64,000 bases of DNA, taken from the NCBI GenBank assembly GCA_017396945.1, contig JAFQKI010000011.1:62001-126000 (forward strand), in the 5' to 3' direction. The position numbers and the translations under genes are program-made. The notes below the pieces were generated by a model. That model was not told the origin of the DNA. It saw only the letters and a list, made by a program, of their open reading frames with translations, and ran no database searches. This stretch comes from Muribaculaceae bacterium. GTDB lineage: Bacteria > Bacteroidota > Bacteroidia > Bacteroidales > Muribaculaceae. Below are positions 1 to 64,000 of the stretch, one piece after another. How positions within the stretch are numbered: the stretch's first letter is position 1; every line of letters starts with the position of its first letter.

Positions 1-37
1 TTGACAAAATGTTAAAAACAAAAGAAAAATCCTGACA

Positions 38-71
38 TTTGTTTATTATTTGATAATTTATACTATCTTTG
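38..71 (+). promoter_or_regulatory. Bacteroidetes-type promoter for the susC operon
   Basis: The -7 box TATCTTTG lies at 64-71 and matches TAnnTTTG exactly. A TTTG at 38-41 sits 22 bases upstream, slightly longer than the usual 19-21. It would give a leader of about 100 bases before the susC start at 183, with no strong Shine-Dalgarno, as is usual in this phylum. Confidence 0.55.
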
Positions 72-182
72 CGCTTTGAAGTGCATACATCTCCCTATGA
101 GATTGCAACCAAAAATCGCTGTTAATAGAGAAGAAAATCAATTGTTTAACAAATAATTATTTATGTCTAATTTTAATTAAGT

Positions 183-3100
183 ATGAAAAAGCTGTTTCTA
201 TTACTTTTGGCAGTAATGACCATCAGCGTGAGTGCCGTAGCACAAAATCGCTCGGTTAGCGGTACTGTCGTAGATGCGGAGAGCGGCGAGCCTTTAGCAG
301 GCGCAACCGTTCAACCCATTGGTGGAGGTTCAGGTATCTCTACCGATTTCGATGGTAAATTTCATCTTTCTCTTCCCGCAAGCGTGACACAAATTCAAGT
401 GTCATACGTGGGTATGGAAACCAAAACCGTCGCTGTTTCAGAAAAAATGACCATTTCAATGGCACCTATGGCCAATAGTCTTGACGCCGTAGTTGTAACT
501 GGTTATGGTTCTGGTAAAAAACTCGGTTCAATCGTTGGTTCGGTTGCCGTTGTTGGTGAAGACGTGTTTGAAAACGTAACCACACCTACCTTCGTTGACG
601 CTCTTCAAGGTCAGGTAGCAGGTCTTTCAATCCTTTCATCATCAGGTGACCCCTCTTCAGTTGACAACGAAATCCGTCTTCGCGGTGTGAACTCAATCAA
701 CGCAGGAACAACTCCATTGTTCATCCTTGATGGTGCTCCCGTTACCGAATCGGTATTCACCACCCTCAACCCTGCCGACATTGAAAACATCACAGTGTTG
801 AAAGACGCTGCATCAGTAGCTATCTACGGTTCTCGTGCGGCTAACGGTGTAATCGTTATCACATCTAAGAAAGGTAAATTTGGCGAACGTGCCAAAGTAA
901 CCATCAGCGCTCGTTATGGTTGGTCACAAATGACTACCGACAACGTTGAAATGATGAACTCTCAACAATACATCCAATATCGCGACCTTATCGGTCAACC
1001 TGTTTCTCAAGAAATCAAAGACTTGGTAAACAACTATGGCATCAGCACCGATTGGCGTAAAGAAACATTTGACGGAAGCGCACCCACTTACGCGTTTGAC
1101 GCATCAGTTCAAGGTGGTAGCGAATCATTGTCATACTATCTTTCAATCAACCACTTGGATCAAGAAGGTATCATCGCACAATCAGGTATGCGTCGCGAAG
1201 CATTGCGTTTCAGCATGGACTCACGCGTTAACGATTGGTTCCGTGTAGGTTTCCAAGGTAACTTGGGTTACTCAAAATATGAAACCAACAACGAGTCTAA
1301 CGCAGGTTATAGCGGTAGCGTTATCTATACCACCAACCCAATGGTATTTGCTCGTAAAGCCATGCCTTATGACTCACCTTATTATTACACATTTGATGAA
1401 AACGGCAACATCGTTTATGGCGACAAAGCCGAATACCTCCACTACTCTGCTCAACCTACTCCTCAATACATCAGAGACGGACGTAGCGTACAACGCAACA
1501 AAGTGACTCTTAACGCCAACCTTTTTGAGCAACTCACTCCTATTAAAGGTTTGACTATCCGCGCTCAACAAGCTGTTGATGCTTACGAAACTCGCCTTTC
1601 TAATGTTGGTTTCCCACGCGAAACTCTTTATACTCCTATGGGCGACGTTTACGCACCCTCAGGAACTGCAGGCGTAGCATCAACCGGTTATCGTCAAGAA
1701 TCATTCAGCCGTTACTATCAATTCACTTACACTAACACTGCTGAATATCGTTTTGACATCAACCGTCAACACAACATCAGCTTCTTGCTCGGTCAAGAAT
1801 CTATCATCAGCAAAACTAATGGTTTTGGAGTATTCACCGAAGGTCAATCAGACACCCGTCAAATGCTCCTTACTCAAGGTACAACCGTTACAATGGCAGA
1901 CTTGAGCCAATCAATCGTTGAAAGCACATTCAACTCATTCTTCTTTAACGCAAACTATGACTTTGAAAACCGTTACTTCTTGGATGTAACATTCCGTCGT
2001 GATGGTAGCTCAAAATTCGCTCCCGATAGCCGTTGGGCCAACTTCTTCTCAGTAGGTGCAATGTGGGATATCAAGAGTGAAGAATTCATGAAAGATCTCA
2101 CTTGGTTAAACAACATGAACCTTAGCGCAAGCTATGGTACAACCGGTAACTCAAGTATCAACAACTACATGTACTTCGGTCTCATCGGTTCAGGTTCAAC
2201 CCCCTATAACGGAGAAGGCACACTCGGTATCGCTCAAGCAAGCAACAACGACTTGACATGGGAAACCGTTCGCTCAACCGACGTAGGTCTTTCATTCCGC
2301 GTAATTGACCGCATCAGCGCCGACGTTGACTTCTACCACAAAGAAACCGTTGACATGTTGATGCCTATCCCTTACAGCTACACTACAGGTTTTGCTGATG
2401 GTTATGGCAACATCGGTTCAATGACCAACACCGGTGTCGATGTTGAAGTAAGAGCCGACATCATCAAGACCAAAGATTGGTACTGGGGCATCCGTGGTAA
2501 CTTCAACTACAACAAAAACGAAATCACTGAATTGTTTGACGGACAAGACGAATATACTATTCCTAACACCGGGCTTCAATACAAAGTGGGTCACTCAGCA
2601 GGTGAATTCTATGCAGTGCGCTATGCCGGCGTAGATCCTCGCGATGGTAAACCAATGTGGTATGACAAAGATGGCAACCTCACCAAGGTTTACAACGAAG
2701 AGCGTGACGCCGTGCTTCTTGGCAAGAGCCAATACGCTCCTTGGTCAGGCGGTTTCGGTACCGACCTCCGTTGGAAAGGTCTTTCTCTCAAAGTTGACTT
2801 CGCTTGGGCTGCTGAAAAATACATGACTAACAACGACCGTTACTTCATGGAAAACAACTCATTTGCGACATCGTTCAACCAAATGACTTCTATGCTCAAC
2901 ACTTGGACTACTCCCGGTCAAATCACCGACATACCTAAAGCCGGCGAAACAATCCAATTTGACAGCCACTTGATTGAAGACGCTTCATTCATGCGCTTGA
3001 AAAACTTGACAGTGGCTTATCAACTTCCCAAAGCTTGGTTGCAAGCAGCCAAACTCCAAGATGTTAAGTTCCACTTCACAGGTCGCAACTTGTGGACAGT

Positions 3101-3203
3101 TACCGACTACACCGGTTATGACCCCGAACCTGAAACCAACGTTATCGCGTTCTTCTATCCCAACACTCGTCAATATGAATTTGGCGTTGAAGTAACATTC
3201 TAA
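183..3203 (+). CDS. SusC/RagA-family TonB-linked outer membrane transporter
   Basis: This is a TonB-dependent outer-membrane channel that, with its SusD partner, imports large nutrients (glycans or oligopeptides). The 1006-residue length is typical. A signal peptide (about residues 1-21, ending in AQ) is followed by a carboxypeptidase-regulatory-like beta domain (about 23-105), a TonB-box-like VVVTGYG at 103-109, a plug domain to about 240 and a barrel ending in an aromatic residue (VEVTF). Codon use is strongly biased towards a few codons (CGT, GGT, AAC, CAA), suggesting high expression. The SusD gene follows after 19 bases. The neighbouring secreted protease hints at peptide rather than sugar substrates, but that is inference. 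Family call is secure; substrate unknown. Confidence 0.96.
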   Translation: MKKLFLLLLAVMTISVSAVAQNRSVSGTVVDAESGEPLAGATVQPIGGGSGISTDFDGKFHLSLPASVTQIQVSYVGMETKTVAVSEKMTISMAPMANSLDAVVVTGYGSGKKLGSIVGSVAVVGEDVFENVTTPTFVDALQGQVAGLSILSSSGDPSSVDNEIRLRGVNSINAGTTPLFILDGAPVTESVFTTLNPADIENITVLKDAASVAIYGSRAANGVIVITSKKGKFGERAKVTISARYGWSQMTTDNVEMMNSQQYIQYRDLIGQPVSQEIKDLVNNYGISTDWRKETFDGSAPTYAFDASVQGGSESLSYYLSINHLDQEGIIAQSGMRREALRFSMDSRVNDWFRVGFQGNLGYSKYETNNESNAGYSGSVIYTTNPMVFARKAMPYDSPYYYTFDENGNIVYGDKAEYLHYSAQPTPQYIRDGRSVQRNKVTLNANLFEQLTPIKGLTIRAQQAVDAYETRLSNVGFPRETLYTPMGDVYAPSGTAGVASTGYRQESFSRYYQFTYTNTAEYRFDINRQHNISFLLGQESIISKTNGFGVFTEGQSDTRQMLLTQGTTVTMADLSQSIVESTFNSFFFNANYDFENRYFLDVTFRRDGSSKFAPDSRWANFFSVGAMWDIKSEEFMKDLTWLNNMNLSASYGTTGNSSINNYMYFGLIGSGSTPYNGEGTLGIAQASNNDLTWETVRSTDVGLSFRVIDRISADVDFYHKETVDMLMPIPYSYTTGFADGYGNIGSMTNTGVDVEVRADIIKTKDWYWGIRGNFNYNKNEITELFDGQDEYTIPNTGLQYKVGHSAGEFYAVRYAGVDPRDGKPMWYDKDGNLTKVYNEERDAVLLGKSQYAPWSGGFGTDLRWKGLSLKVDFAWAAEKYMTNNDRYFMENNSFATSFNQMTSMLNTWTTPGQITDIPKAGETIQFDSHLIEDASFMRLKNLTVAYQLPKAWLQAAKLQDVKFHFTGRNLWTVTDYTGYDPEPETNVIAFFYPNTRQYEFGVEVTF

Positions 3204-3222
3204 AAACAGATTTTTATAAGTT

Positions 3223-4746
3223 ATGAAAAAGATATTTTTAAGTTTATTATTGGTAGGAGGACTTCTCTCATCTTGCGATATGGACAAGAAGCCTATCGGC
3301 TCTCTTGACGACTCTACCGCAATTCAGTCGGTAAATGACTGCCTCCGTTTCCGCAATGGTATCTACAGCAGCATGCGCTCGCTCTCTACCGGTGGCTATG
3401 TATCTTATCCCGAAATCCAAATGGACATGTTCCAAGGTCTTATCTCTAATGGTAACCGTATTGGTAACATCGCCAATGGTAATATCCTCTCTAACGATGT
3501 TGACATCGAGTCAATCTGGGCAGGTCTATACACCCGCATCAACTCGGTTAACTATTTCCTTGAAAAGGTTGACGCGGTGCTCGCAAATCCTAATCTCGAC
3601 GAAGCAGGCAAAGCAAATATCAACCGTTATATCGGTGAAGCAAAATTTGCTCGCGCCTACTACTACTATTGGTTGATGGATCACTTCTGCGCATCTTACA
3701 CCGCAGAAAACGCGGATGCTCCCGCAATGGGCCTTCCTATTGTGACCGTTTACAACCCAACCGGTGACCGTAGCAAATACCCCGGTCGTAGCACTCAAAA
3801 CGAGACTTACGCTCTTATTGAGCAAGATCTCGCTGAAGCTTATGAAGCATTGGCTGCATACGAGCAAATCGACGCATCGGCTTGCACTCCCAACTCTGCA
3901 TACGTTTGCACAAACACCATCAATGCTCTTCAAGCTCGCATCGCCCTCTTGAAAGGTGAATACGCTACCGCTATCATCGAAGCTGAAGAAGTTATCGGCT
4001 CAGGCGCTTACACCCTCGCCAACCTTGACAATTACATCAACATTTGGACCAATGACACCAACAACGAAATCATTTTCCGTCCATTCGCCGATGTTAACGA
4101 AGTTAGCGGTCTTTCAAGCACCGGTAGCGCATGGTTGAGCATCTATGGTGACAACGCCGACTATATTCCTTCATTTGAAGCACTTGCGATGTATGACAAC
4201 GGAGACGTTCGTTTTGAAGCGTTCTTCAATGTTTGGAATCTCGTAATCAATGGTGTGGGCATGCCTGCATACGTATTCTACAAATACCCCGGTAACGAAG
4301 CACTCAAAACCGGTAGCGCAATGAACTTGATGAATATGCCCAAACCATTCCGTTTGAGCGAACAATATCTCATCATCGCTGAAGCAGCCGCAGCACTTGG
4401 TCAAAACGACAAAGCAAACGATGCTCTCAACGAATTGCGCAAAAATCGTATCGCCGGTTACACCGAAACTGAATACGCCGGTCAAGAACTCATTCTCCAA
4501 GTGCGTGACGAACGTACAAAAGAACTTATCGGTGAAGGTTTCCGCATGAGCGACTTGCGTCGTTGGGGCATCGGTTTCAGACGTAGCGCGACTCACCCCG
4601 AAAACCCTGCTATCGAAGATGTTCTTGTTGTTGCAGGTAAAGACGTGAGCTATGCTGCCGGTGACCACCGTTTCGTATGGCCTATCCCATCATCAGAAAT
4701 GGAAACCAATCCACAATTGGAAGGTCAACAAAACCCCGGTTATTAA
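3223..4746 (+). CDS. SusD/RagB-family nutrient-binding outer membrane lipoprotein
   Basis: This is the surface-exposed lid that captures ligand and closes over the SusC channel. It has 507 residues with a lipoprotein signal (LLSSC, lipidated Cys18), an alpha-helical TPR-like scaffold, and the conserved C-terminal SusD region with RDERTKELIGEGFR near residue 427 followed by a DLRRWG motif. It lies 19 bases after the SusC gene and shares its strong codon bias, so the two are almost certainly co-transcribed and form one complex. No carbohydrate-specific feature can be read from the sequence. Confidence 0.95.
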   Translation: MKKIFLSLLLVGGLLSSCDMDKKPIGSLDDSTAIQSVNDCLRFRNGIYSSMRSLSTGGYVSYPEIQMDMFQGLISNGNRIGNIANGNILSNDVDIESIWAGLYTRINSVNYFLEKVDAVLANPNLDEAGKANINRYIGEAKFARAYYYYWLMDHFCASYTAENADAPAMGLPIVTVYNPTGDRSKYPGRSTQNETYALIEQDLAEAYEALAAYEQIDASACTPNSAYVCTNTINALQARIALLKGEYATAIIEAEEVIGSGAYTLANLDNYINIWTNDTNNEIIFRPFADVNEVSGLSSTGSAWLSIYGDNADYIPSFEALAMYDNGDVRFEAFFNVWNLVINGVGMPAYVFYKYPGNEALKTGSAMNLMNMPKPFRLSEQYLIIAEAAAALGQNDKANDALNELRKNRIAGYTETEYAGQELILQVRDERTKELIGEGFRMSDLRRWGIGFRRSATHPENPAIEDVLVVAGKDVSYAAGDHRFVWPIPSSEMETNPQLEGQQNPGY

Positions 4747-4771
4747 TCAATAACTCTAAAAACATTTAATC

Positions 4772-5656
4772 ATGAAATATATCAAGTTATTAACAATAGC
4801 ACTCGCCACAACCTCTATGGTGGCTTGCTCTGACGATGACGCAAATTGGAACTCGGCAAGCGACGTGACCGTGAGCATGGCTCAAACCGAAATCTCTGTT
4901 AAAGAGAACAAAGGCATTTTCAACGTTCCCGTATCGGTTGAAGGTGAAGCCAATGGTCCTATCCAAGTGACTGTTGAAGTAGCTGAAGTAGGTGAAAATC
5001 CCGCAATGGACGATGTTCACTACTTGGTTACCTCTAAAACCATCGTAATTCCTGCCGACGCTACTACCGGCAACATCGAAATCTCCACTGTTGACAATGG
5101 AGAAATCAACGAAGCTCGTCAATTTGACATTACTATCGTAAGCGTTGAAGGCGCTCAAGTTGGTGCCAACATCACAACTACCGTTAACCTCAAAGACAAC
5201 GACGCCGCATTCTATGAAAAATTGCAAGGCGCATGGAAAATGAACTTCACATCTCGCTATGATGGCGAAGCTTCTTGGAGTGTAAACGTTGTAGGTTATG
5301 ACGAAGGTGAAGAAGGTTATGACAAGACATTATTCATCAATGGTGTACTCGGCTACTCATTCTGTGCACTTGAAATGTCATACTTCTTTGACACAGCAAG
5401 CAAATCAGGTTATGTAGAAATTCCTCTCGGAACCTACGTTGCCGACTATGACGATGCCAACGGTATCTATGCTTGCACTGTTACCGATGATGGTTCCCTC
5501 GCTCTTGAAGGTTCAATCAAAGGTCAATGGAACGAAGACTTTACCGAAATTACATTTGAAGAAGACAAGCAATTGATTCTCTATGTAATCAATAACACAA
5601 CCGGCGCAGGTCTTGGTGTAATGGACTGGATTTGGGCTATCAAGATGAACAAGTAA
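4772..5656 (+). CDS. Surface lipoprotein with Calx-beta domain
   Basis: A 294-residue lipoprotein (signal ending MVAC, Cys19). Residues about 30-145 look like a Calx-beta domain: alternating beta strands, the phrase VSVEGEANGPIQVTVEV, and a closing TTVNLKDND typical of the repeat end. The C-terminal half (about 150-294) is a beta-rich domain that I do not recognise. It lies 25 bases after SusD and shares the same codon bias, so it is probably an accessory ligand-binding lipoprotein of the same uptake complex. Direct function unknown. Confidence 0.82.
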   Translation: MKYIKLLTIALATTSMVACSDDDANWNSASDVTVSMAQTEISVKENKGIFNVPVSVEGEANGPIQVTVEVAEVGENPAMDDVHYLVTSKTIVIPADATTGNIEISTVDNGEINEARQFDITIVSVEGAQVGANITTTVNLKDNDAAFYEKLQGAWKMNFTSRYDGEASWSVNVVGYDEGEEGYDKTLFINGVLGYSFCALEMSYFFDTASKSGYVEIPLGTYVADYDDANGIYACTVTDDGSLALEGSIKGQWNEDFTEITFEEDKQLILYVINNTTGAGLGVMDWIWAIKMNK

Positions 5657-5685
5657 ACAACTCGTTTTTTGACAACATTTATCTC

Positions 5686-5720
5686 AAGATTGGCGTGTGG
5701 CGTTCGCACGCCAATCTTTT
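5686..5720 (+). terminator. Hairpin terminator after the SusCD lipoprotein gene
   Basis: A perfect 12-bp inverted repeat (5686-5697 with 5707-5718, 9-base loop) is followed by TTTT. It sits 29 bases after the lipoprotein stop and 28 bases before the protease start. Confidence 0.85.
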
Positions 5721-5747
5721 CATCTCTCAACACTTTATTTTTTTAAC

Positions 5748-7370
5748 ATGAACCGTTTTATCTCAAGTATCATCATTTCCATCTGTATAGGCTTGTGGTC
5801 TTGGGCAGCTCCAGTTGACCGCGCTACTGCCGAGAAAGTAGCGGTGACATATCTCAACAGCCGAGCCAATGGAAATTACCATGTGACAAACATCAACTTG
5901 CAAGATAACGCCTACTACATCGTTAATCTCGCACCACAAGGATGGGTCATCGTCTCTGCCGACGACGCCGCGCGTCCTATCATAGGCTACTCAATGAAAG
6001 GCAGCCTCAACGGCAATAATCTGCCCGACAACATTTCGCATATTCTAAACGGGTATTCCCGTCAAATAAAATATCTTGCCGACACCGAAGTATCGCCACA
6101 ATCCCAATGGTCAACATCGGTTGTTTATCGTCAATCACGCTCAGGAAACGCTATCGAGCCGCTCATTAAGGTGCATTGGAACCAAGGATCACCCTACAAC
6201 GCATATTGTCCGCAACAAAAAGCGCTGGTGGGTTGCGTAGCCGTGGCAATGAGCCAAGCCATGAGCGTGCAACGTCACCCCTCACGCCCTGTTGGGAGTG
6301 TATCATATTCGGCGCCCAACTATGGCGGCATGTCAATCAACTTTGACAACGAAAGAGCTTATAACTGGGATGACATCCTTTCAGGCGCAAATAATTATGA
6401 CGAAGCCGCACGACTGATGTATCATGCCGGCATGAGTGTAAAAATGGACTATGGCGAGGATGGCTCAGGTATTCCCTCCAACCAAGTAAGTCGCATATCT
6501 GATGCGTTAAAATACAACTTTGGCTATTCCAACGACGTTCGATATTATTGGCGAGACAGCTATAGCGGAGACTGGGCTCGACTCATTCTTAACGAATTGA
6601 GCGCCGGACGTGCAGTGATATACAATGCTCTTGACTCCCAAGGCGGATATGGCCATAGTTTTAATATCGACGGATATGACGGCGAACGTTACTTCAACGT
6701 CAATTGGGGTTGGGGCGGATATGGCGACGGCTATTTCTCTCTTGATAATCTGCGCGACGGTCGCATGGGCATGAATTATGACATCGGTCACGTCGCAGTA
6801 GTCGGCATCGGCGCTCCCGACAAGTTCTTCCAAAACATCTCCCTCAGCCACAATCGCATCGAGGAAAATCTACCCGCAGGATCAGTAATAGGGATGGTAA
6901 TGGTTAACAATGATGAGGCAGACGCAAGCTATCGTTTCACGGTTAAAGGCACTTACAATAGTTCATCTGGCACCCACAACACCGTACCATTCATTATTGA
7001 AGATGGTATGCTCAAAACCACTCAAGCACTAACTTCGCAAAAGAACAAATATGATATTGAAATCACCGTTGAGAATGCCGAAGGTACAGAATCTCTAACT
7101 CAAGGGTTCTCAATCTATGTTGAACCCTGGAGCAGCATAGAAAAAGCAACATCATTGACTTATGACCGGGCAAGTGGCACATTCACATTGACAACAAAAC
7201 ACAATGTGAGCTACACTTTGACCAATGCCAACGGCGTCGTAACAGGTCAAGGCGCACTTGTTCCCCTACCTCAACTCACGATCACTCCAACCATGCTATC
7301 GGCCGGAGCCAACATCGTGGAATTGCGTTGCAACGACGAAGTGAAAACATTTACGATAATCACTAAATAA
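5748..7370 (+). CDS. Secreted C10-family cysteine protease (streptopain-like) with Spi propeptide
   Basis: A 540-residue secreted protease. The start at 5748 is preferred because it begins a clean signal peptide (MNRFISS..., cleavage near residue 20); an in-frame start at 5697 would lie inside the upstream hairpin. Residues about 20-115 resemble the Spi/propeptide inhibitor domain (motif YYIVNL...GWVIVSADD). The catalytic domain follows, with Cys163 in VGCVAVAMSQ and His303 in GHSFNIDGYDG, then the WGWGG motif. After the catalytic core, about 355-455 resembles a cadherin-like beta domain, and the last 75 residues resemble a type IX secretion sorting domain (LSAGANIVEL then TFTIITK). Probable role is extracellular or surface proteolysis feeding the adjacent SusCD pair. 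Confidence 0.9.
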   Translation: MNRFISSIIISICIGLWSWAAPVDRATAEKVAVTYLNSRANGNYHVTNINLQDNAYYIVNLAPQGWVIVSADDAARPIIGYSMKGSLNGNNLPDNISHILNGYSRQIKYLADTEVSPQSQWSTSVVYRQSRSGNAIEPLIKVHWNQGSPYNAYCPQQKALVGCVAVAMSQAMSVQRHPSRPVGSVSYSAPNYGGMSINFDNERAYNWDDILSGANNYDEAARLMYHAGMSVKMDYGEDGSGIPSNQVSRISDALKYNFGYSNDVRYYWRDSYSGDWARLILNELSAGRAVIYNALDSQGGYGHSFNIDGYDGERYFNVNWGWGGYGDGYFSLDNLRDGRMGMNYDIGHVAVVGIGAPDKFFQNISLSHNRIEENLPAGSVIGMVMVNNDEADASYRFTVKGTYNSSSGTHNTVPFIIEDGMLKTTQALTSQKNKYDIEITVENAEGTESLTQGFSIYVEPWSSIEKATSLTYDRASGTFTLTTKHNVSYTLTNANGVVTGQGALVPLPQLTITPTMLSAGANIVELRCNDEVKTFTIITK

Positions 7371-7381
7371 TAATCACCACT

Positions 7382-8512
7382 ATGAATAAATTAGCATTAT
7401 TATCGATTTTAGGATTAGTAGGGATTGTCTCATCATGTAAATCTAATGATGACGGATCAGACGAACCGGCTAACGACGACACCGTAACCGTCGGTATCAC
7501 AACCCAAGTGATTACTCGCTCAACAGTCACCACCGAATTGGGAAATGGTGCCGCGATGAATGTTTTTGCCAAGACATATGGCCGTCCCGACGCTCCCGAT
7601 ATGGTTTCAGGCATAAAAGCCGTAAACAACAATGGCACTTGGACATTGACGCCCGAAGTCAAACTTAAAAAAGGTCAAAACGCGTTTATATATGCCGTGG
7701 CTCCTTATGATGCCGCCAACACCGACGTCACAGCCATCCCGGTAGATATCACAAAACAAATCGACCTTCTATATTCAGGCGAATATGTACCTGTATCTTT
7801 CACCACGCATACCGCCAAACTCAATATGAAACATGCGTTGGCATTAGCGACATTCAATATCGCCTCACAAGGATATAGCGGAGAGGGTATGCTCAACTCA
7901 ATCTCAATCAACGGAGAATTGGTTTACACTCGTGGGACGATGAGCGCGGCTACAGGCAAAATAACGCCAACCGGCAAAGATGATTTTTCAATCTCATTGG
8001 CAAAGAAAATTACCTCAACAGGTTGGACTCAAGAATTACCACGCATGTGGACAATTCCTTTCTCAACCAAGGTCAAGGAAGCGACTTTGATTGCCAACAT
8101 CGACGGAAAAACCTATACCGCCAAATTCCCCGAAGTTGAAATGAAGAGCGGTTACCAATACATTTTCCGCATGGTCTTGACCAACTTCGGTTTGGAGTTC
8201 ATTGTTGACCAAGTCGAAACAATCTCTTTAAATCAAAGCGATGACTCTATGACTCAATTAGAGGGATATGGCGTTATCTCAATGACTATTTCGGCTTCAA
8301 CAACAAACTTTGAAGTTCCCTCATTCAGTGGCGACAATATCTTCGGCACTATTGATTGGGGTGATGGCAGCGCAAGCAGCTATAAAGTTGGAGAGGAACA
8401 CGCGTTCACCACTCAAGGAGCGCATCAAGTGGCTATCGAGAGTTGGAACTCAACCGGTTTTGAGTTAGACAACCTCTCAGGAGTAGAGGTTATCGACATC
8501 AGCCAATACTGA
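7382..8512 (+). CDS. Fimbrillin-like lipoprotein
   Basis: A 376-residue lipoprotein (signal GIVSSC, Cys19) with an acidic linker and then beta-rich sequence of the fimbrillin/Mfa-like type: the early VTVGITTQVITRS strand, the WTLTPEVKLKKGQ segment, and KLNMKHALALATFNI, which resembles the conserved core of these proteins. The C-terminal part (about 300-376) has TIDWGDGSASS, as in PKD-like domains, and ends in VEVIDIS. It follows the protease by 12 bases and is probably co-transcribed. It may be a surface adhesin or a minor fimbrial subunit; an assembled fimbria cannot be claimed because no usher or anchor genes are nearby. Confidence 0.72.
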   Translation: MNKLALLSILGLVGIVSSCKSNDDGSDEPANDDTVTVGITTQVITRSTVTTELGNGAAMNVFAKTYGRPDAPDMVSGIKAVNNNGTWTLTPEVKLKKGQNAFIYAVAPYDAANTDVTAIPVDITKQIDLLYSGEYVPVSFTTHTAKLNMKHALALATFNIASQGYSGEGMLNSISINGELVYTRGTMSAATGKITPTGKDDFSISLAKKITSTGWTQELPRMWTIPFSTKVKEATLIANIDGKTYTAKFPEVEMKSGYQYIFRMVLTNFGLEFIVDQVETISLNQSDDSMTQLEGYGVISMTISASTTNFEVPSFSGDNIFGTIDWGDGSASSYKVGEEHAFTTQGAHQVAIESWNSTGFELDNLSGVEVIDISQY

Positions 8513-8534
8513 TTTCTCTAAAAATCCATACCAC

Positions 8535-8572
8535 AACGATACGGCGATAATCAGGTCGCCGTATCGTTTTTT
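8535..8572 (+). terminator. Hairpin terminator after the fimbrillin-like gene
   Basis: A perfect 13-bp stem (8535-8547 with 8556-8568, 8-base loop) runs into a T tract, ending the protease-lipoprotein unit. Confidence 0.9.
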
Positions 8573-8626
8573 ATATCATCATTTTATTACAATTTCATCG
8601 CAATCAGCCAAAATGTGCAAGTTTAA

Positions 8627-8658
8627 TTTGCTTTTTAGGCTAAAAGGCTATAAATTTG
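8627..8658 (+). promoter_or_regulatory. Promoter of the ilvDBN operon
   Basis: TTTG at 8627-8630 and TAAATTTG at 8651-8658 are spaced by 20 bases, a full match to the Bacteroidetes consensus. The leader to ilvD is about 65 bases; I see no leader peptide or attenuator in it. Confidence 0.75.
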
Positions 8659-8728
8659 CAAGCTATAACTAAAATTTTAGAGCAATAAGACATATTGCGT
8701 AAAAAACGGTAATCAACAAGATTGAACT

Positions 8729-10558
8729 ATGAGCAATCAACTTAGAAGTGCAGCAAGCACACAAGGCAGACGTATGGCTGGAGCACGCGCCCTATGGCGT
8801 GCCAACGGAATGAAAGAAGAGCAGATAGGCAAACCTATCATCGCAGTGGTAAACTCATTTACCCAATTTGTTCCCGGTCACACTCATCTGCATAAAATCG
8901 GCCAAATCGTAAAAGAAGAGATAGAACGTCAAGGCTGTTTCGCAGCCGAGTTCAATACAATCGCCATAGACGACGGCATCGCAATGGGACACGACGGCAT
9001 GTTATACTCCCTTCCCTCACGCGACCTCATCGCCGACTCGGTTGAATATATGGTAAATGCTCACAAAGCCGACGCAATGGTGTGCATCTCAAACTGCGAC
9101 AAAGTAACTCCGGGTATGTTGATGGCGGCAATGCGTCTTAATATCCCCGCCATATTCGTGTCGGGTGGTCCGATGGAAGCCGGACACCTTGGCGATCGGC
9201 CCCTCGACCTCATCGACATCATGATTGATGCCGCCGACGATAGCGTTGACGACGAAACAGTCACCAAACTCGAACAATGTGGTTGCCCCACATGCGGTTC
9301 ATGCTCCGGAATGTTTACAGCCAACTCCATGAACTCGCTCAACGAGGCTATCGGGCTTGCGCTTCCCGGCAACGGCACTATCGTAGCTACTCATGCCAAT
9401 CGCATCGAGCTATTCCGCAAAGCGGCTCAACAGATAGTAAAAAACACCTATGCTTATTATAACGACGGAGATGAAAGCGTGTTGCCCCGCAGCATTGCTA
9501 CACGTCAAGCTATGCTCAACGCGATGACACTCGACATCGCAATGGGTGGATCAACCAATACCGTGCTTCACTTGCTCGCCATCGCCAATGAGGCTGAAGC
9601 CGACTTCACAATGGCCGATATCGACGCATTGTCGCGCAAAACTCCAGTACTCTGTAAAGTGGCTCCCAACTCTAAATATCACATCCAAGATGTGAATCGT
9701 GCCGGTGGCATCATCTCAATCATGAAAATTCTTGCCGAGCAAGGTATCATCGACACCTCTGTGAAACGTGTTGACGGATTAACCCTCGGCGAAGCTATCG
9801 ACAACTATGCCATAGGTGGAAAAAACTACGGCGCAGAAGCCGAAAATCTTTGGAAAAGCGCACCCGGTAACGTGAAAAACCTCGTTATGGGTTCGCAAAG
9901 CAGCACTTATAAAGAGCTTGACGCCGATCGTGCAACCGGTTGCATACGCGATTTTGAACATGCCTACGTAAAAGATGGCGGTCTTGCCGTGTTGCGTGGC
10001 AACATCGCTCAAGATGGTTGCGTAGTTAAAACCGCCGGCGTAGATGAAAGCATATTCCACTTCCGCGGTACGGCCAAGGTATATGAATCACAAGAAGCCG
10101 CCGTTGACGGCATTTTGCGTGACGAGGTCGTGGCCGGAGATGTCGTGGTCATCACCCACGAAGGTCCCAAGGGAGGTCCCGGAATGCAAGAAATGCTCTA
10201 TCCCACAAGCTACATCAAGTCTAAACACCTCGGCAAGCAATGTGCGCTCATCACCGATGGTCGTTTCTCTGGCGGGACATCTGGGCTGTCAATCGGTCAC
10301 ATTTCTCCCGAAGCCGCCGCCGGTGGCAATATCGGACTTGTGCGCACCGGTGATGTCATCGACATCAATATCCCCAATCGCTCAATCAATGTTGAGATAA
10401 GCAATGAGGAAATGACAAAACGCCGTGAAGAAGAACTCGCACGTGGCAAAGCTGCGTTTACTCCAATCAATCGCGACCGCAAAATCTCAAAAGCCTTGCG
10501 CGCCTACGCCTCAATGGTGACTTCGGCCGACAAAGGCGGTGTGAGAGGTGAAATTTAA
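8729..10558 (+). CDS. ilvD: Dihydroxy-acid dehydratase
   Basis: Catalyses dehydration of 2,3-dihydroxy-isovalerate and -methylvalerate to the keto acids, the third common step of valine and isoleucine synthesis, in the cytoplasm. The 609-residue length is normal for IlvD/Edd. Iron-sulfur ligand motifs are visible: [12 protein letters not shown] near residue 120 and [17 protein letters not shown] near 190. The C-terminal region has the [15 protein letters not shown] motif. It begins an operon with ilvB and ilvN and has its own promoter. Confidence 0.98.
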
Positions 10559-10595
10559 ATATATACAGACAAATATAACACAACACATAGCATAT

Positions 10596-12308
10596 ATGAG
10601 TGAAAAAATTACAGGAGCCGAAGGATTGATAAAATCACTGATAGCCGAGGGGGTTGACCTCGTGTTTGGCTATCCCGGTGGCGCAATCATCCCGGTTTAT
10701 GACAAGCTATACAGCTACACCGACCAATTGAAGCATATTCTTGTGCGACATGAACAAGGAGCGACACACGCCGCACAAGGTTATGCACGCGTGACAGGTC
10801 GCCCCGGTGTGGTAATCGTGACATCAGGACCCGCCGCGACCAACGTAATAACCGGACTTAGTGACGCCTTGATGGACAGCACCCCACTCGTGGTCATAAC
10901 CGGTCAGGTCGCATCTTCATTCCTCGGTAGCGACGCATTTCAAGAAACCGACGTTGTAGGCATCACACAACCTATCACAAAATGGGCTTATCAGATACGC
11001 CGTGCCGAAGATATTCCTTGGGCAGTGGCGCGAGCTTTCTATATCGCCAATTCAGGCCGTCCCGGTCCTGTAGTGCTTGACATAGCAAAAGACGCCCAAA
11101 CCGGTATGCTTGAATGGACACACAAAAAGTGTGAATATATCCGTAGCTATATCCCCTATCCCAAAATTAACGACAAAGACTTGCAAACAGTTGCCGACCT
11201 CATAAACGCCGCAGAACGCCCCATGCTCATCTCAGGTCACGGCGTTATGATCTCAGGAGCCGAAAAAGAACTTGTCGCCCTCGCCGAGAAAGCCGACATT
11301 CCGGTTACATCTACCCTGCTCGGCTTATCAACCGTCCCCAGCGCACACCCCTTATACAAAGGTATGCTTGGTATGCACGGCAACATCGGTCCAAACGTCA
11401 ATACCAATCGTTGTGACCTCTTGGTGGCGGTAGGCATGCGCTTTGACGACCGAGTTACCGGCGACACATCAAAATATGCCAAACAAGCCAAAATCGTTCA
11501 TATAGACATAGATTCATCAGAATTTGACAAAAACATCAAAACCACAGCTACCATCCATGGCGATGCTCGCGAGGTGTTAAGCCGCCTCCTACCCCTTGTA
11601 AAGGAAGCTAAACACACCGAGTGGCTCAAAACATTTGATGAGATGGCAGAAGTGGAACGCAAAAAAGTCGTTGAACGCGAAGTGTTCCCTAAAGAGGGCT
11701 TAATGACAATGGGCGAAGTTGTAAATAAAGTATCGACCGCAACAGGCGATAATGCAGTACTCGTTACCGATGTAGGTCAAAACCAAATGTTCTCTTCTCG
11801 CTATTTTCGTTTCACTCAGCCCAAAAGTATTCTCACATCGGGTGGACTCGGAACTATGGGATTTGGTCTTCCTGCCTCGATTGGCGCAAAAATGGGAGCT
11901 CCTGAACGCACTGTGTGTTTCTTCACCGGTGACGGTGGCTTACAAATGACGATACAAGAGCTCGGCACCATACTCGAATATGGCACTGCCGTGAAAATCA
12001 TATTGCTCAACAACAATTTCCTTGGTAACGTGCGTCAATGGCAAGAACTATTTTTCGGCAGTCGCTTCTCTCAAACACCATTGATTAACCCCGATTTTGT
12101 AGCAATCGCCAACGCCTATGGCATTGCCGCCGAAAACGTTGAGACTCGTGATCAACTTGACGATGCTATCGCTCGTATGCTCAAACACGATGGCGCATAC
12201 CTGCTCAACGTCAATATAGACCCCACCGACATGATATTCCCAATGACTCCCGCCGGTGCCGCTGTTGATGATATTATGCTCACACCAACCGAAAAGTTTG
12301 CATTATAA
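10596..12308 (+). CDS. ilvB: Acetolactate synthase large subunit
   Basis: TPP-dependent acetohydroxyacid synthase catalytic subunit, first common step of valine/isoleucine/leucine synthesis. The start at 10596 gives 570 residues and the conserved beginning MSEKITGAEGLIKSL; an upstream in-frame start at 10548 overlaps ilvD and adds an unlikely tail. The catalytic Glu53 sits in RHEQGATHAAQG. The TPP-binding motif GDGGLQMTIQEL with NNNFLGNVRQWQ is near residues 450-485. The stop overlaps the ilvN start (TAATG), indicating translational coupling of the two subunits. Confidence 0.97.
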   Translation: MSEKITGAEGLIKSLIAEGVDLVFGYPGGAIIPVYDKLYSYTDQLKHILVRHEQGATHAAQGYARVTGRPGVVIVTSGPAATNVITGLSDALMDSTPLVVITGQVASSFLGSDAFQETDVVGITQPITKWAYQIRRAEDIPWAVARAFYIANSGRPGPVVLDIAKDAQTGMLEWTHKKCEYIRSYIPYPKINDKDLQTVADLINAAERPMLISGHGVMISGAEKELVALAEKADIPVTSTLLGLSTVPSAHPLYKGMLGMHGNIGPNVNTNRCDLLVAVGMRFDDRVTGDTSKYAKQAKIVHIDIDSSEFDKNIKTTATIHGDAREVLSRLLPLVKEAKHTEWLKTFDEMAEVERKKVVEREVFPKEGLMTMGEVVNKVSTATGDNAVLVTDVGQNQMFSSRYFRFTQPKSILTSGGLGTMGFGLPASIGAKMGAPERTVCFFTGDGGLQMTIQELGTILEYGTAVKIILLNNNFLGNVRQWQELFFGSRFSQTPLINPDFVAIANAYGIAAENVETRDQLDDAIARMLKHDGAYLLNVNIDPTDMIFPMTPAGAAVDDIMLTPTEKFAL

Positions 12309-12859
12309 TGGAAAAGCAATTATTTACAGTAACAGTATTTTCTGAAAATCAGGTTGGGCTTCTCAACCAGATTTCAATCATATACACTCGCCGTTGTCTC
12401 AACATTGAGAGTCTGTCGGTAAGTCCCTCATCAATCGAAGGGATACACAAATTCACCATCACCACATGGAGTGACCGTGTGACAATGGAGAAAGTAGTTA
12501 AACAAATCGAAAAACGTATCGATGTGCTTAAATCATTTCTATACACCGACGACGAGATTGTATATCAAGAAATCGCACTATACAAAGTGCCCACAATGCA
12601 ACTCCTCGACGAGACAAATTTGGAAAAAATCATACGCCGTCACAATGCCCGCATCCTCGAAATCACCCGCGAATACACAGTAATCGAAAAATCGGGACAC
12701 TCCGACGAGACCGAAGCATTGTTTGATGAACTTAAACACTATGACATACGCCAATTTGTACGCAGCGGTCGTGTGGCAATCACAAAGTCGCCCAACGAGT
12801 ATGTAACCATGTTTCTTGAAGAGCAGGCACGTCGCCAAGAGGAAGGACTCATTAAATAA
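12308..12859 (+). CDS. ilvN: Acetolactate synthase small (regulatory) subunit
   Basis: A 183-residue ACT-domain regulatory subunit that activates the catalytic subunit and confers feedback inhibition. The N-terminal ACT domain (about 3-78) contains FSENQVGLLNQISIIYTRR and NIESLSVSPS. A C-terminal domain (about 90-175) matches the longer IlvN/IlvH type. Its ATG overlaps the ilvB stop by one base. The symbol ilvH is equally used for this family. Confidence 0.95.
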   Translation: MEKQLFTVTVFSENQVGLLNQISIIYTRRCLNIESLSVSPSSIEGIHKFTITTWSDRVTMEKVVKQIEKRIDVLKSFLYTDDEIVYQEIALYKVPTMQLLDETNLEKIIRRHNARILEITREYTVIEKSGHSDETEALFDELKHYDIRQFVRSGRVAITKSPNEYVTMFLEEQARRQEEGLIK

Positions 12860-12864
12860 TCACA

Positions 12865-13611
12865 ATGGAGACTCCTAAAGAATATATCCACCGTTATTTC
12901 CTCACCGCCGGCGAGTGTAACGCTCAGAAAGAGATGTCAATCTCTTTATTGACTCAACGAGTTATCGAGGTTGCAACCGAACACGCCAATATACTTGGCG
13001 TAGGTTATGCCGACTTGGTAAAGGAAAATCACGGCTGGGTGTTGAGTCGTCTCACTATCGAGATGAAGCGTTTCCCCGCGCTCAATGAGAACTATAGTCT
13101 CACGACATGGATCGAAGGATTCAATCGTTTATATTCTGAACGCAACATGGAGGTACAAGACGCCAACGGAGAGACTATCGGCTACATCCGCACAATTTGG
13201 GTCGCAATTGACTTTGAGACCCGCAAACCGGTTGATCTCTCAACAATCTCGTGGCTTGCTTCAACAATCAGCGACCGTCCATGCCCTATTGAGAAGCAAG
13301 GACGCATGCGTCCCATCACCAATGCCGACCGTAGCGTCCTACACCGCTTCAGATATTGTGACATCGACTTCAATCGCCACGTCAATAGCGTGAAATACAT
13401 TGACCTAATTCTCAATCAATGGGAATTGGAACACTACGACAGCAAATCCATAGAGCGTTTCGAGATAATATATCAACGTGAAGCTCATTATGGCGACAAT
13501 GTCAATGTTGTAATAAAACAGGTAGAAAACATTGCCGATGCCGAGATTTGCGACGAGAATGGCACAATAACTCACGCAAAAATCACTTTTATTGACAAAA
13601 AACGCAATTAA
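12865..13611 (+). CDS. Acyl-ACP thioesterase
   Basis: A 248-residue double hot-dog thioesterase of the plant-FatA/FatB-like bacterial family, releasing fatty acids from acyl carrier protein. Visible family features are the N-terminal ANILGVGYADL segment, WVLSRLTIEMKRFP, the central WVAIDFETRKPVDL, and the second hot-dog motif DIDFNRHVNSVKYID with a conserved Asn and His. It lies 5 bases after ilvN, so it is transcribed with the ilv genes. Such placement between ilvN and ilvC is, as far as I recall, common in Bacteroidales, but the metabolic reason is not obvious; a role with branched-chain acyl-ACPs is an inference. Confidence 0.9.
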   Translation: METPKEYIHRYFLTAGECNAQKEMSISLLTQRVIEVATEHANILGVGYADLVKENHGWVLSRLTIEMKRFPALNENYSLTTWIEGFNRLYSERNMEVQDANGETIGYIRTIWVAIDFETRKPVDLSTISWLASTISDRPCPIEKQGRMRPITNADRSVLHRFRYCDIDFNRHVNSVKYIDLILNQWELEHYDSKSIERFEIIYQREAHYGDNVNVVIKQVENIADAEICDENGTITHAKITFIDKKRN

Positions 13612-13623
13612 ATCCACTTTTTG

Positions 13624-13655
13624 TTGACATAATTCAAGAAAAAGTACTATTTTTG
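13624..13655 (+). promoter_or_regulatory. Internal promoter of ilvC
   Basis: The -7 box TATTTTTG at 13648-13655 is exact, with TTG at 13624-13626 spaced 21 bases. It lies in the 74-base gap between the thioesterase gene and ilvC, so ilvC can be expressed separately. Confidence 0.7.
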
Positions 13656-13685
13656 TAGCAAATTTAATCTATCAAACATAAAGAT

Positions 13686-14729
13686 ATGGCAAAAATGAAT
13701 TTTGGAGGAGTTGAAGAAAACGTAATCCTCCGCGAAGAATTTCCTTTGGAAAAAGCACGTGAAGTACTTAAAGACGAGACTATCGCCGTGATTGGTTATG
13801 GTGTTCAAGGTCCCGGTCAAAGTATGAACCTACGCGATAATGGTTTCAACGTAATCGTTGGTCAACGTCAAGGCAAAACTTTTGATAAAGCTATCGCCGA
13901 TGGTTGGGTACCTGGCGAAACACTTTTCAGCATTGAAGAAGCATGTGAAAAAGGCACTATTATTATGTGTCTCCTTTCTGACGCTGCTGTAATGTCAGTT
14001 TGGCCCACAATCAAACAATATCTTACTCCCGGCAAGGCTCTCTACTTTTCTCATGGCTTTGCTCTCACTTGGAGCGACCGCACCGGTGTAGTTCCCCCTG
14101 CCGATGTTGACGTTATCCTCGTTGCGCCTAAGGGTTCAGGCACATCACTTCGCACCATGTTCCTTGAAGGTCGCGGTTTGAACTCATCATACGCCGTTTC
14201 TCAAGACGTTTCAGGTCGTGCTAAAGACCGTGCAATCGCTCTCGGTATCGGTATCGGATCAGGTTATCTCTTTGAAACAACTATCGAGCGTGAAGCCACC
14301 AGCGACCTCACCGGTGAACGCGGTTCATTAATGGGTGCAATCCAAGGTTTGCTCCTCGCTCAATATGAAGTACTCCGTGAAAACGGTCACAGCCCCTCTG
14401 AAGCATTTAACGAAACTGTTGAAGAACTCACTCAATCATTGATGCCTTTGTTTGCCAAAAATGGTATGGACTGGATGTATGCCAACTGTTCTACCACAGC
14501 ACAACGCGGCGCGCTTGACTGGATGGGTCCATTCCACGATGCAATCAAACCAGTTGTTCAACAACTCTATGCAAGCGTGAAATGCGGTAACGAAGCTCAA
14601 ATCTCTATCGACAGCAATTCACAACCCGACTATCGCGAAAAACTCGAAGAAGAACTCAAAGCTCTCCGTGAAAGCGAAATGTGGCAAACCGCTGTTACTG
14701 TACGCAAGCTTCGTCCCGAAAACAACTAA
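13686..14729 (+). CDS. ilvC: Ketol-acid reductoisomerase
   Basis: Converts acetolactate or acetohydroxybutyrate to the dihydroxy acids using NAD(P)H and magnesium. The 347 residues correspond to the short class I form. The Rossmann glycine motif GYGVQGPGQ is at about residues 37-45, with the cofactor-selecting loop VGQRQGK after it. The C-terminal knotted domain contains the metal-ligand region SDLTGERG and ETVEELTQ. Codon use is more strongly biased than in ilvD/ilvB, suggesting high expression from its own promoter. Confidence 0.97.
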   Translation: MAKMNFGGVEENVILREEFPLEKAREVLKDETIAVIGYGVQGPGQSMNLRDNGFNVIVGQRQGKTFDKAIADGWVPGETLFSIEEACEKGTIIMCLLSDAAVMSVWPTIKQYLTPGKALYFSHGFALTWSDRTGVVPPADVDVILVAPKGSGTSLRTMFLEGRGLNSSYAVSQDVSGRAKDRAIALGIGIGSGYLFETTIEREATSDLTGERGSLMGAIQGLLLAQYEVLRENGHSPSEAFNETVEELTQSLMPLFAKNGMDWMYANCSTTAQRGALDWMGPFHDAIKPVVQQLYASVKCGNEAQISIDSNSQPDYREKLEEELKALRESEMWQTAVTVRKLRPENN

Positions 14730-14754
14730 TCTCCAAATTAACGAGATAGTTACA

Positions 14755-14791
14755 AAAATAAGCGATGTCGGTTTTGACATCGCTTATTTTT
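14755..14791. terminator. Bidirectional terminator between ilvC and the histidine kinase gene
   Basis: The inverted repeat 14755-14769 with 14776-14790 (6-base loop) is flanked by A-rich and T-rich arms. It can serve ilvC on the plus strand and the convergent kinase gene, which ends at 14822. Confidence 0.88.
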
Positions 14792-14821
14792 GTATCCTTA
14801 TCAAAGTAATGTTGCGAAAAT

Positions 14822-15922
14822 TTACCCAAACAAATTACGAGTTTCGCTGATAGCCTTTGGTAAAGTAAACATAAATTCAAGTCCGCCACCCAACCTGTTT
14901 TTAACCGAAATGGCACCGCCATGACTGAGTATAGTGTTCTGCACAATGGGCAAACCAAGCCCCGTACCACCATTCTTGCGTGAACGTCCGCTATCTATAC
15001 GGAAAAATCGGTCAAATAAGTGCGGTATATACTTCTCCTCAACCCCTATACCATTATCATAGAAACAAAACGTATAGTGTTTTTTTGAATTTGCCACCAT
15101 TTTTAGCCCCATTTCGGTCCCTCGTGAATAGGCGATAGCATTTTTAGCTAAATTAAGCAACATATTACTCAATAGATTATAATTCCCTTGTACCATGCAA
15201 TCGTATGGCAAATCATATATAAATTCCATCTTGCCTAACGTACCGGACTCCTCTATATCACTAACTACCGTAAACACCAAGTCATGATAATTAATCTCCT
15301 CGGTAGGAAGTTTCCCTTCAATCTCATCCAACCGAGTCATGGTTGATATATCGTTAAGCAATGTGCATAAACGATCCATGTGTTCTTGAGCCTTGCTCAT
15401 AAACTGCAAACGAGTCTCCTCGTCCATGTCGGGATTATCCATTATTGTGTCGAGATATCCCTTTATAATACCCACCGGGGTCTTAATCTCATGATTTATA
15501 TTATTGGTGAGTTGACGCTTAAACAGGCTCTTCTCCTCAATGGCTCGCAATGCTACTCGATGATCTTTTTCACGACGTTGCTGTTCTTTGCGACGCTTGT
15601 TATACAGATTTACAATCTGATGTGAGATGTCTCCCAACTCTGTGTGAGGAAATTTCTGTTCAGTTTCAAATGGCTCATCATTAGCAACACGATGTGCAAA
15701 ATCTCGTAAAATTCCCACACTTCGGCTAAAAAAACGACTTGATAAATATGTGGCAATAGTTACAAATATCGTTAACGCTATGATTAAACATATTCTCATG
15801 ACGTCACTCACGGCATCAGAATAATGCAAAAACGCCATCGCCACAATAGTCATCCACAGCAATATCGCAAGTGGAATAAATATGCGCCATTTAAAGCTGA
15901 TCCGCTGCTTCCTTAAATCCAT
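14822..15922 (-). CDS. Membrane sensor histidine kinase
   Basis: A 366-residue two-component sensor kinase. Two transmembrane segments (about 13-32 and 42-60) are separated by only about ten residues, so there is almost no periplasmic domain. A HAMP-like linker (about 60-115) and coiled coil follow, then the HisKA domain with the phospho-accepting His144 in NHEIKTP, and an ATPase domain with the N box (NLAKNAIAYS), G1 (DNGIGV), F box (LFDRFFRID) and G2 (GGTGLGLPI). Its start overlaps the regulator gene by 32 bases, so the two are co-translated partners. The stimulus is unknown. Confidence 0.94.
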   Translation of the reverse strand: MDLRKQRISFKWRIFIPLAILLWMTIVAMAFLHYSDAVSDVMRICLIIALTIFVTIATYLSSRFFSRSVGILRDFAHRVANDEPFETEQKFPHTELGDISHQIVNLYNKRRKEQQRREKDHRVALRAIEEKSLFKRQLTNNINHEIKTPVGIIKGYLDTIMDNPDMDEETRLQFMSKAQEHMDRLCTLLNDISTMTRLDEIEGKLPTEEINYHDLVFTVVSDIEESGTLGKMEFIYDLPYDCMVQGNYNLLSNMLLNLAKNAIAYSRGTEMGLKMVANSKKHYTFCFYDNGIGVEEKYIPHLFDRFFRIDSGRSRKNGGTGLGLPIVQNTILSHGGAISVKNRLGGGLEFMFTLPKAISETRNLFG

Positions 15923-16610
15923 ATCCGAAGCCTAAACGTGTGATGATATAGTTACCATATTCACCAAGTTTTTTACGCAATCGGGTGATATTTGTGTCAA
16001 TTGTGCGATTGGTAACGACCACATCACACCCCCATACACGACGTATTATCTCCTCTCGCGCATGCACTCTGTTGCGATGAGTCAGAAAAAACAATAATAT
16101 ATCAAATTCGGTGCGTGTTAAATTCACCGGTTTACCTGCGATATAACACACCTTTGCATTGCGATCGATACGCATTGTCTTAAAATTGATGTCAGGCTCA
16201 TATATGCTTTTTGATATATTGTAAGCCCACTGTACCGATGCTTGAGAGCGACGCAACACGGCACGCACTCGAGCCAACACCTCGTTTATAGCAAATGGTT
16301 TGGTTATATAATCATCGGCACCTATATTCAACCCCATCACTGTATCATCCTCTCCATTTAATGCAGAGCAAAAAATTATAGGGGTACACTCTGTACCGGG
16401 ATGATTTTTCAACCGCTTCACAAAGTCAAATCCGCTAAGACGATCCATCATTATATCGACAATCATCAACGAGTAGCTTGATAAATCAAGCGCCAATGCC
16501 TCCTCGGCACTATAAGCACAATCTACCTCATAACCCTCTTTTGCAAGATTATATTTCAGGATTTCGCATACCGACTCCTCATCGTCGATAACAAGCAATT
16601 TGATTCTCAT
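15891..16610 (-). CDS. OmpR/PhoB-family response regulator
   Basis: A 239-residue DNA-binding response regulator. The receiver domain (1-120) has the acidic pair D9-D10, phospho-acceptor D52 in VDIMMD, S82 and K104. The winged-helix domain (about 140-232) has LTRTEFDILLFF and the recognition region TIDTNITRLRKKLG. It is the first gene of a two-gene operon with the kinase that follows. Targets are unknown; no obvious direct-repeat operator was found in the 182-base upstream gap. Confidence 0.95.
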   Translation of the reverse strand: MRIKLLVIDDEESVCEILKYNLAKEGYEVDCAYSAEEALALDLSSYSLMIVDIMMDRLSGFDFVKRLKNHPGTECTPIIFCSALNGEDDTVMGLNIGADDYITKPFAINEVLARVRAVLRRSQASVQWAYNISKSIYEPDINFKTMRIDRNAKVCYIAGKPVNLTRTEFDILLFFLTHRNRVHAREEIIRRVWGCDVVVTNRTIDTNITRLRKKLGEYGNYIITRLGFGYGFKEAADQL

Positions 16611-16771
16611 TGGCGTTTCATGTTTAGTTCATTTGTAAAGTTACTAATTAAGCCCGAATAATCGTGTTAATCTATGTTAATCAACAAACTAATTACCATA
16701 CGATCTGTTTTTAAGGTATAATTACTGTATTTGCACTGTGTTTTTTAGGTATTAGATTAAGGTTAGGGACG

Positions 16772-16797
16772 AATAGGCTGTCGGGAGACAGCCTATT
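16772..16797 (-). terminator. Hairpin at the end of apbE
   Basis: A perfect 11-bp stem (16772-16782 with 16787-16797, GGGA loop) overlaps the apbE stop codon. No good T tract follows on the minus strand, so it may be a weak terminator or an mRNA-stabilising hairpin. Confidence 0.5.
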
Positions 16798-17809
16798 GTT
16801 CTTTTATCTCCGGAAATCCCGACGTGGTAGCGGTAAACAATTTCTCAACCCCTGCCGAGATGATAAACATTGCCTCTACGCCATCCTCCGCCTCCATCAT
16901 TTTCATGGCATCGGCAAGCGGCATAGCCATGCACGCTGTAGCAAAAGCATCTGCCTCCATCGCGGTTGGGGCAATCACTGTCACGCTTGCGGTTGTCGTC
17001 TCCACCGGTCGCCCTGTCGTGGGACTTATCGTGTGTCCCACTCTTCTACCTGCAATCTCTTTATAATTACGATAATTGCCCGATGTGGCTATTCCACACG
17101 CTCCGGGCTCGATTACCGCATATCGCTGATGTGTTACCGATTGATTATTGGCAATAGGCGCGTCAATCATTATGCGCCACGGCTTCCCGTCGGGATTTTC
17201 ACCCGACAACACCACCTCTCCACCTATCTCAATCATATAATCCTCACAATCATTGCGACGCATCATCTCTGCAATCAAGTCGCAACCATAACCCTTGGCT
17301 ACCGCACTGAAATTAAACTCCGTAAGCGGATGTTTTTTCACTATTTTTTCATCAACCAAACTACAATCAGCGATACCGACATAACATAGCGCACTATCAA
17401 TCTGCGTCTGAGTAGGCTCTCCACCCACACTTTTATCATAGCCAAATCCCCATAGATTTATCAATGGCGACACCGTTGGGTCAAACGCTCCACCACTGCA
17501 TCGGTTCACACGCTTAGAAATGTCAAAAACGGCAGTAAACAATCCATCAACCTTCACATGCTCACCTCGGTTGATGCGCGACACAAGCGAACTATTATTA
17601 AATGCCGATAACGATTCATCAACCTGTTGCATCACCGCCACGATCGAGTCATTAAGATCCTCAACAGCCTTGTATGTGATATTATAAGTCGTGCCCCATG
17701 TAGCACCACTCACCTTGCGATACACCGCCTTCTTCTCGCCACAACTCGACAAGAGTAGCACCACAAGAGTTATTAATAACCACCGTTTTTGCATTTTTAT
17801 CTGTGTCAT
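16793..17809 (-). CDS. apbE: FAD:protein FMN transferase (ApbE lipoprotein)
   Basis: Covalently attaches FMN to a threonine in target proteins such as NqrB/NqrC and RnfG on the periplasmic side of the inner membrane. It has 338 residues with a lipoprotein signal (LLLSSC, Cys23; Cys18 if the second in-frame ATG at 17794 is used). Family motifs seen are ATWGTTYNITY near 40, FDPTVSPLINLWGFG near 120, FNFSAVAKGYGCD near 175, IEIGGEV near 200, and the metal/FAD region VGHTISPTTGRPV near 265. No Nqr or Rnf genes are adjacent, so its targets lie elsewhere. Confidence 0.95.
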   Translation of the reverse strand: MTQIKMQKRWLLITLVVLLLSSCGEKKAVYRKVSGATWGTTYNITYKAVEDLNDSIVAVMQQVDESLSAFNNSSLVSRINRGEHVKVDGLFTAVFDISKRVNRCSGGAFDPTVSPLINLWGFGYDKSVGGEPTQTQIDSALCYVGIADCSLVDEKIVKKHPLTEFNFSAVAKGYGCDLIAEMMRRNDCEDYMIEIGGEVVLSGENPDGKPWRIMIDAPIANNQSVTHQRYAVIEPGACGIATSGNYRNYKEIAGRRVGHTISPTTGRPVETTTASVTVIAPTAMEADAFATACMAMPLADAMKMMEAEDGVEAMFIISAGVEKLFTATTSGFPEIKEQ

Positions 17810-17887
17810 TTATCCGGGTTTTCTAAATTTATCGTTTTGGCGGCCACTCAAAGCGATAGCGACAACCGATTACCAACACACGCCCCC

Positions 17888-17922
17888 GGCTCTGCGAGCC
17901 ACCCCCTCTAACTTAGAGGGGG
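17888..17922. repeat. REP-like double palindrome
   Basis: Two adjacent perfect palindromes: GGCTC-TGC-GAGCC (17888-17900) and an 8-bp C5TCT/AGAG5 stem with a 5-base loop (17902-17922). They lie 15 bases after the 3' end of the FISUMP gene. C/G-rich intergenic palindromes of this style recur in many Bacteroidetes genomes. There is only one copy in this window. It could also act as a terminator for the FISUMP gene, though no T tract follows on the minus strand. Confidence 0.6.
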
Positions 17923-17936
17923 AATATCTGCTTCGT

Positions 17937-18539
17937 TTATTTTTCTGTGACCGGGCGCACCGTGTGACCGCAGCTGCGGTAGTCGTAGTCCATGCCGTAA
18001 CCGCCACTACCGAAGCTCAAGGTCCGTGCGCTGTCGATATAGCCCTCGATGAGCGTAGCACCCCAGTAGATGCCGTCGCTACCCACGCCGAGGGACAACG
18101 TACCGTTGCGGAAGCCCGCAGCGGGCAAGAAGATTGAGTTACCATTAGGGCCCGTAACCTTATAACCGCTATGACCACCCTCTGTAGTCCATGTCCATGT
18201 GCATCTGTTTTCGAGTTCCTCCCACTGCGCCTTGGTAGGTAGCTTCCATCCGCCACCCCAGGCCTGACGAGCTACATCATAACGGCTCCCGGCGATATTT
18301 GAACCGATGTTGGTATAACCATTGTGATAGTATTGGTAAGTATACAAACTGTAATCTCTCTTGGTAGAAGTCTCGCCCCAGGCGTAATAATCACCATAAT
18401 CTTCAGGTGAATTTGCGCCGACGTTGCGGTCTGCCCACAATGTTCCGCTTGGCAAACCTAAATCAACTGCCTTTTGGGCTGACACGTTTGCCGAAATGAT
18501 AGCTAATACTGCTATCGCAATAAATTTTAAATGTTTCAT
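17937..18539 (-). CDS. Secreted FISUMP/DUF1566-like (C-type-lectin-fold) protein
   Basis: A 200-residue exported protein: signal peptide 1-21 (ending VSAQ), then one Fibrobacter-major-paralogous (FISUMP) type domain. Visible hallmarks are VDLGLPSGTLWADRNVG, YYAWGET, WKLPTKAQWEEL, IFLPAAGFR, GIYWGATL, and the end HTVRPV. This domain is related to the C-type-lectin/sulfatase-modifying fold. By hand count, 143 of 240 bases (60%) at 17941-18180 are G or C, clearly above the neighbours, suggesting a transferred or specially evolving segment. It is a lone gene between apbE and tamL with its own promoter. Function unknown; a surface binding protein is likely. Confidence 0.85.
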   Translation of the reverse strand: MKHLKFIAIAVLAIISANVSAQKAVDLGLPSGTLWADRNVGANSPEDYGDYYAWGETSTKRDYSLYTYQYYHNGYTNIGSNIAGSRYDVARQAWGGGWKLPTKAQWEELENRCTWTWTTEGGHSGYKVTGPNGNSIFLPAAGFRNGTLSLGVGSDGIYWGATLIEGYIDSARTLSFGSGGYGMDYDYRSCGHTVRPVTEK

Positions 18540-18577
18540 ATTACATTTGTTTTAATTTGTAAAAATTTAAATTATCA

Positions 18578-18609
18578 CAAATGTACTACAAATCTCCAAA
18601 CACAACAAT
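18578..18609 (-). promoter_or_regulatory. Promoter of the FISUMP gene
   Basis: On the minus strand, TACATTTG (18578-18585) matches the -7 box. An ATTG at 18606-18609 lies 20 bases upstream. Confidence 0.6.
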
Positions 18610-18700
18610 TAAAATTGTAATTTTTCTAACTCTTCAACCAAAAACAAAATAAGTTTTTAAGAAGCGATAAACGTTACTTCTATTAAAAGCCGTCCCACAT

Positions 18701-20986
18701 TTAGAACGGATAGCCGATAGCGAGGTGAAAGGCAAGAGATTTCTTAAACGACGGCATATTGAAATAGCCACTGTGACCGGTGTTATATGGAGCATGCAAG
18801 GCATAACCCAAGTCGGCTCGCACGACAAGCATCTCCATATCAAAACGCAATCCTACTCCTGTTCCTAACGCCAAATCTTTGAAAAAAGTTGCCCCTCGCA
18901 ATGTCCCACCCGGACGTTGAGGGTCATCTTTCAGCAACCACACGTTGCCCGCATCAAGGAATAAGGCCCCGCGAAACATTCCATATATAGGGAAACGATA
19001 CTCAAGGTTGGCTTCAAATTTAAACGTACCGGTTTGGTCAAAATACCCATCAGGATTGTCGTTGGGGGTGTGATAACTACCGGGACCTATACTGCGCACG
19101 GTAAATGCTCTGACCGAATTGGCACCACCCACATAGAACTGCTCGCTATAGGGCACTTGCGTTGAATTACCGTAGGCATGAGCCACACCAACTGCTACTC
19201 GCGACATCAACCAATGTGTACCTCCCAACCGATGACCATAAACTATCTGTGCCGTACCTTTTACAAATTGCGAAAACGGAGTGCCAAATAATTGCTTCTC
19301 CTCCTTGCTTCCGGTCAATTCCCACACCGACCACAGGATATTTCCTGCCTCTTGGGCGGTTAATTGTAAATTAAGTGTATTATCGCGACCAAACTTGCGG
19401 TCGTAGGTGTAGGTATATGATATTTGGGGTACAAATTGGCTCTCAAAGCTTTGTGCCACAGCCGGATTTGCCGCCATTATCGAGTCAAAGTCGGCAGTGG
19501 TGTTAATCAACTTGGTATAGGTAAGTTTAATCGGTGTCAAAGAGTGAGTTGTATAGCGGTTGGCTCGCCAATCATAACTCAGTGAGGCGTTGAACTGCGC
19601 CATTTTGAAATAATGAGGGCGGTTTAAAATGTCGGCGTTGAGCGAAATGCGAGTCCAGTTGAGCGTACGACGGCGTCGTGTCACAAATCCCGGCAATAAC
19701 ATTCGCGGGAACGACAACGATGTAGAAATCCCAAACTCGTATGAATTAAACACCGAATTTCCACGGTCGCGACCGGTTTGCCACTCGTATGCTCCGGTCA
19801 GGCTCACGTTAAACTGCTCACCGCCACCAAACATATTACGATTAGTCACCCCGATTGTCAATCCGGGACCGAGATAACTGTTGGACTTTGATGTCGCATT
19901 GACTTCAATGCTTGCCTCAAGCGGAGTGTCAAATGTGCAGTTGATATTTACGTCGAGCGTTGGACGTGAAGCCGTCGAGTCGGGCATAACATCAACATTT
20001 ATCGCATTAAAAATCCCCATTCGCGACAAGTAGTTCTGTGTTGTAGTCATATTTCTCACAGAGAACGTACGCCCTTTGCGGAATGTCACACACTCAGGAA
20101 TGAGTTGCGTGCGCAACTTTGATGGTTGCATCTGTATTATCGTCACTTGTGGTGTCTTTGTCGTGTCGGGTTCCCCTCCTCCCTGATTGCGATGCAATGT
20201 CACTGTCACATCTCCTGTCACATAGCTCGCCATGGCAAACTGTGGAATAGTCTTTGACAACGTCATGCGCAATGATATCGCTCCACGTGTTATCGTGCTA
20301 TCGGCAAGATACTCTATGTACTCAGGGCGAAAGAAATAATATCCATGATTGCGCACCGCATTGGTTATGCGCACTCGCTCGGCGGCGAGAGAGTCGGTGG
20401 AGTATCGCGAGCCTTTTACAAGGTAGGAGCCGCGCATCGCGACCGAGTCTATTAAGTGATTTAGATGACATGTATCAGGCAACAAGCTGATTGAGTCAAG
20501 AAGATAAGCTTTACCGGCATTTATCGTGTAACGCACTTTCACTTTTTTAGGATTTTTACCGGACAATAGTTCGTATGACACTCCACCTGAAAAATATCCG
20601 TTATTTTGAAGCAGTTCATCAATCATGTGAACACGTACCTCAGGGCGCACGTCAGAAAGTAACACAGGCTCCTCTACAAGCATTTCATACAACCAATGCT
20701 TAAACCCTGATGACGGTTTTTCCCAATTATTATATACCCATAATCCAATGGGGAACGGATGACGTACATACGGAGAAATCAAACTATTGTTAGGCGCGAC
20801 ATTCACCACCTCTTTGACCTGTTCGTCAAGTCCCTCGGGGACTTTCTCCCCTTCAGCCACATTTATATGAATGCGTTTCACACCTGTATATAATGGGTCA
20901 TCAACCGAGATGCGACGCGTGGTGGAGCATGCAACCGCCAACAACGCCAACAACATAATTGATAATATCTTGCTTAATCTGCTCAT
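18701..20986 (-). CDS. tamL: TamL: lipid-anchored TamA/BamA-like outer membrane barrel
   Basis: A 761-residue Omp85-family protein that starts with a lipoprotein signal (LLAVAC, Cys20), the hallmark of the Bacteroidetes TamA variant TamL. POTRA-type repeats occupy about residues 110-380. The 16-strand barrel (surface antigen/D15 domain) covers about 390-761, with VGGANSVRAFTVRSIGPG matching the conserved loop 6 VRGF/Y-type motif (here VRAF), and it ends in YPF. It lies 3 bases after tamB, so the two form one operon. The likely role is insertion of outer-membrane proteins or phospholipid transport together with TamB. Confidence 0.9.
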   Translation of the reverse strand: MSRLSKILSIMLLALLAVACSTTRRISVDDPLYTGVKRIHINVAEGEKVPEGLDEQVKEVVNVAPNNSLISPYVRHPFPIGLWVYNNWEKPSSGFKHWLYEMLVEEPVLLSDVRPEVRVHMIDELLQNNGYFSGGVSYELLSGKNPKKVKVRYTINAGKAYLLDSISLLPDTCHLNHLIDSVAMRGSYLVKGSRYSTDSLAAERVRITNAVRNHGYYFFRPEYIEYLADSTITRGAISLRMTLSKTIPQFAMASYVTGDVTVTLHRNQGGGEPDTTKTPQVTIIQMQPSKLRTQLIPECVTFRKGRTFSVRNMTTTQNYLSRMGIFNAINVDVMPDSTASRPTLDVNINCTFDTPLEASIEVNATSKSNSYLGPGLTIGVTNRNMFGGGEQFNVSLTGAYEWQTGRDRGNSVFNSYEFGISTSLSFPRMLLPGFVTRRRRTLNWTRISLNADILNRPHYFKMAQFNASLSYDWRANRYTTHSLTPIKLTYTKLINTTADFDSIMAANPAVAQSFESQFVPQISYTYTYDRKFGRDNTLNLQLTAQEAGNILWSVWELTGSKEEKQLFGTPFSQFVKGTAQIVYGHRLGGTHWLMSRVAVGVAHAYGNSTQVPYSEQFYVGGANSVRAFTVRSIGPGSYHTPNDNPDGYFDQTGTFKFEANLEYRFPIYGMFRGALFLDAGNVWLLKDDPQRPGGTLRGATFFKDLALGTGVGLRFDMEMLVVRADLGYALHAPYNTGHSGYFNMPSFKKSLAFHLAIGYPF

Positions 20987-20989
20987 ATT

Positions 20990-23900
20990 CTAAAAACGGA
21001 ATAAATCTTTCAACGAGTGAATTTTGCGTTTATACACAAACCCGACACCGGTCTGCGTCACCTCACCTTCAAGGATACTCTCAAACCCTACATGACGGAA
21101 TAGTTTTATATACATTGAGCCACTGCGGTTGAGCATATACTCAAACGAGATGTCATTAAAAAGATTTTGAGCGAAATTCTCCTCAGCATCGGCATCGGTC
21201 GAATAATTTCCGCCAACTACAATTTTAAATCGGTCATTAAACAAGGTCTTTGACACTCGATAGCTATAACTTGTCGTCTTTGAGGTCGCGCCATCAGTCG
21301 TGCTATTATATTGGTCTATGCCAAACGAGACATCAACAAACTTTATATTGTTTGCCGCCCAAGTATTCACCTTTGATTCAAGAAATGAATATAACGGATT
21401 GCCCGAAAGGTCGGCATTGACCTTTGTCCCGGGACCGGTATATACATTATATAGCAATAGGTTCATAGCCTGATTGGCTCGTTGCTCGGCACTCATTGTC
21501 GATAGTTCGTTAGCCACCGTTATATCATCGGGTGTAGATAGATCAAATGTCACATCCATGTGACTGAGTGTATTGGTCACAGCCAACGAAACATCAAAAT
21601 TCACCAATCGAGAGTTTTGCCCTTCACGCGTCACATTGGCTCGCATATTGTCCACAGCATAAAGACTCAACGTGGGATTGAGAATATCACCGGTAAACGC
21701 CACATAGCTTCCCTCTTTAAAGACAAAATGCTTCTCACTCATCAATGGTGGTGTATAACGAACAAAACCTTTATTGATTGTATATCGTCCGGTAAAACGA
21801 CTATCAGCCATAGGGTTCATTGTATAGGTAAACTGACCGTTACCTTGCAATTGTACCCGATTATGTCCGTCGGTTGACAAATCAACATTTATGGTCGTTC
21901 CATCAGAGATTATCAACTTGGCATTAAGATCAATCAACATCTCTGATTCGGAAACCTTAGTGCTATCTGACATGGCTACGGTATCGGCAAACTCCACAAA
22001 ACGCACCATCCCCTCCTCTTGCGCCGTCAATAAGGTAGTCGCATCAGGCATAATATATGTGAGATTTGACCCCGACAACAGATTTAGCGTCGCATCCACA
22101 TCAAGGAAATCAGTCGAGCCTTTTAATTTTGCATCCAAGTCAATAAACGCTTTACCATAGACATCGGTACGCTTTGCCTTTTCACTACCTATAATCTGCA
22201 TATTGTGAGCAGTCATTGTCAAATCAATTCCAGGCGCAGTCATATCGGCAATATCCACAAAACCATTTATAGCCAAGCGATTTTTATTTACTCCTGTCAC
22301 AGCAAAATCATTAAACATAACTTTGCTATTCTCTACCGGAATTTTCACTTCTGAGATACCCAACGAAGTCCCAATCATCGGAATTCTCACAAAAGCGGAA
22401 TCGAAATCAAGAGAGCCATTCAGTATCGGAGCCGATGCGTCGCCCGATATATCCATTTGACCATTTAATGTGCCACTGAGTTGAGCCATATCCTGAGGCA
22501 TAAATGGATTTAGCACTCTCAGAGGGAAATGTATCATAGAGAAGTCAAGCATAAACGGATTTACCGAAGTAGTATCGTTCAAATTACCTGAAAGTGTCAT
22601 TGTCTTCACTCCATCAACCATCAATGCTGCCGATGCGCGCAACGCACCCGAAACATCGGTAGTCAAATCAACTTCGGCATCAAAAGTCCCAACGCGTTCT
22701 TTCCCATAATAGAGTTCATCAACAGAGATATTTCCGCTACCATTGTAAGAACCATCTCCATATCGTAAACGCATATCCGCTGAAATCAGTCCGCTCATCG
22801 GTGGTGCGTAAGGGTTAAATGACATCCAATCGGCAAGTTTGAAATTTTCAATCTTAAGCAACAAATCTTCTTGATGTTCACTCCCTTCAGTATGTTCGGT
22901 AAAGAGTTGCAACACACTTTCAGCACTTCGCATATCCAGATTGGCGTCAAAATGCCCATTGGTCATGTTATATCGAATATAATTATCATCGTTTATCGTC
23001 CAATTTTTATACGCCACTCGCGCTTTATTGGGCACAAACTTGGAGGTAATAATCGAATCGGTCACACTCGCCACAAGTCCGATCTTATAGCCAATCTCCC
23101 CGGCGATATTGTTTTGATTCAGAAACAAAGAGACTTTATCTCCTGATAGATATCCATTGGCACTGATTGAGGCAAAATCATCAAACGTACCCGGCTCATT
23201 ATTTACATCAGCCTGATAAACTAAAAATCTTCCTTGCTGGCTGACATCGACCTTAATGTCATCAAGAGTGATTGTTCCCGTTTTAAATTTTGATGCAGAG
23301 CCATTCAATTGCAATTTTGAATTATTGGCAAGCATCAGATCAAATGAATCAAAAGATATATCATCAACTGCCATATAATCACTAATCATATTGTTATTAC
23401 CAGCATTAACAGCAAAATTAAACACCGGAATGATTTGTTGCAATGTATCTACATCCAATCTCAATAATCGCATCTGGCGATCAATCTCAATCATAGTATT
23501 ATCCACAGCAAACAGAAGCGAATCAAGCGACATCGGAGAATTAAACTTTACCGACAAATCATCATTTATTAATTGCGCGACAGTCAAAGAATCACAAGTT
23601 TCAAAATCAAGGTTTATATCTGACGCGACAAATGCCGACCCCTCCATCTCCCAATCCACCTCATCAATCACAGCCAAGATGTTCATATTCCTAAATTCGT
23701 TGGATAAATTGGCATCCACTTTAAACGCCAACAGTCCCTTTGATTTTACATCTGACATATTTATAGCACGCAAGTCAAGATAACGGATATCCCCCTCCAC
23801 AAGCCACGACATACTATCCTCAGCCAAATATCCGGTTGCTGTAACGTCCAAATCGACATCTTCATTACTTGATATAATCCCTACATCGGCATGACCACCG

Positions 23901-25702
23901 GCAAGGGTAGCCCAAACATTCAAATTATTATAATTATACCCGCCATACTCAATCTCCGGGATCTGAGCCGAAGCGGTCATTGTTGTCACCGGCGACATCA
24001 TATCAAATCCGCTACCAGCCACATTAAGGGTACCGGTGATTTTACCAATTTCCAATAATGGCAAAAACGCATTTATCGGGAAACTATCGGTTTTCACCTC
24101 TAATGAATAAGTATCATTTCTGCTTTTCCAATCCGCCCCCATTGCCAAACGTCCACCATCCGTAACCGCAGAGAGCGTTCCACCAATGTTATCATTCTTC
24201 ATATTTACAGTTCCAGAGAGAGTCATCGGGGGAACATTAACAAAATCGGCAGTTTCAACATCAAGCAATTGCGATGTTAAGAAACCGGCATCACCAATAG
24301 TGCCGACAATATCGATATTACCCTCAAGAGAGTTGACATCGGTCAAATTCATCAAACGCCCCGAAGCACTTATCATCAATCTATGTTCTAATTCAAGCGC
24401 CAACTCCGCAATATCAAAATCGCCCATCACACCCGATATATCAACACTTACTTTGGCTTTATCATTTGACGGCAAACCATTCAAAATCGGAGAATAATCC
24501 GGGAATAATCGTGAGATATCAGAAATCCCTATATCTCCATCACATTTCAATGCCATGGGCAATAATCTTTCTTCAATAGCAGCCGTCCCCATCAATATCT
24601 CTAAACCCAATTTTGTAACAGGCGTCGCAAGCTCAAAATCAGATAATTTAAATGCGACGCTATCAACCGAGACCACACCGGAACCCGTCAAATTCACACC
24701 GCTACGCTCTCTCCCCGACAGCAAAGAAATAGGGATGCGAGTAACTGCACCTGCGTTATAAAATGACGCTATTTTCAAATCAAGGCTATCAATCTCAATA
24801 TAATTGAAATCCAAGCCATTAACCGGTGTCACACCCTTCATTGCATACAATGCGCGAGAGTGTGTGAAATCAATGGTATCAACAAAAATCGTCCAGACCG
24901 GACTTGCAACCACATCTTCATTAACCGGTGGCTCATAAAATAACTCAGGATGATTTGCAAGATAGGTTGTATCAGGAGTTAAGTAGAGGATATCCAAACT
25001 TTGTCCGGAAATCATACCTACAGAAACCGATTGCTCCGACAAATCGACTGAAATGTCACTAAGTAACGCATCATTAAAATGAGTATCAAGAGAATCTATT
25101 GTAGGCATCATCGACAAACGATAAGCCACGTTACGCAACTCTATCTGACGAGCATTTATTTTCCATGGGATTGAAGCAGTATCGGCAGGCGTTGAAACAG
25201 TATCATTTTTCAAAACCATTTCAAGGCTTCCTCCATCCCATATCGCATTATCTAAATTGACATTAGATGCCGATAAATCCACAAGACCCTTGCTTAAATC
25301 AAATCTATCAATATTGGCGACAAGATACATTGCAGAATCGGGAGTGCCTATGCGATAACGCGCGCCTCTCAAACAAGTTTTATCAATCTCTACATTACCA
25401 CTTAACAATGGCAACAATTTCACTTCGGCAGTAAATTGAGATGCAGCTATCAATGTATCATTTCCACGCTCAACCATTGACAACCCACAGATATTAATAT
25501 CGGCAGGGAATGACAAGCGGAACTCACCAATCTCAACTTTCATATCGGGCGATTTGTTGAGTTTCTTAACAATTGCATCCTTTAAAAAGTCTTGAGCAAC
25601 CGATGTATATAAAAACGAGATTGTCCCCAACAGAAGCAAAAACACACTTAACAACGTCCACAACGTCGCTTTCAATATCTTATGTCGTTTTTTATCGCCC
25701 AA
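20990..25702 (-). CDS. tamB: TamB: AsmA-like translocation and assembly module
   Basis: A 1570-residue periplasm-spanning protein of the TamB/AsmA-like superfamily. A single N-terminal membrane anchor (about residues 12-30) is followed by very long repetitive beta sequence, expected to form a lipid-carrying taco-shaped groove. The C-terminal DUF490/TamB domain (about 1200-1570) has RFTGRYTINKGFVRYTPP and PLYSFLESKVN. The start codon appears to be TTG at 25702, with a stop just upstream in frame and no ATG before residue 49; the anchor needs this start. It is followed after 3 bases by tamL, its expected partner. Confidence 0.93.
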   Translation of the reverse strand: MGDKKRHKILKATLWTLLSVFLLLLGTISFLYTSVAQDFLKDAIVKKLNKSPDMKVEIGEFRLSFPADINICGLSMVERGNDTLIAASQFTAEVKLLPLLSGNVEIDKTCLRGARYRIGTPDSAMYLVANIDRFDLSKGLVDLSASNVNLDNAIWDGGSLEMVLKNDTVSTPADTASIPWKINARQIELRNVAYRLSMMPTIDSLDTHFNDALLSDISVDLSEQSVSVGMISGQSLDILYLTPDTTYLANHPELFYEPPVNEDVVASPVWTIFVDTIDFTHSRALYAMKGVTPVNGLDFNYIEIDSLDLKIASFYNAGAVTRIPISLLSGRERSGVNLTGSGVVSVDSVAFKLSDFELATPVTKLGLEILMGTAAIEERLLPMALKCDGDIGISDISRLFPDYSPILNGLPSNDKAKVSVDISGVMGDFDIAELALELEHRLMISASGRLMNLTDVNSLEGNIDIVGTIGDAGFLTSQLLDVETADFVNVPPMTLSGTVNMKNDNIGGTLSAVTDGGRLAMGADWKSRNDTYSLEVKTDSFPINAFLPLLEIGKITGTLNVAGSGFDMMSPVTTMTASAQIPEIEYGGYNYNNLNVWATLAGGHADVGIISSNEDVDLDVTATGYLAEDSMSWLVEGDIRYLDLRAINMSDVKSKGLLAFKVDANLSNEFRNMNILAVIDEVDWEMEGSAFVASDINLDFETCDSLTVAQLINDDLSVKFNSPMSLDSLLFAVDNTMIEIDRQMRLLRLDVDTLQQIIPVFNFAVNAGNNNMISDYMAVDDISFDSFDLMLANNSKLQLNGSASKFKTGTITLDDIKVDVSQQGRFLVYQADVNNEPGTFDDFASISANGYLSGDKVSLFLNQNNIAGEIGYKIGLVASVTDSIITSKFVPNKARVAYKNWTINDDNYIRYNMTNGHFDANLDMRSAESVLQLFTEHTEGSEHQEDLLLKIENFKLADWMSFNPYAPPMSGLISADMRLRYGDGSYNGSGNISVDELYYGKERVGTFDAEVDLTTDVSGALRASAALMVDGVKTMTLSGNLNDTTSVNPFMLDFSMIHFPLRVLNPFMPQDMAQLSGTLNGQMDISGDASAPILNGSLDFDSAFVRIPMIGTSLGISEVKIPVENSKVMFNDFAVTGVNKNRLAINGFVDIADMTAPGIDLTMTAHNMQIIGSEKAKRTDVYGKAFIDLDAKLKGSTDFLDVDATLNLLSGSNLTYIMPDATTLLTAQEEGMVRFVEFADTVAMSDSTKVSESEMLIDLNAKLIISDGTTINVDLSTDGHNRVQLQGNGQFTYTMNPMADSRFTGRYTINKGFVRYTPPLMSEKHFVFKEGSYVAFTGDILNPTLSLYAVDNMRANVTREGQNSRLVNFDVSLAVTNTLSHMDVTFDLSTPDDITVANELSTMSAEQRANQAMNLLLYNVYTGPGTKVNADLSGNPLYSFLESKVNTWAANNIKFVDVSFGIDQYNSTTDGATSKTTSYSYRVSKTLFNDRFKIVVGGNYSTDADAEENFAQNLFNDISFEYMLNRSGSMYIKLFRHVGFESILEGEVTQTGVGFVYKRKIHSLKDLFRF

Positions 25703-25728
25703 CCTTAGTCAAGTTTTATAATCTAATT

Positions 25729-25760
25729 CAAAATTAGCTTAAATTATCGATTTCTGCAAA
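25729..25760 (-). promoter_or_regulatory. Promoter of tamB-tamL
   Basis: The minus-strand -7 box TAATTTTG (25729-25736) and TTTG (25757-25760) are spaced exactly 20 bases, a full consensus match, giving a leader of about 20 bases before the TTG start. Confidence 0.78.
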
Positions 25761-25766
25761 TGATAT

Positions 25767-25806
25767 AAACGTGCGCCACAACCTAACCGATTACTGACGC
25801 ACGTTT
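25767..25806. terminator. Possible terminator downstream of the DJ-1 gene
   Basis: A 9-bp inverted repeat (25767-25775 with 25798-25806) with a 22-base loop is flanked by T-rich or A-rich tails on both sides. The loop is long, so it is only a weak candidate. Confidence 0.4.
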
Positions 25807-25828
25807 ACCGTTTTTTATTTAATCAATT

Positions 25829-26404
25829 TTATAAATAAATGTTAGTACATTTTTGATACAACAACATCCCTTCTCCAACTTGCTTGGCAATATGCTCTCC
25901 CATTGAATTAGCAACAATAGCGAGCGCAAAAGCCATTGCCGACGCAGGCCCATTAGCGGTAATCACATTGTCAGAAACAACGACAGGAGCGTCTTTTAAT
26001 TTTGCACCACCTGGTTTTAAATCAAAACCGGGATAACATGTCGCCTCTTTACCATTAAGTATTCCCAATGGAGCCAAAACAACAGCGGGAGCAGCACAGA
26101 TAGCGGCAACCTTTCCACCGGCTTCGGCATGAGACTTCAATAAAGAGTTTAGTTGCTCACATGTCGCAAGGTTGGTTGACCCCGGCATCCCACCGGGTAC
26201 TATGAGCCATTCAATATCTTCAATCTTTGCAGCATCGATTGTGAAATCGGCATCTACGGCAATCCCATGAGCCCCTAATACTTTCTTCTCTGTTGTTATT
26301 GAGACAGTCTTAATATCCATTCCCGCACGACGCATTACGTCAACTACTGTCAAGGCTTCTATTTCTTCAAAGCCTTCAGCCAAAAATAGAAAAGAGTGAT
26401 TCAT
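25829..26404 (-). CDS. DJ-1/PfpI-family protein
   Basis: A 191-residue class I glutamine-amidotransferase-fold protein of the DJ-1/YajL group. The nucleophile elbow is AAICAAP with Cys103, and the conserved Glu region EGFEEIEA is at 10-17. The motif VPGGMPGSTNL (69-79) and ITANGPASAMAFAL are typical. Members act as protein-repair enzymes, glyoxalases or redox chaperones; which applies here cannot be read. It is a single gene with a likely -7 box (TAAGTTTG, minus strand, 26501-26508). Confidence 0.92.
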   Translation of the reverse strand: MNHSFLFLAEGFEEIEALTVVDVMRRAGMDIKTVSITTEKKVLGAHGIAVDADFTIDAAKIEDIEWLIVPGGMPGSTNLATCEQLNSLLKSHAEAGGKVAAICAAPAVVLAPLGILNGKEATCYPGFDLKPGGAKLKDAPVVVSDNVITANGPASAMAFALAIVANSMGEHIAKQVGEGMLLYQKCTNIYL

Positions 26405-26500
26405 AATTGATGACTTGTTTTTATTAGGTTAATATTTACTGATTTTTATAATTATTCTCACTTGAAATAAATAACACCGCAATTTAACAAAAAGTTTTGA

Positions 26501-26508
26501 CAAACTTA
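26501..26508 (-). promoter_or_regulatory. Candidate -7 box for the DJ-1 gene
   Basis: TAAGTTTG on the minus strand fits TAnnTTTG. No clear TTTG lies 19-21 bases upstream. Confidence 0.4.
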
Positions 26509-26534
26509 CAAAATTTGAGATTTAATTATAACAA

Positions 26535-26563
26535 CAGAGGACACCACAAAATGGCATCCTCTG
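26535..26563 (-). terminator. Terminator of fabD
   Basis: Inverted repeat CAGAGGA/TCCTCTG, extended past a 2-base internal mismatch, with an AT-rich tail on the minus side. It lies 25 bases after the fabD stop. Confidence 0.6.
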
Positions 26564-26588
26564 ATTATCACAAATATAACATATCGAA

Positions 26589-27467
26589 TTATTGCATTCC
26601 TGAAATGGTAACTTCGCGAGATATTTTAGCGACGAGACCTTGGAGAACTTTGCCCGGACCGAGTTCAACAAATTCGGTAGCACCGTCGGCAACCATATTT
26701 TGAACAGATTGAGTCCAGCGCACAGGAGCTGTCAACTGAGCCACAAGGTTGGCTTTGATTTCAGCGGGGTCGGTATGAGGACGTGCATCAACATTTTGAT
26801 AAACAGGACATACAGGAACCGAAAATACTGTCTTTTCAATCGCTTCAGCCAACTCAGCACGAGCGGGTTCCATACATGGAGAGTGGAACGCACCACCTAC
26901 TTTGAGTTTCAATGCGCGCTTGGCACCGGCAGCGAGTAATTGTTCGCAAGCAGCGTCGATTGCAGGCTCTTCTCCTGAAATCACAAGTTGTCCGGGGCAG
27001 TTATAGTTGGCACACACTACGATACCGTCAATTCCGGCACAGATTTCCTCAACCTTCTCATCGGGAAGCGCAAGAACCGCAGCCATAGTTGAAGGCTTGA
27101 GTTCACAAGCTTTTTGCATAGCTTGAGCACGAGCCGACACAAGACGAAGACCATCCTCAAAGCTCAATGCACCGGCAGCAACAAGCGCAGAAAACTCACC
27201 AAGAGAGTGACCGGCAGTCATTTCGGGTTTAAATTCTTCGCCAAGAGTTTTAGCGAGTATCACAGAATGTAAAAAAATCGCAGGTTGAGTAACTTTGGTT
27301 TGTCTGAGATCTTCATCAGTTCCTTCAAACATGAGGTCGGTAATGCGAAAACCGAGAATTTCATTAGCTTTTTCAAACATTTCGCGAGCTACGGGGTTGT
27401 TGTCATAAAGGTCTTTACCCATTCCAACAAATTGCGCCCCTTGACCGGGAAAAACAAATGCTTTCAT
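26589..27467 (-). CDS. fabD: Malonyl-CoA:ACP transacylase
   Basis: Transfers malonyl groups from CoA to acyl carrier protein for fatty acid elongation. 292 residues from the ATG at 27467; a TTG three codons upstream is less likely. The N-terminal motif FPGQGAQ is at 6-12, the nucleophile Ser88 sits in GHSLGE, and the partner His is in GGAFHSP near 196. It is transcribed alone, divergently from tatA, and is not in a fab cluster here. Confidence 0.97.
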   Translation of the reverse strand: MKAFVFPGQGAQFVGMGKDLYDNNPVAREMFEKANEILGFRITDLMFEGTDEDLRQTKVTQPAIFLHSVILAKTLGEEFKPEMTAGHSLGEFSALVAAGALSFEDGLRLVSARAQAMQKACELKPSTMAAVLALPDEKVEEICAGIDGIVVCANYNCPGQLVISGEEPAIDAACEQLLAAGAKRALKLKVGGAFHSPCMEPARAELAEAIEKTVFSVPVCPVYQNVDARPHTDPAEIKANLVAQLTAPVRWTQSVQNMVADGATEFVELGPGKVLQGLVAKISREVTISGMQ

Positions 27468-27501
27468 ACTTGTCAAATCTTTAATTTCTATAAATCGGGT
27501 G

Positions 27502-27509
27502 CAAAGTTA
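27502..27509 (-). promoter_or_regulatory. -7 box of the fabD promoter
   Basis: TAACTTTG on the minus strand, 35 bases upstream of the fabD ATG, matches the consensus exactly. The -33 element is not clear. Confidence 0.55.
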
Positions 27510-27601
27510 ATGCTTTTTTGTGGAAAAACGTGCATATACGGAAAAAAATCCGTAATTTTACCACTCTAAAGCATTATAACACAAATAAAACATATCGTCA
27601 C

Positions 27602-27814
27602 ATGGCAAATTTCTTAATGTTACCATTGTTTCTTGGCAACCTTAAAGGTTGGGAATGGCTAATAATCGGTTTAGTGGTTTTATTACTATTTGGAGGCAAA
27701 AAGATACCTGAATTAATGCGTGGCATCGGCAAAGGAATAAATAGTTTCAAACAAGGATTGCGCGAAGCTAAAGAGGAAATCAACAAAGAAGAGAACAATA
27801 CCGACAAAAAATAA
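27602..27814 (+). CDS. tatA: Twin-arginine translocase subunit TatA/E
   Basis: A 70-residue Tat pore component: one N-terminal transmembrane helix (WEWLIIGLVVLLLFGG), the hinge FGGKKIPELMRGIGKGI, an amphipathic helix, then a charged tail. The start at 27602 gives the normal length; an upstream in-frame start at 27518 adds 28 basic residues and is unlikely. tatC follows after 11 bases. No separate TatB is seen, as is usual for minimal TatAC systems. Confidence 0.93.
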   Translation: MANFLMLPLFLGNLKGWEWLIIGLVVLLLFGGKKIPELMRGIGKGINSFKQGLREAKEEINKEENNTDKK

Positions 27815-27825
27815 CACGCCACCTA

Positions 27826-28626
27826 ATGGGAGACGAGAAGCAGCAATCGAGTGACAGCATGAGTTTCTGGAGTCACCTCGACGCTTTGCGCGTGGTGCTT
27901 GTGCGCATCGCAATCGTGATTGCGATGTTTGCCATAGTGTTGTTTATTGCTATGCCATGGCTGTTTGACAATGTCATCTTAGCCCCATGCAATGGCTCAT
28001 TCCCATTATATAAATTATTTGGTTTTATATCGGGCGAAAACTCTTTATTGCCCGACATGTCATCAGCTGGGTTTCACGTTGATTTGATTAATATCAAATT
28101 GGCGTCTCAATTTTTCATACACATGTCAACCTCGTGTTGGCTTGCCGTCATACTATCATTTCCTATTATAATATATATAATATGGGGATTTGTCAGTCCC
28201 GCATTATATGAGCATGAGAAACGAGGGATAAAAAGAGCTTTTGTATTTGGAAATGTAATGTTTTATTTAGGTGTCACAATCGGCTATTTTCTTGTTTTTC
28301 CGTTGACACTGAGATTTCTCGCCGATTATCAATTAAGCGAGTCTATTCCAAATACCATCTCTATTGATTCATACATGGATAATTTTCTTGTGATAGTATT
28401 AATGATGGGAACAGTGTTTGAGTTGCCATTGCTCGCATGGCTTCTTGGGAAAATGGGTTTTTTGACTCGCGGATTCTTTTCAAAATACCGTCGTCACGCC
28501 ATTGTAGCACTATTGATAGTCGCCGCACTAATCACACCAACAGGCGACCCATTTACACTCTTCGTAGTATTTATGCCTATATATGGGTTGTGGGAATTCA
28601 GCTCACGCTTGGTAAAAGCATCATAA
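27826..28626 (+). CDS. tatC: Twin-arginine translocase subunit TatC
   Basis: A 266-residue polytopic membrane protein that recognises twin-arginine signal peptides. It starts with the family motif SFWSHLDALR (residues 13-22; SFxxHLxELR in relatives), has six predicted transmembrane helices, and contains the central FVSPALYEHEKR segment and FELPLLAWLLG. It has an extended first periplasmic loop (about 45-95), a feature I recall from Bacteroidetes TatC. It is convergent with folB, with 7 bases between stops. Confidence 0.96.
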   Translation: MGDEKQQSSDSMSFWSHLDALRVVLVRIAIVIAMFAIVLFIAMPWLFDNVILAPCNGSFPLYKLFGFISGENSLLPDMSSAGFHVDLINIKLASQFFIHMSTSCWLAVILSFPIIIYIIWGFVSPALYEHEKRGIKRAFVFGNVMFYLGVTIGYFLVFPLTLRFLADYQLSESIPNTISIDSYMDNFLVIVLMMGTVFELPLLAWLLGKMGFLTRGFFSKYRRHAIVALLIVAALITPTGDPFTLFVVFMPIYGLWEFSSRLVKAS

Positions 28627-28633
28627 AGAGATA

Positions 28634-28990
28634 TTACCATTCATAGCAGACGGCAACCGATTCCACTTCTCCATCAACAGGAGGAGCGAGTTTCGCCACT
28701 CTAATCATACCACTCTCAATCAGTGGGAACTCTTTAGCCAATTCAATGCGAAGCAATTCAACGACATGCTCCAACAATTGCGAAGTATTCTCCATTGTTG
28801 ACTTAATAATCTGAATTGCTTTGGAATAGTCGAGAGTAACCGAGATATTATCGGTCTGCATAGCACGAGCAATCGGATAATGCAGATGCACAGTAACTTC
28901 AAACATATTACCAACCGTGCGTTCTTGCTCCAACACGCCATGAAAAGCATGTATGCGCAACTTGTTTATTTCAATTATTCCTCTTGGCAT
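28634..28990 (-). CDS. folB: Dihydroneopterin aldolase
   Basis: Folate pathway enzyme cleaving 7,8-dihydroneopterin to the hydroxymethyl pterin and glycolaldehyde. The 118 residues fit the family. Visible motifs are LRIHAFHGVLEQER near the start, LDYSKAIQII in the middle, and the C-terminal IRVAKLAPPVDG with the conserved Lys. It follows rnr by 8 bases and is probably the last gene of the gyrB-rnr-folB operon. Confidence 0.95.
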   Translation of the reverse strand: MPRGIIEINKLRIHAFHGVLEQERTVGNMFEVTVHLHYPIARAMQTDNISVTLDYSKAIQIIKSTMENTSQLLEHVVELLRIELAKEFPLIESGMIRVAKLAPPVDGEVESVAVCYEW

Positions 28991-28998
28991 AATATATC

Positions 28999-31251
28999 TT
29001 ATTTTTTGCGACTACGAGTTTTTTCTTTATTCATGCGAGACCTCTTTTTTGGCGCAGAGGATAGTGCTTGCGCTACCGATATGGTCTCGCCCATTTGATC
29101 TTCAGCTACTCGCATCGGGTGACGATCATCAATTAATGCAAAATCGAGTTGCTTGCGATCAAGATTGGCACGCGCAATCTGTACCTTAACGCGATCACCC
29201 AAGCGATAACGGACATTGCTGCGACGACCGACTAAAGAATAGTTTTTCTCATCAAGGTCATAATAATCATCTGCAAGATCTCTAATAGGCACAAGCCCTT
29301 CGCACATGTTATCATCAAGTTCGACAAACAATCCCCATTCCGTAACTCCTGATATCATCCCTTCATAAACCTCACCAAGATGATCGGCAAGATATTCCAC
29401 TTGCTTATATTTTATTGAGGCACGCTCGGCATTGGTCGCCAGTTGCTCCATGCTTGAAGAGTGTTTGCAAAGGTCTTCAAGTTTCTCTCTGACAACGCTT
29501 CGCCCACCACTTAGATAACGCTCAAGCAATCGATGTACCAGCATGTCGGGATAGCGACGTATAGGAGATGTAAAGTGGGTATAAAACTCAAATCCCAAGC
29601 CATAATGACCGATATTTTCAGTTGTATATACCGCCTTTGCCATGGCGCGCAATGCAAGCGTGGAAAGGAAGTTCTCCTCTCCTTTACCCTTAACATCTTT
29701 CAACAACTTGTTTATCGAGCCATTTACTTCTTGAGGCGTTCCGGTATCTTTCACCTTATAACCAAAAATGCGTGATTGTGTACACAAGTCACTTAATTTT
29801 TCAGGGTCGGGCATGTCATGAACACGATACACAAAAGCTTTGGGTTTCTTTTTATTATCGGGGAGACCTATAGTCTTGGCAACCGTTTTGTTGGCAAGAA
29901 GCATAAACTCCTCAATCAATTTGTTGGCATCCTTTGACTCTTTGAAATATACACCTGTGGGGTGTCCGGTTTCATCAATATCAAACCTCACCTCCACTCG
30001 ATCAAAATCAACCGAGCCGTTTTCATAACGTTCGGCACGTAATATCTTTGCCAAGCGATCAAGCGTCAAAATCTCATCGACATATTCCCCTTTTCGGGTC
30101 TCAATAACCTCTTGAGCCTCTTCATAGGTAAATCGTCGGTTGCTACATATCACGGTGCGAGCGATTTTATAATCAAGTACCTGCGCACGATCATTCATCT
30201 CAAACACGCATGAGAATGCGAGTTTTTCTTCATCAGGACGCAACGAGCAAATGAAATTACAAAGATGCTCCGGAAGCATAGGAATGGTGCGATCAACCAA
30301 ATAAATCGATGTGGCACGGTTCTCCGCTTCTCGATCAATTATAGTGCCGGGAGTCACATAATGAGTCACATCGGCGATATGCACCCCTATCTCATAATTC
30401 CCATTTGACAAACGACGTATTGACAACGCATCGTCAAAGTCTTTGGCATCTTTGGGGTCTATGGTAAACGTGGTGACACCGCGCATATCCAATCGTTGCG
30501 CAATAACCTCAGGCGTTATACCCGCATCAATTTTGTCAGCGGCTTTTTCCACAGCTTCGGGATAATGATATGGTAATCCGAACTCGGCAAGTATCGCATG
30601 AATCTCGGCATCATTCTCCCCTTTTTTCCCTAATATATCCAATACCTCTCCACGAGGATTTTTTGAATCGTCATCCCAATGTGTAATGCGCACAACGGCT
30701 TTATCTCCATCTTGCGCACCTCTAAGCTTAGATTTAGGGATAAATATATCAACAGCAAGATATTTTGAGTCGGTCAACAAGTATCCAAATTGTTTCTCCA
30801 CCTGCATCGTACCGACAAACACTTGCTCTTTTTTCTCAATAATCTCAATTACTTTAGCCTCAGGCTCGGCATAACGACGATGAGCGGCGATATTAACTCT
30901 CACTTTGTCGCCATTTAGAGCACGCATTGAATTACGTTCAGCGACAAATATCATTTCACCATCACCATCGGTAATCACACTGTTTTTGCCATTACCTCGA
31001 CGCACAAAAGTACCGGTCATTATATTGCTCCTATGCGGTGACTTATATTTTCCCGGCGTTGTTTCTACCAATTCCCCATCAAAAGCCATCTCGGCAAGAG
31101 CCATTGCCACGGCACGCTGTTGTTGCGGAGCCGTAAATCCAATCGCATAAGCGACCTGCCGATAATTGAATGTATTATTATTCTTTTGTTGCTCGACAAA
31201 TTGAGCGACAAGCGTCTTTAATACCGTTCTTTTTTTTGAGGAGTTAGCCAT
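28999..31251 (-). CDS. rnr: Ribonuclease R
   Basis: A processive 3'-5' exoribonuclease of the RNB family that degrades structured RNA. It has 750 residues: an N-terminal winged-helix region, two cold-shock domains (about 85-235), the RNB catalytic domain with DPKDAKDFDDALS (about 255-267), whose aspartates bind the metals, and a C-terminal S1 domain (about 640-725, YEGMISGVTEWGLFVEL), ending in a short Lys/Arg-rich tail. It lies between gyrB and folB with spacings of 11 and 8 bases. Confidence 0.96.
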   Translation of the reverse strand: MANSSKKRTVLKTLVAQFVEQQKNNNTFNYRQVAYAIGFTAPQQQRAVAMALAEMAFDGELVETTPGKYKSPHRSNIMTGTFVRRGNGKNSVITDGDGEMIFVAERNSMRALNGDKVRVNIAAHRRYAEPEAKVIEIIEKKEQVFVGTMQVEKQFGYLLTDSKYLAVDIFIPKSKLRGAQDGDKAVVRITHWDDDSKNPRGEVLDILGKKGENDAEIHAILAEFGLPYHYPEAVEKAADKIDAGITPEVIAQRLDMRGVTTFTIDPKDAKDFDDALSIRRLSNGNYEIGVHIADVTHYVTPGTIIDREAENRATSIYLVDRTIPMLPEHLCNFICSLRPDEEKLAFSCVFEMNDRAQVLDYKIARTVICSNRRFTYEEAQEVIETRKGEYVDEILTLDRLAKILRAERYENGSVDFDRVEVRFDIDETGHPTGVYFKESKDANKLIEEFMLLANKTVAKTIGLPDNKKKPKAFVYRVHDMPDPEKLSDLCTQSRIFGYKVKDTGTPQEVNGSINKLLKDVKGKGEENFLSTLALRAMAKAVYTTENIGHYGLGFEFYTHFTSPIRRYPDMLVHRLLERYLSGGRSVVREKLEDLCKHSSSMEQLATNAERASIKYKQVEYLADHLGEVYEGMISGVTEWGLFVELDDNMCEGLVPIRDLADDYYDLDEKNYSLVGRRSNVRYRLGDRVKVQIARANLDRKQLDFALIDDRHPMRVAEDQMGETISVAQALSSAPKKRSRMNKEKTRSRKK

Positions 31252-31262
31252 AATCAGGGAGT

Positions 31263-33194
31263 TTAAGCGTCGATATTAGCGTAGTTGGCGTTAGCTTCAA
31301 TAAAGTCGCGACGCGGAGCCACCTCTTCACCCATTAACATGGAGAAAATGCGATCGGCCTCAGCAGCATCGCTGATGTTCACCTGTTTCAACAAGCGTTG
31401 CTCGGGATCCATTGTAGTGTCACGCAATTCCTCGGCACTCATCTCACCAAGACCTTTATAGCGTTGCACTTTGGTCTTTTCGCCATTACGTGCGATAAAT
31501 TGTTGCACTTGCGCATCGGTCCAACAATACTCCTCTACCTTTCCTCGAGAACATTTATACAACGGAGGAGTTGCCAAGTATAAATAGCCATTCTCGATAA
31601 TAGGGCGCATACGACGGAAGAAGAATGTCATCAACAAAGTCGCGATGTGACTACCATCGACATCGGCATCGGTCATGATGATTATTTTATGATATGCGAG
31701 TTTAGAGAGATTTGCCGCTTTGGGATCCTCTTCTGTACCAATCGTAACACGCATAGCACGAAATAGATTGGTAATTTCCTCGTTATCAAAAATTTTGTGA
31801 TCCATCGCCTTTTCAACGTTCAAAATTTTACCACGAAGCGGGAGAATAGCTTGGAACGTACGGTCTCGTCCTTGCTTCGCCGTACCACCCGCCGAATCCC
31901 CTTCGACAATAAACAATTCGCAATCCTCGGCAGTGCGAGAAGAGCAATCTGCGAGTTTACCGGGCAACCCACCTCCACTGAGAGGCGACTTACGTTGAAT
32001 TTTCACGCGAGCGTTATATGCTGCATGGCGAGCCTGTGCCGCCACGATTACTTTTTCTACAATTGTACGAGCCTGCTTGGGGTGCTCTTCAAGATAATTG
32101 CGCAAAGCCTCACTTACGGCAGTTTGAACCGCCCCGATAACCTCACTATTGCCAAGCTTGGTTTTGGTTTGTCCTTCAAATTGAGGCTCCATAACCTTAA
32201 CCGACACAACAGCAGTCAAACCTTCACGGAAGTCGTCGCTTGCGATCTCAATTTTTACTTTTTCAAGCATCTTATTGTCTTCGGCATATTTTTTCAAAGT
32301 CGAAGTCAATCCGCGACGGAAACCGGTAAGGTGAGTACCACCCTCAATCGTATTGATGTTGTTTACGTAAGAGTAAACATTTTCGTTATACGATGTATTG
32401 TAGGTTAAAGCCACCTCAACAGGAATACCTTGGCGTTCAGTGTTAAGATGAATTACATCATTTATTAGAGACTCTTTGCTTGAGTCAATATACTTTACAA
32501 ACTCGCTCAAACCGTCTTGAGAGAAAAATGTTTCACTTTTGGGCACTCCGTTTTCATCAACCTGACGCATATCGGTCAAGGTCAATGTAATTCCGGCGTT
32601 AAGGAAAGCAAGGTCACGCAAACGATTGGCAAGTGTCTTGTAATCATACTCAGATACGGTAAAAATTGAGGTATCGGGCTTAAATGTAATACCTGTACCG
32701 GTATTATCACAATCCCCCTCAATACGCAATTCGGTAGTAGGCTTACCATAGGCATATTCCTGAACATGGATTTTACCATTACGGCGCACCTCGGCACGCA
32801 AATATGAAGATAACGCATTCACACAAGACACGCCTACACCATGAAGACCTCCAGAGACCTTATAAGAACCTTTGTCGAATTTACCACCGGCATGGAGTAC
32901 AGTCAAAACGACCTCAAGAGCACTTTTTTGCTCCTTCTCGTGCATATCAACTGGAATACCGCGACCATCATCAACAACCGTAATCGAGTCATCGGCATTT
33001 ATAGTTACATGGATATTGCTCGCAAAACCGGCAAGCGCCTCATCAATAGAGTTATCAACTACCTCATAAACGAGATGATGGAGACCTTTCACACTGATAT
33101 CCCCAATATACATTGCGGGGCGTTTACGCACCGCCTCAAGCCCTTCAAGAACCTGGATATTACTGGCGCTATATTCCTCTTTGTTTTCTGACAT
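31263..33194 (-). CDS. gyrB: DNA gyrase subunit B
   Basis: ATPase subunit of the type II topoisomerase that introduces negative supercoils. 643 residues from the ATG at 33194, beginning MSENKEEYSASNIQVLEGLEAV; a TTG 14 codons upstream is rejected because it lies within a few bases of the promoter. GHKL ATPase motifs are EVVDNSIDEALAG, DDGRGIPVDMHEKE and GGLHGVGVSCVNALS. The TOPRIM domain has EGDSAGG and DADVDGSHI, and the C-terminal motif is QRYKGLGEM. The length and lack of insertions fit the short Bacteroidetes form of GyrB rather than ParE, but ParE is not strictly excluded. Confidence 0.95.
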   Translation of the reverse strand: MSENKEEYSASNIQVLEGLEAVRKRPAMYIGDISVKGLHHLVYEVVDNSIDEALAGFASNIHVTINADDSITVVDDGRGIPVDMHEKEQKSALEVVLTVLHAGGKFDKGSYKVSGGLHGVGVSCVNALSSYLRAEVRRNGKIHVQEYAYGKPTTELRIEGDCDNTGTGITFKPDTSIFTVSEYDYKTLANRLRDLAFLNAGITLTLTDMRQVDENGVPKSETFFSQDGLSEFVKYIDSSKESLINDVIHLNTERQGIPVEVALTYNTSYNENVYSYVNNINTIEGGTHLTGFRRGLTSTLKKYAEDNKMLEKVKIEIASDDFREGLTAVVSVKVMEPQFEGQTKTKLGNSEVIGAVQTAVSEALRNYLEEHPKQARTIVEKVIVAAQARHAAYNARVKIQRKSPLSGGGLPGKLADCSSRTAEDCELFIVEGDSAGGTAKQGRDRTFQAILPLRGKILNVEKAMDHKIFDNEEITNLFRAMRVTIGTEEDPKAANLSKLAYHKIIIMTDADVDGSHIATLLMTFFFRRMRPIIENGYLYLATPPLYKCSRGKVEEYCWTDAQVQQFIARNGEKTKVQRYKGLGEMSAEELRDTTMDPEQRLLKQVNISDAAEADRIFSMLMGEEVAPRRDFIEANANYANIDA

Positions 33195-33240
33195 ATTGTA
33201 TTGTAAATTTATTGTCGTTTTTATACTATTTTTCAAACAA

Positions 33241-33272
33241 CAAAATTACTAAAATTTTGTGGCTCCACCAAA
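33241..33272 (-). promoter_or_regulatory. Promoter of gyrB-rnr-folB
   Basis: On the minus strand, TAATTTTG (33241-33248) and TTTG (33269-33272) are spaced 20 bases, a full consensus match 47 bases upstream of the ATG. Confidence 0.78.
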
Positions 33273-33367
33273 TTTTCAGACACATTTATCCTTAATAATT
33301 CAACGAAACACAGCTACTAAAGACACACAAGACAAAGTGTTAAAATGATTAAATTATAACAGGATTA

Positions 33368-33399
33368 TTTGCGGGGATAAAAAATAGTACTTACCTTTG
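33368..33399 (+). promoter_or_regulatory. Promoter of tRNA-Pro
   Basis: TTTG (33368-33371) and TACCTTTG (33392-33399) with a 20-base spacer. The tRNA begins 20 bases downstream. Confidence 0.8.
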
Positions 33400-33418
33400 C
33401 ACCGCTTTTAAGGCAAAC

Positions 33419-33493
33419 CGGGATGTAGCTCAGCCAGGTTAGAGTACGCGTCTGGGGGGCGTGTGGTCGGAAGTTCGAATCTTCTCATCCCGA
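33419..33493 (+). tRNA. tRNA-Pro (anticodon GGG)
   Basis: A 75-base cloverleaf without encoded CCA. The acceptor pairs 33419-33425 with 33486-33492 (CGGGATG/CATCCCG), the D arm is GCTC...GAGT, and the anticodon loop CTGGGGG at 33452-33458 has GGG at 33454-33456, reading CCC proline codons. The T arm GGAAG-TTCGAAT-CTTCT is normal. Confidence 0.96.
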
Positions 33494-33494
33494 C

Positions 33495-33534
33495 AAAAGA
33501 GGCTATCAAAATCGATTTTGATAGCCTCTTTTTT
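33495..33534. terminator. Bidirectional terminator after tRNA-Pro
   Basis: A nearly uninterrupted palindrome (arms AAAAGAGGCTATCAAAATC and its complement) with a T tract on each side. It sits between the tRNA and the convergent glycosyltransferase gene ending at 33540. Confidence 0.92.
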
Positions 33535-33539
33535 GTATA

Positions 33540-34718
33540 TCAATGCCAAGTGTAGTTGCGTTCACGAAATCGGCGAGAGCGCAAACGATATATCAAATTA
33601 TATATCGGCTGAGTCATAATAAAATAAGGTATCGTGAATAGCAATCGACGAGAACATAGCGCACACAAAACCTTGCGCCAAACAAAAAGCGTCATCACCC
33701 ACAACAATAAAGCAAGCACCAAAACAACGATCGAAGGAAACAGATTGGGCAAAGTAAAAAATATCGCCACAACCGACAAACCAAACCAAACCCAAAACAG
33801 GAACGAAAATAATCCAAACAGACGAGATGAACGCCTACTTATAAATCGTGAATTAAACAGGTCGCGCATTTTCAACTCCTTATACATCGATTTATCATCA
33901 TAACAATCTATTTTCACAATCGCATCGGGAGAAAGTTCCACCGCTGTATTAGTCCGATTGGTTATGCGATCAACAAAAATATCATCATCTCCATAGTGCA
34001 AGTTCAGAGAGTTGGAAAACCCTTTATTTTTAAAGAATGTGTCGCGACGATATGCCAAATTATACCCATTAGCGCGATATGGTCTGCGCGCAATCGCGGC
34101 CGAAAGATAGACAATTGCCGTCATCGCCGAGTCAAAAGCGCGACGACGAGCGCCACGCCCCTTATCACGACAAGCATCCATATACGCATACCCGACAACG
34201 ACTTCAATCCCGGGTTTAAAATTGCGACACATCAAAAACAACCAATCCGAAGAGCCGACGACCGCATCGGCGCAAGTCAGCACAACCACCTCATTTCGAG
34301 CCGCTTTAATCCCAAGAGTCAACGCAAGCTTTTTTCGGCTAAGATTACGAGCCTCATTTGGTGTAAAGGTCAAATACAAATTATTATAATGCAGTTGCAT
34401 CTTCTCAACGATTTCATTTACCGCCTCATCAGCACCATCATTAACCACAATAACCTCAAATTGCGCGTTATAATCCTGAGTCAACAATGTCGGCAACAAT
34501 CGAGCAAGCGCATCGGCGTCATCTTGAGCATATACTATCACAGATGCCGACGGCAAAGCGACACCAGACAACCCTTCCGGCGTCACACAATTATCCTTTT
34601 GGAAGCGTGCGACAGAAGCGATCCTACGACAATAGAACACCACCAAAAACAGCACACAAAACAGAGTCGCCCCAAGCAACAAAATCTCAAATTCGGTCAG
34701 TTGAAAAGAAAAAATCAT
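33540..34718 (-). CDS. Family 2 membrane glycosyltransferase
   Basis: A GT-A-fold inverting glycosyltransferase of 392 residues from the ATG at 34718. A longer start at 34766 (408 residues) is open, but the minus-strand -7 box at 34742-34749 would place transcription start downstream of it. An N-terminal membrane helix (about 8-28) precedes the GT2 domain, with the conserved VVNDGADEAV for VNDGSTD, TCADAVV as the DXD-like metal site, and GDDDIFVDRI as the catalytic acidic motif. Two or three membrane helices follow (about 300-370). It is divergent from the capsule operon and is likely part of polysaccharide assembly, acting at the inner membrane. Confidence 0.85.
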   Translation of the reverse strand: MIFSFQLTEFEILLLGATLFCVLFLVVFYCRRIASVARFQKDNCVTPEGLSGVALPSASVIVYAQDDADALARLLPTLLTQDYNAQFEVIVVNDGADEAVNEIVEKMQLHYNNLYLTFTPNEARNLSRKKLALTLGIKAARNEVVVLTCADAVVGSSDWLFLMCRNFKPGIEVVVGYAYMDACRDKGRGARRRAFDSAMTAIVYLSAAIARRPYRANGYNLAYRRDTFFKNKGFSNSLNLHYGDDDIFVDRITNRTNTAVELSPDAIVKIDCYDDKSMYKELKMRDLFNSRFISRRSSRLFGLFSFLFWVWFGLSVVAIFFTLPNLFPSIVVLVLALLLWVMTLFVWRKVLCALCSRRLLFTIPYFIMTQPIYNLIYRLRSRRFRERNYTWH

Positions 34719-34741
34719 AATTCCGATACAATAATCGCCGA

Positions 34742-34749
34742 CAAAATTA
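34742..34749 (-). promoter_or_regulatory. -7 box of the divergent glycosyltransferase gene
   Basis: TAATTTTG on the minus strand matches the consensus. It lies only 18 bases from the -33 element of the opposite capsule promoter. No clear TTTG sits 19-21 bases upstream. Confidence 0.5.
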
Positions 34750-34766
34750 CAAAAAAATTCAATCAT

Positions 34767-34797
34767 TTTGCTACTTCTTTATTTATGTGTAACTTTG
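34767..34797 (+). promoter_or_regulatory. Promoter of the polysaccharide operon
   Basis: TTTG (34767-34770) and TAACTTTG (34790-34797), spacer 19 bases, fully consensus. It gives a leader of about 97 bases before the Wza gene. No inverted repeats for promoter inversion and no UpxY-type gene were found in front. Confidence 0.8.
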
Positions 34798-34900
34798 CAG
34801 TCGCAAAAATAAAAAGTTAACGGATTATAATAAACCGACAACCTATTACGTTAGCTAAAGAGATTAAGTATATCCACCAAAGATTGACTATAATAAAATT

Positions 34901-35704
34901 ATGAGAATAAAAGATATTTTTTTAGCTACCATTGCAGTGATTGCAATGACATCATGCAGCTCCACAACTCGTTCATTAACTTATTTTGAAGATATTAAAG
35001 GGATTGAGAATGGGAGCATTTCCTCAACCGATTACAGCATTAAAATCGTCCCTGAAGACGAATTGTTAATCACGGTAACATCTCTTGTGCCATCGGCTAC
35101 CGCACAATTCAACTTACCGTTGGCCAATCCGGCGACTCAAAACGCCATTTTACAGCAAACCCAACCACAACAGCAAACTTATATCGTAGGTCAGAACGGC
35201 GAAATCAACTTCCCCGTACTTGGGAAATTAAAAGTGGAGGGAATGACTACAGCACAGCTTCGCGAGATGCTGGAACAACGCATCGGCGAGAGCGTGGAAG
35301 ACCCCGTTGTAAGAGTTCAGTTGGTTAATTTTAAAGTCAATGTACTTGGTGAGGTTAACGACCCCGGTGTAAAAACCGCAAGCAGAGAACGCTACACATT
35401 GCTTGACGCATTGGCAGCAGCCGGCGACTTAACCGAATATGGTATGCGCGAGAATGTAATGCTTATCAGAGAGGACGGCGACCAACGCATATATCATCGC
35501 TTTAATCTAAACGACTCAGAAACATTATCTTCACCATATTTCTATCTGCAACAAAACGATGTGATTATCGTAGAACCCAACGAAATCAGAAAAGACAACT
35601 CAAAATATAATCAAAACAACGCATATAAACTATCGGTGGTATCAACCATAGTGAGCGGTTGCTCAATTATCGCCTCACTCGTTATCGCCTTAACAGTAAA
35701 ATAA
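34901..35704 (+). CDS. Polysaccharide export lipoprotein (Wza-like)
   Basis: A 267-residue outer-membrane polysaccharide export protein. Lipoprotein signal ending MTSC (Cys19), then the polysaccharide-export (PES) domain at about 45-140 with YSIKIVPEDELLITV and YIVGQNGEINFPVLGKL, and one SLBB domain (about 145-230, VNVLGEVNDPGVKT). A C-terminal hydrophobic helix (about 243-265) replaces the outer-membrane helix of Wza. The single SLBB domain makes it shorter than the E. coli protein, as is common in Bacteroidetes. First gene of the operon, paired with the Wzc-like kinase 19 bases downstream. Confidence 0.93.
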   Translation: MRIKDIFLATIAVIAMTSCSSTTRSLTYFEDIKGIENGSISSTDYSIKIVPEDELLITVTSLVPSATAQFNLPLANPATQNAILQQTQPQQQTYIVGQNGEINFPVLGKLKVEGMTTAQLREMLEQRIGESVEDPVVRVQLVNFKVNVLGEVNDPGVKTASRERYTLLDALAAAGDLTEYGMRENVMLIREDGDQRIYHRFNLNDSETLSSPYFYLQQNDVIIVEPNEIRKDNSKYNQNNAYKLSVVSTIVSGCSIIASLVIALTVK

Positions 35705-35723
35705 GAAAAGAGCATAAACAATC

Positions 35724-38021
35724 ATGGATAATACAGCTAAACAAAGCGAGATCATCGACATTGCGGGCTTATTGCGCGAATATGTATCAAAATGGTATTG
35801 GTTTGCGATCTCGGTTGTGGTGTGTTGCGCCGCAGCCTTTGTATATACAAAATCAAAGAAACCGGTATATCAAGTAAACGCCAACGTGCTCATTTCACAA
35901 GAAGATGGCGGAGGCGTATCATTTGGTGGTCTTTCCGATCTCTTTGGAGGTAGCGGATATGTAGAAGACGAGATCTTTGTGGTGTCATCTCACTCGGTAT
36001 ATCGCGATGTCGCTCGCGATTTGGGATTGTACAAACACCATATCGTTAAAAGCGGATTATTGACCAAAGATTTTAAATACCTTGAATTTCCTGTAGATAT
36101 TTATGCTCCGGCAGGGATGGCTGACACATTGCGCAACTCAATTAAATTTGACATTGAGGTAGATGAGGCAGGATTGGTTGATGTTGAAGCAGAAGCAGAA
36201 AAAACAACCGTAGCCGAAATCGAAGGTGGGAAATTCCCACTTGAGGTCAAGACAAAATATGGCACTTTCACGCTTGACACGACAAAATATTACAAACCGG
36301 GCAAAGACCTACACACCATAATCACATTTATGGGCTATGATGTAGCTGCCGAAATCATGTCGGAAGATGTCACCGTGAGCATTGCCAGCAAAAAATCAAA
36401 TGTAATCGCATTGGGCATCCAAACCGCAGACGTGGTATATGGTAAAGAAGTATTAAATGAAATCGTAAAAAAATACAACGAAAGAGGTGTTGCCGAAAAG
36501 AGTATGCAAGGTCGCCAAACGGCAGATTTCATCAACTCTCGTATTGCATTATTGGAAGCCGATTTGGCAACATCAGAAGCTATTATCGAAGAGTATAAAC
36601 AGAATAACGGAATCGTTGATGTAACTACTGAGGCATCATACCAAATGGCTATCAAGCACGGACTTGAAGAGCGACTATTAAATGCAGAAACCGAACTTGA
36701 GATAATCAAGATAACACGCGAGTTCCTTGCAGACCCGGAGAATGCCTATTCTATGATTGCGACAGCTCCCGGATCGGCATCGGTGCAATCGGCAATTACG
36801 GCCTACAATCAACTGATTCTTCAATACATGAATTTGTCTCGAACAGCCAAAGGGGATAATGCCGCGTTACAAAACCTCACCAACCAAATTGATGCAATGC
36901 GCACCAATATAAACGCGTCATTAGAAAACGCTTACGAAACCGCGTTACTGACCGTCAATAGTCTCAAATCAGAGATGAGCAACGCTAACGCTCGTTTGGG
37001 AAATATCCCTACACAAGAACGTGAATACTTGGCATTGCGCCGTCAACAAGAGGTAAAGCAACAATTATACCTATTCTTGCTACAACGCAAAGAGGAAACC
37101 GAAATGATGATAGCCAACGCATTGCCTAAGGGCGTAGTAGTTGATAATGCGTTTTCTCTCAACGAGCCTGTGGGCTTGTCAAAAAAAGTGATATTGGCAT
37201 TAGCATTCCTCCTCGGTCTCGTGTTCCCTCCGATCATATTATACATCAGACGATTACTCCGCTCTAAATTTGAGACAAAAGATGAGGTTGAGACACTTAC
37301 CAATATACCTATCCTTGGAGAAATGTGTACCAACAAATCAGGCAACTCATTGGTAGTAAAGCCGAATGGTTCATCAACAGCCGGCGAATTATTCCGATTG
37401 ATACGCGCCAATCTGCAATTTGTCCTTAACGGCAAGGATGACAAAGTTGTGTTAATGACTTCAACCATCTCCGGAGAGGGGAAATCATTCATCTCAATCA
37501 ACTTGGCTTCATCATTGGCGATGTTGAACAAACGCGTGTTACTGATGGGTATGGACATCAGAAGCCCAAAATTGGCAGAATATCTATCACTTAACAGTCG
37601 CCACGGATTAACCGAATATCTATCAACAGATGACATCACATTGAATGACATCATTTTGAAAGAACCCGTACAACACAACATGGATGTTATTGTTGCCGGA
37701 CCTGTGCCTCCCAACCCTGCCGAGTTGCTTGCTTCGCAACGTGTTGATGACTTGTTTGCCCAATTACGTACCATGTATGATTACATCATTGTCGATTCGG
37801 CACCTGTTGGCATGGTTAGCGACACATTCTCATTGGCACGAGTTTCTGACGCAACAGTATATGTGTGTCGTGCCAACTACACCTCAATGCGAGATGTCAA
37901 ATTCTTCAACAATGTATATTCCGAAAATCGCTTAAAAAAAATGGCATTGGTTGTAAACGGCACCAACGCAAAGAAAGGCTATGGTTACGGCTATGGCCAG
38001 GATTACGATGGAAAGAAGTAA
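35724..38021 (+). CDS. Wzc-like polysaccharide co-polymerase and tyrosine kinase
   Basis: A 765-residue inner-membrane chain-length regulator fused to a BY-kinase. Transmembrane helices are at about 25-42 and 488-510, flanking the periplasmic Wzz domain with long coiled-coil segments (about 260-450). The cytoplasmic kinase has Walker A STISGEGKS near 578-586, Walker A' LLMGMDIRSP near 611, and Walker B DYIIVDSAP near 690. The C-terminus has a short tyrosine cluster (YGYGYGQDYDG) expected to be the autophosphorylation site. It pairs with the Wza-like lipoprotein upstream and controls polymer length and export. Confidence 0.94.
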   Translation: MDNTAKQSEIIDIAGLLREYVSKWYWFAISVVVCCAAAFVYTKSKKPVYQVNANVLISQEDGGGVSFGGLSDLFGGSGYVEDEIFVVSSHSVYRDVARDLGLYKHHIVKSGLLTKDFKYLEFPVDIYAPAGMADTLRNSIKFDIEVDEAGLVDVEAEAEKTTVAEIEGGKFPLEVKTKYGTFTLDTTKYYKPGKDLHTIITFMGYDVAAEIMSEDVTVSIASKKSNVIALGIQTADVVYGKEVLNEIVKKYNERGVAEKSMQGRQTADFINSRIALLEADLATSEAIIEEYKQNNGIVDVTTEASYQMAIKHGLEERLLNAETELEIIKITREFLADPENAYSMIATAPGSASVQSAITAYNQLILQYMNLSRTAKGDNAALQNLTNQIDAMRTNINASLENAYETALLTVNSLKSEMSNANARLGNIPTQEREYLALRRQQEVKQQLYLFLLQRKEETEMMIANALPKGVVVDNAFSLNEPVGLSKKVILALAFLLGLVFPPIILYIRRLLRSKFETKDEVETLTNIPILGEMCTNKSGNSLVVKPNGSSTAGELFRLIRANLQFVLNGKDDKVVLMTSTISGEGKSFISINLASSLAMLNKRVLLMGMDIRSPKLAEYLSLNSRHGLTEYLSTDDITLNDIILKEPVQHNMDVIVAGPVPPNPAELLASQRVDDLFAQLRTMYDYIIVDSAPVGMVSDTFSLARVSDATVYVCRANYTSMRDVKFFNNVYSENRLKKMALVVNGTNAKKGYGYGYGQDYDGKK

Positions 38022-38034
38022 AAACCTAAATTAA

Positions 38035-39468
38035 ATGGGTGGACGCAAGGGCGTATATAAATGGAGTGCGATTGATCGAGTATGCAATTCGGTAATGACA
38101 TTTGCCGGAAATGTAGTTCTCGCACGCATTCTATCGCCTGACGATTTCGGATTATTGGCAATGGTCGCAATTTTTGTGGCTATTGCCTATAATATATCGG
38201 GATGCGGACTTAGCGATGGCTTAATTAAAAAGCCACACCCAACGGAACGTGATTATTCAACCGTCTTTGTGTTCAATTTAGCGTTTGGTTTGATGTTTTG
38301 CGCCATATTTATACTTTCGGCACAACCGATAGCCGATTTCTTTGGGCATCAAGAATTGGTTGAAATAATGTGGGCAATCGGCATCTGTTTTGTATTCTCA
38401 GCGATGACGTTCACTCAAGAGACGAGAATGCGCAAAGAGTTGGACATGAAGCGAATGGCAATTGTAAGACTATCGGCAACTGCATCATCATTAATTCTTG
38501 GAATATATTTAGCACTTGCCGGCTATGGTTTTTGGGCGTTGGTTTCTACGCGCATATTTTTATCGGTGTTCTTATTTATTTTTTATGTTGCACTTTCAAG
38601 ATGGATACCTCGATTGGCTTTTTATAAAGACTCATTCAAGGAGATGTTTGGCTATGGCGTACACTTGATGTTATCATACGTATTCACACAGATAGGTCGA
38701 AACATTAACACCTCGGTAATAGGCCAATACTCTTCGGCTCAATCAGGGATATATTCACAAGCTCAAAAGATGCAAGAGGTCCCATATTATATCACCGAGT
38801 CGGTGTTTAACTGGCCTTTTTTTGCGGTTCTTTCAAATGAAGAGGATGAGTCAAAACGAAAATCATTGGCACAAAACATGCTCAGCAATATGGTTTTCAT
38901 TAATGTATTGCTTGGTTGCTTGTTGTTGTTACTATCCTCTCCCGGTTTCCAACTATTATATGGTGCAAAATGGGTGGAAGCCATACCAATTTTCAGAGTA
39001 TTGATAATTTTCGGCATCTGCTCTTCTCTAAAATTCTTTTTTCAAACCGTAATGAAAACTTATGGGATGACTAAAGCAATACGAAATCTGACGTTTATTG
39101 AGGTCGTGTTGCAACTCGCCCTATTGGCGATATTTTTCAGAGAAGGTATCATGGCAATAGCATTGACTCAGATTGTCGCGGCATTTGTTATAATGTTATG
39201 GCACTGCTATTATTATAAACAGATTGAAGAGATTTCATTGACTCGCCTCGCCACTCTGTTTTTCAAGCCAATGATAGTATCTATCATTGCGCTATCTATA
39301 ACCGGAATAGGATATTATTTCTGGAATGGGACAGTCTCACACTTTATAAACTGCATATTAATTTTGGTGCTATATGCCATAGTATCAATCGCCGTATTGG
39401 AAAGGACCAAACCTGCAATATATCTGCAATATCGAGCTAAAGTATTAACTAAACTCAAACGTGCTTAA
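38035..39468 (+). CDS. Polysaccharide flippase (Wzx/MOP family)
   Basis: A 477-residue membrane protein with about 12-14 hydrophobic helices, of the PST/MOP superfamily that flips undecaprenyl-linked repeat units. The N-terminal segment KWSAIDRVCNSVMTFAGNVVLARILSPDDFGLLAMVAIFV is typical of the WzxC/lipopolysaccharide-biosynthesis group in length and pattern. Its stop codon overlaps the start of the next gene (base 39468). It follows the kinase by 13 bases in one operon. Confidence 0.92.
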   Translation: MGGRKGVYKWSAIDRVCNSVMTFAGNVVLARILSPDDFGLLAMVAIFVAIAYNISGCGLSDGLIKKPHPTERDYSTVFVFNLAFGLMFCAIFILSAQPIADFFGHQELVEIMWAIGICFVFSAMTFTQETRMRKELDMKRMAIVRLSATASSLILGIYLALAGYGFWALVSTRIFLSVFLFIFYVALSRWIPRLAFYKDSFKEMFGYGVHLMLSYVFTQIGRNINTSVIGQYSSAQSGIYSQAQKMQEVPYYITESVFNWPFFAVLSNEEDESKRKSLAQNMLSNMVFINVLLGCLLLLLSSPGFQLLYGAKWVEAIPIFRVLIIFGICSSLKFFFQTVMKTYGMTKAIRNLTFIEVVLQLALLAIFFREGIMAIALTQIVAAFVIMLWHCYYYKQIEEISLTRLATLFFKPMIVSIIALSITGIGYYFWNGTVSHFINCILILVLYAIVSIAVLERTKPAIYLQYRAKVLTKLKRA

Positions 39469-40895
39469 TGGATTTGGCACTACAACATAATAACTCCGTC
39501 GAAAAGCAACCGCTCAAATTAGACCGAAGCAGTTGGTTGTGGGCATTGGGATTTCTCTTTTCCATGTCTCTTATGGGATTGAATTTCCCATTCGGATATA
39601 TTTTTGTATTCTTAATTCTCGTAAACCGGTATATCAACAATCGATATGATTTTATCATTCAGATAACATTGTTGTGTGGTCGTTATTCGCTTATTGGTGA
39701 GGAAGATTTCCCTGTCAAATTTGAGGACGTCGCATTATTGATTTCGATATTGGGACTTTTTATTTATCGAAAGCCACCAATGCTGAAGAAAATTACAATA
39801 GCAATGATGCTGTATTTCGTAGCATTAGTATTGATTGCAAGTACAAGCGATGAATCAATGGCTGTTCAATTCAGACGAATGAGAAACTACATGATGATGA
39901 TTTATCTGTTCATCCCGCTGTTGGTGTTTTCCGGGCAAAAATTCGAAATACATGAATTGTTCAAAAAACTATTTGCTTACACATTAATCATCTGCGCGTT
40001 TTATGCATTGGACGGATTTATATTAAATGGCTATGTGTTAATCCCCAACTCATTCTCAGGAGAGGGGCATGAACCATCGACATTTTATAGCATTCATTGG
40101 CGGGAACTCCCGCGAAAATATCCTCCGGGGTTATATCTGATGGCTTTGTGTTTGATACCATTGGCACGCCACTACAAATTGAATTGGAAACATTGGCTAT
40201 TGGTCATCGCGGCATTAGCGGCAGCCCGTACGCTATCAATAATTCTCGGGTTGTTATTAGCATACGGCATATTCCAAGGTCACATCAAGCAAATGGCCAA
40301 ATACGCGGTAATTGCGACAATCTCATTGATTGTACTTTATCACGTAGATGCGGCAACAGGCAGTTTCTTGCGCATACAATCTACTTTCGATCAATTCACA
40401 TCTTTGGAAGCGGCTCAAGATGACGAAGATATGTCAGAGTTTGGTTCAGGACGCTTTGCCCAGATTTTCCCAAAATATGAGGTTCTATATGATTTAGAGC
40501 GAGAGTGGTTGGGGTTCGGTTTTTTACACCCCGAACTCACTCAAGACCCTAAATTCCTAATCTACAACGAACTTTATGTTGATAAAACCAATTCATGGGA
40601 AGTAGTCACGGGGATTGAAATCGCCCCATTGCAAACGATTGCCGACATCGGATATATCGGATTGGTAATTCAACTACTATTCTATGGTTGGCTCTATTAT
40701 ATCGTAAGGCGACTGAGGTATTCTACCTGGTTCCTTTCAGTTCTGGTCGTAAACTTCTTATTTGGATTGGGAGGGTTTGCCGGATTTAACCAAAATGACG
40801 GATTGTTGCTGTGTGCGTTAACGCTTGGTGCGGTACTCTTAGCCAACAAAAACAACCCTATTTATCTTGGCACAGAAAACAAACCGAAAATTTAA
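39468..40895 (+). CDS. O-antigen polymerase-like membrane protein (Wzy candidate)
   Basis: A 475-residue polytopic membrane protein with about 10-12 helices and a large extracytoplasmic loop (about 300-390) containing GSGRFAQIFPKYEVL and EWLGFGF, the pattern of Wzy/WaaL polymerases, where a loop Arg/His region contacts the lipid-linked sugar. The sequence is poorly conserved as usual, so the call rests on topology and on its place right after the flippase. The start shares a base with the flippase stop; the end is 4 bases from the next start. Confidence 0.8.
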   Translation: MDLALQHNNSVEKQPLKLDRSSWLWALGFLFSMSLMGLNFPFGYIFVFLILVNRYINNRYDFIIQITLLCGRYSLIGEEDFPVKFEDVALLISILGLFIYRKPPMLKKITIAMMLYFVALVLIASTSDESMAVQFRRMRNYMMMIYLFIPLLVFSGQKFEIHELFKKLFAYTLIICAFYALDGFILNGYVLIPNSFSGEGHEPSTFYSIHWRELPRKYPPGLYLMALCLIPLARHYKLNWKHWLLVIAALAAARTLSIILGLLLAYGIFQGHIKQMAKYAVIATISLIVLYHVDAATGSFLRIQSTFDQFTSLEAAQDDEDMSEFGSGRFAQIFPKYEVLYDLEREWLGFGFLHPELTQDPKFLIYNELYVDKTNSWEVVTGIEIAPLQTIADIGYIGLVIQLLFYGWLYYIVRRLRYSTWFLSVLVVNFLFGLGGFAGFNQNDGLLLCALTLGAVLLANKNNPIYLGTENKPKI

Positions 40896-40899
40896 CAAG

Positions 40900-42501
40900 A
40901 TGAGAATTGTTCATTTATTATTCAATCTTCGTGTAGGTGGCACCGAAACAATGCTATTAGACATAATGTCTAATCAAGCGAAATTGGGTGCTGATGTTTT
41001 CTTTATTCTTATAAATAAAGAACAGGATCCATATTTGTTATCTCGGGTAGATCAAAAAATCAAGACAATATTTATAAACAGACCTGACGGTTCAAAAAAT
41101 CCATGGTGGGCAATAATACTCAACCACCAGTTACAAAAAATCGCCCCTGACATTATTCATTGTCACAATGTCAAAGCGTTAGGGCTTGTATTTAAAAGGA
41201 AAAACGTCAAACTTGTTTTTACCGCACATTGTATGGGTATAGCAAACCCATTGTTAAAGCGAGCCGACCTTATATGCTCAATTTCAGATGCGGTAAAGCA
41301 AGATTTAAGGAATAGGCTAAACCTCGAATCCACTATTATATACAATGGCATATCAGTGTCCAAAATCGCTCATGCCAAAACCAATAACACCTCAAATAAA
41401 TTCAAGATTATCCAAGTAGGACGTCTCGACCACTCAATAAAGGGGCAAGATATCACGATTAAAGCCATCGCACTTCTTAAAGAAAAGTATGGTCTCGATA
41501 ATATCTATGCCGACTTTTATGGTTTTGGTTCCTCAAAAGATATGCTAATAGAGTTAGCAAAAGAGCATGGACTTGAAGACCGCATATATATCCCCGGTAC
41601 AACAATAAAACATGAGGACTTATGCACTCAATTGAAAAATTATAACATGTTGATACTACCTTCGCGCGATGAAGGGTTCGGTTTGACAATCGCCGAAGGA
41701 ATGGCTGCTAAATTGCCGGTTCTTGTATCAAACATCCCGGGACCAATGGAAGTCGTTGGCAATGGACAGTATGGCTCAGTATTCGAGTCTGAAGACATTA
41801 ACGATTGTGCCGACAAAATATATGACATAATCACAAATCCCAATAAGTATCAAAATTTAGCGTCAAACGAGGCATACGATTTTCTGAAATCAAATTTTGA
41901 TATTGAAATTACCGCAAAAAGATATTGCGACAAATACATTGAAATCATGTCTAAGACAAAATCTTCGCCATCAATCAAGATGGATTTATACCGATATAGC
42001 GGGAATACCCGACTAAAAAGTTTTTTGAAACATTATTTCCTAAGTCCCGGATTTAGAATAACAGTATGGTTCAGACTCGCATCAAAATTCAATGGACCTT
42101 TTGGAGCCATTCTTAATCTGATATTGATGCATTACAGATATTTGTTTGGAATCGACCTAAAACGCAACACAAAAATTGGCAAAGGGTTTTATATCGGTCA
42201 CTTTTCAGGCATTGTTATAAGTTCAACAACCGTAATCGGCGACAATTGCAATATCAGCCAAGGAGTAACTATAGGGGTTGCCGGCAAAGGCGAAAACCGC
42301 GGTTGCCCAACAATCGGCAACAATGTTTACATTGGTGCCGGTGCTAAAATAATTGGTAAAATAGCAATCGGCAACAATGTCGCGATTGGAGCCAACGCTG
42401 TTGTAACCAAAGATGTACCCGATAACGCTGTTGTCGGAGGTATTCCGGCAAAAATAATATCAATGGACGGAGCATCAGAAATACTAACAAATTGCATTTA
42501 A
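40900..42501 (+). CDS. Fusion: family 4 glycosyltransferase plus serine-acetyltransferase-type acyltransferase
   Basis: A 533-residue two-domain protein from the ATG at 40900 (an upstream in-frame start at 40867 overlaps the Wzy gene and is unlikely). Residues 1-350 are a GT-B glycosyltransferase: MRIVHLLFNLRVGGTETM, IIQVGRLDHSIKGQD, and the nucleotide-sugar motif LPSRDEGFGLTIAEGMA near 255. Residues about 360-533 are a CysE/WcaB-like left-handed beta-helix acetyltransferase: an N-terminal helical MDLYRYSG segment, then hexapeptide repeats (IGKGFYIGHFSGIVI, GAGAKIIGKIAIG) ending PAKII. The likely product adds a sugar and acetylates the glycan. The reading frame is continuous across the join. 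Confidence 0.9.
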   Translation: MRIVHLLFNLRVGGTETMLLDIMSNQAKLGADVFFILINKEQDPYLLSRVDQKIKTIFINRPDGSKNPWWAIILNHQLQKIAPDIIHCHNVKALGLVFKRKNVKLVFTAHCMGIANPLLKRADLICSISDAVKQDLRNRLNLESTIIYNGISVSKIAHAKTNNTSNKFKIIQVGRLDHSIKGQDITIKAIALLKEKYGLDNIYADFYGFGSSKDMLIELAKEHGLEDRIYIPGTTIKHEDLCTQLKNYNMLILPSRDEGFGLTIAEGMAAKLPVLVSNIPGPMEVVGNGQYGSVFESEDINDCADKIYDIITNPNKYQNLASNEAYDFLKSNFDIEITAKRYCDKYIEIMSKTKSSPSIKMDLYRYSGNTRLKSFLKHYFLSPGFRITVWFRLASKFNGPFGAILNLILMHYRYLFGIDLKRNTKIGKGFYIGHFSGIVISSTTVIGDNCNISQGVTIGVAGKGENRGCPTIGNNVYIGAGAKIIGKIAIGNNVAIGANAVVTKDVPDNAVVGGIPAKIISMDGASEILTNCI

Positions 42502-42547
42502 TAATTTCAAATACTCAAAATTGATTTATAATAAAAACATCAAATAA

Positions 42548-44680
42548 ATGGAACAATTAACTCAAAAACTTGGCTCTGGCGAAATGGTAATCCAGGAATT
42601 ACCCGTACCTCAATTATCGGCAGGAATGGTTTTGGTAAAAAACCACTTCTCACTAATCAGTGCAGGGACTGAAGGTTCTACCGTAAAAGCCGCACGCAAA
42701 AGTTTGATAGGCAAAGCCAAAGAACGTCCACAACAAGTAAAGCAGGTGCTTGACACTCTTAAGAAGCAAGGTATCGTGCAAACTTATCGCGCCGTTATGA
42801 AAAAACTTGACGCCTACTCTCCGCTTGGTTATAGTAGCGCAGGTGAAGTAATTGCCGTAGCCGATGACGTCACCGAGTTTAAGGTTGGTGATAAAGTAGC
42901 TTGTGCCGGAGCCGGCTATGCCAATCATGCCGAAGTAGTTAGTGTTCCGGTAAACTTATGTATAAAGTTGCATGATGACGCCGACTTGGCTGAAGCATGT
43001 TATAACACTCTTGGAGCAATCGCATTACAAGGAGTGCGCCAAGCTGACCTGAGATTGGGCGAAACTTGTGCTGTAATCGGTCTTGGTCTTATCGGGCAAT
43101 TGGCATGTCTTGAATTGAAAGCATCGGGGGTAAATGTGGTCGGGATCGACGTATCGGAAGGCGCCGTAAAAATGGCACGCGAGCATTGTGCCGATATCGC
43201 TATCGCTCGAAACACTCCGGGGATAGAAGAACAAATCAAAGACTACACCAATGGTATCGGTGTTGATTGTGTTATCATCGCCGCAGCCACATCAAGCCTT
43301 GACCCTGTGAACTTTGCAGGTGCAATCTGTCGCAAAAAGGGTAAAGTCGTAGTCCTTGGTGCAGTACCCACCGGATTTGACCGCGAACCTTACTACTACA
43401 AAAAAGAGCTTGAATTGAAAATGTCATGCTCTTATGGTCCCGGTCGCTATGACTTAAACTACGAAGAAAAAGGTATCGATTATCCCGCAGCATACGTACG
43501 TTGGACAGAAAAACGCAACATGGAAGCGTTTCAAAATTTGATTTACAACAAACGCATAGACTTGGGATATTTGACTACCCATAGATTTAAATTTGAAGAT
43601 GCGCCCAAAGCCTATGATATTGTTGTGAAACGTACTGAACCATTCTTGGGAATCGTACTTGAATATGACTACACCAAAGAGCATAAAGCCGGTTCTATCA
43701 ACATCAATACCGCTAATGCAGTAAAAGATGTAAACATCGCATTTATCGGTGCCGGAAGCTATGCTCAAGGTCACTTGCTACCCAACTTGCCATCGGAAGA
43801 TGAAGTTGGCCGCATCTCGGTTATGACCAATTCAGGAACAACATCAAAACGTGTAGCCGAAAAATATAAATTCGCACAATGCACCTCTGACGAAAAAGAG
43901 ATCCTAAACAATGAGAAAATTAACACATTGTTTATCGCAACACGCCACGATACTCATGCCCACTATGTAATAGAGGGATTGCGTGCCGGCAAAAACGTTT
44001 ATGTAGAGAAACCTCTCTGCTTGAATGTTGACGAACTTATTGAAATCGAACAATTGTGTCAAGAGAAAAATTGCGGTGTGATGATTGGTTTCAACCGTCG
44101 CTTCTCTCCATTTGCTCAAAAGATCAAAGCAAAAGTGGGCAGTGGCAAAATGTCAATGATTTATCGCATCAACGCCGGCTCAATACCTGCCGACTCTTGG
44201 ATTCAAGACCTAACCGTTGGCGGGGGTCGCATCATTGGTGAGGCTTGTCACTTTATAGACCTAATGGCATACATGTGTGGTAGCGTGCCATGTAAAGTAT
44301 CGGCATCGGTAATGAACGACCCTCAAGGGTTGAACGACACAGTAAACATGCTTGTGGAATTTGAGAATGGTTCAACCGGTGTTGTCGCATATTATGCCAA
44401 CGGTTCAAAGAGTCTGCCCAAGGAATACTTTGAAGTTTATCACGCAGGAACTACCGGTATCATTTATGACTTCAAAAAATGCGAGATATATGGTCGCAAA
44501 GTAGAGAAATTCTCTAAAACATCTCAAGACAAAGGTCAAAAAGAGATGATGACACAATTCTTCGCATCGCTCAAAAACGGCAAGCTACCCATTGCTCTCA
44601 ATGAGATTTTCAGTGTCACAAAAGCCACATTTGCTGCTCTGAAGTCTATGCAAGAAGATGGCGCTCCGGTTAAATTTTAA
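42548..44680 (+). CDS. Bi-domain oxidoreductase: zinc-type alcohol dehydrogenase plus Gfo/Idh/MocA
   Basis: A 710-residue fusion. The N-terminal half (about 1-370) is a medium-chain dehydrogenase: HFSLISAGTEGSTVK, KVACAGAGYANHAEVV, and the Rossmann motif GLGLIGQLACLEL near 178. The second half (about 390-710) is a Gfo/Idh/MocA oxidoreductase: FIGAGSYAQGHLLPNL near 399 and YVEKPLC near 485 with the catalytic-site Lys, followed by GFNRRFSP. Known relatives are called bi-domain-containing oxidoreductases and occur in polysaccharide clusters; the substrate is unproven. It may oxidise and re-reduce a sugar (epimerisation or deoxygenation). Confidence 0.93.
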   Translation: MEQLTQKLGSGEMVIQELPVPQLSAGMVLVKNHFSLISAGTEGSTVKAARKSLIGKAKERPQQVKQVLDTLKKQGIVQTYRAVMKKLDAYSPLGYSSAGEVIAVADDVTEFKVGDKVACAGAGYANHAEVVSVPVNLCIKLHDDADLAEACYNTLGAIALQGVRQADLRLGETCAVIGLGLIGQLACLELKASGVNVVGIDVSEGAVKMAREHCADIAIARNTPGIEEQIKDYTNGIGVDCVIIAAATSSLDPVNFAGAICRKKGKVVVLGAVPTGFDREPYYYKKELELKMSCSYGPGRYDLNYEEKGIDYPAAYVRWTEKRNMEAFQNLIYNKRIDLGYLTTHRFKFEDAPKAYDIVVKRTEPFLGIVLEYDYTKEHKAGSININTANAVKDVNIAFIGAGSYAQGHLLPNLPSEDEVGRISVMTNSGTTSKRVAEKYKFAQCTSDEKEILNNEKINTLFIATRHDTHAHYVIEGLRAGKNVYVEKPLCLNVDELIEIEQLCQEKNCGVMIGFNRRFSPFAQKIKAKVGSGKMSMIYRINAGSIPADSWIQDLTVGGGRIIGEACHFIDLMAYMCGSVPCKVSASVMNDPQGLNDTVNMLVEFENGSTGVVAYYANGSKSLPKEYFEVYHAGTTGIIYDFKKCEIYGRKVEKFSKTSQDKGQKEMMTQFFASLKNGKLPIALNEIFSVTKATFAALKSMQEDGAPVKF

Positions 44681-44726
44681 TACAAATAGAATGGAATAAT
44701 CCTCTTGTTTTAATCTGTATCATAAC

Positions 44727-45797
44727 ATGGCAAATAAGTTAAGTCGGCACATAAGCAATTCTATCTTGTTTTTAGGACCTGATTATACACCTCCCAAGGG
44801 GGGTGTCGCAATGGTCTTAGAAAACTATGATAAGTTTATATTCACCACATTTAAATCTATCGCCAACTCTTGCGAAGGCTCAAAACTAAAAAAAATCACG
44901 ATTGCATTATTGGCAATTTTTAAAATGTGTTGGGTGCTTTTAACCGACAGACAGATTAAAATAGTACATATTCACACAGCGTCCGGCATTAGCTTTAAAC
45001 GTTCTACTTATTTTGCCAAAGTTGCTCGCTTTTTCAAGAAAAAAGTCATCTTACATATACATGGAGGGAACTTTAAGCGATTTTACAACAGTAGCCCGAC
45101 TAAAATTAAATCAGAGCTATTGAAATGCGATAAAATCATTGCGTTAACCAATGATTGGAAAGATTTTTTTGAAAAAGAGGTTGGTCTTGGAAATGTAACA
45201 GTAATCGAGAATGTAATTCCGGATCCTCAACTACAGGAAGAATGTAATAATGAAAAAACTCACTTACTGTTTTTAGGACTTATTCATAGAGATAAAGGCA
45301 TATACGATCTTCTTGAGGTAATAAATAATCATAAACATGAGTTTATAGACAATTTAGAGCTTCACGTAGGAGGGAATGGAGAAGTTCAGAATTTTAATTC
45401 AAAAATAGACCAATATGAACTCGGTGACATAGTTACATATGAAGGTTGGGTAAATGGTGATAAAAAAACAGGGCTTTTAAATTCAGCTGACGCGTTAATT
45501 CTCCCAAGCTACATTGAGGGTTTACCGATGGTAATTTTAGAAGCGATGAGCTATGGTTTGCCGGTACTATCAACCCCGGTAGGAGGTATCCCCGAAGTCA
45601 TTACGGCAGAAAACGGAATTTTATTTAATCCCGGGGATAAAGACGACATCTATAGGGCAATCTCTCAATTTATTTCACTTGACACCACAAAAAGAGGACA
45701 AATGAGAAACGAAGCGATGAAAAAATCTGAGCCATTCCGACCCGGTTCCATAAGTAATAAATTGAAGATGTTATACCAAGAACTTTTAAATGAGTAA
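44727..45797 (+). CDS. Family 4 glycosyltransferase
   Basis: A 356-residue GT-B glycosyltransferase. The N-terminal domain has the acceptor-binding GGVAMVLENYD and HIHTASGISFKRS segments; the C-terminal domain has LFLGLIHRDKGIYDLLEV and the retaining-GT4 motif LPSYIEGLPMVILEAMSYG with the conserved Glu residues. The C-terminus overlaps the following gene by 8 bases. It adds one sugar of the repeat unit; donor and acceptor unknown. Confidence 0.93.
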   Translation: MANKLSRHISNSILFLGPDYTPPKGGVAMVLENYDKFIFTTFKSIANSCEGSKLKKITIALLAIFKMCWVLLTDRQIKIVHIHTASGISFKRSTYFAKVARFFKKKVILHIHGGNFKRFYNSSPTKIKSELLKCDKIIALTNDWKDFFEKEVGLGNVTVIENVIPDPQLQEECNNEKTHLLFLGLIHRDKGIYDLLEVINNHKHEFIDNLELHVGGNGEVQNFNSKIDQYELGDIVTYEGWVNGDKKTGLLNSADALILPSYIEGLPMVILEAMSYGLPVLSTPVGGIPEVITAENGILFNPGDKDDIYRAISQFISLDTTKRGQMRNEAMKKSEPFRPGSISNKLKMLYQELLNE

Positions 45798-47139
45798 TAA
45801 TATGGGAGTAGCTGATTTTGTAAAAAATAGTTTACCTCAATATCCAAATTGGTTAAATGGCAGATTGTTAAAATGTAACTGTTTGCACGATTCAATATAT
45901 GGACGTGAGATGATGCGATTCAAATCAAGCATTCCATCAATCAATCCGGAAGAAAAATTGCTTGAAATCGTAAACTATTCAATTCAAAAAGTGCCATATT
46001 ATAGAAAACGATATGGCGGTCTAAAGATAAATTCAATCTCGGAATTTAAAGAAAAAATTGGCTTCATCGATAAAAACGAAGTCATGAATAATTGGGATGA
46101 ATTTGTCGCAGAGGATATTGATATGACAAAATGCCTTGACGCGACAACAAGTGGCACAAGCGGACGCCCATTGCGTTTTTTAATGCCTAAGAACCGTTAT
46201 GTTACGGAAATGGCCTTTATTACTAAAATATGGCAACGTTCAGGGTGGAACTATAATTGTCGCGCAAATATCAGAACCGTAAAATTTTCTGCAGACAGAG
46301 ATTTTATCATAAATCCGATTTCTAAAGAAATTCAATTTGACCTTTTTAGGATGAGCGATGATTACGCACAAATAATCTGCAATGCCATGAAAAAATACAA
46401 TGCAGATACAATTTACTCATACCCGTCCTCAGCATATCAATTCTTAAAAATCTGTCAACGCAAAGGTATTGACACCTCTTTTATAAAATACGCGTTGTTG
46501 ACAAGTGAACGAATAACGCCCGAACAATATAAATTCATCTCAGACGAATTGGGCATAGTAATCTCCTCATATTATGGTCATTCTGAGAAATTGATTATGG
46601 CAGGGATGATTGACGCTACTCGTTTTACGGTTGAACCCGGATATGGCTTTGCTGAATTAGTCGATGATACCGGAAATGATGTCTGCGAGAAAGGAGCAAT
46701 TGGCGAGCTTGTCGGAACGACGTTCTATAATCGTTTTATGCCATTAATCAGATACAAAACCGGAGATATGGCTGTTTTTGAAAAATATGATTATGATGAT
46801 GACGGTCTAAAAAAAATGTTCTTAGAAACGATTCATGGACGTAGAGATAAATCTTTAATCTACCGACATGATGGAACATCAATCTCAGACGCATCACTAA
46901 CATTACATGATGATTTTTACAATCATATTGATGGATTGCAATTTATTCAAACCCAAAAAGGTTATTTAGAAGTTTTAATAATCAAAAACAACAAATATAC
47001 CGATAAAGATGAAGCTTATTATAAACAACATGTCTCAAAAGCCATGCTGGGAGAAGAATTTGTCAGCATTAAGTATGTTGACAAATTAAAGTTCCTTCCT
47101 AACGGGAAATTTCTACCTGTAATAAGTAATTTTAATTAA
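45790..47139 (+). CDS. CapK/PaaK-like adenylate-forming enzyme
   Basis: A 449-residue protein of the phenylacetate-CoA ligase/coenzyme F390 synthetase-like (CapK) family. The AMP-binding P-loop TTSGTSGRP lies near 119-127, [15 protein letters not shown] (about 257-271) supplies the aromatic/acidic site, and [11 protein letters not shown] (about 320-330) is the conserved Gly-Asp motif of adenylate-forming enzymes. The short C-terminal domain ends in [12 protein letters not shown], with the typical late Lys. In polysaccharide loci such enzymes probably activate a carboxylic acid for attachment to a sugar. It overlaps the upstream GT4 gene and precedes an acyltransferase that could use its product. 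Confidence 0.85.
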
Positions 47140-47168
47140 AGCCATTAATAGCATCAACGCACAAGCAT

Positions 47169-47711
47169 ATGATTGATAAGATTTTACATTTATTTACAGG
47201 GGGGGGTAATAAACTTGCATCTTACTGTTTCAAGCCCCTATTTGTCAAGTGCGGGAGCAATATACATTTTTCCCCACTAAACTCCCAATTTTCATACCGG
47301 ACAATAACTATCGGCAATGATGTTTATATTGGTCCAAAAGCTCGCTTTTCGGCGGTCAAAGGGCTAAAAATCGGCAATAAAGTAACATTTGGACCGGGAG
47401 TAACAATAATGGGTGGCAATCACAACTTCAAAGAGGTTGGCAAATACATTTTTGACAACCACACAAAGCGTCCCGATGACGACCTGCCTGTAGTTATAGA
47501 CGATGACACATGGATTGGCTGTAATGCAATCATCCTTAAAGGGGTACACATCAACCAAGGCGCAATTGTGGGAGCCGGAGCAGTTGTCACAAAAGATGTC
47601 CCCGCCTATGCCATTGTCGCGGGCAATCCGGCAAAGGTAGTGAAATACCGTTTTACTGAAGAACAAATAATTGAACACGAAAAACAATTAGGCATAACAC
47701 GAAATGGCTGA
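47169..47711 (+). CDS. Left-handed beta-helix acyltransferase (hexapeptide family)
   Basis: A 180-residue transferase of the CatB/WcaF/NodL type. Hexapeptide repeats run from about 50 to 165 ([56 protein letters not shown]), with the catalytic histidine in MGGNHNF near 75. It probably O- or N-acylates a repeat-unit sugar. Codons 11-13 form an uninterrupted run of eight G (47199-47206), an unusual tract in this genome that could slip and switch the gene off. It overlaps the next gene by 8 bases. Confidence 0.9.
47199..47206 (+). repeat. Poly-G tract (G8) near the 5' end of the acyltransferase gene
   Basis: Eight consecutive G within codons 11-13. Slippage by one base would shift the frame and truncate the protein very early, a layout known from phase-variable capsule acetyltransferase genes in other phyla. 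Confidence 0.7.
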
Positions 47712-48897
47712 TATACTGAACTCATTTATCAAACTGCGCGACTATTGCGAGGCTGAACAATACAAAGGTTGGGACCCATACGATGGTCTCAATTCAAAAT
47801 TGTTTAACGCCATCCCTTTTCTGAATAAATCGGCAATTTGTCGCTTGGTAATGATTCAGGCGTTTAAACGCTTGCCATTTAATTTACGCCGATTGGCAAT
47901 AATTCCTAAGCAACATAACGCCAAAGGTATAGGGTTGTTTCTTCAAGGATATTGCAACTTATATAGAGCCGTTGAGCGTCGCCCTGAGTTATCGGTAGCA
48001 TTAGGAAATCTTGAAAAATTGAAAGCCAAGATAAATGAAGTCGCCGAGTTGCTCATTTCATTACAATCCCCCGGTTATAGCGGAGCTTGTTGGGGTTACA
48101 ACTTTCCATGGCAATGTCGCCGTGAGTTTTTGTTCCCCAGTGGAACTCCAACGGTCGTAGCTACAAATTTCTGTGCCACTGCTCTATTTGAAGCATACGA
48201 AATAACGCAAATTGAGAAATATAAAGATATTGCCTTGACCTCGGCACAATTTGTATTGAAAGATTTACATCGAGCCAAAGCAAAAGAAGGATTTATATTC
48301 TCTTATAGCAAACTACCGGGCAATGATACAGTCTATAACGCCTCACTACTTGGCAGCCGAGTATTGAGCTACTGCTATAAATACTCCGGCAATGAAAAGT
48401 ATAAAGAAATGGCTCGTCAATCGGTAATTGCTTGTTGTGAAGCGCAAGCCGAAGATGGATCCTGGGCTTACGGGTCTCTACCGGTTCAAAGTTGGATTGA
48501 TAGTTTCCACACAGGATATAATCTTGACGGACTCATTGCATATGAAGAATTGACCGGCGATACCACTTTCCACGACAACATTGAGAAAGGATTGAAATTT
48601 TACATCGAGAACTTCTTCATGCAAGATGGCTCACCCAAATACTACCATAACAAACAATATCCCATCGACATTCACTGTCCCGGACAGTTGTTTGTCTCAT
48701 TGTCAAGGCTTCACAAGTATGATGAGCATCGCCAACTCATTGAGAAAGTGAAAAATTGGGTAATCGCCAACATGCAATCGCCTAAAGGTTATTTCTATTA
48801 CCAGCTCAAACCTGGATGGAGTTCTAAAATATCCTACATGCGCTGGAGCAATGCGTTTATGTTTTGCTCTTTGAGCTATTGTATATTACAAGATTAA
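47704..48897 (+). CDS. Alpha/alpha-toroid protein of the polysaccharide locus, function unknown
   Basis: A 397-residue soluble protein without signal peptide. It appears built of repeated helix pairs with WGYNFPWQ near 124, DGSWAYG near 256 and [15 protein letters not shown] near 275, the pattern of alpha/alpha-toroid enzymes (terpene-cyclase-like, D-glucuronyl C5-epimerase-like, lyase-like). I cannot name the reaction. Conserved-looking Trp, His and Asp residues line these motifs, so it is probably an enzyme. It starts inside the acyltransferase gene (8-base overlap) and ends the first polysaccharide operon. Epimerisation or cleavage of a uronic-acid-containing polymer is one guess. Confidence 0.7.
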
Positions 48898-48973
48898 GCG
48901 GATTTATAGCCTACCCGTTAAACAAAAGTTAGACAATATAGGTTAATTTTATGGTAGTGATAGAAAAAATTAC

Positions 48974-48981
48974 TAACTTTG
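48974..48981 (+). promoter_or_regulatory. -7 box of the wecC-wecG-wecB unit
   Basis: TAACTTTG in the 119-base gap after the toroid gene matches the consensus. The -33 region (about 48950) is TTTA rather than TTTG. It suggests that the ManNAcA genes are separately transcribed. Confidence 0.6.
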
Positions 48982-49016
48982 TAGGGTTATAGTAATTCTA
49001 TTTACATTTAGACGAA

Positions 49017-50219
49017 ATGAAAGCATGTTTTATGGGGCTTGGCTACATAGGCTTGCCCACCGCTATAATCGCCGCAAAAAACGGCATCGAAGTTAAAGGT
49101 GTAGATGTCAACCCTATGGTTGTTGAAAAAACCAACGCCGGGGAGTTACATATCATCGAACCCGGTCTTGGTGATTTATTGAAAGATGTTGTGTCATCGG
49201 GCGCACTCGTGGCTACAACAAAGCCCGAAGTGTGTGACGCATACTTCATGGTTGTCCCCACTCCATTCAAAGGGAACCACCAACCCGACACCTCATTTGT
49301 TGAAGCCGCCACTCGTGCCGTGTTGCCACTATTGAAAGAGGGCGACCTTTATGTGATTGAATCAACTTCTCCGGTTGGAACCACCGAAGCAATGGCAAAC
49401 ATAATTTATGCCGAACGTCCCGAACTTGAGGGGAAAATTCACATCGCATATTGCCCTGAGCGCGTATTGCCCGGCAATGTGATATATGAATTGGTTCACA
49501 ACGACCGTGTGATAGGTGGTATCGATGAGGCTTCGACCGATAAAGCCATTGCCTTTTACTCTCAATTTGTGAAAGGTCAACTTCACCGCACCAATGCCCG
49601 CACCGCCGAGATGTGCAAACTAACCGAGAACTCATCTCGCGACGTGCAAATCGCATTTGCCAATGAGTTGTCATTGATTTGCGACCGCGCCGGCATCAAT
49701 GTGTGGGAACTCATCGCGCTTGCCAACAAACACCCTCGCGTAAACATACTTCAACCAGGATGTGGCGTAGGTGGTCACTGTATCGCAGTCGATCCCTATT
49801 TCATCACCTCAGAATTTCCCAAAGAATCAAGAATCATCGCTACCGCACGCGAAATCAACAACTATAAAGCCGATTGGTGTGCCGAAAAAGTTGAAAACGC
49901 CATGCTCAAATTTGAGCTTGAAAACCACCGCAAGCCTGTTGTCGCGATGATGGGCATCGCATTTAAACCCGATATCGACGACCTTCGCGAGTCTCCCGCA
50001 AAATATATTACGACAAAAGTCATGCAAAAATGCAATAATGCAAGCATTCTTGTCGTTGAACCTAATGTGAGTGAACACAATGTGTTTAAACTCACCGACT
50101 ATAACGAAGCCTATGAGACTGCCGACATCGTGGTGTTCTTGACAGCCCACACTCCGTTTAAGTCGTTGAAGAAACGTGAGGATAAAATAATCCTCGATTT
50201 CTGCGGAATTTTCAGATAA
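49017..50219 (+). CDS. wecC: UDP-N-acetyl-D-mannosamine dehydrogenase
   Basis: A 400-residue UDP-sugar dehydrogenase oxidising UDP-ManNAc to UDP-ManNAcA with two NAD. N-terminal Rossmann motif MGLGYIGLP, the STSPVGTTE segment near 118, NSSRDVQIAFANELS near 200, the catalytic Cys in QPGCGVGGHCIAVDPYF near 242-258, and C-terminal IAFKPDIDDLRESPA near 320. Presence of wecB downstream supports the ManNAc rather than glucose substrate, though other UDP-HexNAc dehydrogenases look alike. Confidence 0.93.
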   Translation: MKACFMGLGYIGLPTAIIAAKNGIEVKGVDVNPMVVEKTNAGELHIIEPGLGDLLKDVVSSGALVATTKPEVCDAYFMVVPTPFKGNHQPDTSFVEAATRAVLPLLKEGDLYVIESTSPVGTTEAMANIIYAERPELEGKIHIAYCPERVLPGNVIYELVHNDRVIGGIDEASTDKAIAFYSQFVKGQLHRTNARTAEMCKLTENSSRDVQIAFANELSLICDRAGINVWELIALANKHPRVNILQPGCGVGGHCIAVDPYFITSEFPKESRIIATAREINNYKADWCAEKVENAMLKFELENHRKPVVAMMGIAFKPDIDDLRESPAKYITTKVMQKCNNASILVVEPNVSEHNVFKLTDYNEAYETADIVVFLTAHTPFKSLKKREDKIILDFCGIFR

Positions 50220-50240
50220 ACGAAGACCCAACATTAACGC

Positions 50241-50945
50241 ATGACGATTGAAAAAGTAACAATTAGAGGAGTTGAGTTATATCCGTTTTCTTCGGTTGAT
50301 GAGATTATAGATTTTGCCGATGAGAACAAAGGCATATTAGTTGCCGTAAATGCCGAAAAGATACTCAACGCCAACGAGACAACCCTACCAATCATCAACA
50401 ACAACATAGGCTATTGCGACGGCTCTGGCGCAGTGCTTGCAGCCAAGAAAAAAGGAGCAAAAAACGCTTGCAAAATAGCCGGATGTGAATTGTGGTTACA
50501 CATTATCAATCGCTTTCATGGCAAAAAGACTTTCTACTTGATAGGCGCAAAACCTCAAGTCATTGAAGAGGTTATCGCCAAACTCAAGACTGAATACCCC
50601 GACATCGATATTATAGGTCATCGAGATGGCTACATCAAAACCGACGAAGAACGTCAAGCGCTTATCAATGATATTGCCGACAAGAAACCCGATGTGGTAT
50701 TTGTCGCAATGGGTTCTCCAAAACAAGAAATCCTCATGTCGGACATGTTGAAACGCCATCGTGCCATCTATCAAGGTCTCGGAGGCAGTTTTGATGTTTA
50801 CTCAGGTCATCAAAAACGTGCGCCCAAGTGGTGGATTGACCACAACATGGAATTTGCCTATCGCCTGATAAAGCAACCTAAACGCATCACCCGCAACATT
50901 CATTTCGTCAAATATGCCTATTGGCTCGTAACCAACAAACTCTAA
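50241..50945 (+). CDS. wecG: WecG/TagA/CpsF-family glycosyltransferase
   Basis: A 234-residue GT26 enzyme. Family signatures visible are ILVAVNAEKILNAN near 30, the GSGAVLAAKKKGA region near 60-75, the IGAKPQVIEEVIAKL segment near 100, and VFVAMGSPKQEILMSD near 155. WecG adds ManNAcA, and TagA adds ManNAc, onto a lipid-linked GlcNAc, so it fits exactly between wecC and wecB. It lies 21 bases after wecC and 11 bases before wecB. Confidence 0.9.
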   Translation: MTIEKVTIRGVELYPFSSVDEIIDFADENKGILVAVNAEKILNANETTLPIINNNIGYCDGSGAVLAAKKKGAKNACKIAGCELWLHIINRFHGKKTFYLIGAKPQVIEEVIAKLKTEYPDIDIIGHRDGYIKTDEERQALINDIADKKPDVVFVAMGSPKQEILMSDMLKRHRAIYQGLGGSFDVYSGHQKRAPKWWIDHNMEFAYRLIKQPKRITRNIHFVKYAYWLVTNKL

Positions 50946-50956
50946 ACGCAAATAGG

Positions 50957-52117
50957 ATGAAAAAAATCATGCTCGTGTTCGGGACACGTCCCGAAGCCAT
51001 AAAGATGGCTCCACTTGTTAAAGAGTTTCAGAAATATCCCGAAAAATATCAGACCATAGTGTGTGTGACCGGTCAGCACCGCCAAATGTTGGATCAAGTG
51101 CTTTCACTTTTTGAGATTACACCCGACTATGACTTGAATATAATGAAACAAGGGCAAGACCTCTATGATGTTTCAGCCCGCATTTTGACAGGCATGCGTG
51201 ATGTGCTAAGCGAGTGCACCCCTGACTTGGTGCTTGTACATGGCGACACTGCGACATCAACCGCCGCAGCACTCAGTGCATTCTACAAACAAATCCCCGT
51301 AGGTCACGTCGAAGCGGGATTGCGCACACACGACATCTATAGTCCATGGCCCGAAGAGATGAACCGACAATTAACCGGTCGAATCGCTACATTACACTTC
51401 TCCCCTACCGAGACAAGCCGTGGCAACTTATTGCGTGAAGCCGTTGCCGACAAAAATATCAGCGTAACCGGCAATACCGTTATTGATGCCTTACACTTGG
51501 TTGTAAACAAGATACAAAACGATGCAACACTCGAAAAATCCCTAATCGAATATATCAACACTCTCGGGTATGACGTAAACCGATTAAACGATGGCCGACG
51601 CTTGGTATTGGTCACCGGACATCGTCGCGAAAACTTCGGAGACGGCTTTATGAACATCTGCAACGCGCTCAAAGACCTTGCGGAACGTTATCCCGAAGTT
51701 GACTTCCTTTACCCGATGCATCTCAACCCCAATGTGCGTCGCCCCATCAACGAAGTATTTGGCAACATAAGTCACGGCAACGTGTTCTTTATTGAGCCTG
51801 TCGAATATCTATATTTCGTATATTTGATGACTCACAGCTACATCATATTGACCGATAGCGGTGGCATTCAGGAAGAAGCTCCATCGCTTGGTAAACCGGT
51901 GCTTGTAATGCGCGAAGTCACCGAACGTCCTGAAGCGCTTGAAGCCGGCACAATACGCCTTGTTGGCACCAACCGCCAACTCATTGTCGATGAAGCAGCC
52001 CGTTTCTTGGATGATGCCGAGTATTATGCCAACAACCAACGCATCGCCAACCCATACGGCGACGGGACAGCATGTCCGCAAATCTGCTCGGTAATCGACA
52101 AATTCTTTAACGAATAA
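50957..52117 (+). CDS. wecB: UDP-N-acetylglucosamine 2-epimerase (non-hydrolysing)
   Basis: Interconverts UDP-GlcNAc and UDP-ManNAc, supplying the dehydrogenase encoded two genes upstream. 386 residues from the ATG at 50957, giving the canonical start MKKIMLVFGTRPEAIKMAPLV (read in two parts); the in-frame start at 50921 overlaps wecG and is less likely. Conserved catalytic features include VCVTGQHRQMLDQ near 36, VHGDTATSTAAAL near 94, HVEAGLRT near 116, and DSGGIQEEAP near 298. It is the last gene of the polysaccharide region, followed by a strong terminator. Confidence 0.96.
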   Translation: MKKIMLVFGTRPEAIKMAPLVKEFQKYPEKYQTIVCVTGQHRQMLDQVLSLFEITPDYDLNIMKQGQDLYDVSARILTGMRDVLSECTPDLVLVHGDTATSTAAALSAFYKQIPVGHVEAGLRTHDIYSPWPEEMNRQLTGRIATLHFSPTETSRGNLLREAVADKNISVTGNTVIDALHLVVNKIQNDATLEKSLIEYINTLGYDVNRLNDGRRLVLVTGHRRENFGDGFMNICNALKDLAERYPEVDFLYPMHLNPNVRRPINEVFGNISHGNVFFIEPVEYLYFVYLMTHSYIILTDSGGIQEEAPSLGKPVLVMREVTERPEALEAGTIRLVGTNRQLIVDEAARFLDDAEYYANNQRIANPYGDGTACPQICSVIDKFFNE

Positions 52118-52136
52118 TTCTATAATCGTTAACAAT

Positions 52137-52186
52137 ACAAAGCAGTTGTGGTATGTGATGCCACAACTGCTTTGTCTGTTTTATTT
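52137..52186. terminator. Bidirectional terminator after wecB
   Basis: A perfect 15-bp stem (52137-52151 with 52161-52175, 9-base loop) followed by a T-rich tail. It separates wecB from the convergent HIRAN gene, which ends at 52181 inside the tail. Confidence 0.92.
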
Positions 52187-52522
52187 TTCGTTACGATTTA
52201 CAAAGATTGTAACTTCAATGCGTTGCTCAGGATGTGCATCAATATTAATCGCACTCACTCTCATCTCAAAGATCTCGCCCCAACCCATATCTATGAAACT
52301 TGCGAGTTCACTATTTTTATCACGAGGCACATAACCAACTTTATAATCATCGTAATAAAGCGCAATCGCATTCCCATCATGTTTATTTCCTTCATCTCGT
52401 TCCATTTCAATTATAGATCCAGGCTTGAGATCATTGATAACAAATAATGCTTCATTGTAAGTCACAGCAGCTACTTTAAAGCGCATAAAGAAACGATGTT
52501 TTTCAATTCTTTCTTTTTTCAT
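52181..52522 (-). CDS. Stand-alone HIRAN-domain protein
   Basis: A 113-residue protein made almost entirely of one HIRAN domain (about 14-105): VTYNEALFVINDLKPGSIIEM, the conserved RDEGNKHDGNAIALYY, and VGYVPRDKNSELA. HIRAN domains bind DNA 3' ends in helicases such as HLTF, and small stand-alone forms are found in bacteria. The partner here is unknown. It is a single gene; a minus-strand -7 box (TAACTTTG) sits at 52550-52557. Confidence 0.9.
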   Translation of the reverse strand: MKKERIEKHRFFMRFKVAAVTYNEALFVINDLKPGSIIEMERDEGNKHDGNAIALYYDDYKVGYVPRDKNSELASFIDMGWGEIFEMRVSAINIDAHPEQRIEVTIFVNRNEK

Positions 52523-52549
52523 AATACAATTATTTATAGATTTACTTCA

Positions 52550-52557
52550 CAAAGTTA
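52550..52557 (-). promoter_or_regulatory. -7 box of the HIRAN gene
   Basis: TAACTTTG on the minus strand, 28 bases before the start codon, matches the consensus; the -33 element is unclear. The rest of the 274-base gap up to ilvE is AT-rich, holding only this box and the ilvE box. Confidence 0.5.
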
Positions 52558-52762
52558 TCCACGTATCCGTGCAATAATATAGCACACCAAATCCAATAAA
52601 CGCAAATACAGCTCACAAAATATCAATGAACACCTAATCTACACGTATAATCATTGCCTCACAAACAGCAGATTTGCGCTATAGTATTTATTATTTTGTC
52701 ATCAAAATTAATCGAAATAGTATTTTTTTTGAATAAAAAGACGTCGTTTGCTTATATTTTGC

Positions 52763-52770
52763 TAAATTTG
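52763..52770 (+). promoter_or_regulatory. -7 box of ilvE
   Basis: TAAATTTG 27 bases before the ilvE ATG matches the consensus. No TTTG is at the right distance. Confidence 0.5.
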
Positions 52771-52796
52771 CAGTAATAATAATTACACTAATCGTT

Positions 52797-53819
52797 ATGC
52801 AGCAAGAATTAGATTGGGGCAACCTATCATTTGGATACATCCCCACCGACTACAACGTGCGTTGCTATTACAAAGATGGCAAATGGGGCGAAATCGAAGA
52901 ATCAACTTCAGAAACAGTAAATCTTCACATCGCAGCCACCGCACTCCACTACGGACAAGAAATTTTTGAAGGCTTAAAAGCTTTTAGAGGCAAAGATGGC
53001 AAAGTGCGCATTTTCCGCCTCGAAGAAAACGCCAAACGCATCATCAATTCTGCAAAAGGTATTAAAATGCAACCTATACCGGTTGAACTATTTACCGAAA
53101 TGGTAAAACGCGTGGTGAAACTCAACGAGCGTTTTGTGCCACCATACGGCAGTGGAGCGTCCCTATATATCCGCCCATTAGAAATCGGCACATCGGCACA
53201 AGTAGGAGTGAAGCCCTCTAAGGAATACCTTTTCCTCATATTAGTCACCCCTGTAGGTCCTTATTTCAAAGGCGGATTTAAACCCACCAACATCTGCGTG
53301 ATGCGCGAATTTGACCGCGTGGCACCCAAAGGCACCGGGCGATGGAAAGTCGGAGGAAACTATGCCGCAAGTCTTGAAGCCGGAGAACGCGCTCACGAAC
53401 TCGGTTACTCAGCCGTATTATATTTGGATCCCAAGGAAAAGAAATATCTTGACGAATGTGGTCCCGCCAACTTCTTTGCAATCAAAGATGGCAAATACAT
53501 CACACCCGCATCAGAGTCAATCCTTCCATCAATCACCAACATGAGCTTGCAACAATTGGCTGAGGATATGGGCATCGAGGTTGAACGCCGTCAAATCCCC
53601 TTGGAAGAGCTTGAAACCATCCAAGAAGCTGCGGCATGTGGTACTGCGGCTGTCGCATCTCCCATCGGCGAAATCCATGACCTTGACATGAACAAAAAAT
53701 ATATCATCTCAAAGAATGGAGAACCAGGACCAGTTGTAACCGCGCTTTACAACAAATTGCGTGCGATTCAACTTGGCGAAGAGGAGGATATTCACGGCTG
53801 GAACACAATCGTTGAATAA
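52797..53819 (+). CDS. ilvE: Branched-chain amino acid aminotransferase
   Basis: PLP-dependent class IV (fold IV) transaminase making the final amino transfer for leucine, isoleucine and valine. 340 residues of the type II/eukaryote-like BCAT group. Motifs seen are HYGQEIFEGLKAFRGKDG near 47-64, the PLP-lysine region RWKVGGNYAASLEAGE near 181-196, LDECGPANFFA near 217, and the phosphate-binding ACGTAAVASPIGEI near 280. It lies 38 kb from the ilvDBN-C operon. Confidence 0.95.
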   Translation: MQQELDWGNLSFGYIPTDYNVRCYYKDGKWGEIEESTSETVNLHIAATALHYGQEIFEGLKAFRGKDGKVRIFRLEENAKRIINSAKGIKMQPIPVELFTEMVKRVVKLNERFVPPYGSGASLYIRPLEIGTSAQVGVKPSKEYLFLILVTPVGPYFKGGFKPTNICVMREFDRVAPKGTGRWKVGGNYAASLEAGERAHELGYSAVLYLDPKEKKYLDECGPANFFAIKDGKYITPASESILPSITNMSLQQLAEDMGIEVERRQIPLEELETIQEAAACGTAAVASPIGEIHDLDMNKKYIISKNGEPGPVVTALYNKLRAIQLGEEEDIHGWNTIVE

Positions 53820-53855
53820 CGCATCATCCATTCTCTGACTACAATCAGATAGTCC

Positions 53856-54413
53856 ATGGATTATCAGACGATTATTGATAAGTATTATCCCGCCGGCACA
53901 ACGTGTCGCGGGATTTTTATGCATCATAGCCAACAAGTTGCCAACAAAGCACTCAAAATCATGGCACATTGCAGGCTTGATTTGGATCCTAAAGAGGTTG
54001 AAACCGCAGCAATGCTCCACGATATTGGGATATTTATGACTGATGCTCCCGATATAGATTGTCACGGCTCAGAACCATATATTCGCCATGGCATTATAGG
54101 TGCCGATCTATTACGCAAAGAGGGCTATGACGAGAAATTTGCAAGAGTTGCAGAACGACACACCGGAGCAGGATTGTCCATTGACGATATCGTCAACCAA
54201 AATCTCCCTTTACCAGCTAAAGAGTATTGTCCCGAAACGCTGCTTGAAAAACTCATCTGCTATGCCGACAAATTTTTCTCAAAAAGCGGAGCAATGCGAG
54301 AAAAACCAATCGAGAAAGTAATTTCATCAATGTCACGCTTCTCTGGCAACACTCTTATACGATTTAATGAACTTCACGCATTATTTACTTGCAATAAAGG
54401 CAATAATTTATGA
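53856..54413 (+). CDS. HD-domain phosphohydrolase-like protein
   Basis: A 185-residue HD-superfamily protein. The metal-binding His and the HD pair are visible: HHSQQVANKAL near 23-33, LHDIGIFMTD with His55-Asp56, and a further His in RHGIIGADLL and ERHTGAG. This is the pattern of small HDIG hydrolases acting on nucleotides or phosphates; the substrate is unknown. It follows ilvE by 36 bases and may share its transcript. Confidence 0.88.
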   Translation: MDYQTIIDKYYPAGTTCRGIFMHHSQQVANKALKIMAHCRLDLDPKEVETAAMLHDIGIFMTDAPDIDCHGSEPYIRHGIIGADLLRKEGYDEKFARVAERHTGAGLSIDDIVNQNLPLPAKEYCPETLLEKLICYADKFFSKSGAMREKPIEKVISSMSRFSGNTLIRFNELHALFTCNKGNNL

Positions 54414-54422
54414 AAATGGGTA

Positions 54423-54453
54423 TTGCATAAACTCTCATAAGGTTGTAAATTTG
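54423..54453 (+). promoter_or_regulatory. Promoter of purB
   Basis: TTG at 54423-54425 and TAAATTTG at 54446-54453, spacer 20 bases, 37 bases before the ATG. Confidence 0.65.
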
Positions 54454-54490
54454 CACATTAATAACTAAACAACAAAAACTAAGATATAAA

Positions 54491-55834
54491 ATGGAATTAA
54501 CCTCGCTAACAGCAATTTCGCCCGTCGATGGTCGCTATCGCGGCAAGTGTGAAAATCTTGATGAGTATTTCTCAGAGTATGCTCTGATACGCTATCGTGT
54601 GCGTGTAGAAGTTGAATACTTCATCGCATTGTGTGAATTGCCGTTACCACAACTGAGTGAGGTACCGGCATCGGTATTTGTCGATCTTCGCGACATTTAC
54701 CAAAATTTCTCTGTAGCAGATGCCGGACGCATCAAAGAGATTGAGAGTATAACGAATCACGACGTAAAAGCGGTTGAGTATTTCTTGAAAGAGAAATTTG
54801 ACGACCTAAATCTCGCCAAGTATAAAGAGTTCATTCACTTTGGATTGACTTCACAAGATATCAACAACACTTCTGTACCCTTGTCGTTAAAAGAAGCTAT
54901 CGAAGATGTATATCGTCCATTGGTCGTGGAGCTAATCGACCATCTCGAAATGCGTGCGAAAGAGTGGGAAGAACTCCCCATGCTTGCCAAAACACATGGT
55001 CAACCGGCATCTCCAACTCGTCTTGGCAAAGAGATTATGGTGTTTGCCTATCGTTTACGCCAACAATTGGCACTGCTTGATGCAGTTGCCATCAGTGGTA
55101 AATTTGGCGGTGCAACAGGAAACTTTAACGCACACCTTACCGCATATCCCGACATCGATTGGCGTGAATTTGCCGCAGATTTCCTCAACAATCACCTAGG
55201 AATACAACGCGAGGAATACACCACACAAATCTCTAACTACGACAACCTCGCAGCAATGTTTGACGCCATGAGTCGCATCAACACAATCATTCTTGACCTT
55301 GACCGCGACATGTGGCAATATATCTCAATGGAATACTTTAAGCAAAAAATCAAAGCCGGAGAGGTTGGTTCATCGGCAATGCCTCATAAAGTAAACCCCA
55401 TTGACTTTGAGAATTCAGAAGGCAATCTCGGCATCGCGAACGCTATATTCGGACACCTATCTTTAAAACTCCCCATCTCTCGTTTGCAACGTGACTTAAC
55501 CGACTCTACCGTGTTACGCAACATAGGAGTACCCTTGGCACATGTCGTTATCGCAATCCAAAGCACCCTCAAAGGCATGAACAAATTATTGCTTAACGAA
55601 GACGCCATCAATGCCGATCTTGACTCAATGTGGAACGTGGTAGCTGAAGGTATTCAAACAATCCTTCGTCGTGAAGGCTATCCAAAACCCTACGAAACAT
55701 TGAAAGAACTCACTCGCGTGAACTCAACCGTTACCGCCGAAAGTATCGCCGAATTTATCGACACACTCAACGTGAGCGACGATGTTAAAGCAGAGCTGAA
55801 ACGTCTTTCCCCACACAGCTACACCGGATATTAA
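54491..55834 (+). CDS. purB: Adenylosuccinate lyase
   Basis: Purine synthesis enzyme that removes fumarate from SAICAR and adenylosuccinate. 447 residues, fumarase/aspartase superfamily. Visible: SPVDGRYRGK at 10-19, ITNHDVKAVEYFLKE near 86, HFGLTSQDINNTS near 117, KTHGQPASPTRLGKE near 165, and the superfamily signature GEVGSSAMPHKVNPIDFENSEGN (split here) near 290, which carries the catalytic serine. Confidence 0.97.
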   Translation: MELTSLTAISPVDGRYRGKCENLDEYFSEYALIRYRVRVEVEYFIALCELPLPQLSEVPASVFVDLRDIYQNFSVADAGRIKEIESITNHDVKAVEYFLKEKFDDLNLAKYKEFIHFGLTSQDINNTSVPLSLKEAIEDVYRPLVVELIDHLEMRAKEWEELPMLAKTHGQPASPTRLGKEIMVFAYRLRQQLALLDAVAISGKFGGATGNFNAHLTAYPDIDWREFAADFLNNHLGIQREEYTTQISNYDNLAAMFDAMSRINTIILDLDRDMWQYISMEYFKQKIKAGEVGSSAMPHKVNPIDFENSEGNLGIANAIFGHLSLKLPISRLQRDLTDSTVLRNIGVPLAHVVIAIQSTLKGMNKLLLNEDAINADLDSMWNVVAEGIQTILRREGYPKPYETLKELTRVNSTVTAESIAEFIDTLNVSDDVKAELKRLSPHSYTGY

Positions 55835-55864
55835 CAAACTGTATAAGCAGACACATTCAAAAAT

Positions 55865-56830
55865 ATGGATATTTCCGTAATAGTCCCTCTATATAACGAG
55901 GCCGAGTCACTGCCCGAGCTTGAAGCGTGGATTGCCCGAGTAATGAAAGAGAATAAATTCAGCTATGAAGTATTATTCATCAACGACGGCAGTACTGACG
56001 AATCTTGGGAGGTAATAAAAAAACTCAGCGAAAAGAACCCTTGTGTAAAGGGGGTATGTTTCCGTCGCAACTATGGCAAATCTCCGGCACTCAACACCGG
56101 TTTCAGCCACGCCAAAGGTGATGTAGTAATAACAATGGATGCCGACCTCCAAGATAGTCCCGATGAAATTCCGGAACTTTATCGCATGATAACCGAGGAT
56201 AAATATGACTTGGTGTCGGGTTGGAAACAGAAACGCTATGACCCATTGTCAAAAACCATTCCCACAAAGTTATTTAATGCTACAGCTCGCAAAGTGAGCG
56301 GCATTAAAAATCTTCATGACTTCAACTGCGGCTTAAAAGCCTACAGAAACAAAGTGGTAAAATGTATTGAAGTGTATGGCGACATGCACCGATATATTCC
56401 ATATCTTGCAAAAAATGCCGGATTTAACCACATAGGCGAGAAAGTTGTACAACATCAAGCACGCAAATATGGCAAAACCAAATTTGGTCTCGACCGCTTT
56501 GTTAACGGATATCTCGACTTGATGACATTGTGGTTCACCAACAAATTTGGCGGAAAACCTATGCACTTCTTCGGATTACTTGGCAGCTTAATGTTTATCA
56601 TAGGACTTATCGCAGTGATGATTGTTGGAGGTATGAAGCTCTACAACATGTATAGCGGGCATGATTACATTTTAGTCACCGATTCTCCCTATTTCTACCT
56701 ATCGCTTGTAATGATGTTACTTGGCACACAATTATTCCTTGCCGGTTTCATTGGCGAACTAATAGCGAGAAACTCTCATCGCCGCAATGACTATGAAATA
56801 GAAGAAGAACTTAATGTCGATAATGAATAG
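55865..56830 (+). CDS. Family 2 glycosyltransferase, undecaprenyl-phosphate sugar synthase type
   Basis: A 321-residue GT2 enzyme of the dolichol-phosphate-mannose-synthase/ArnC/GtrB group. The GT-A domain has ISVIVPLYNEAESLP, FINDGSTDES near 38, and the metal-binding DADLQDSPDEI near 92. Two C-terminal helices (about 235-260 and 280-303) anchor it in the inner membrane. It likely makes a lipid-phosphate-linked sugar for envelope modification. It overlaps the next gene by 17 bases (8 if a second ATG at 56823 is used). Confidence 0.9.
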   Translation: MDISVIVPLYNEAESLPELEAWIARVMKENKFSYEVLFINDGSTDESWEVIKKLSEKNPCVKGVCFRRNYGKSPALNTGFSHAKGDVVITMDADLQDSPDEIPELYRMITEDKYDLVSGWKQKRYDPLSKTIPTKLFNATARKVSGIKNLHDFNCGLKAYRNKVVKCIEVYGDMHRYIPYLAKNAGFNHIGEKVVQHQARKYGKTKFGLDRFVNGYLDLMTLWFTNKFGGKPMHFFGLLGSLMFIIGLIAVMIVGGMKLYNMYSGHDYILVTDSPYFYLSLVMMLLGTQLFLAGFIGELIARNSHRRNDYEIEEELNVDNE

Positions 56831-57350
56831 CCACGAATTTAAACAATTAGCTACCAACCGATATTCATGTCGTTCATATAGCGACCAACCCGTAACCCGA
56901 GAACTCCTTATTGAAGTAATCGAAGCGGCACATCTCGCCCCATCGGCTTGCAACAAACAACCATGGCTGTTTATAATCCCCAACAACGACCAAGAACGTC
57001 AGGCTGTAGTCGAATGCTATAACCGCGAATGGATAAAGACAGCCCCGGAGTTTATCATTGCCTGCGGTAGCAATAACGAGGCATGGCATCGTGCGTCAGA
57101 TGGCAAAGACCACACAGACGTAGATGTATCAATCGCGATTGAACATATTTGCCTTGCCGCAACAGCCGCCGGATTGGGAACTTGTTGGGTGTGCAACTTT
57201 GATGTCAAGCTATTGCGCACTCGATTTAACATTCCAGACGAACTCACCCCGATAGCGATTATTCCAATTGGTTATCCGTCAGAGGGAAACAACATTATAA
57301 GCAAAAAACGCAAACCGATTAGCGAAATAATAAAATGGGGAAAATTTTAA
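56814..57350 (+). CDS. Nitroreductase-family flavoprotein
   Basis: A 178-residue FMN-dependent oxidoreductase. N-terminal FMN-phosphate motif NRYSCRSYSDQPVTREL (about 13-29), APSACNKQPW near 43, the dimer and FMN contacts around IAIEHICLAATAAGLGTCWV near 106, and IPIGYPSE near 156. The substrate is unknown. The next gene overlaps its end by 16 bases, so the GT2-nitroreductase-lipoprotein run is translationally coupled. Confidence 0.93.
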   Translation: MSIMNSHEFKQLATNRYSCRSYSDQPVTRELLIEVIEAAHLAPSACNKQPWLFIIPNNDQERQAVVECYNREWIKTAPEFIIACGSNNEAWHRASDGKDHTDVDVSIAIEHICLAATAAGLGTCWVCNFDVKLLRTRFNIPDELTPIAIIPIGYPSEGNNIISKKRKPISEIIKWGKF

Positions 57351-57844
57351 TCGACACACTAATCGCTTCAATTTTCTGTATCGCAACACTGACAAGTTGT
57401 AGCACCGATGGTTGCACAGAGAACCAAAGCAGCATTCCACTCGCCGGATTTTACTCAAGTGAAAATGGCACACAAATTTCACTTGACTCACTAAACATAG
57501 GCGGAGTGGATGCGCCTAACGACGCATTGCTACTTGAGTCAGGGACAAGCGCATATCAAGTGTATCTACCTTTGCGTTCAACAAAAAACAATACCTCCTT
57601 TTATATCAACTATGCATATAAAGGGCTTAACAATGTCGCATTAAACGACACGATAGAATTGGGATACTCGTCAAAACCATACTTTGTATCGGAGGAGTGT
57701 GGTGCGATGTATCGCTACCGGATAACATCTATGAAACATACTTGTCACCTTATTGACTCAGTAGTGTTGATAGATTCAATGATAACCAACGTTGATGCAG
57801 AGCGTATCCGCATTTACTTCAAAACCGCATCGCCTGAGCAATAA
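57335..57844 (+). CDS. DUF6452-like lipoprotein
   Basis: A 169-residue lipoprotein (signal ending LTSC, Cys22) with further cysteines (C27 and the C of EECGAMYRYR) and beta-rich sequence. It resembles the small proteins annotated DUF6452 in Bacteroidales, which I recall next to DUF6048 proteins as seen here. Function unknown; likely periplasmic or outer-membrane inner leaflet. It shares a base overlap with the next start. Confidence 0.7.
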   Translation: MGKILIDTLIASIFCIATLTSCSTDGCTENQSSIPLAGFYSSENGTQISLDSLNIGGVDAPNDALLLESGTSAYQVYLPLRSTKNNTSFYINYAYKGLNNVALNDTIELGYSSKPYFVSEECGAMYRYRITSMKHTCHLIDSVVLIDSMITNVDAERIRIYFKTASPEQ

Positions 57845-58812
57845 TGAACCGGTTATTAATCATATTAATCAGTTTTATATCTCTATCGGCAGCAATGTCG
57901 ATGGCTCAACGACGTGTGACTCCGGTCAATAACGAGGCAACAGCGACACAGCCACGAAATGACTTCAGAAACGACACAGCCCGCATTAACGCTCAACGTC
58001 GTGCGTCGCTTGTCGAAACTGTTGATGCTGATGGTCGCACAATACTTATTGACACAATTACCGGCAAAGAATGGGTTGACACAACCGCAATAAAAGAAAA
58101 GAAACCGGAATTTACCTACCCTTTGTTGCATGAGGTGACTTTGGGATTAAACATTTGGGATCTAGCCATGAGATTACTGGGGCAAGACTATGGGATTGCC
58201 GAAGTGTGGGGCGAACTAAGCCTACACAACCGATTTAAACCAATTTTGGAAATAGGTCTGGGCTCAGCCAATTACACTCCCGAAGATGGCAATTATACCT
58301 ATAAAAGCAAATTGTCTCCATACTTCCGCATAGGAATGAATTACAACTTTATGTTTAAATCATCACCTGAATACTCATTTTATGGTGGTGTACGCTATGG
58401 ATTGTCTCCCTCCTTCAGCTATGAAGTAACTGATATCGTGCCAAGCTCAGACTATTGGGGAGAATCCGAACCTTATAATTTGCCGTCTCAAACTGCGACC
58501 ATAGGTTATTTTGAAATTGCGCTCGGCTTGAAAGTGCAGATTTACAAAGCTTTTTCACTTGGATGGTCGGTTAAATACCACTCGATTTTGCATGAAACAA
58601 GCAATACATACGGTGAACCATGGTATATCCCCGGCTATGGCTCCCGCAACTCTTCTATATCGGCAAGTTTCTCTCTAATGTACACCATTCCATTAAAGAA
58701 AAATGTTATACCGATAGTTCCCGACATTGATACCGAAGATGTCATAATCGACGAAACCATCGAAATTGACACTTCGGAACATTCAAACGACTCTACCTCA
58801 ACACAACAATAA
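57844..58812 (+). CDS. DUF6048-like outer membrane protein
   Basis: A 322-residue exported protein (signal ending MSMAQ). Residues about 100-285 contain amphipathic beta strands such as FKPILEIGLGSANYTPED and YFRIGMNYNFMFKSS, suggesting a beta-barrel of about 8-10 strands. The C-terminal tail is acidic (DIDTEDVIIDETIEID). It resembles the DUF6048 family, commonly paired with DUF6452. It follows with a one-base overlap, so the two act together; role unknown. Confidence 0.72.
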   Translation: MNRLLIILISFISLSAAMSMAQRRVTPVNNEATATQPRNDFRNDTARINAQRRASLVETVDADGRTILIDTITGKEWVDTTAIKEKKPEFTYPLLHEVTLGLNIWDLAMRLLGQDYGIAEVWGELSLHNRFKPILEIGLGSANYTPEDGNYTYKSKLSPYFRIGMNYNFMFKSSPEYSFYGGVRYGLSPSFSYEVTDIVPSSDYWGESEPYNLPSQTATIGYFEIALGLKVQIYKAFSLGWSVKYHSILHETSNTYGEPWYIPGYGSRNSSISASFSLMYTIPLKKNVIPIVPDIDTEDVIIDETIEIDTSEHSNDSTSTQQ

Positions 58813-58813
58813 C

Positions 58814-59554
58814 ATGAATACTCCTACAATCATAATAGTAGGCGCATCATCGGGACTTGGACAACGATTGACCGATGATTTTGCCAGCCAAGGTTGGCGC
58901 GTTGGCGTTGCCGCTCGCCGCGAAGAAGAGTTGCGCAAATTAAAAGATCGCTACCCTGCCCAAGTTGAATACCGACGTATCGACGTAACCGATGCCAATG
59001 CCGCAAATCAGCTTTACGAGTTAATCAACACAATGGGAGGAATGGACGTTATGTTTCTCGCATCAGGCATCGGAAAGCAAAACACCACTCTTGACATTGA
59101 CGTTGAGGTAAAAACCGTAGAGACCAATGCGGTGGGCTTTACCCGCATAGTAGATGCCGCTTATCGCTATTTCAGAGAAAACCCGTCTCGCCAACCGGGA
59201 CAAATCGCGGTGATTTCATCGGTTGCTGGCACAAAAGGGATGGGAGCGGCGGCAAGTTATAGCGCAACCAAGAGATTTCAATACACCTATATTACCGCAT
59301 TGGAGCAACTCGCCGGCATTGAAAAAGTGAAAATCGATTTTACCGATATCCGTCCCGGATTTATTCGCACGCCATTACTAAGTGACGACGGCAAGTATCC
59401 AATGATTATGACCATCGATTATGCCGCACCACGCATCATGCGCGCCATTTTAAAACGCAAGCGGATTGCATATATCGATTGGCGTTGGCACATCGCTGTC
59501 GCACTTTGGCGACTCATACCACGTTTTATCTGGAAGCGTCTTCCGATATACTAA
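58814..59554 (+). CDS. Short-chain dehydrogenase/reductase
   Basis: A 246-residue classical SDR from the ATG at 58814 (an upstream in-frame start lies inside the previous gene). Cofactor motif VGASSGLGQ near 8, RRID VTD region near 53, catalytic Ser in ISSVAG near 137, and YSATK near 152 with Tyr and Lys. The C-terminus is basic and hydrophobic (WRLIPRFIWKRLPIY), possibly membrane-associated. NAD(P)-dependent reduction of an unknown substrate. Confidence 0.92.
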   Translation: MNTPTIIIVGASSGLGQRLTDDFASQGWRVGVAARREEELRKLKDRYPAQVEYRRIDVTDANAANQLYELINTMGGMDVMFLASGIGKQNTTLDIDVEVKTVETNAVGFTRIVDAAYRYFRENPSRQPGQIAVISSVAGTKGMGAAASYSATKRFQYTYITALEQLAGIEKVKIDFTDIRPGFIRTPLLSDDGKYPMIMTIDYAAPRIMRAILKRKRIAYIDWRWHIAVALWRLIPRFIWKRLPIY

Positions 59555-59623
59555 AATGCCTATAACAATACTCAATCGCCAATGCCGAGGTGTAATATGG
59601 CGCAACTAAAATAATGTCGGGTA

Positions 59624-62278
59624 TTAATACCATGTAACACCATTGGATGCAGAAGAGCGTTTCTTGTACTTGAGGTCTGAAAGCATTGAGGATTTAACCG
59701 ATATATGGAAATTGTAAGACTTATATGGTCCTACCGGCACGAAGCTTGCACGCATAGTAAAACAGTGTAAATCACGCGAGATATTACAGTTCATATATGC
59801 GAGTTTACCTGTATCAAAGTTGTAACTTGCCGTAAAATTGAAACTCCAATTTTTTGTAGGGCGAATGTTACCCGACAGACTAAGGTTTTGTGTAATTTTA
59901 CTATTATACTCCAATTTCTCATAATTAAACGTACCATAGCTGTAGCCTATTGAATAATTAAGCGTGAGACTCCATGGCACAGTCCATTTCATATATCCAT
60001 CGGGATTCAAGGTTATACCGCTATCTTTGTCGTCATGGCTATGCCCACCTCCCGCAGAGTCGTCATCTGAGTCATCGGCTTCAGGCTCGGTTTTAGACTT
60101 TTTACGGCTAAACGTGCTATTATTAAACGTATAGGAGAATGATGTACCCGTACTTGAAAGTCTTCCAATACCTTTGCCTGCTTCCCAACGAGGAATGTTG
60201 ACACGCACCGGATTACCCGCCTCGTTAAGTTGATAGGTATAGACATCCCAGGTTGCCGACAGATTGAGATTAAAGTTCTTAACCAAACGCAACATCAATG
60301 AAGTGTTTATATTACTCCAATTCATCGAGTCGGCGGCGAAATTGTAACTTTGTGAAATTGTGAAATTCTCGATAAGCGATATTTTTTTCTCACCTATGCT
60401 GTCATTTTCAGACTTAACTTTCATCTCAACATTGTTGGCAAGCGAGACAGACACAGAGCCATTTCTACCCTGTCCCGGCACACCAAATAAGCTGTTAGGA
60501 AAATAAGAGTAGGTCTTTGTGTGCATATTCCCCTTGGCATCGGGATACTCATAAGATCCATAATAGCCAAAGAAACTTGAGCCAAAATCGGGAGATCCAC
60601 TGATAGAAACCGTCGGGGTGAAAACATGGCGTATCATTTTCACCTTATCTCCAAGGAATGGCAATGGTTGATAGAAGCCATATATCTTGGTATCCATCGA
60701 CATCGACGCAGAGAAATCCCACACATTGTAGAAGTTGTAGGTTGTGTCACACACTTCGGCCGAAGCATTTGGGTCCCATTGACGACGCACCTTATTGGTG
60801 TACATGCGGTCGGTGATGGTAATCTGTGGTGTGATATTGAGATATTTAAACGCATTAAATGTCGCCGAAATAGGCACCGAGTGTTTCATGCCATTGCGCC
60901 AATCCTTAATAAGACTTTTTTGTAAAAACTCATCTTGCCGAGCAGTCAATGAATTTTGGAATTGCCCCGAATAGGACATGCGTATTTTTTCATACCAACG
61001 CTCATCTCCAACAGCACGCTTACGCTTAAAGGGATATATTTGCGACATAGTGAGAGTAAAGTTGGGGAACGAGACGGTCAATGTAGAGTCTTGAGTGCGT
61101 TGAGCGATATTCATAGTCGCCGACAACGACCATTTTGATTGCGGGAAACGATAAGTCATGTTTACCGTACTACTCTTAGTATTTTCAGTAAAACCACTGC
61201 TATAATAACTATTTACATCATTGCGCAAATAGCCACTTGTGGCGAAATTGACACTTGCCGACAGCGACATATTGGGATTAGCTTTAGCATCCTGGGCATG
61301 AGTCCAAAGGACTTGAAAATTGGTGTGTTTAGAATAGTCGGGAGCACCCTTATCACCATAAATTGATTTTAAGAAACTAATGTCAAAACTACCTGAGAAT
61401 TTATAGCGTTTCACATAATTAGACCGAGCTTTCACTCCCCATGAGCCTTTGGTATAGATTTCACCAGTCAAAGCGAGATCAAAATTATCATTTATGGCAA
61501 AATAATAACCACCGTCGCTCAAATAAAAACCACGTTGATAGTCATCACCAAATGTCGGTACGATTATCCCCGATGAGTATTTCTCGGTAAACGGGAAATA
61601 ACCAAATGGCACAGCAAGAGGTAACGGCAAGCCGGCAAGCACCATGTATGCCGGACCTGTCACCACGTTGGAGTTTGGCTTCACCTTTGCCTTCGTAAGC
61701 TGGAAATAAAAGTGAGGATTGTCGTGCTTATCACAAGTTGTGTAGCGCCCGCCTTGAACAAAATAATCGTCATCTTCATTTTTCTTGGCAATCCCACCGG
61801 TAAGATACCCCTCACCCTGCTGAGTAATAACATCGGTTATATATCCTTTGCGAGTCTTGAAATTATAACTCATTGTACCTGTCTCATAGGTAGTACCGCC
61901 CTCAACAAAAACCGGCGAGCCTATAATTTCGCCTGTAGTATCGGGTCTTCCTACCGCATATACAGTACTACGGTCCATATCCATCTCCACTTGGTCGGCA
62001 TCAAGTGTCAAATCTCCATACTCAACCTTTGCCTTACCATACATATACACCGAGTTTTGCCCAATAAGAACTAATGAGTCTTTAGATGAGAAAATTACAG
62101 GATTGTCAAGGTCAACCTTTTGACGACGAATGCGAGACGTAGGCTTTCTACCAATTTTCACCGTATCGACAGCGGTTGTATCGGTCGGTTGCGCAACGTC
62201 AATGTCGGGCGTTGTCGCACCGGCACTGATAGCACACAAAATAAGTAATATAATTATATCTAAACGAGAACGTCTCAA
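59624..62278 (-). CDS. lptD: LptD-type LPS-assembly outer membrane protein
   Basis: An 884-residue protein of the OstA/LptD family that would place lipopolysaccharide in the outer leaflet. It begins with a signal peptide (cleavage near residue 21) that starts on a TTG codon; an in-frame stop lies directly upstream and no early ATG exists. Residues about 60-200 form the periplasmic OstA/jellyroll region (VKYGDLTLDADQVEMD-like repeats), and the rest is the large barrel, with an inserted acidic His/Asp linker near 745. A clear call, though Bacteroidetes LptD differs from the E. coli form and the assignment is by family resemblance. Confidence 0.87.
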   Translation of the reverse strand: MRRSRLDIIILLILCAISAGATTPDIDVAQPTDTTAVDTVKIGRKPTSRIRRQKVDLDNPVIFSSKDSLVLIGQNSVYMYGKAKVEYGDLTLDADQVEMDMDRSTVYAVGRPDTTGEIIGSPVFVEGGTTYETGTMSYNFKTRKGYITDVITQQGEGYLTGGIAKKNEDDDYFVQGGRYTTCDKHDNPHFYFQLTKAKVKPNSNVVTGPAYMVLAGLPLPLAVPFGYFPFTEKYSSGIIVPTFGDDYQRGFYLSDGGYYFAINDNFDLALTGEIYTKGSWGVKARSNYVKRYKFSGSFDISFLKSIYGDKGAPDYSKHTNFQVLWTHAQDAKANPNMSLSASVNFATSGYLRNDVNSYYSSGFTENTKSSTVNMTYRFPQSKWSLSATMNIAQRTQDSTLTVSFPNFTLTMSQIYPFKRKRAVGDERWYEKIRMSYSGQFQNSLTARQDEFLQKSLIKDWRNGMKHSVPISATFNAFKYLNITPQITITDRMYTNKVRRQWDPNASAEVCDTTYNFYNVWDFSASMSMDTKIYGFYQPLPFLGDKVKMIRHVFTPTVSISGSPDFGSSFFGYYGSYEYPDAKGNMHTKTYSYFPNSLFGVPGQGRNGSVSVSLANNVEMKVKSENDSIGEKKISLIENFTISQSYNFAADSMNWSNINTSLMLRLVKNFNLNLSATWDVYTYQLNEAGNPVRVNIPRWEAGKGIGRLSSTGTSFSYTFNNSTFSRKKSKTEPEADDSDDDSAGGGHSHDDKDSGITLNPDGYMKWTVPWSLTLNYSIGYSYGTFNYEKLEYNSKITQNLSLSGNIRPTKNWSFNFTASYNFDTGKLAYMNCNISRDLHCFTMRASFVPVGPYKSYNFHISVKSSMLSDLKYKKRSSASNGVTWY

Positions 62279-62301
62279 TTAACTTCTTCCTAATTATTGT
62301 G

Positions 62302-62309
62302 CAAAGATA
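62302..62309 (-). promoter_or_regulatory. -7 box of lptD
   Basis: TATCTTTG on the minus strand matches the consensus, 23 bases upstream of the TTG start. The -33 element is poorly matched (CAAA 24 bases away on the plus strand). Confidence 0.5.
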
Positions 62310-62413
62310 CGAAATAAGGTTGTATTCATCACACAAACGCTCCATTTTAACGGCTTATAACGTCTTCCTCTCACCTCACTTCAAATTATTTCCTCAAAAA
62401 AACGTCAAAAAAT

Positions 62414-62444
62414 TTTGCAAAGTAAAAATAAAGCAGTAATTTTG
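62414..62444 (+). promoter_or_regulatory. Promoter of tRNA-Val
   Basis: TTTG (62414-62417) and TAATTTTG (62437-62444), spacer 19 bases, 21 bases before the tRNA. Confidence 0.78.
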
Positions 62445-62465
62445 TATCGTCTTTATGAGACAATC

Positions 62466-62540
62466 GGGCGTTTAGCTCAGCTGGTTCAGAGCATCTGCCT
62501 TACAAGCAGAGGGTCGGCGGTTCGAATCCGTCAACGCCCA
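62466..62540 (+). tRNA. tRNA-Val (anticodon TAC)
   Basis: A 75-base cloverleaf without encoded CCA. The acceptor GGGCGTT (62466-62472) pairs with AACGCCC (62533-62539); D arm GCTC...GAGC; anticodon stem TCTGC/GCAGA with loop CTTACAA and TAC at 62501-62503, reading GTA valine codons; T arm GGCGG-TTCGAAT-CCGTC is normal. Confidence 0.97.
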
Positions 62541-62550
62541 CAAAAAATTC

Positions 62551-62586
62551 AAGACTTCTACAATCATCGGTAGAAGTCTTTTTTAT
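62551..62586 (+). terminator. Terminator after tRNA-Val
   Basis: A perfect 11-bp stem (62551-62561 with 62570-62580, 8-base loop) followed by a T tract, 20 bases before the helicase ATG. Confidence 0.9.
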
Positions 62587-62606
62587 TTATCAATCCTCGC
62601 TCAAAA

Positions 62607-63923
62607 ATGAAGCAATCAATCATAATCGAAAACATACAACGCAAACTCGGCATTCCGGCTCTAAACGAAATGCAACAACAAGTGGCTAAGGTCAATGGAA
62701 ATGAACTAATCATCATCTCCCCCACCGGATCAGGAAAAACAGTTGCGTTCTCAATTCCATTGTTACGCAACCTTATTGAACCAATAGGCAAACCACAAGG
62801 TATAATCATCGCGCCATCACGCGAACTCGTCAGCCAGATCGCCGAGGTCATACGCCCCATTGCAATAGGCTACAAAACCGTGGCATTTTATGGTGGACAC
62901 TCAATGACCGATGAGACCAACTCGCTCTCATCTCCACCCGACATCATCGTTGCGACCCCCGGACGATTGCTCGACCACATAAACCGTGGCAACCTCGACC
63001 TATCGGGAGTGCGCACACTTATATTTGATGAATACGATAAGGCTCTCGACCTGGGATTTCACGATGAGATGAGACGCATTGTGCGCAACATCAAACGTTA
63101 TAGCCTAACAATCCTAACTTCGGCAACCACCCTCTCAGAGCTACCCGACTTTCTGAAATTAAAAAAACCGATAACACTCAACTTCTCGACAAAAAGCGAT
63201 GCGCCAAGAAAGCGCACTCGCATCGCTCGCATTACAAGTCCCGAAAAAGACAAATTAGACACATTACACAAATTACTGCAATCGCTATCAAATGGCAAGC
63301 ATATCATATTTGTAAATCATCGAGAAAGCGCCGAGCGAGTTCATAATCACCTGCGAAAACTGAAATATCCGGTAGGACTATATCATGGTGGGCTTGAACA
63401 AATAGACCGAGAAAAAGCAATTGACCTGCTCAACAACGGAACGACACCATTATTGGTTTCAACCGACCTCGCTTCACGCGGACTCGACATCGAAATGGTG
63501 CAATCGGTAATACACTATCATCTTCCACCTACAGCAGAAAGTTGGACACACCGCAACGGACGCACCGCACGCATTGATGCGACAGGAGAGGTTTATACAA
63601 TCATTGCCGAAGATGAAAACGTTGCCAACTATATAAATTGGGATTTTGACTACACCCCCTCAGAAAAAAACGACAATCCCATAAAATCAGAAACCGCGAC
63701 AATACATTTCAATGCCGGAAAAAAAGAAAAAATCTCACGTGGTGACATCGTCGGTTTTCTCGTCAACAAAGGAGCTCTGGAAAGCCAACAGATTGGAAAA
63801 ATAGTTGTAAAAGACCATTGCGCCCTTGTTGCCATCCCCGCTCAATCACTCAACGAAGTTTTAAATCGCATCACAACAGAAAAGATAAAAAACAAGCGAG
63901 TCAGGATAACAGCAATCAAATAG
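62607..63923 (+). CDS. DEAD-box-type RNA helicase with DbpA-like C-terminal domain
   Basis: A 438-residue ATP-dependent RNA helicase. Motif I SPTGSGKT (38-45), motif Ia APSRELVSQI, motif II as DEYD (near 141) rather than DEAD, motif III TSAT, motif V STDLASRGLDI near 287, and motif VI HRNGRTAR near 312. The C-terminal ~75 residues (from KISRGDIVGFLVNKG) resemble the DbpA RNA-binding RRM, suggesting a role in ribosome assembly. The Asp-Glu-x-Asp site keeps the residues that coordinate magnesium. It lies 26 bases after the tRNA-Val terminator stem, so its promoter must be close or read-through is used. Confidence 0.93.
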   Translation: MKQSIIIENIQRKLGIPALNEMQQQVAKVNGNELIIISPTGSGKTVAFSIPLLRNLIEPIGKPQGIIIAPSRELVSQIAEVIRPIAIGYKTVAFYGGHSMTDETNSLSSPPDIIVATPGRLLDHINRGNLDLSGVRTLIFDEYDKALDLGFHDEMRRIVRNIKRYSLTILTSATTLSELPDFLKLKKPITLNFSTKSDAPRKRTRIARITSPEKDKLDTLHKLLQSLSNGKHIIFVNHRESAERVHNHLRKLKYPVGLYHGGLEQIDREKAIDLLNNGTTPLLVSTDLASRGLDIEMVQSVIHYHLPPTAESWTHRNGRTARIDATGEVYTIIAEDENVANYINWDFDYTPSEKNDNPIKSETATIHFNAGKKEKISRGDIVGFLVNKGALESQQIGKIVVKDHCALVAIPAQSLNEVLNRITTEKIKNKRVRITAIK

Positions 63924-63988
63924 TGATAAATCAATAATGAATTGAAGAAAAAAATCATTAAACTTTCATTCTTATCAAAATAAATCAC

Positions 63989-63996
63989 TAAATTTG
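63989..63996 (+). promoter_or_regulatory. -7 box for a gene beyond the window
   Basis: TAAATTTG near the right edge matches the consensus, suggesting a plus-strand gene starts just outside. No clear -33 element. Confidence 0.4.
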
Positions 63997-64000
63997 CATT

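Follow-up and report, generated by a model that had tools for sequence, protein, structure and literature searches.

A candidate aminouronate-maturation gene set in a Wzx/Wzy-type polysaccharide cluster of a Muribaculaceae bacterium

The stretch of DNA analysed here (the window, 64,000 nucleotides long), from a gut Muribaculaceae bacterium, carries a polysaccharide cluster whose genes are collected in Table 1. The putative polymerase has no family match at E 0.001, and the WecG/TagA transferase scores lower with the TarA model (115.2 bits, cut-off 350) than with the WecG model, both scores lying below their cut-offs. An initial annotation had described four of these genes, encoding a zinc-ADH/Gfo-Idh-MocA fusion, a CapK/PaaK-like enzyme, a hexapeptide acyltransferase and a toroid protein, as a coupled sugar-modification module with several ends overlapping by 8 bases. 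The last three proteins are indeed present as open reading frames with family matches, and the fusion is present with Pfam matches to both families, but its zinc site is not (below). Two of the four junctions overlap as described (GT4/CapK at 45790-45797 and hexapeptide/toroid at 47704-47711), but 46 bases separate fusion from GT4 and 29 bases separate CapK from hexapeptide. The GT4 gene at 44727-45797, the WecG gene beside the toroid gene, the link between GT4 and CapK and the likeness to vps clusters did not figure in that annotation.

Table 1. Genes of the polysaccharide cluster in the window
Feature	Coordinates	Strand	Basis
Outer-membrane export protein (Poly_export, SLBB)	34901..35704	+	PF02563 1.1e-16
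Wzc-like chain-length tyrosine kinase	35724..38021	+	TIGR01007 135.3 bits, cut-off 108; Wzz, GNVR
Wzx-type flippase	38035..39468	+	PF13440 5.6e-66
Putative Wzy-type polymerase	39468..40895	+	Position and hydrophobic sequence only
GT4 fused to serine-acetyltransferase-like (SAT-like) LbH domain	40903..42501	+	NF041874 141.5 bits, residues 367-520, cut-off 150
Bi-domain oxidoreductase (MDR + Gfo/Idh/MocA fusion), 710 aa	42548..44680	+	Pfam ADH_zinc_N + GFO_IDH_MocA
GT4 glycosyltransferase, 356 aa, VpsI-like in position	44727..45797	+	Pfam Glycos_transf_1
CapK/PaaK adenylate-forming enzyme, 449 aa, VpsH-like in position	45790..47139	+	AMP-binding, NCBIfam, motifs
Hexapeptide (LbH) acetyltransferase, 180 aa	47169..47711	+	Pfam Hexapep
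(alpha/alpha) toroid protein, 397 aa, VpsJ-like in position	47704..48897	+	Pfam GH88
UDP-ManNAc 6-dehydrogenase (WecC type)	49017..50219	+	NF008286 509 bits, cut-off 459
WecG/TagA (GT26) transferase	50241..50945	+	NF002980 184.6 bits, cut-off 323
UDP-GlcNAc 2-epimerase (WecB)	50951..52117	+	TIGR00236 485.8 bits, cut-off 210

Relatives of the fusion enzyme carry the public-record name "bi-domain-containing oxidoreductase". In its MDR part GYS, kept in at least 90% of 66 rows, replaces the GHE of classical zinc alcohol dehydrogenases, and SAGTE occupies what we take to be the site of their Cys motif. On these two replacements we reject a zinc alcohol dehydrogenase, a name that fits the enzyme at the level of family alone; the catalytic zinc ligands of the zinc-dependent MDR enzymes were not found. 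E487-K488-P489 and C567-H568-F569 are conserved in at least 90% of the same 66 rows, and are presumably the EKP motif and catalytic His region of Gfo/Idh/MocA dehydrogenases. The earlier idea that this is a sugar redox enzyme appears sound, and we propose it as a candidate redox-neutral C3 epimerase partner of the toroid protein.

The toroid protein matches Pfam GH88 (2.7e-8, 33.6 bits, cut-off 26.6; 25.2 bits and below cut-off when the same model, PF07470, was used in the genome search), and it also has weak Pfam matches to pectate lyase and GH127. Its profile finds cellobiose 2-epimerase as the best of the PDB sequences (5.6e-7 for the whole chain, 0.0037 for the best single stretch) and GH88, GH105 and GH76 chains among the weak matches, a similarity to the AGE/GH88 (alpha/alpha)6 toroid superfamily; phmmer of the single sequence against the PDB gave no match. 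No signal peptide is apparent by eye. D24, D27, R62, Y201, N212, Q248, H269, D322, R380 and W381 are candidate active-site residues. The family is widespread: members occur in 38 of 395 Bacteroidota genomes, and a set of 30 plasmid records yielded relatives from haloarchaea, Methanosarcina and proteobacteria, the haloarchaeal plasmid proteins being true homologues. Some relatives bear misleading public names ("antibiotic ABC transporter permease", "aspartate-semialdehyde dehydrogenase"). A Glce-type C5-epimerase by family is rejected by the lack of any match to PF06662 (C5-epim_C) at E 0.1, and homology to the heparinases that accompany the fusion enzyme elsewhere is rejected by an hhalign probability of 0.2% (compared with four Bacteroidota, one Parabacteroides and one Sphingobium protein). 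We propose the toroid protein as a candidate aminouronate C5-epimerase, in keeping with the initial suggestion of a possible epimerase.

CapK scores 23.8 bits with the Pfam AMP-binding model, below its cut-off of 29.9, and matches NCBIfam adenylating-enzyme models down to 8.7e-25, again below their cut-offs; the curated phenylacetate-CoA ligase model TIGR02155 gives 48.6 bits against a cut-off of 646 and does not apply. Its residues T120, G122, G125, Y262, E266, D326, R351 and K440 are conserved in at least 90% of 25 rows, and we take them to be those of the P-loop, YG.SE-type, TGD and GR motifs and the C-terminal Lys. We propose CapK as a candidate uronate amide ligase and the hexapeptide (LbH) acetyltransferase as a candidate for O-acetylation.

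Gene neighbourhoods were compared in the best 80 of 567 confirmed loci, which are close relatives by selection and share some members with the family set, one genome being represented by two loci (L126 and L127). Phylum-wide, 40 toroid places were found in Bacteroidota, of which seven were left out (our own, five weak ones in four genomes and one second copy); L058 was dropped before the phylum-wide counting for a toroid score under 100 bits. Genome-level counts leave out our own genome (394 of 395). The phmmer thresholds in bits were WecG 70, CapK 50, Hexp 150 and fusion 150 phylum-wide; WecG 70, CapK 45, Hexp 100 and fusion 500 for toroid-WecG adjacency; and WecG 70, CapK 45, GT4b 130, Hexp 100 and fusion 400 for the association tests. 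Open reading frames were taken from their most upstream starts.

Which of these genes keep company with one another? WecG adjoins the toroid gene in 64 of the best 80 of 567 loci, with overlapping ends in 37 of those 64 (most upstream starts), and the pair is also found in the gammaproteobacterial loci L149 and L193; phylum-wide, just 6 of 33 loci have a WecG gene of at least 70 bits within six genes of the toroid gene. It is among the closest relatives that the two are tightly paired. In Phocaeicola vulgatus ATCC 8482, a gut commensal with two loci of this kind, toroid, WecG and WecB genes follow one another; a fusion gene is absent within six genes, and a close UDP-ManNAc dehydrogenase gene lies some 11 kb off. 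Five genes show 15 presence patterns in the same best 80 of 567 loci, and in 33 of the 80 the thresholds applied left toroid and WecG genes with no fusion, GT4b, CapK or Hexp neighbour. Since the full set recurs in only one of these 80, the window genes are no fixed unit and a fixed four-gene module is not supported; the four genes do co-occur elsewhere, L132 having the order GT4-CapK-fusion-hexapeptide-toroid-WecG. Within the best 80 of 567 loci GT4 goes with CapK (13/19 CapK loci vs 5/61 others, p = 5e-7) and the hexapeptide gene with the fusion gene (4/27 vs 0/53, p = 0.011), while no association was found between hexapeptide gene and CapK (1/19 vs 3/61, p = 1.0) or between CapK and fusion (7/19 vs 20/61, p = 0.79); these p values, and those below, are too small because Fisher tests treat related loci as independent. 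An obligate CapK-hexapeptide pair is ruled out by the third of these counts. At the same-genus locus L032, followed over the whole span between Wzc and WecB, the hexapeptide gene is present, CapK is absent and another glycosyltransferase takes the place of this GT4; L031 resembles it, its contig beginning just upstream.

In the 394 Bacteroidota genomes the fusion gene is present in 22 of 37 genomes with a toroid gene vs 56 of 357 others, and in 10 of these 22 no more than 10 kb separates the two. Elsewhere heparinase II/III proteins are partners of the fusion enzyme, and two such pairs are next to or close to wecB and wecC: a heparinase was nearby in 4 of 20 fetched fusion loci lying away from toroid genes, and three others whose neighbours were scanned had unrelated ones. 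Is the UDP-ManNAc dehydrogenase equally constant? A close one lies within six genes in 5 of 27 fusion-plus-toroid loci vs 13 of 53 others (p = 0.78; best 80 of 567), and 12 of the 27 were genome-searched, 11 having only distant dehydrogenase relatives (28-35% identity) and one none. No genome-level association was seen in the 394 Bacteroidota genomes for the fusion (3/78 vs 9/316, p = 0.71) or the toroid gene (2/37 vs 10/357, p = 0.31). In the five genomes other than our own with an over-cut-off dehydrogenase and a toroid or fusion gene, both lie on one contig, within about 10 kb (5/5). An over-cut-off dehydrogenase is present in only 3 of 38 toroid-bearing Bacteroidota genomes; 35 of 38 are without one, and therefore either substrates vary or our reading fails there. 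D-ManNAcA cannot be the universal substrate.

From gene content, neighbourhoods and conserved residues we infer the following reactions for the window itself. WecB and WecC would make UDP-D-ManNAcA, and WecG would transfer D-ManNAcA to the repeat unit on its lipid carrier. Inversion of C5 of the linked D-ManNAcA by the toroid protein would then give L-GulNAcA, the model being Agl32, a haloarchaeal helical enzyme that acts on lipid-linked GlcA, and the fusion enzyme would oxidise and re-reduce that sugar with inversion of C3; the two inversions together would yield L-GalNAcA, the 3,5-epimer of D-ManNAcA. Plant GDP-mannose 3,5-epimerase gives the same net inversion. CapK would adenylate the carboxylate at C6 so that it can be joined in amide linkage to an amino compound, which in Vibrio VPS is glycine, and an O-acetyl group would be added by the hexapeptide protein or by the SAT-like domain at 40903-42501. 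We give a probability of roughly 0.45 to this reading, mechanism included, in which the stretch serves aminouronate maturation within a vps-like Wzx/Wzy polysaccharide cluster. More specifically, and only tentatively, fusion and toroid proteins may form a two-protein 3,5-epimerase converting glycosidically bound D-ManNAcA to L-GalNAcA, and CapK-type proteins, as uronate amide ligases, may activate the carboxylate of the sugar itself. In general terms the gene set probably turns a sugar acid into a rare mirror-type configuration and adds substituents to it; the initial view that genes of a polysaccharide cluster here modify a sugar would then be right.

The toroid protein might instead be a hydrolase or lyase of GH88/GH105/PL type that cuts back faulty polymer, whether lipid-linked or released, in the manner of the quality-control glycosidases carried by some clusters. 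The GH88, pectate lyase and GH127 Pfam matches and the weak GH88, GH105 and GH76 PDB matches point that way, but the best PDB match is an epimerase, no signal peptide is seen, WecG is adjacent among close relatives, and AglQ and Agl32 match similar families yet work in glycan assembly; we consider trimming unlikely. The same cellobiose 2-epimerase match would fit an AGE-type isomerase of NDP-sugars or free sugars, acting before the transferase rather than on the linked residue, and the downstream WecG-type transferase would use its product. However, the C2 step is already taken care of by WecB in the window, and Agl32 is reported to act on a lipid-linked glycan and to require flanking sugars, so this too seems an unlikely role.

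For CapK, the initial scheme had the enzyme activate an organic acid for attachment by the acyltransferase; the intermediate would be a thioester or an adenylate, and the hexapeptide protein would form an ester. CapK retains the adenylation motifs, including the C-terminal Lys, and in the window its gene adjoins the hexapeptide gene, but the lack of association of the two in the best 80 of 567 loci and the L032 hexapeptide gene without CapK make the scheme very improbable. Finally, the neighbouring genes could have come together by chance, each serving a decoration of its own and moving between capsule clusters without any shared chemistry: the 15 presence patterns, the altered gene content of L032 and the scarcity of WecG near toroid genes phylum-wide are what such shuffling would leave. 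Against it, the toroid-WecG pair recurs (64/80, gammaproteobacteria included), as do the fusion-toroid pair in Bacteroidota and the CapK-GT4 pair, and we judge pure accident quite unlikely.

The aminouronate-maturation reading suggests candidate enzymes for a chemical step that has no named gene in the literature covered. Among the matches listed, no open-licence paper assigns by title genes for the GulNAcA or L-GalNAcA inversion or for the glycine amide, and Vibrio GulNAcA-glycine and Pseudomonas L-GalNAcA are described, in the available portions of the sources (PMC3901696 for VPS), without inversion or amide genes being named. If the reading is true, three poorly named families (toroid, bi-domain oxidoreductase and CapK) gain specific reactions. 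On the more tentative reading of a two-protein 3,5-epimerase, the toroid family would be an unnamed class of aminouronate C5-epimerases common to bacteria and archaea.

How does the window compare with known systems? The uronyl C5-epimerases Glce (PF06662) and DSepi1 catalyse the reaction proposed for the toroid protein, which has no PF06662 match; DSepi1 is related to the heparinase family, to which the toroid protein shows no homology in the profile comparison with six heparinases given above. For Agl32 of Halobacterium salinarum the nearest fold class reported is that of cellobiose 2-epimerase (PMC13308652). Like the proposed toroid enzyme, Agl32 consists of one helical domain and works on its lipid-linked glycan before the latter crosses the membrane; the AglQ protein of Haloferax volcanii is soluble, with GH88 and AGE matches resembling those of the toroid protein. 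The likeness is one of reported properties, and their sugar differs from the one proposed here.

The zbdP-hepP operon of P. aeruginosa PA14 has a fusion-heparinase architecture (PMC5732420), is listed as O-antigen biosynthesis and is close by locus number to a UDP-ManNAcA dehydrogenase gene, the uronate genes of that system having neighbouring locus numbers; according to the available part of the source, alpha-L-GalNAcA occurs in the PA14 O-antigen. By the published description (PMC5732420) ZbdP and the window fusion share the MDR + Gfo/Idh/MocA architecture, but the partner in PA14 is a heparinase II/III protein and that in the window is the toroid protein. The heparinase activity reported for HepP (PMC5732420) counts against the epimerisation reading.

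The vps-type clusters of Vibrio are the closest in gene content. The GulNAcA of the biofilm polysaccharide VPS carries glycine in amide linkage and an O-acetyl group at O-3, and C5 inversion of D-ManNAcA is the route to L-GulNAcA that the authors of the VPS study expect (PMC3901696, in the part available). The function of vpsJ is called unknown in PMC5109742, and that paper calls vpsH export-related, which counts against the amide-ligase reading. In the Vibrio sp. THAF191d cluster, where VpsD and VpsF proteins pass curated cut-offs, the order is UDP-ManNAc dehydrogenase, VpsD, a 476-aa protein in the flippase place, VpsF, SAT-like protein, CapK, GT4, toroid and WecG, and the Pseudoalteromonas sp. 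THAF3 cluster resembles it. The window flippase and polymerase have no VpsF (NF038256) match at E 0.001, and the GT4 at 44727-45797 reaches only 32 of the 300 bits needed for VpsD (NF038255), among its best 25 models. The fusion oxidoreductase and the fusion of the SAT-like domain to GT4 are found in the window and not in the vps-I cluster, and gene order differs, the window dehydrogenase sitting between toroid and WecG. CapK, GT4, toroid and WecG are nevertheless neighbours, in differing order, in the window and in L206 and L260, and both the 2-epimerase and the dehydrogenase of the window score over cut-off. The window and the vps-I cluster thus share UDP-ManNAc dehydrogenase, GT4, CapK, acetyltransferase, toroid and WecG genes, and, judging from these relatives, V. 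cholerae VpsH would be of the CapK type, in line with the CapK annotation of VC0924, and VpsJ of the toroid type.

The five genes from the fusion oxidoreductase to the toroid protein gene are joined by two overlaps of 8 bases and two gaps of 46 and 29 bases, so the several coupled overlapping ends of the initial annotation are present at two junctions and absent from the other two. No initiating transferase was seen among the cluster ORFs; elsewhere in the genome (63.8% completeness) there are one PF02397 match and one PF00953 match. In the same-genus locus L032 a 351-aa match lies at the place of the 40903-42501 fusion and is followed by a second glycosyltransferase (GT).

Features of the cluster; the five proteins encoded within 42548-48897 all lie in the same direction.
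Feature	Position	Placement	Basis
Export protein, Wzc-like kinase, Wzx-type flippase		upstream of the five genes	family matches
475-aa protein in Wzy place		upstream	no family match
GT4 fused in one frame to serine-acetyltransferase-like LbH domain	40903-42501	upstream	
MDR + Gfo/Idh/MocA fusion enzyme	42548-44680	same direction	ORF
GT4	44727-45797	same direction	ORF
CapK/PaaK (CapK)	45790-47139	same direction	ORF
Hexapeptide acetyltransferase	47169-47711	same direction	ORF
Toroid	47704-48897	same direction	ORF
UDP-ManNAc dehydrogenase	49017-50219	downstream	over curated cut-off
WecG		downstream	
WecB		downstream	over curated cut-off
113-aa HIRAN-domain protein	52181-52522	minus strand, right after cluster	PF08797, 1e-12

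The toroid gene is present in 29 of 297 genomes of the family, 2 of them among the 11 other genomes of the genus; across the Bacteroidota, 38 of 395 genomes carry it. Among the best 80 of 567 confirmed loci, its nearest named carriers (81% identity) are Muribaculaceae genomes from sheep and goats. Which genes accompany it? Within six genes of the toroid, 27 same-family loci (28 were fetched and one, of low score, left out) have WecG in 20, the fusion enzyme in 7, CapK in 5 and the hexapeptide protein in 3. At 33 loci from the phylum the fusion enzyme is within six genes in 9 and adjacent in 8, WecG within six in 6 and adjacent in 2, CapK within six in 1 and the hexapeptide protein in none; beside distant toroids the fusion enzyme is found more often than WecG. 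In the 80 named loci (the best 80 of 567 confirmed) WecG adjoins the toroid in 64 and is within six genes in 71, and the fusion enzyme occurs in 27, CapK (at least 45 bits) in 19 and the hexapeptide protein in 4. The four genes earlier proposed as a module do occur together elsewhere, but they are not a fixed unit, as the whole fusion-GT4-CapK-hexapeptide-toroid-WecG set is present in just one of these best 80 of 567 (L132). Locus L032 reads GT-fusion-hexapeptide-toroid-dehydrogenase-WecG-WecB; it lacks CapK, and a different GT stands where the window has its GT4. From these counts and the make-up of L032, the window is therefore a mosaic: in close relatives its core is toroid-WecG, and the fusion enzyme and GT4-CapK recur as additions. 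In Phocaeicola vulgatus ATCC 8482 the toroid lies among the same genes at two loci (L126 and L127), apparently a duplicated polysaccharide cluster; the genome also gives two equal matches for UDP-ManNAc dehydrogenase.

Profile comparison of the toroid with PDB sequences, where clear noise lies at about E 0.1-0.8, placed cellobiose 2-epimerase best (5.6e-7 for the whole chain, 0.0037 for the best single stretch), then squalene-hopene cyclases (3e-5) and weak GH88, GH105 and GH76 matches. In its alignment (86 rows) D24, D27, Y201, N212, Q248, G252, H269 and W381 are invariant, and R62, Y256, D322 and R380 are conserved at 99%. Agl32, described as a helical C5-epimerase of one domain that acts on GlcA in a lipid-linked tetrasaccharide, is reportedly nearest to the same fold class as the toroid's best PDB match, but its catalytic residues are unlike (PMC13308652); AglQ is described as a soluble protein with GH88 and AGE matches (PMC3827465).

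In the window's fusion enzyme and 65 relatives GYS replaces the MDR motif GHE, and the Gfo/Idh/MocA motifs EKP and CHF are retained, each in at least 90% of rows. The second domain matches PmdC first among PDB sequences (7e-19) and also a glucuronide 3-dehydrogenase and DgpA, matches that are compatible with possible C3 chemistry. The enzyme is found in 22 of 37 toroid genomes versus 56 of 357 others, at most 10 kb from the toroid in 10 of the 22 genomes having both. Its partner in 4 of 20 fetched toroid-free loci (L237, L251, L253, L254; the neighbour scan covered 7 of the 20) is a heparinase II/III protein, a pair that lies beside wecC and wecB in Parabacteroides distasonis and near wecB and wecC in Sphingobium. 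The toroid was not found in Bacteroidota loci L238-L250, L255 and L256 (fusion oxidoreductases of 604-671 bits), and three that were checked have unrelated neighbours (methylmalonyl-CoA mutase, KAP NTPase, E1 dehydrogenase); therefore the fusion enzyme has roles besides its proposed one in aminouronate maturation, a point against that reading.

The fusion-enzyme and heparinase architecture is that of zbdP-hepP in P. aeruginosa PA14 (PMC5732420), which has been grouped under O-antigen biosynthesis (PMC1794565). HepP has been described as a heparinase with activity, which counts against the aminouronate reading. PMC9611778 and PMC12654532 both give PA14_23380 as a UDP-ManNAcA dehydrogenase; for PA14_23370 one of them has a UDP-GlcNAc 2-epimerase, the other a 6-dehydrogenase. 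The PA14 O-antigen repeat contains alpha-L-GalNAcA, QuiNAc and Rha and is without ManNAcA (PMC2997053). By Fischer projection the C5 epimer of D-ManNAcA is L-GulNAcA and the C3,C5 epimer L-GalNAcA; on these relations the toroid by itself would give L-GulNAcA, and the toroid plus fusion enzyme L-GalNAcA.

Is D-ManNAcA the substrate throughout the family? A UDP-ManNAc dehydrogenase over the cut-off was not found in 35 of 38 toroid-bearing Bacteroidota genomes, and a close one is present in only 3 of 17 named genomes searched (P. vulgatus and two Bacteroides). Most toroid hosts thus appear to do without it, so in many of them either other uronates must serve as substrates or the aminouronate reading is wrong. 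Among the best 80 of 567 the dehydrogenase is not associated with the fusion enzyme (nearby in 5/27 fusion-enzyme loci versus 13/53 others), and a WecB-like gene is nearby somewhat oftener with it (21/27 versus 28/53, p = 0.051).

The adenylation motifs are conserved in CapK, the C-terminal Lys among them. The partnership proposed for it with the acyltransferase finds no support in the best 80 of 567 loci, where the hexapeptide protein occurs in 1/19 CapK loci versus 3/61 others; there CapK is associated with GT4 (13/19 versus 5/61) and not with the fusion enzyme (7/19 versus 20/61), and the hexapeptide protein is associated with the fusion enzyme (4/27 versus 0/53). At the two loci looked at, the gene between CapK and toroid in L039 matches octopine dehydrogenase (5.5e-23) and that between fusion enzyme and toroid in L042 an aminotransferase (2.5e-48), so an amide of an amino compound fits better than an O-acyl group. 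At 12663-14534 in L105 and 7403-9334 in L098 an asparagine-synthase-like amidotransferase is encoded immediately upstream of the fusion enzyme or toroid, which suggests that uronic acids carry primary amides in other clusters.

The stretch singled out by the initial annotation is thus real and its interpretation partly borne out; the best reading, to which we give a probability of about 45%, is that the genes form a vps-like set for aminouronate maturation, to which a redox partner has been added. The toroid family extends to proteobacteria and archaea (30 plasmid records), and its profile matches three haloarchaeal, one Vibrio and one Pseudoalteromonas protein at E 7e-91. Homologues lie in sugar gene clusters of Natronorubrum (L203), Halobellus (L204) and Haloferax mediterranei (L205) plasmids, in the last with wecB and a gene for a nucleotide sugar dehydrogenase as neighbours. 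The Vibrio sp. THAF191d cluster runs dehydrogenase, VpsD (521.8, curated cut-off 300), a 476-aa protein in the flippase place, VpsF (495.8, cut-off 150), SAT-like protein, CapK, GT4, toroid and WecG, both Vps proteins passing; that of Pseudoalteromonas sp. THAF3 runs wecB, wecC, SAT, VpsD, lipopolysaccharide biosynthesis protein, VpsF, two further genes, PaaK-family protein, GT4, toroid, acyltransferase and WecG. By position CapK corresponds to VpsH and the toroid to VpsJ; VC0924 is presumably annotated as CapK. vpsJ is described as of unknown function and vpsH as export-related (PMC5109742). The repeat of Vibrio polysaccharide (VPS) has 2-acetamido-2-deoxy-guluronic acid, most probably L, with a glycine amide and an O-3 acetyl, and its authors expect this acid to arise from D-ManNAcA via C5 inversion (PMC3901696). 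In the available portions of these two papers no gene is named for the C5 inversion or the amide, and the toroid and CapK are without a role; by elimination, they are candidates for these two steps of VPS synthesis.
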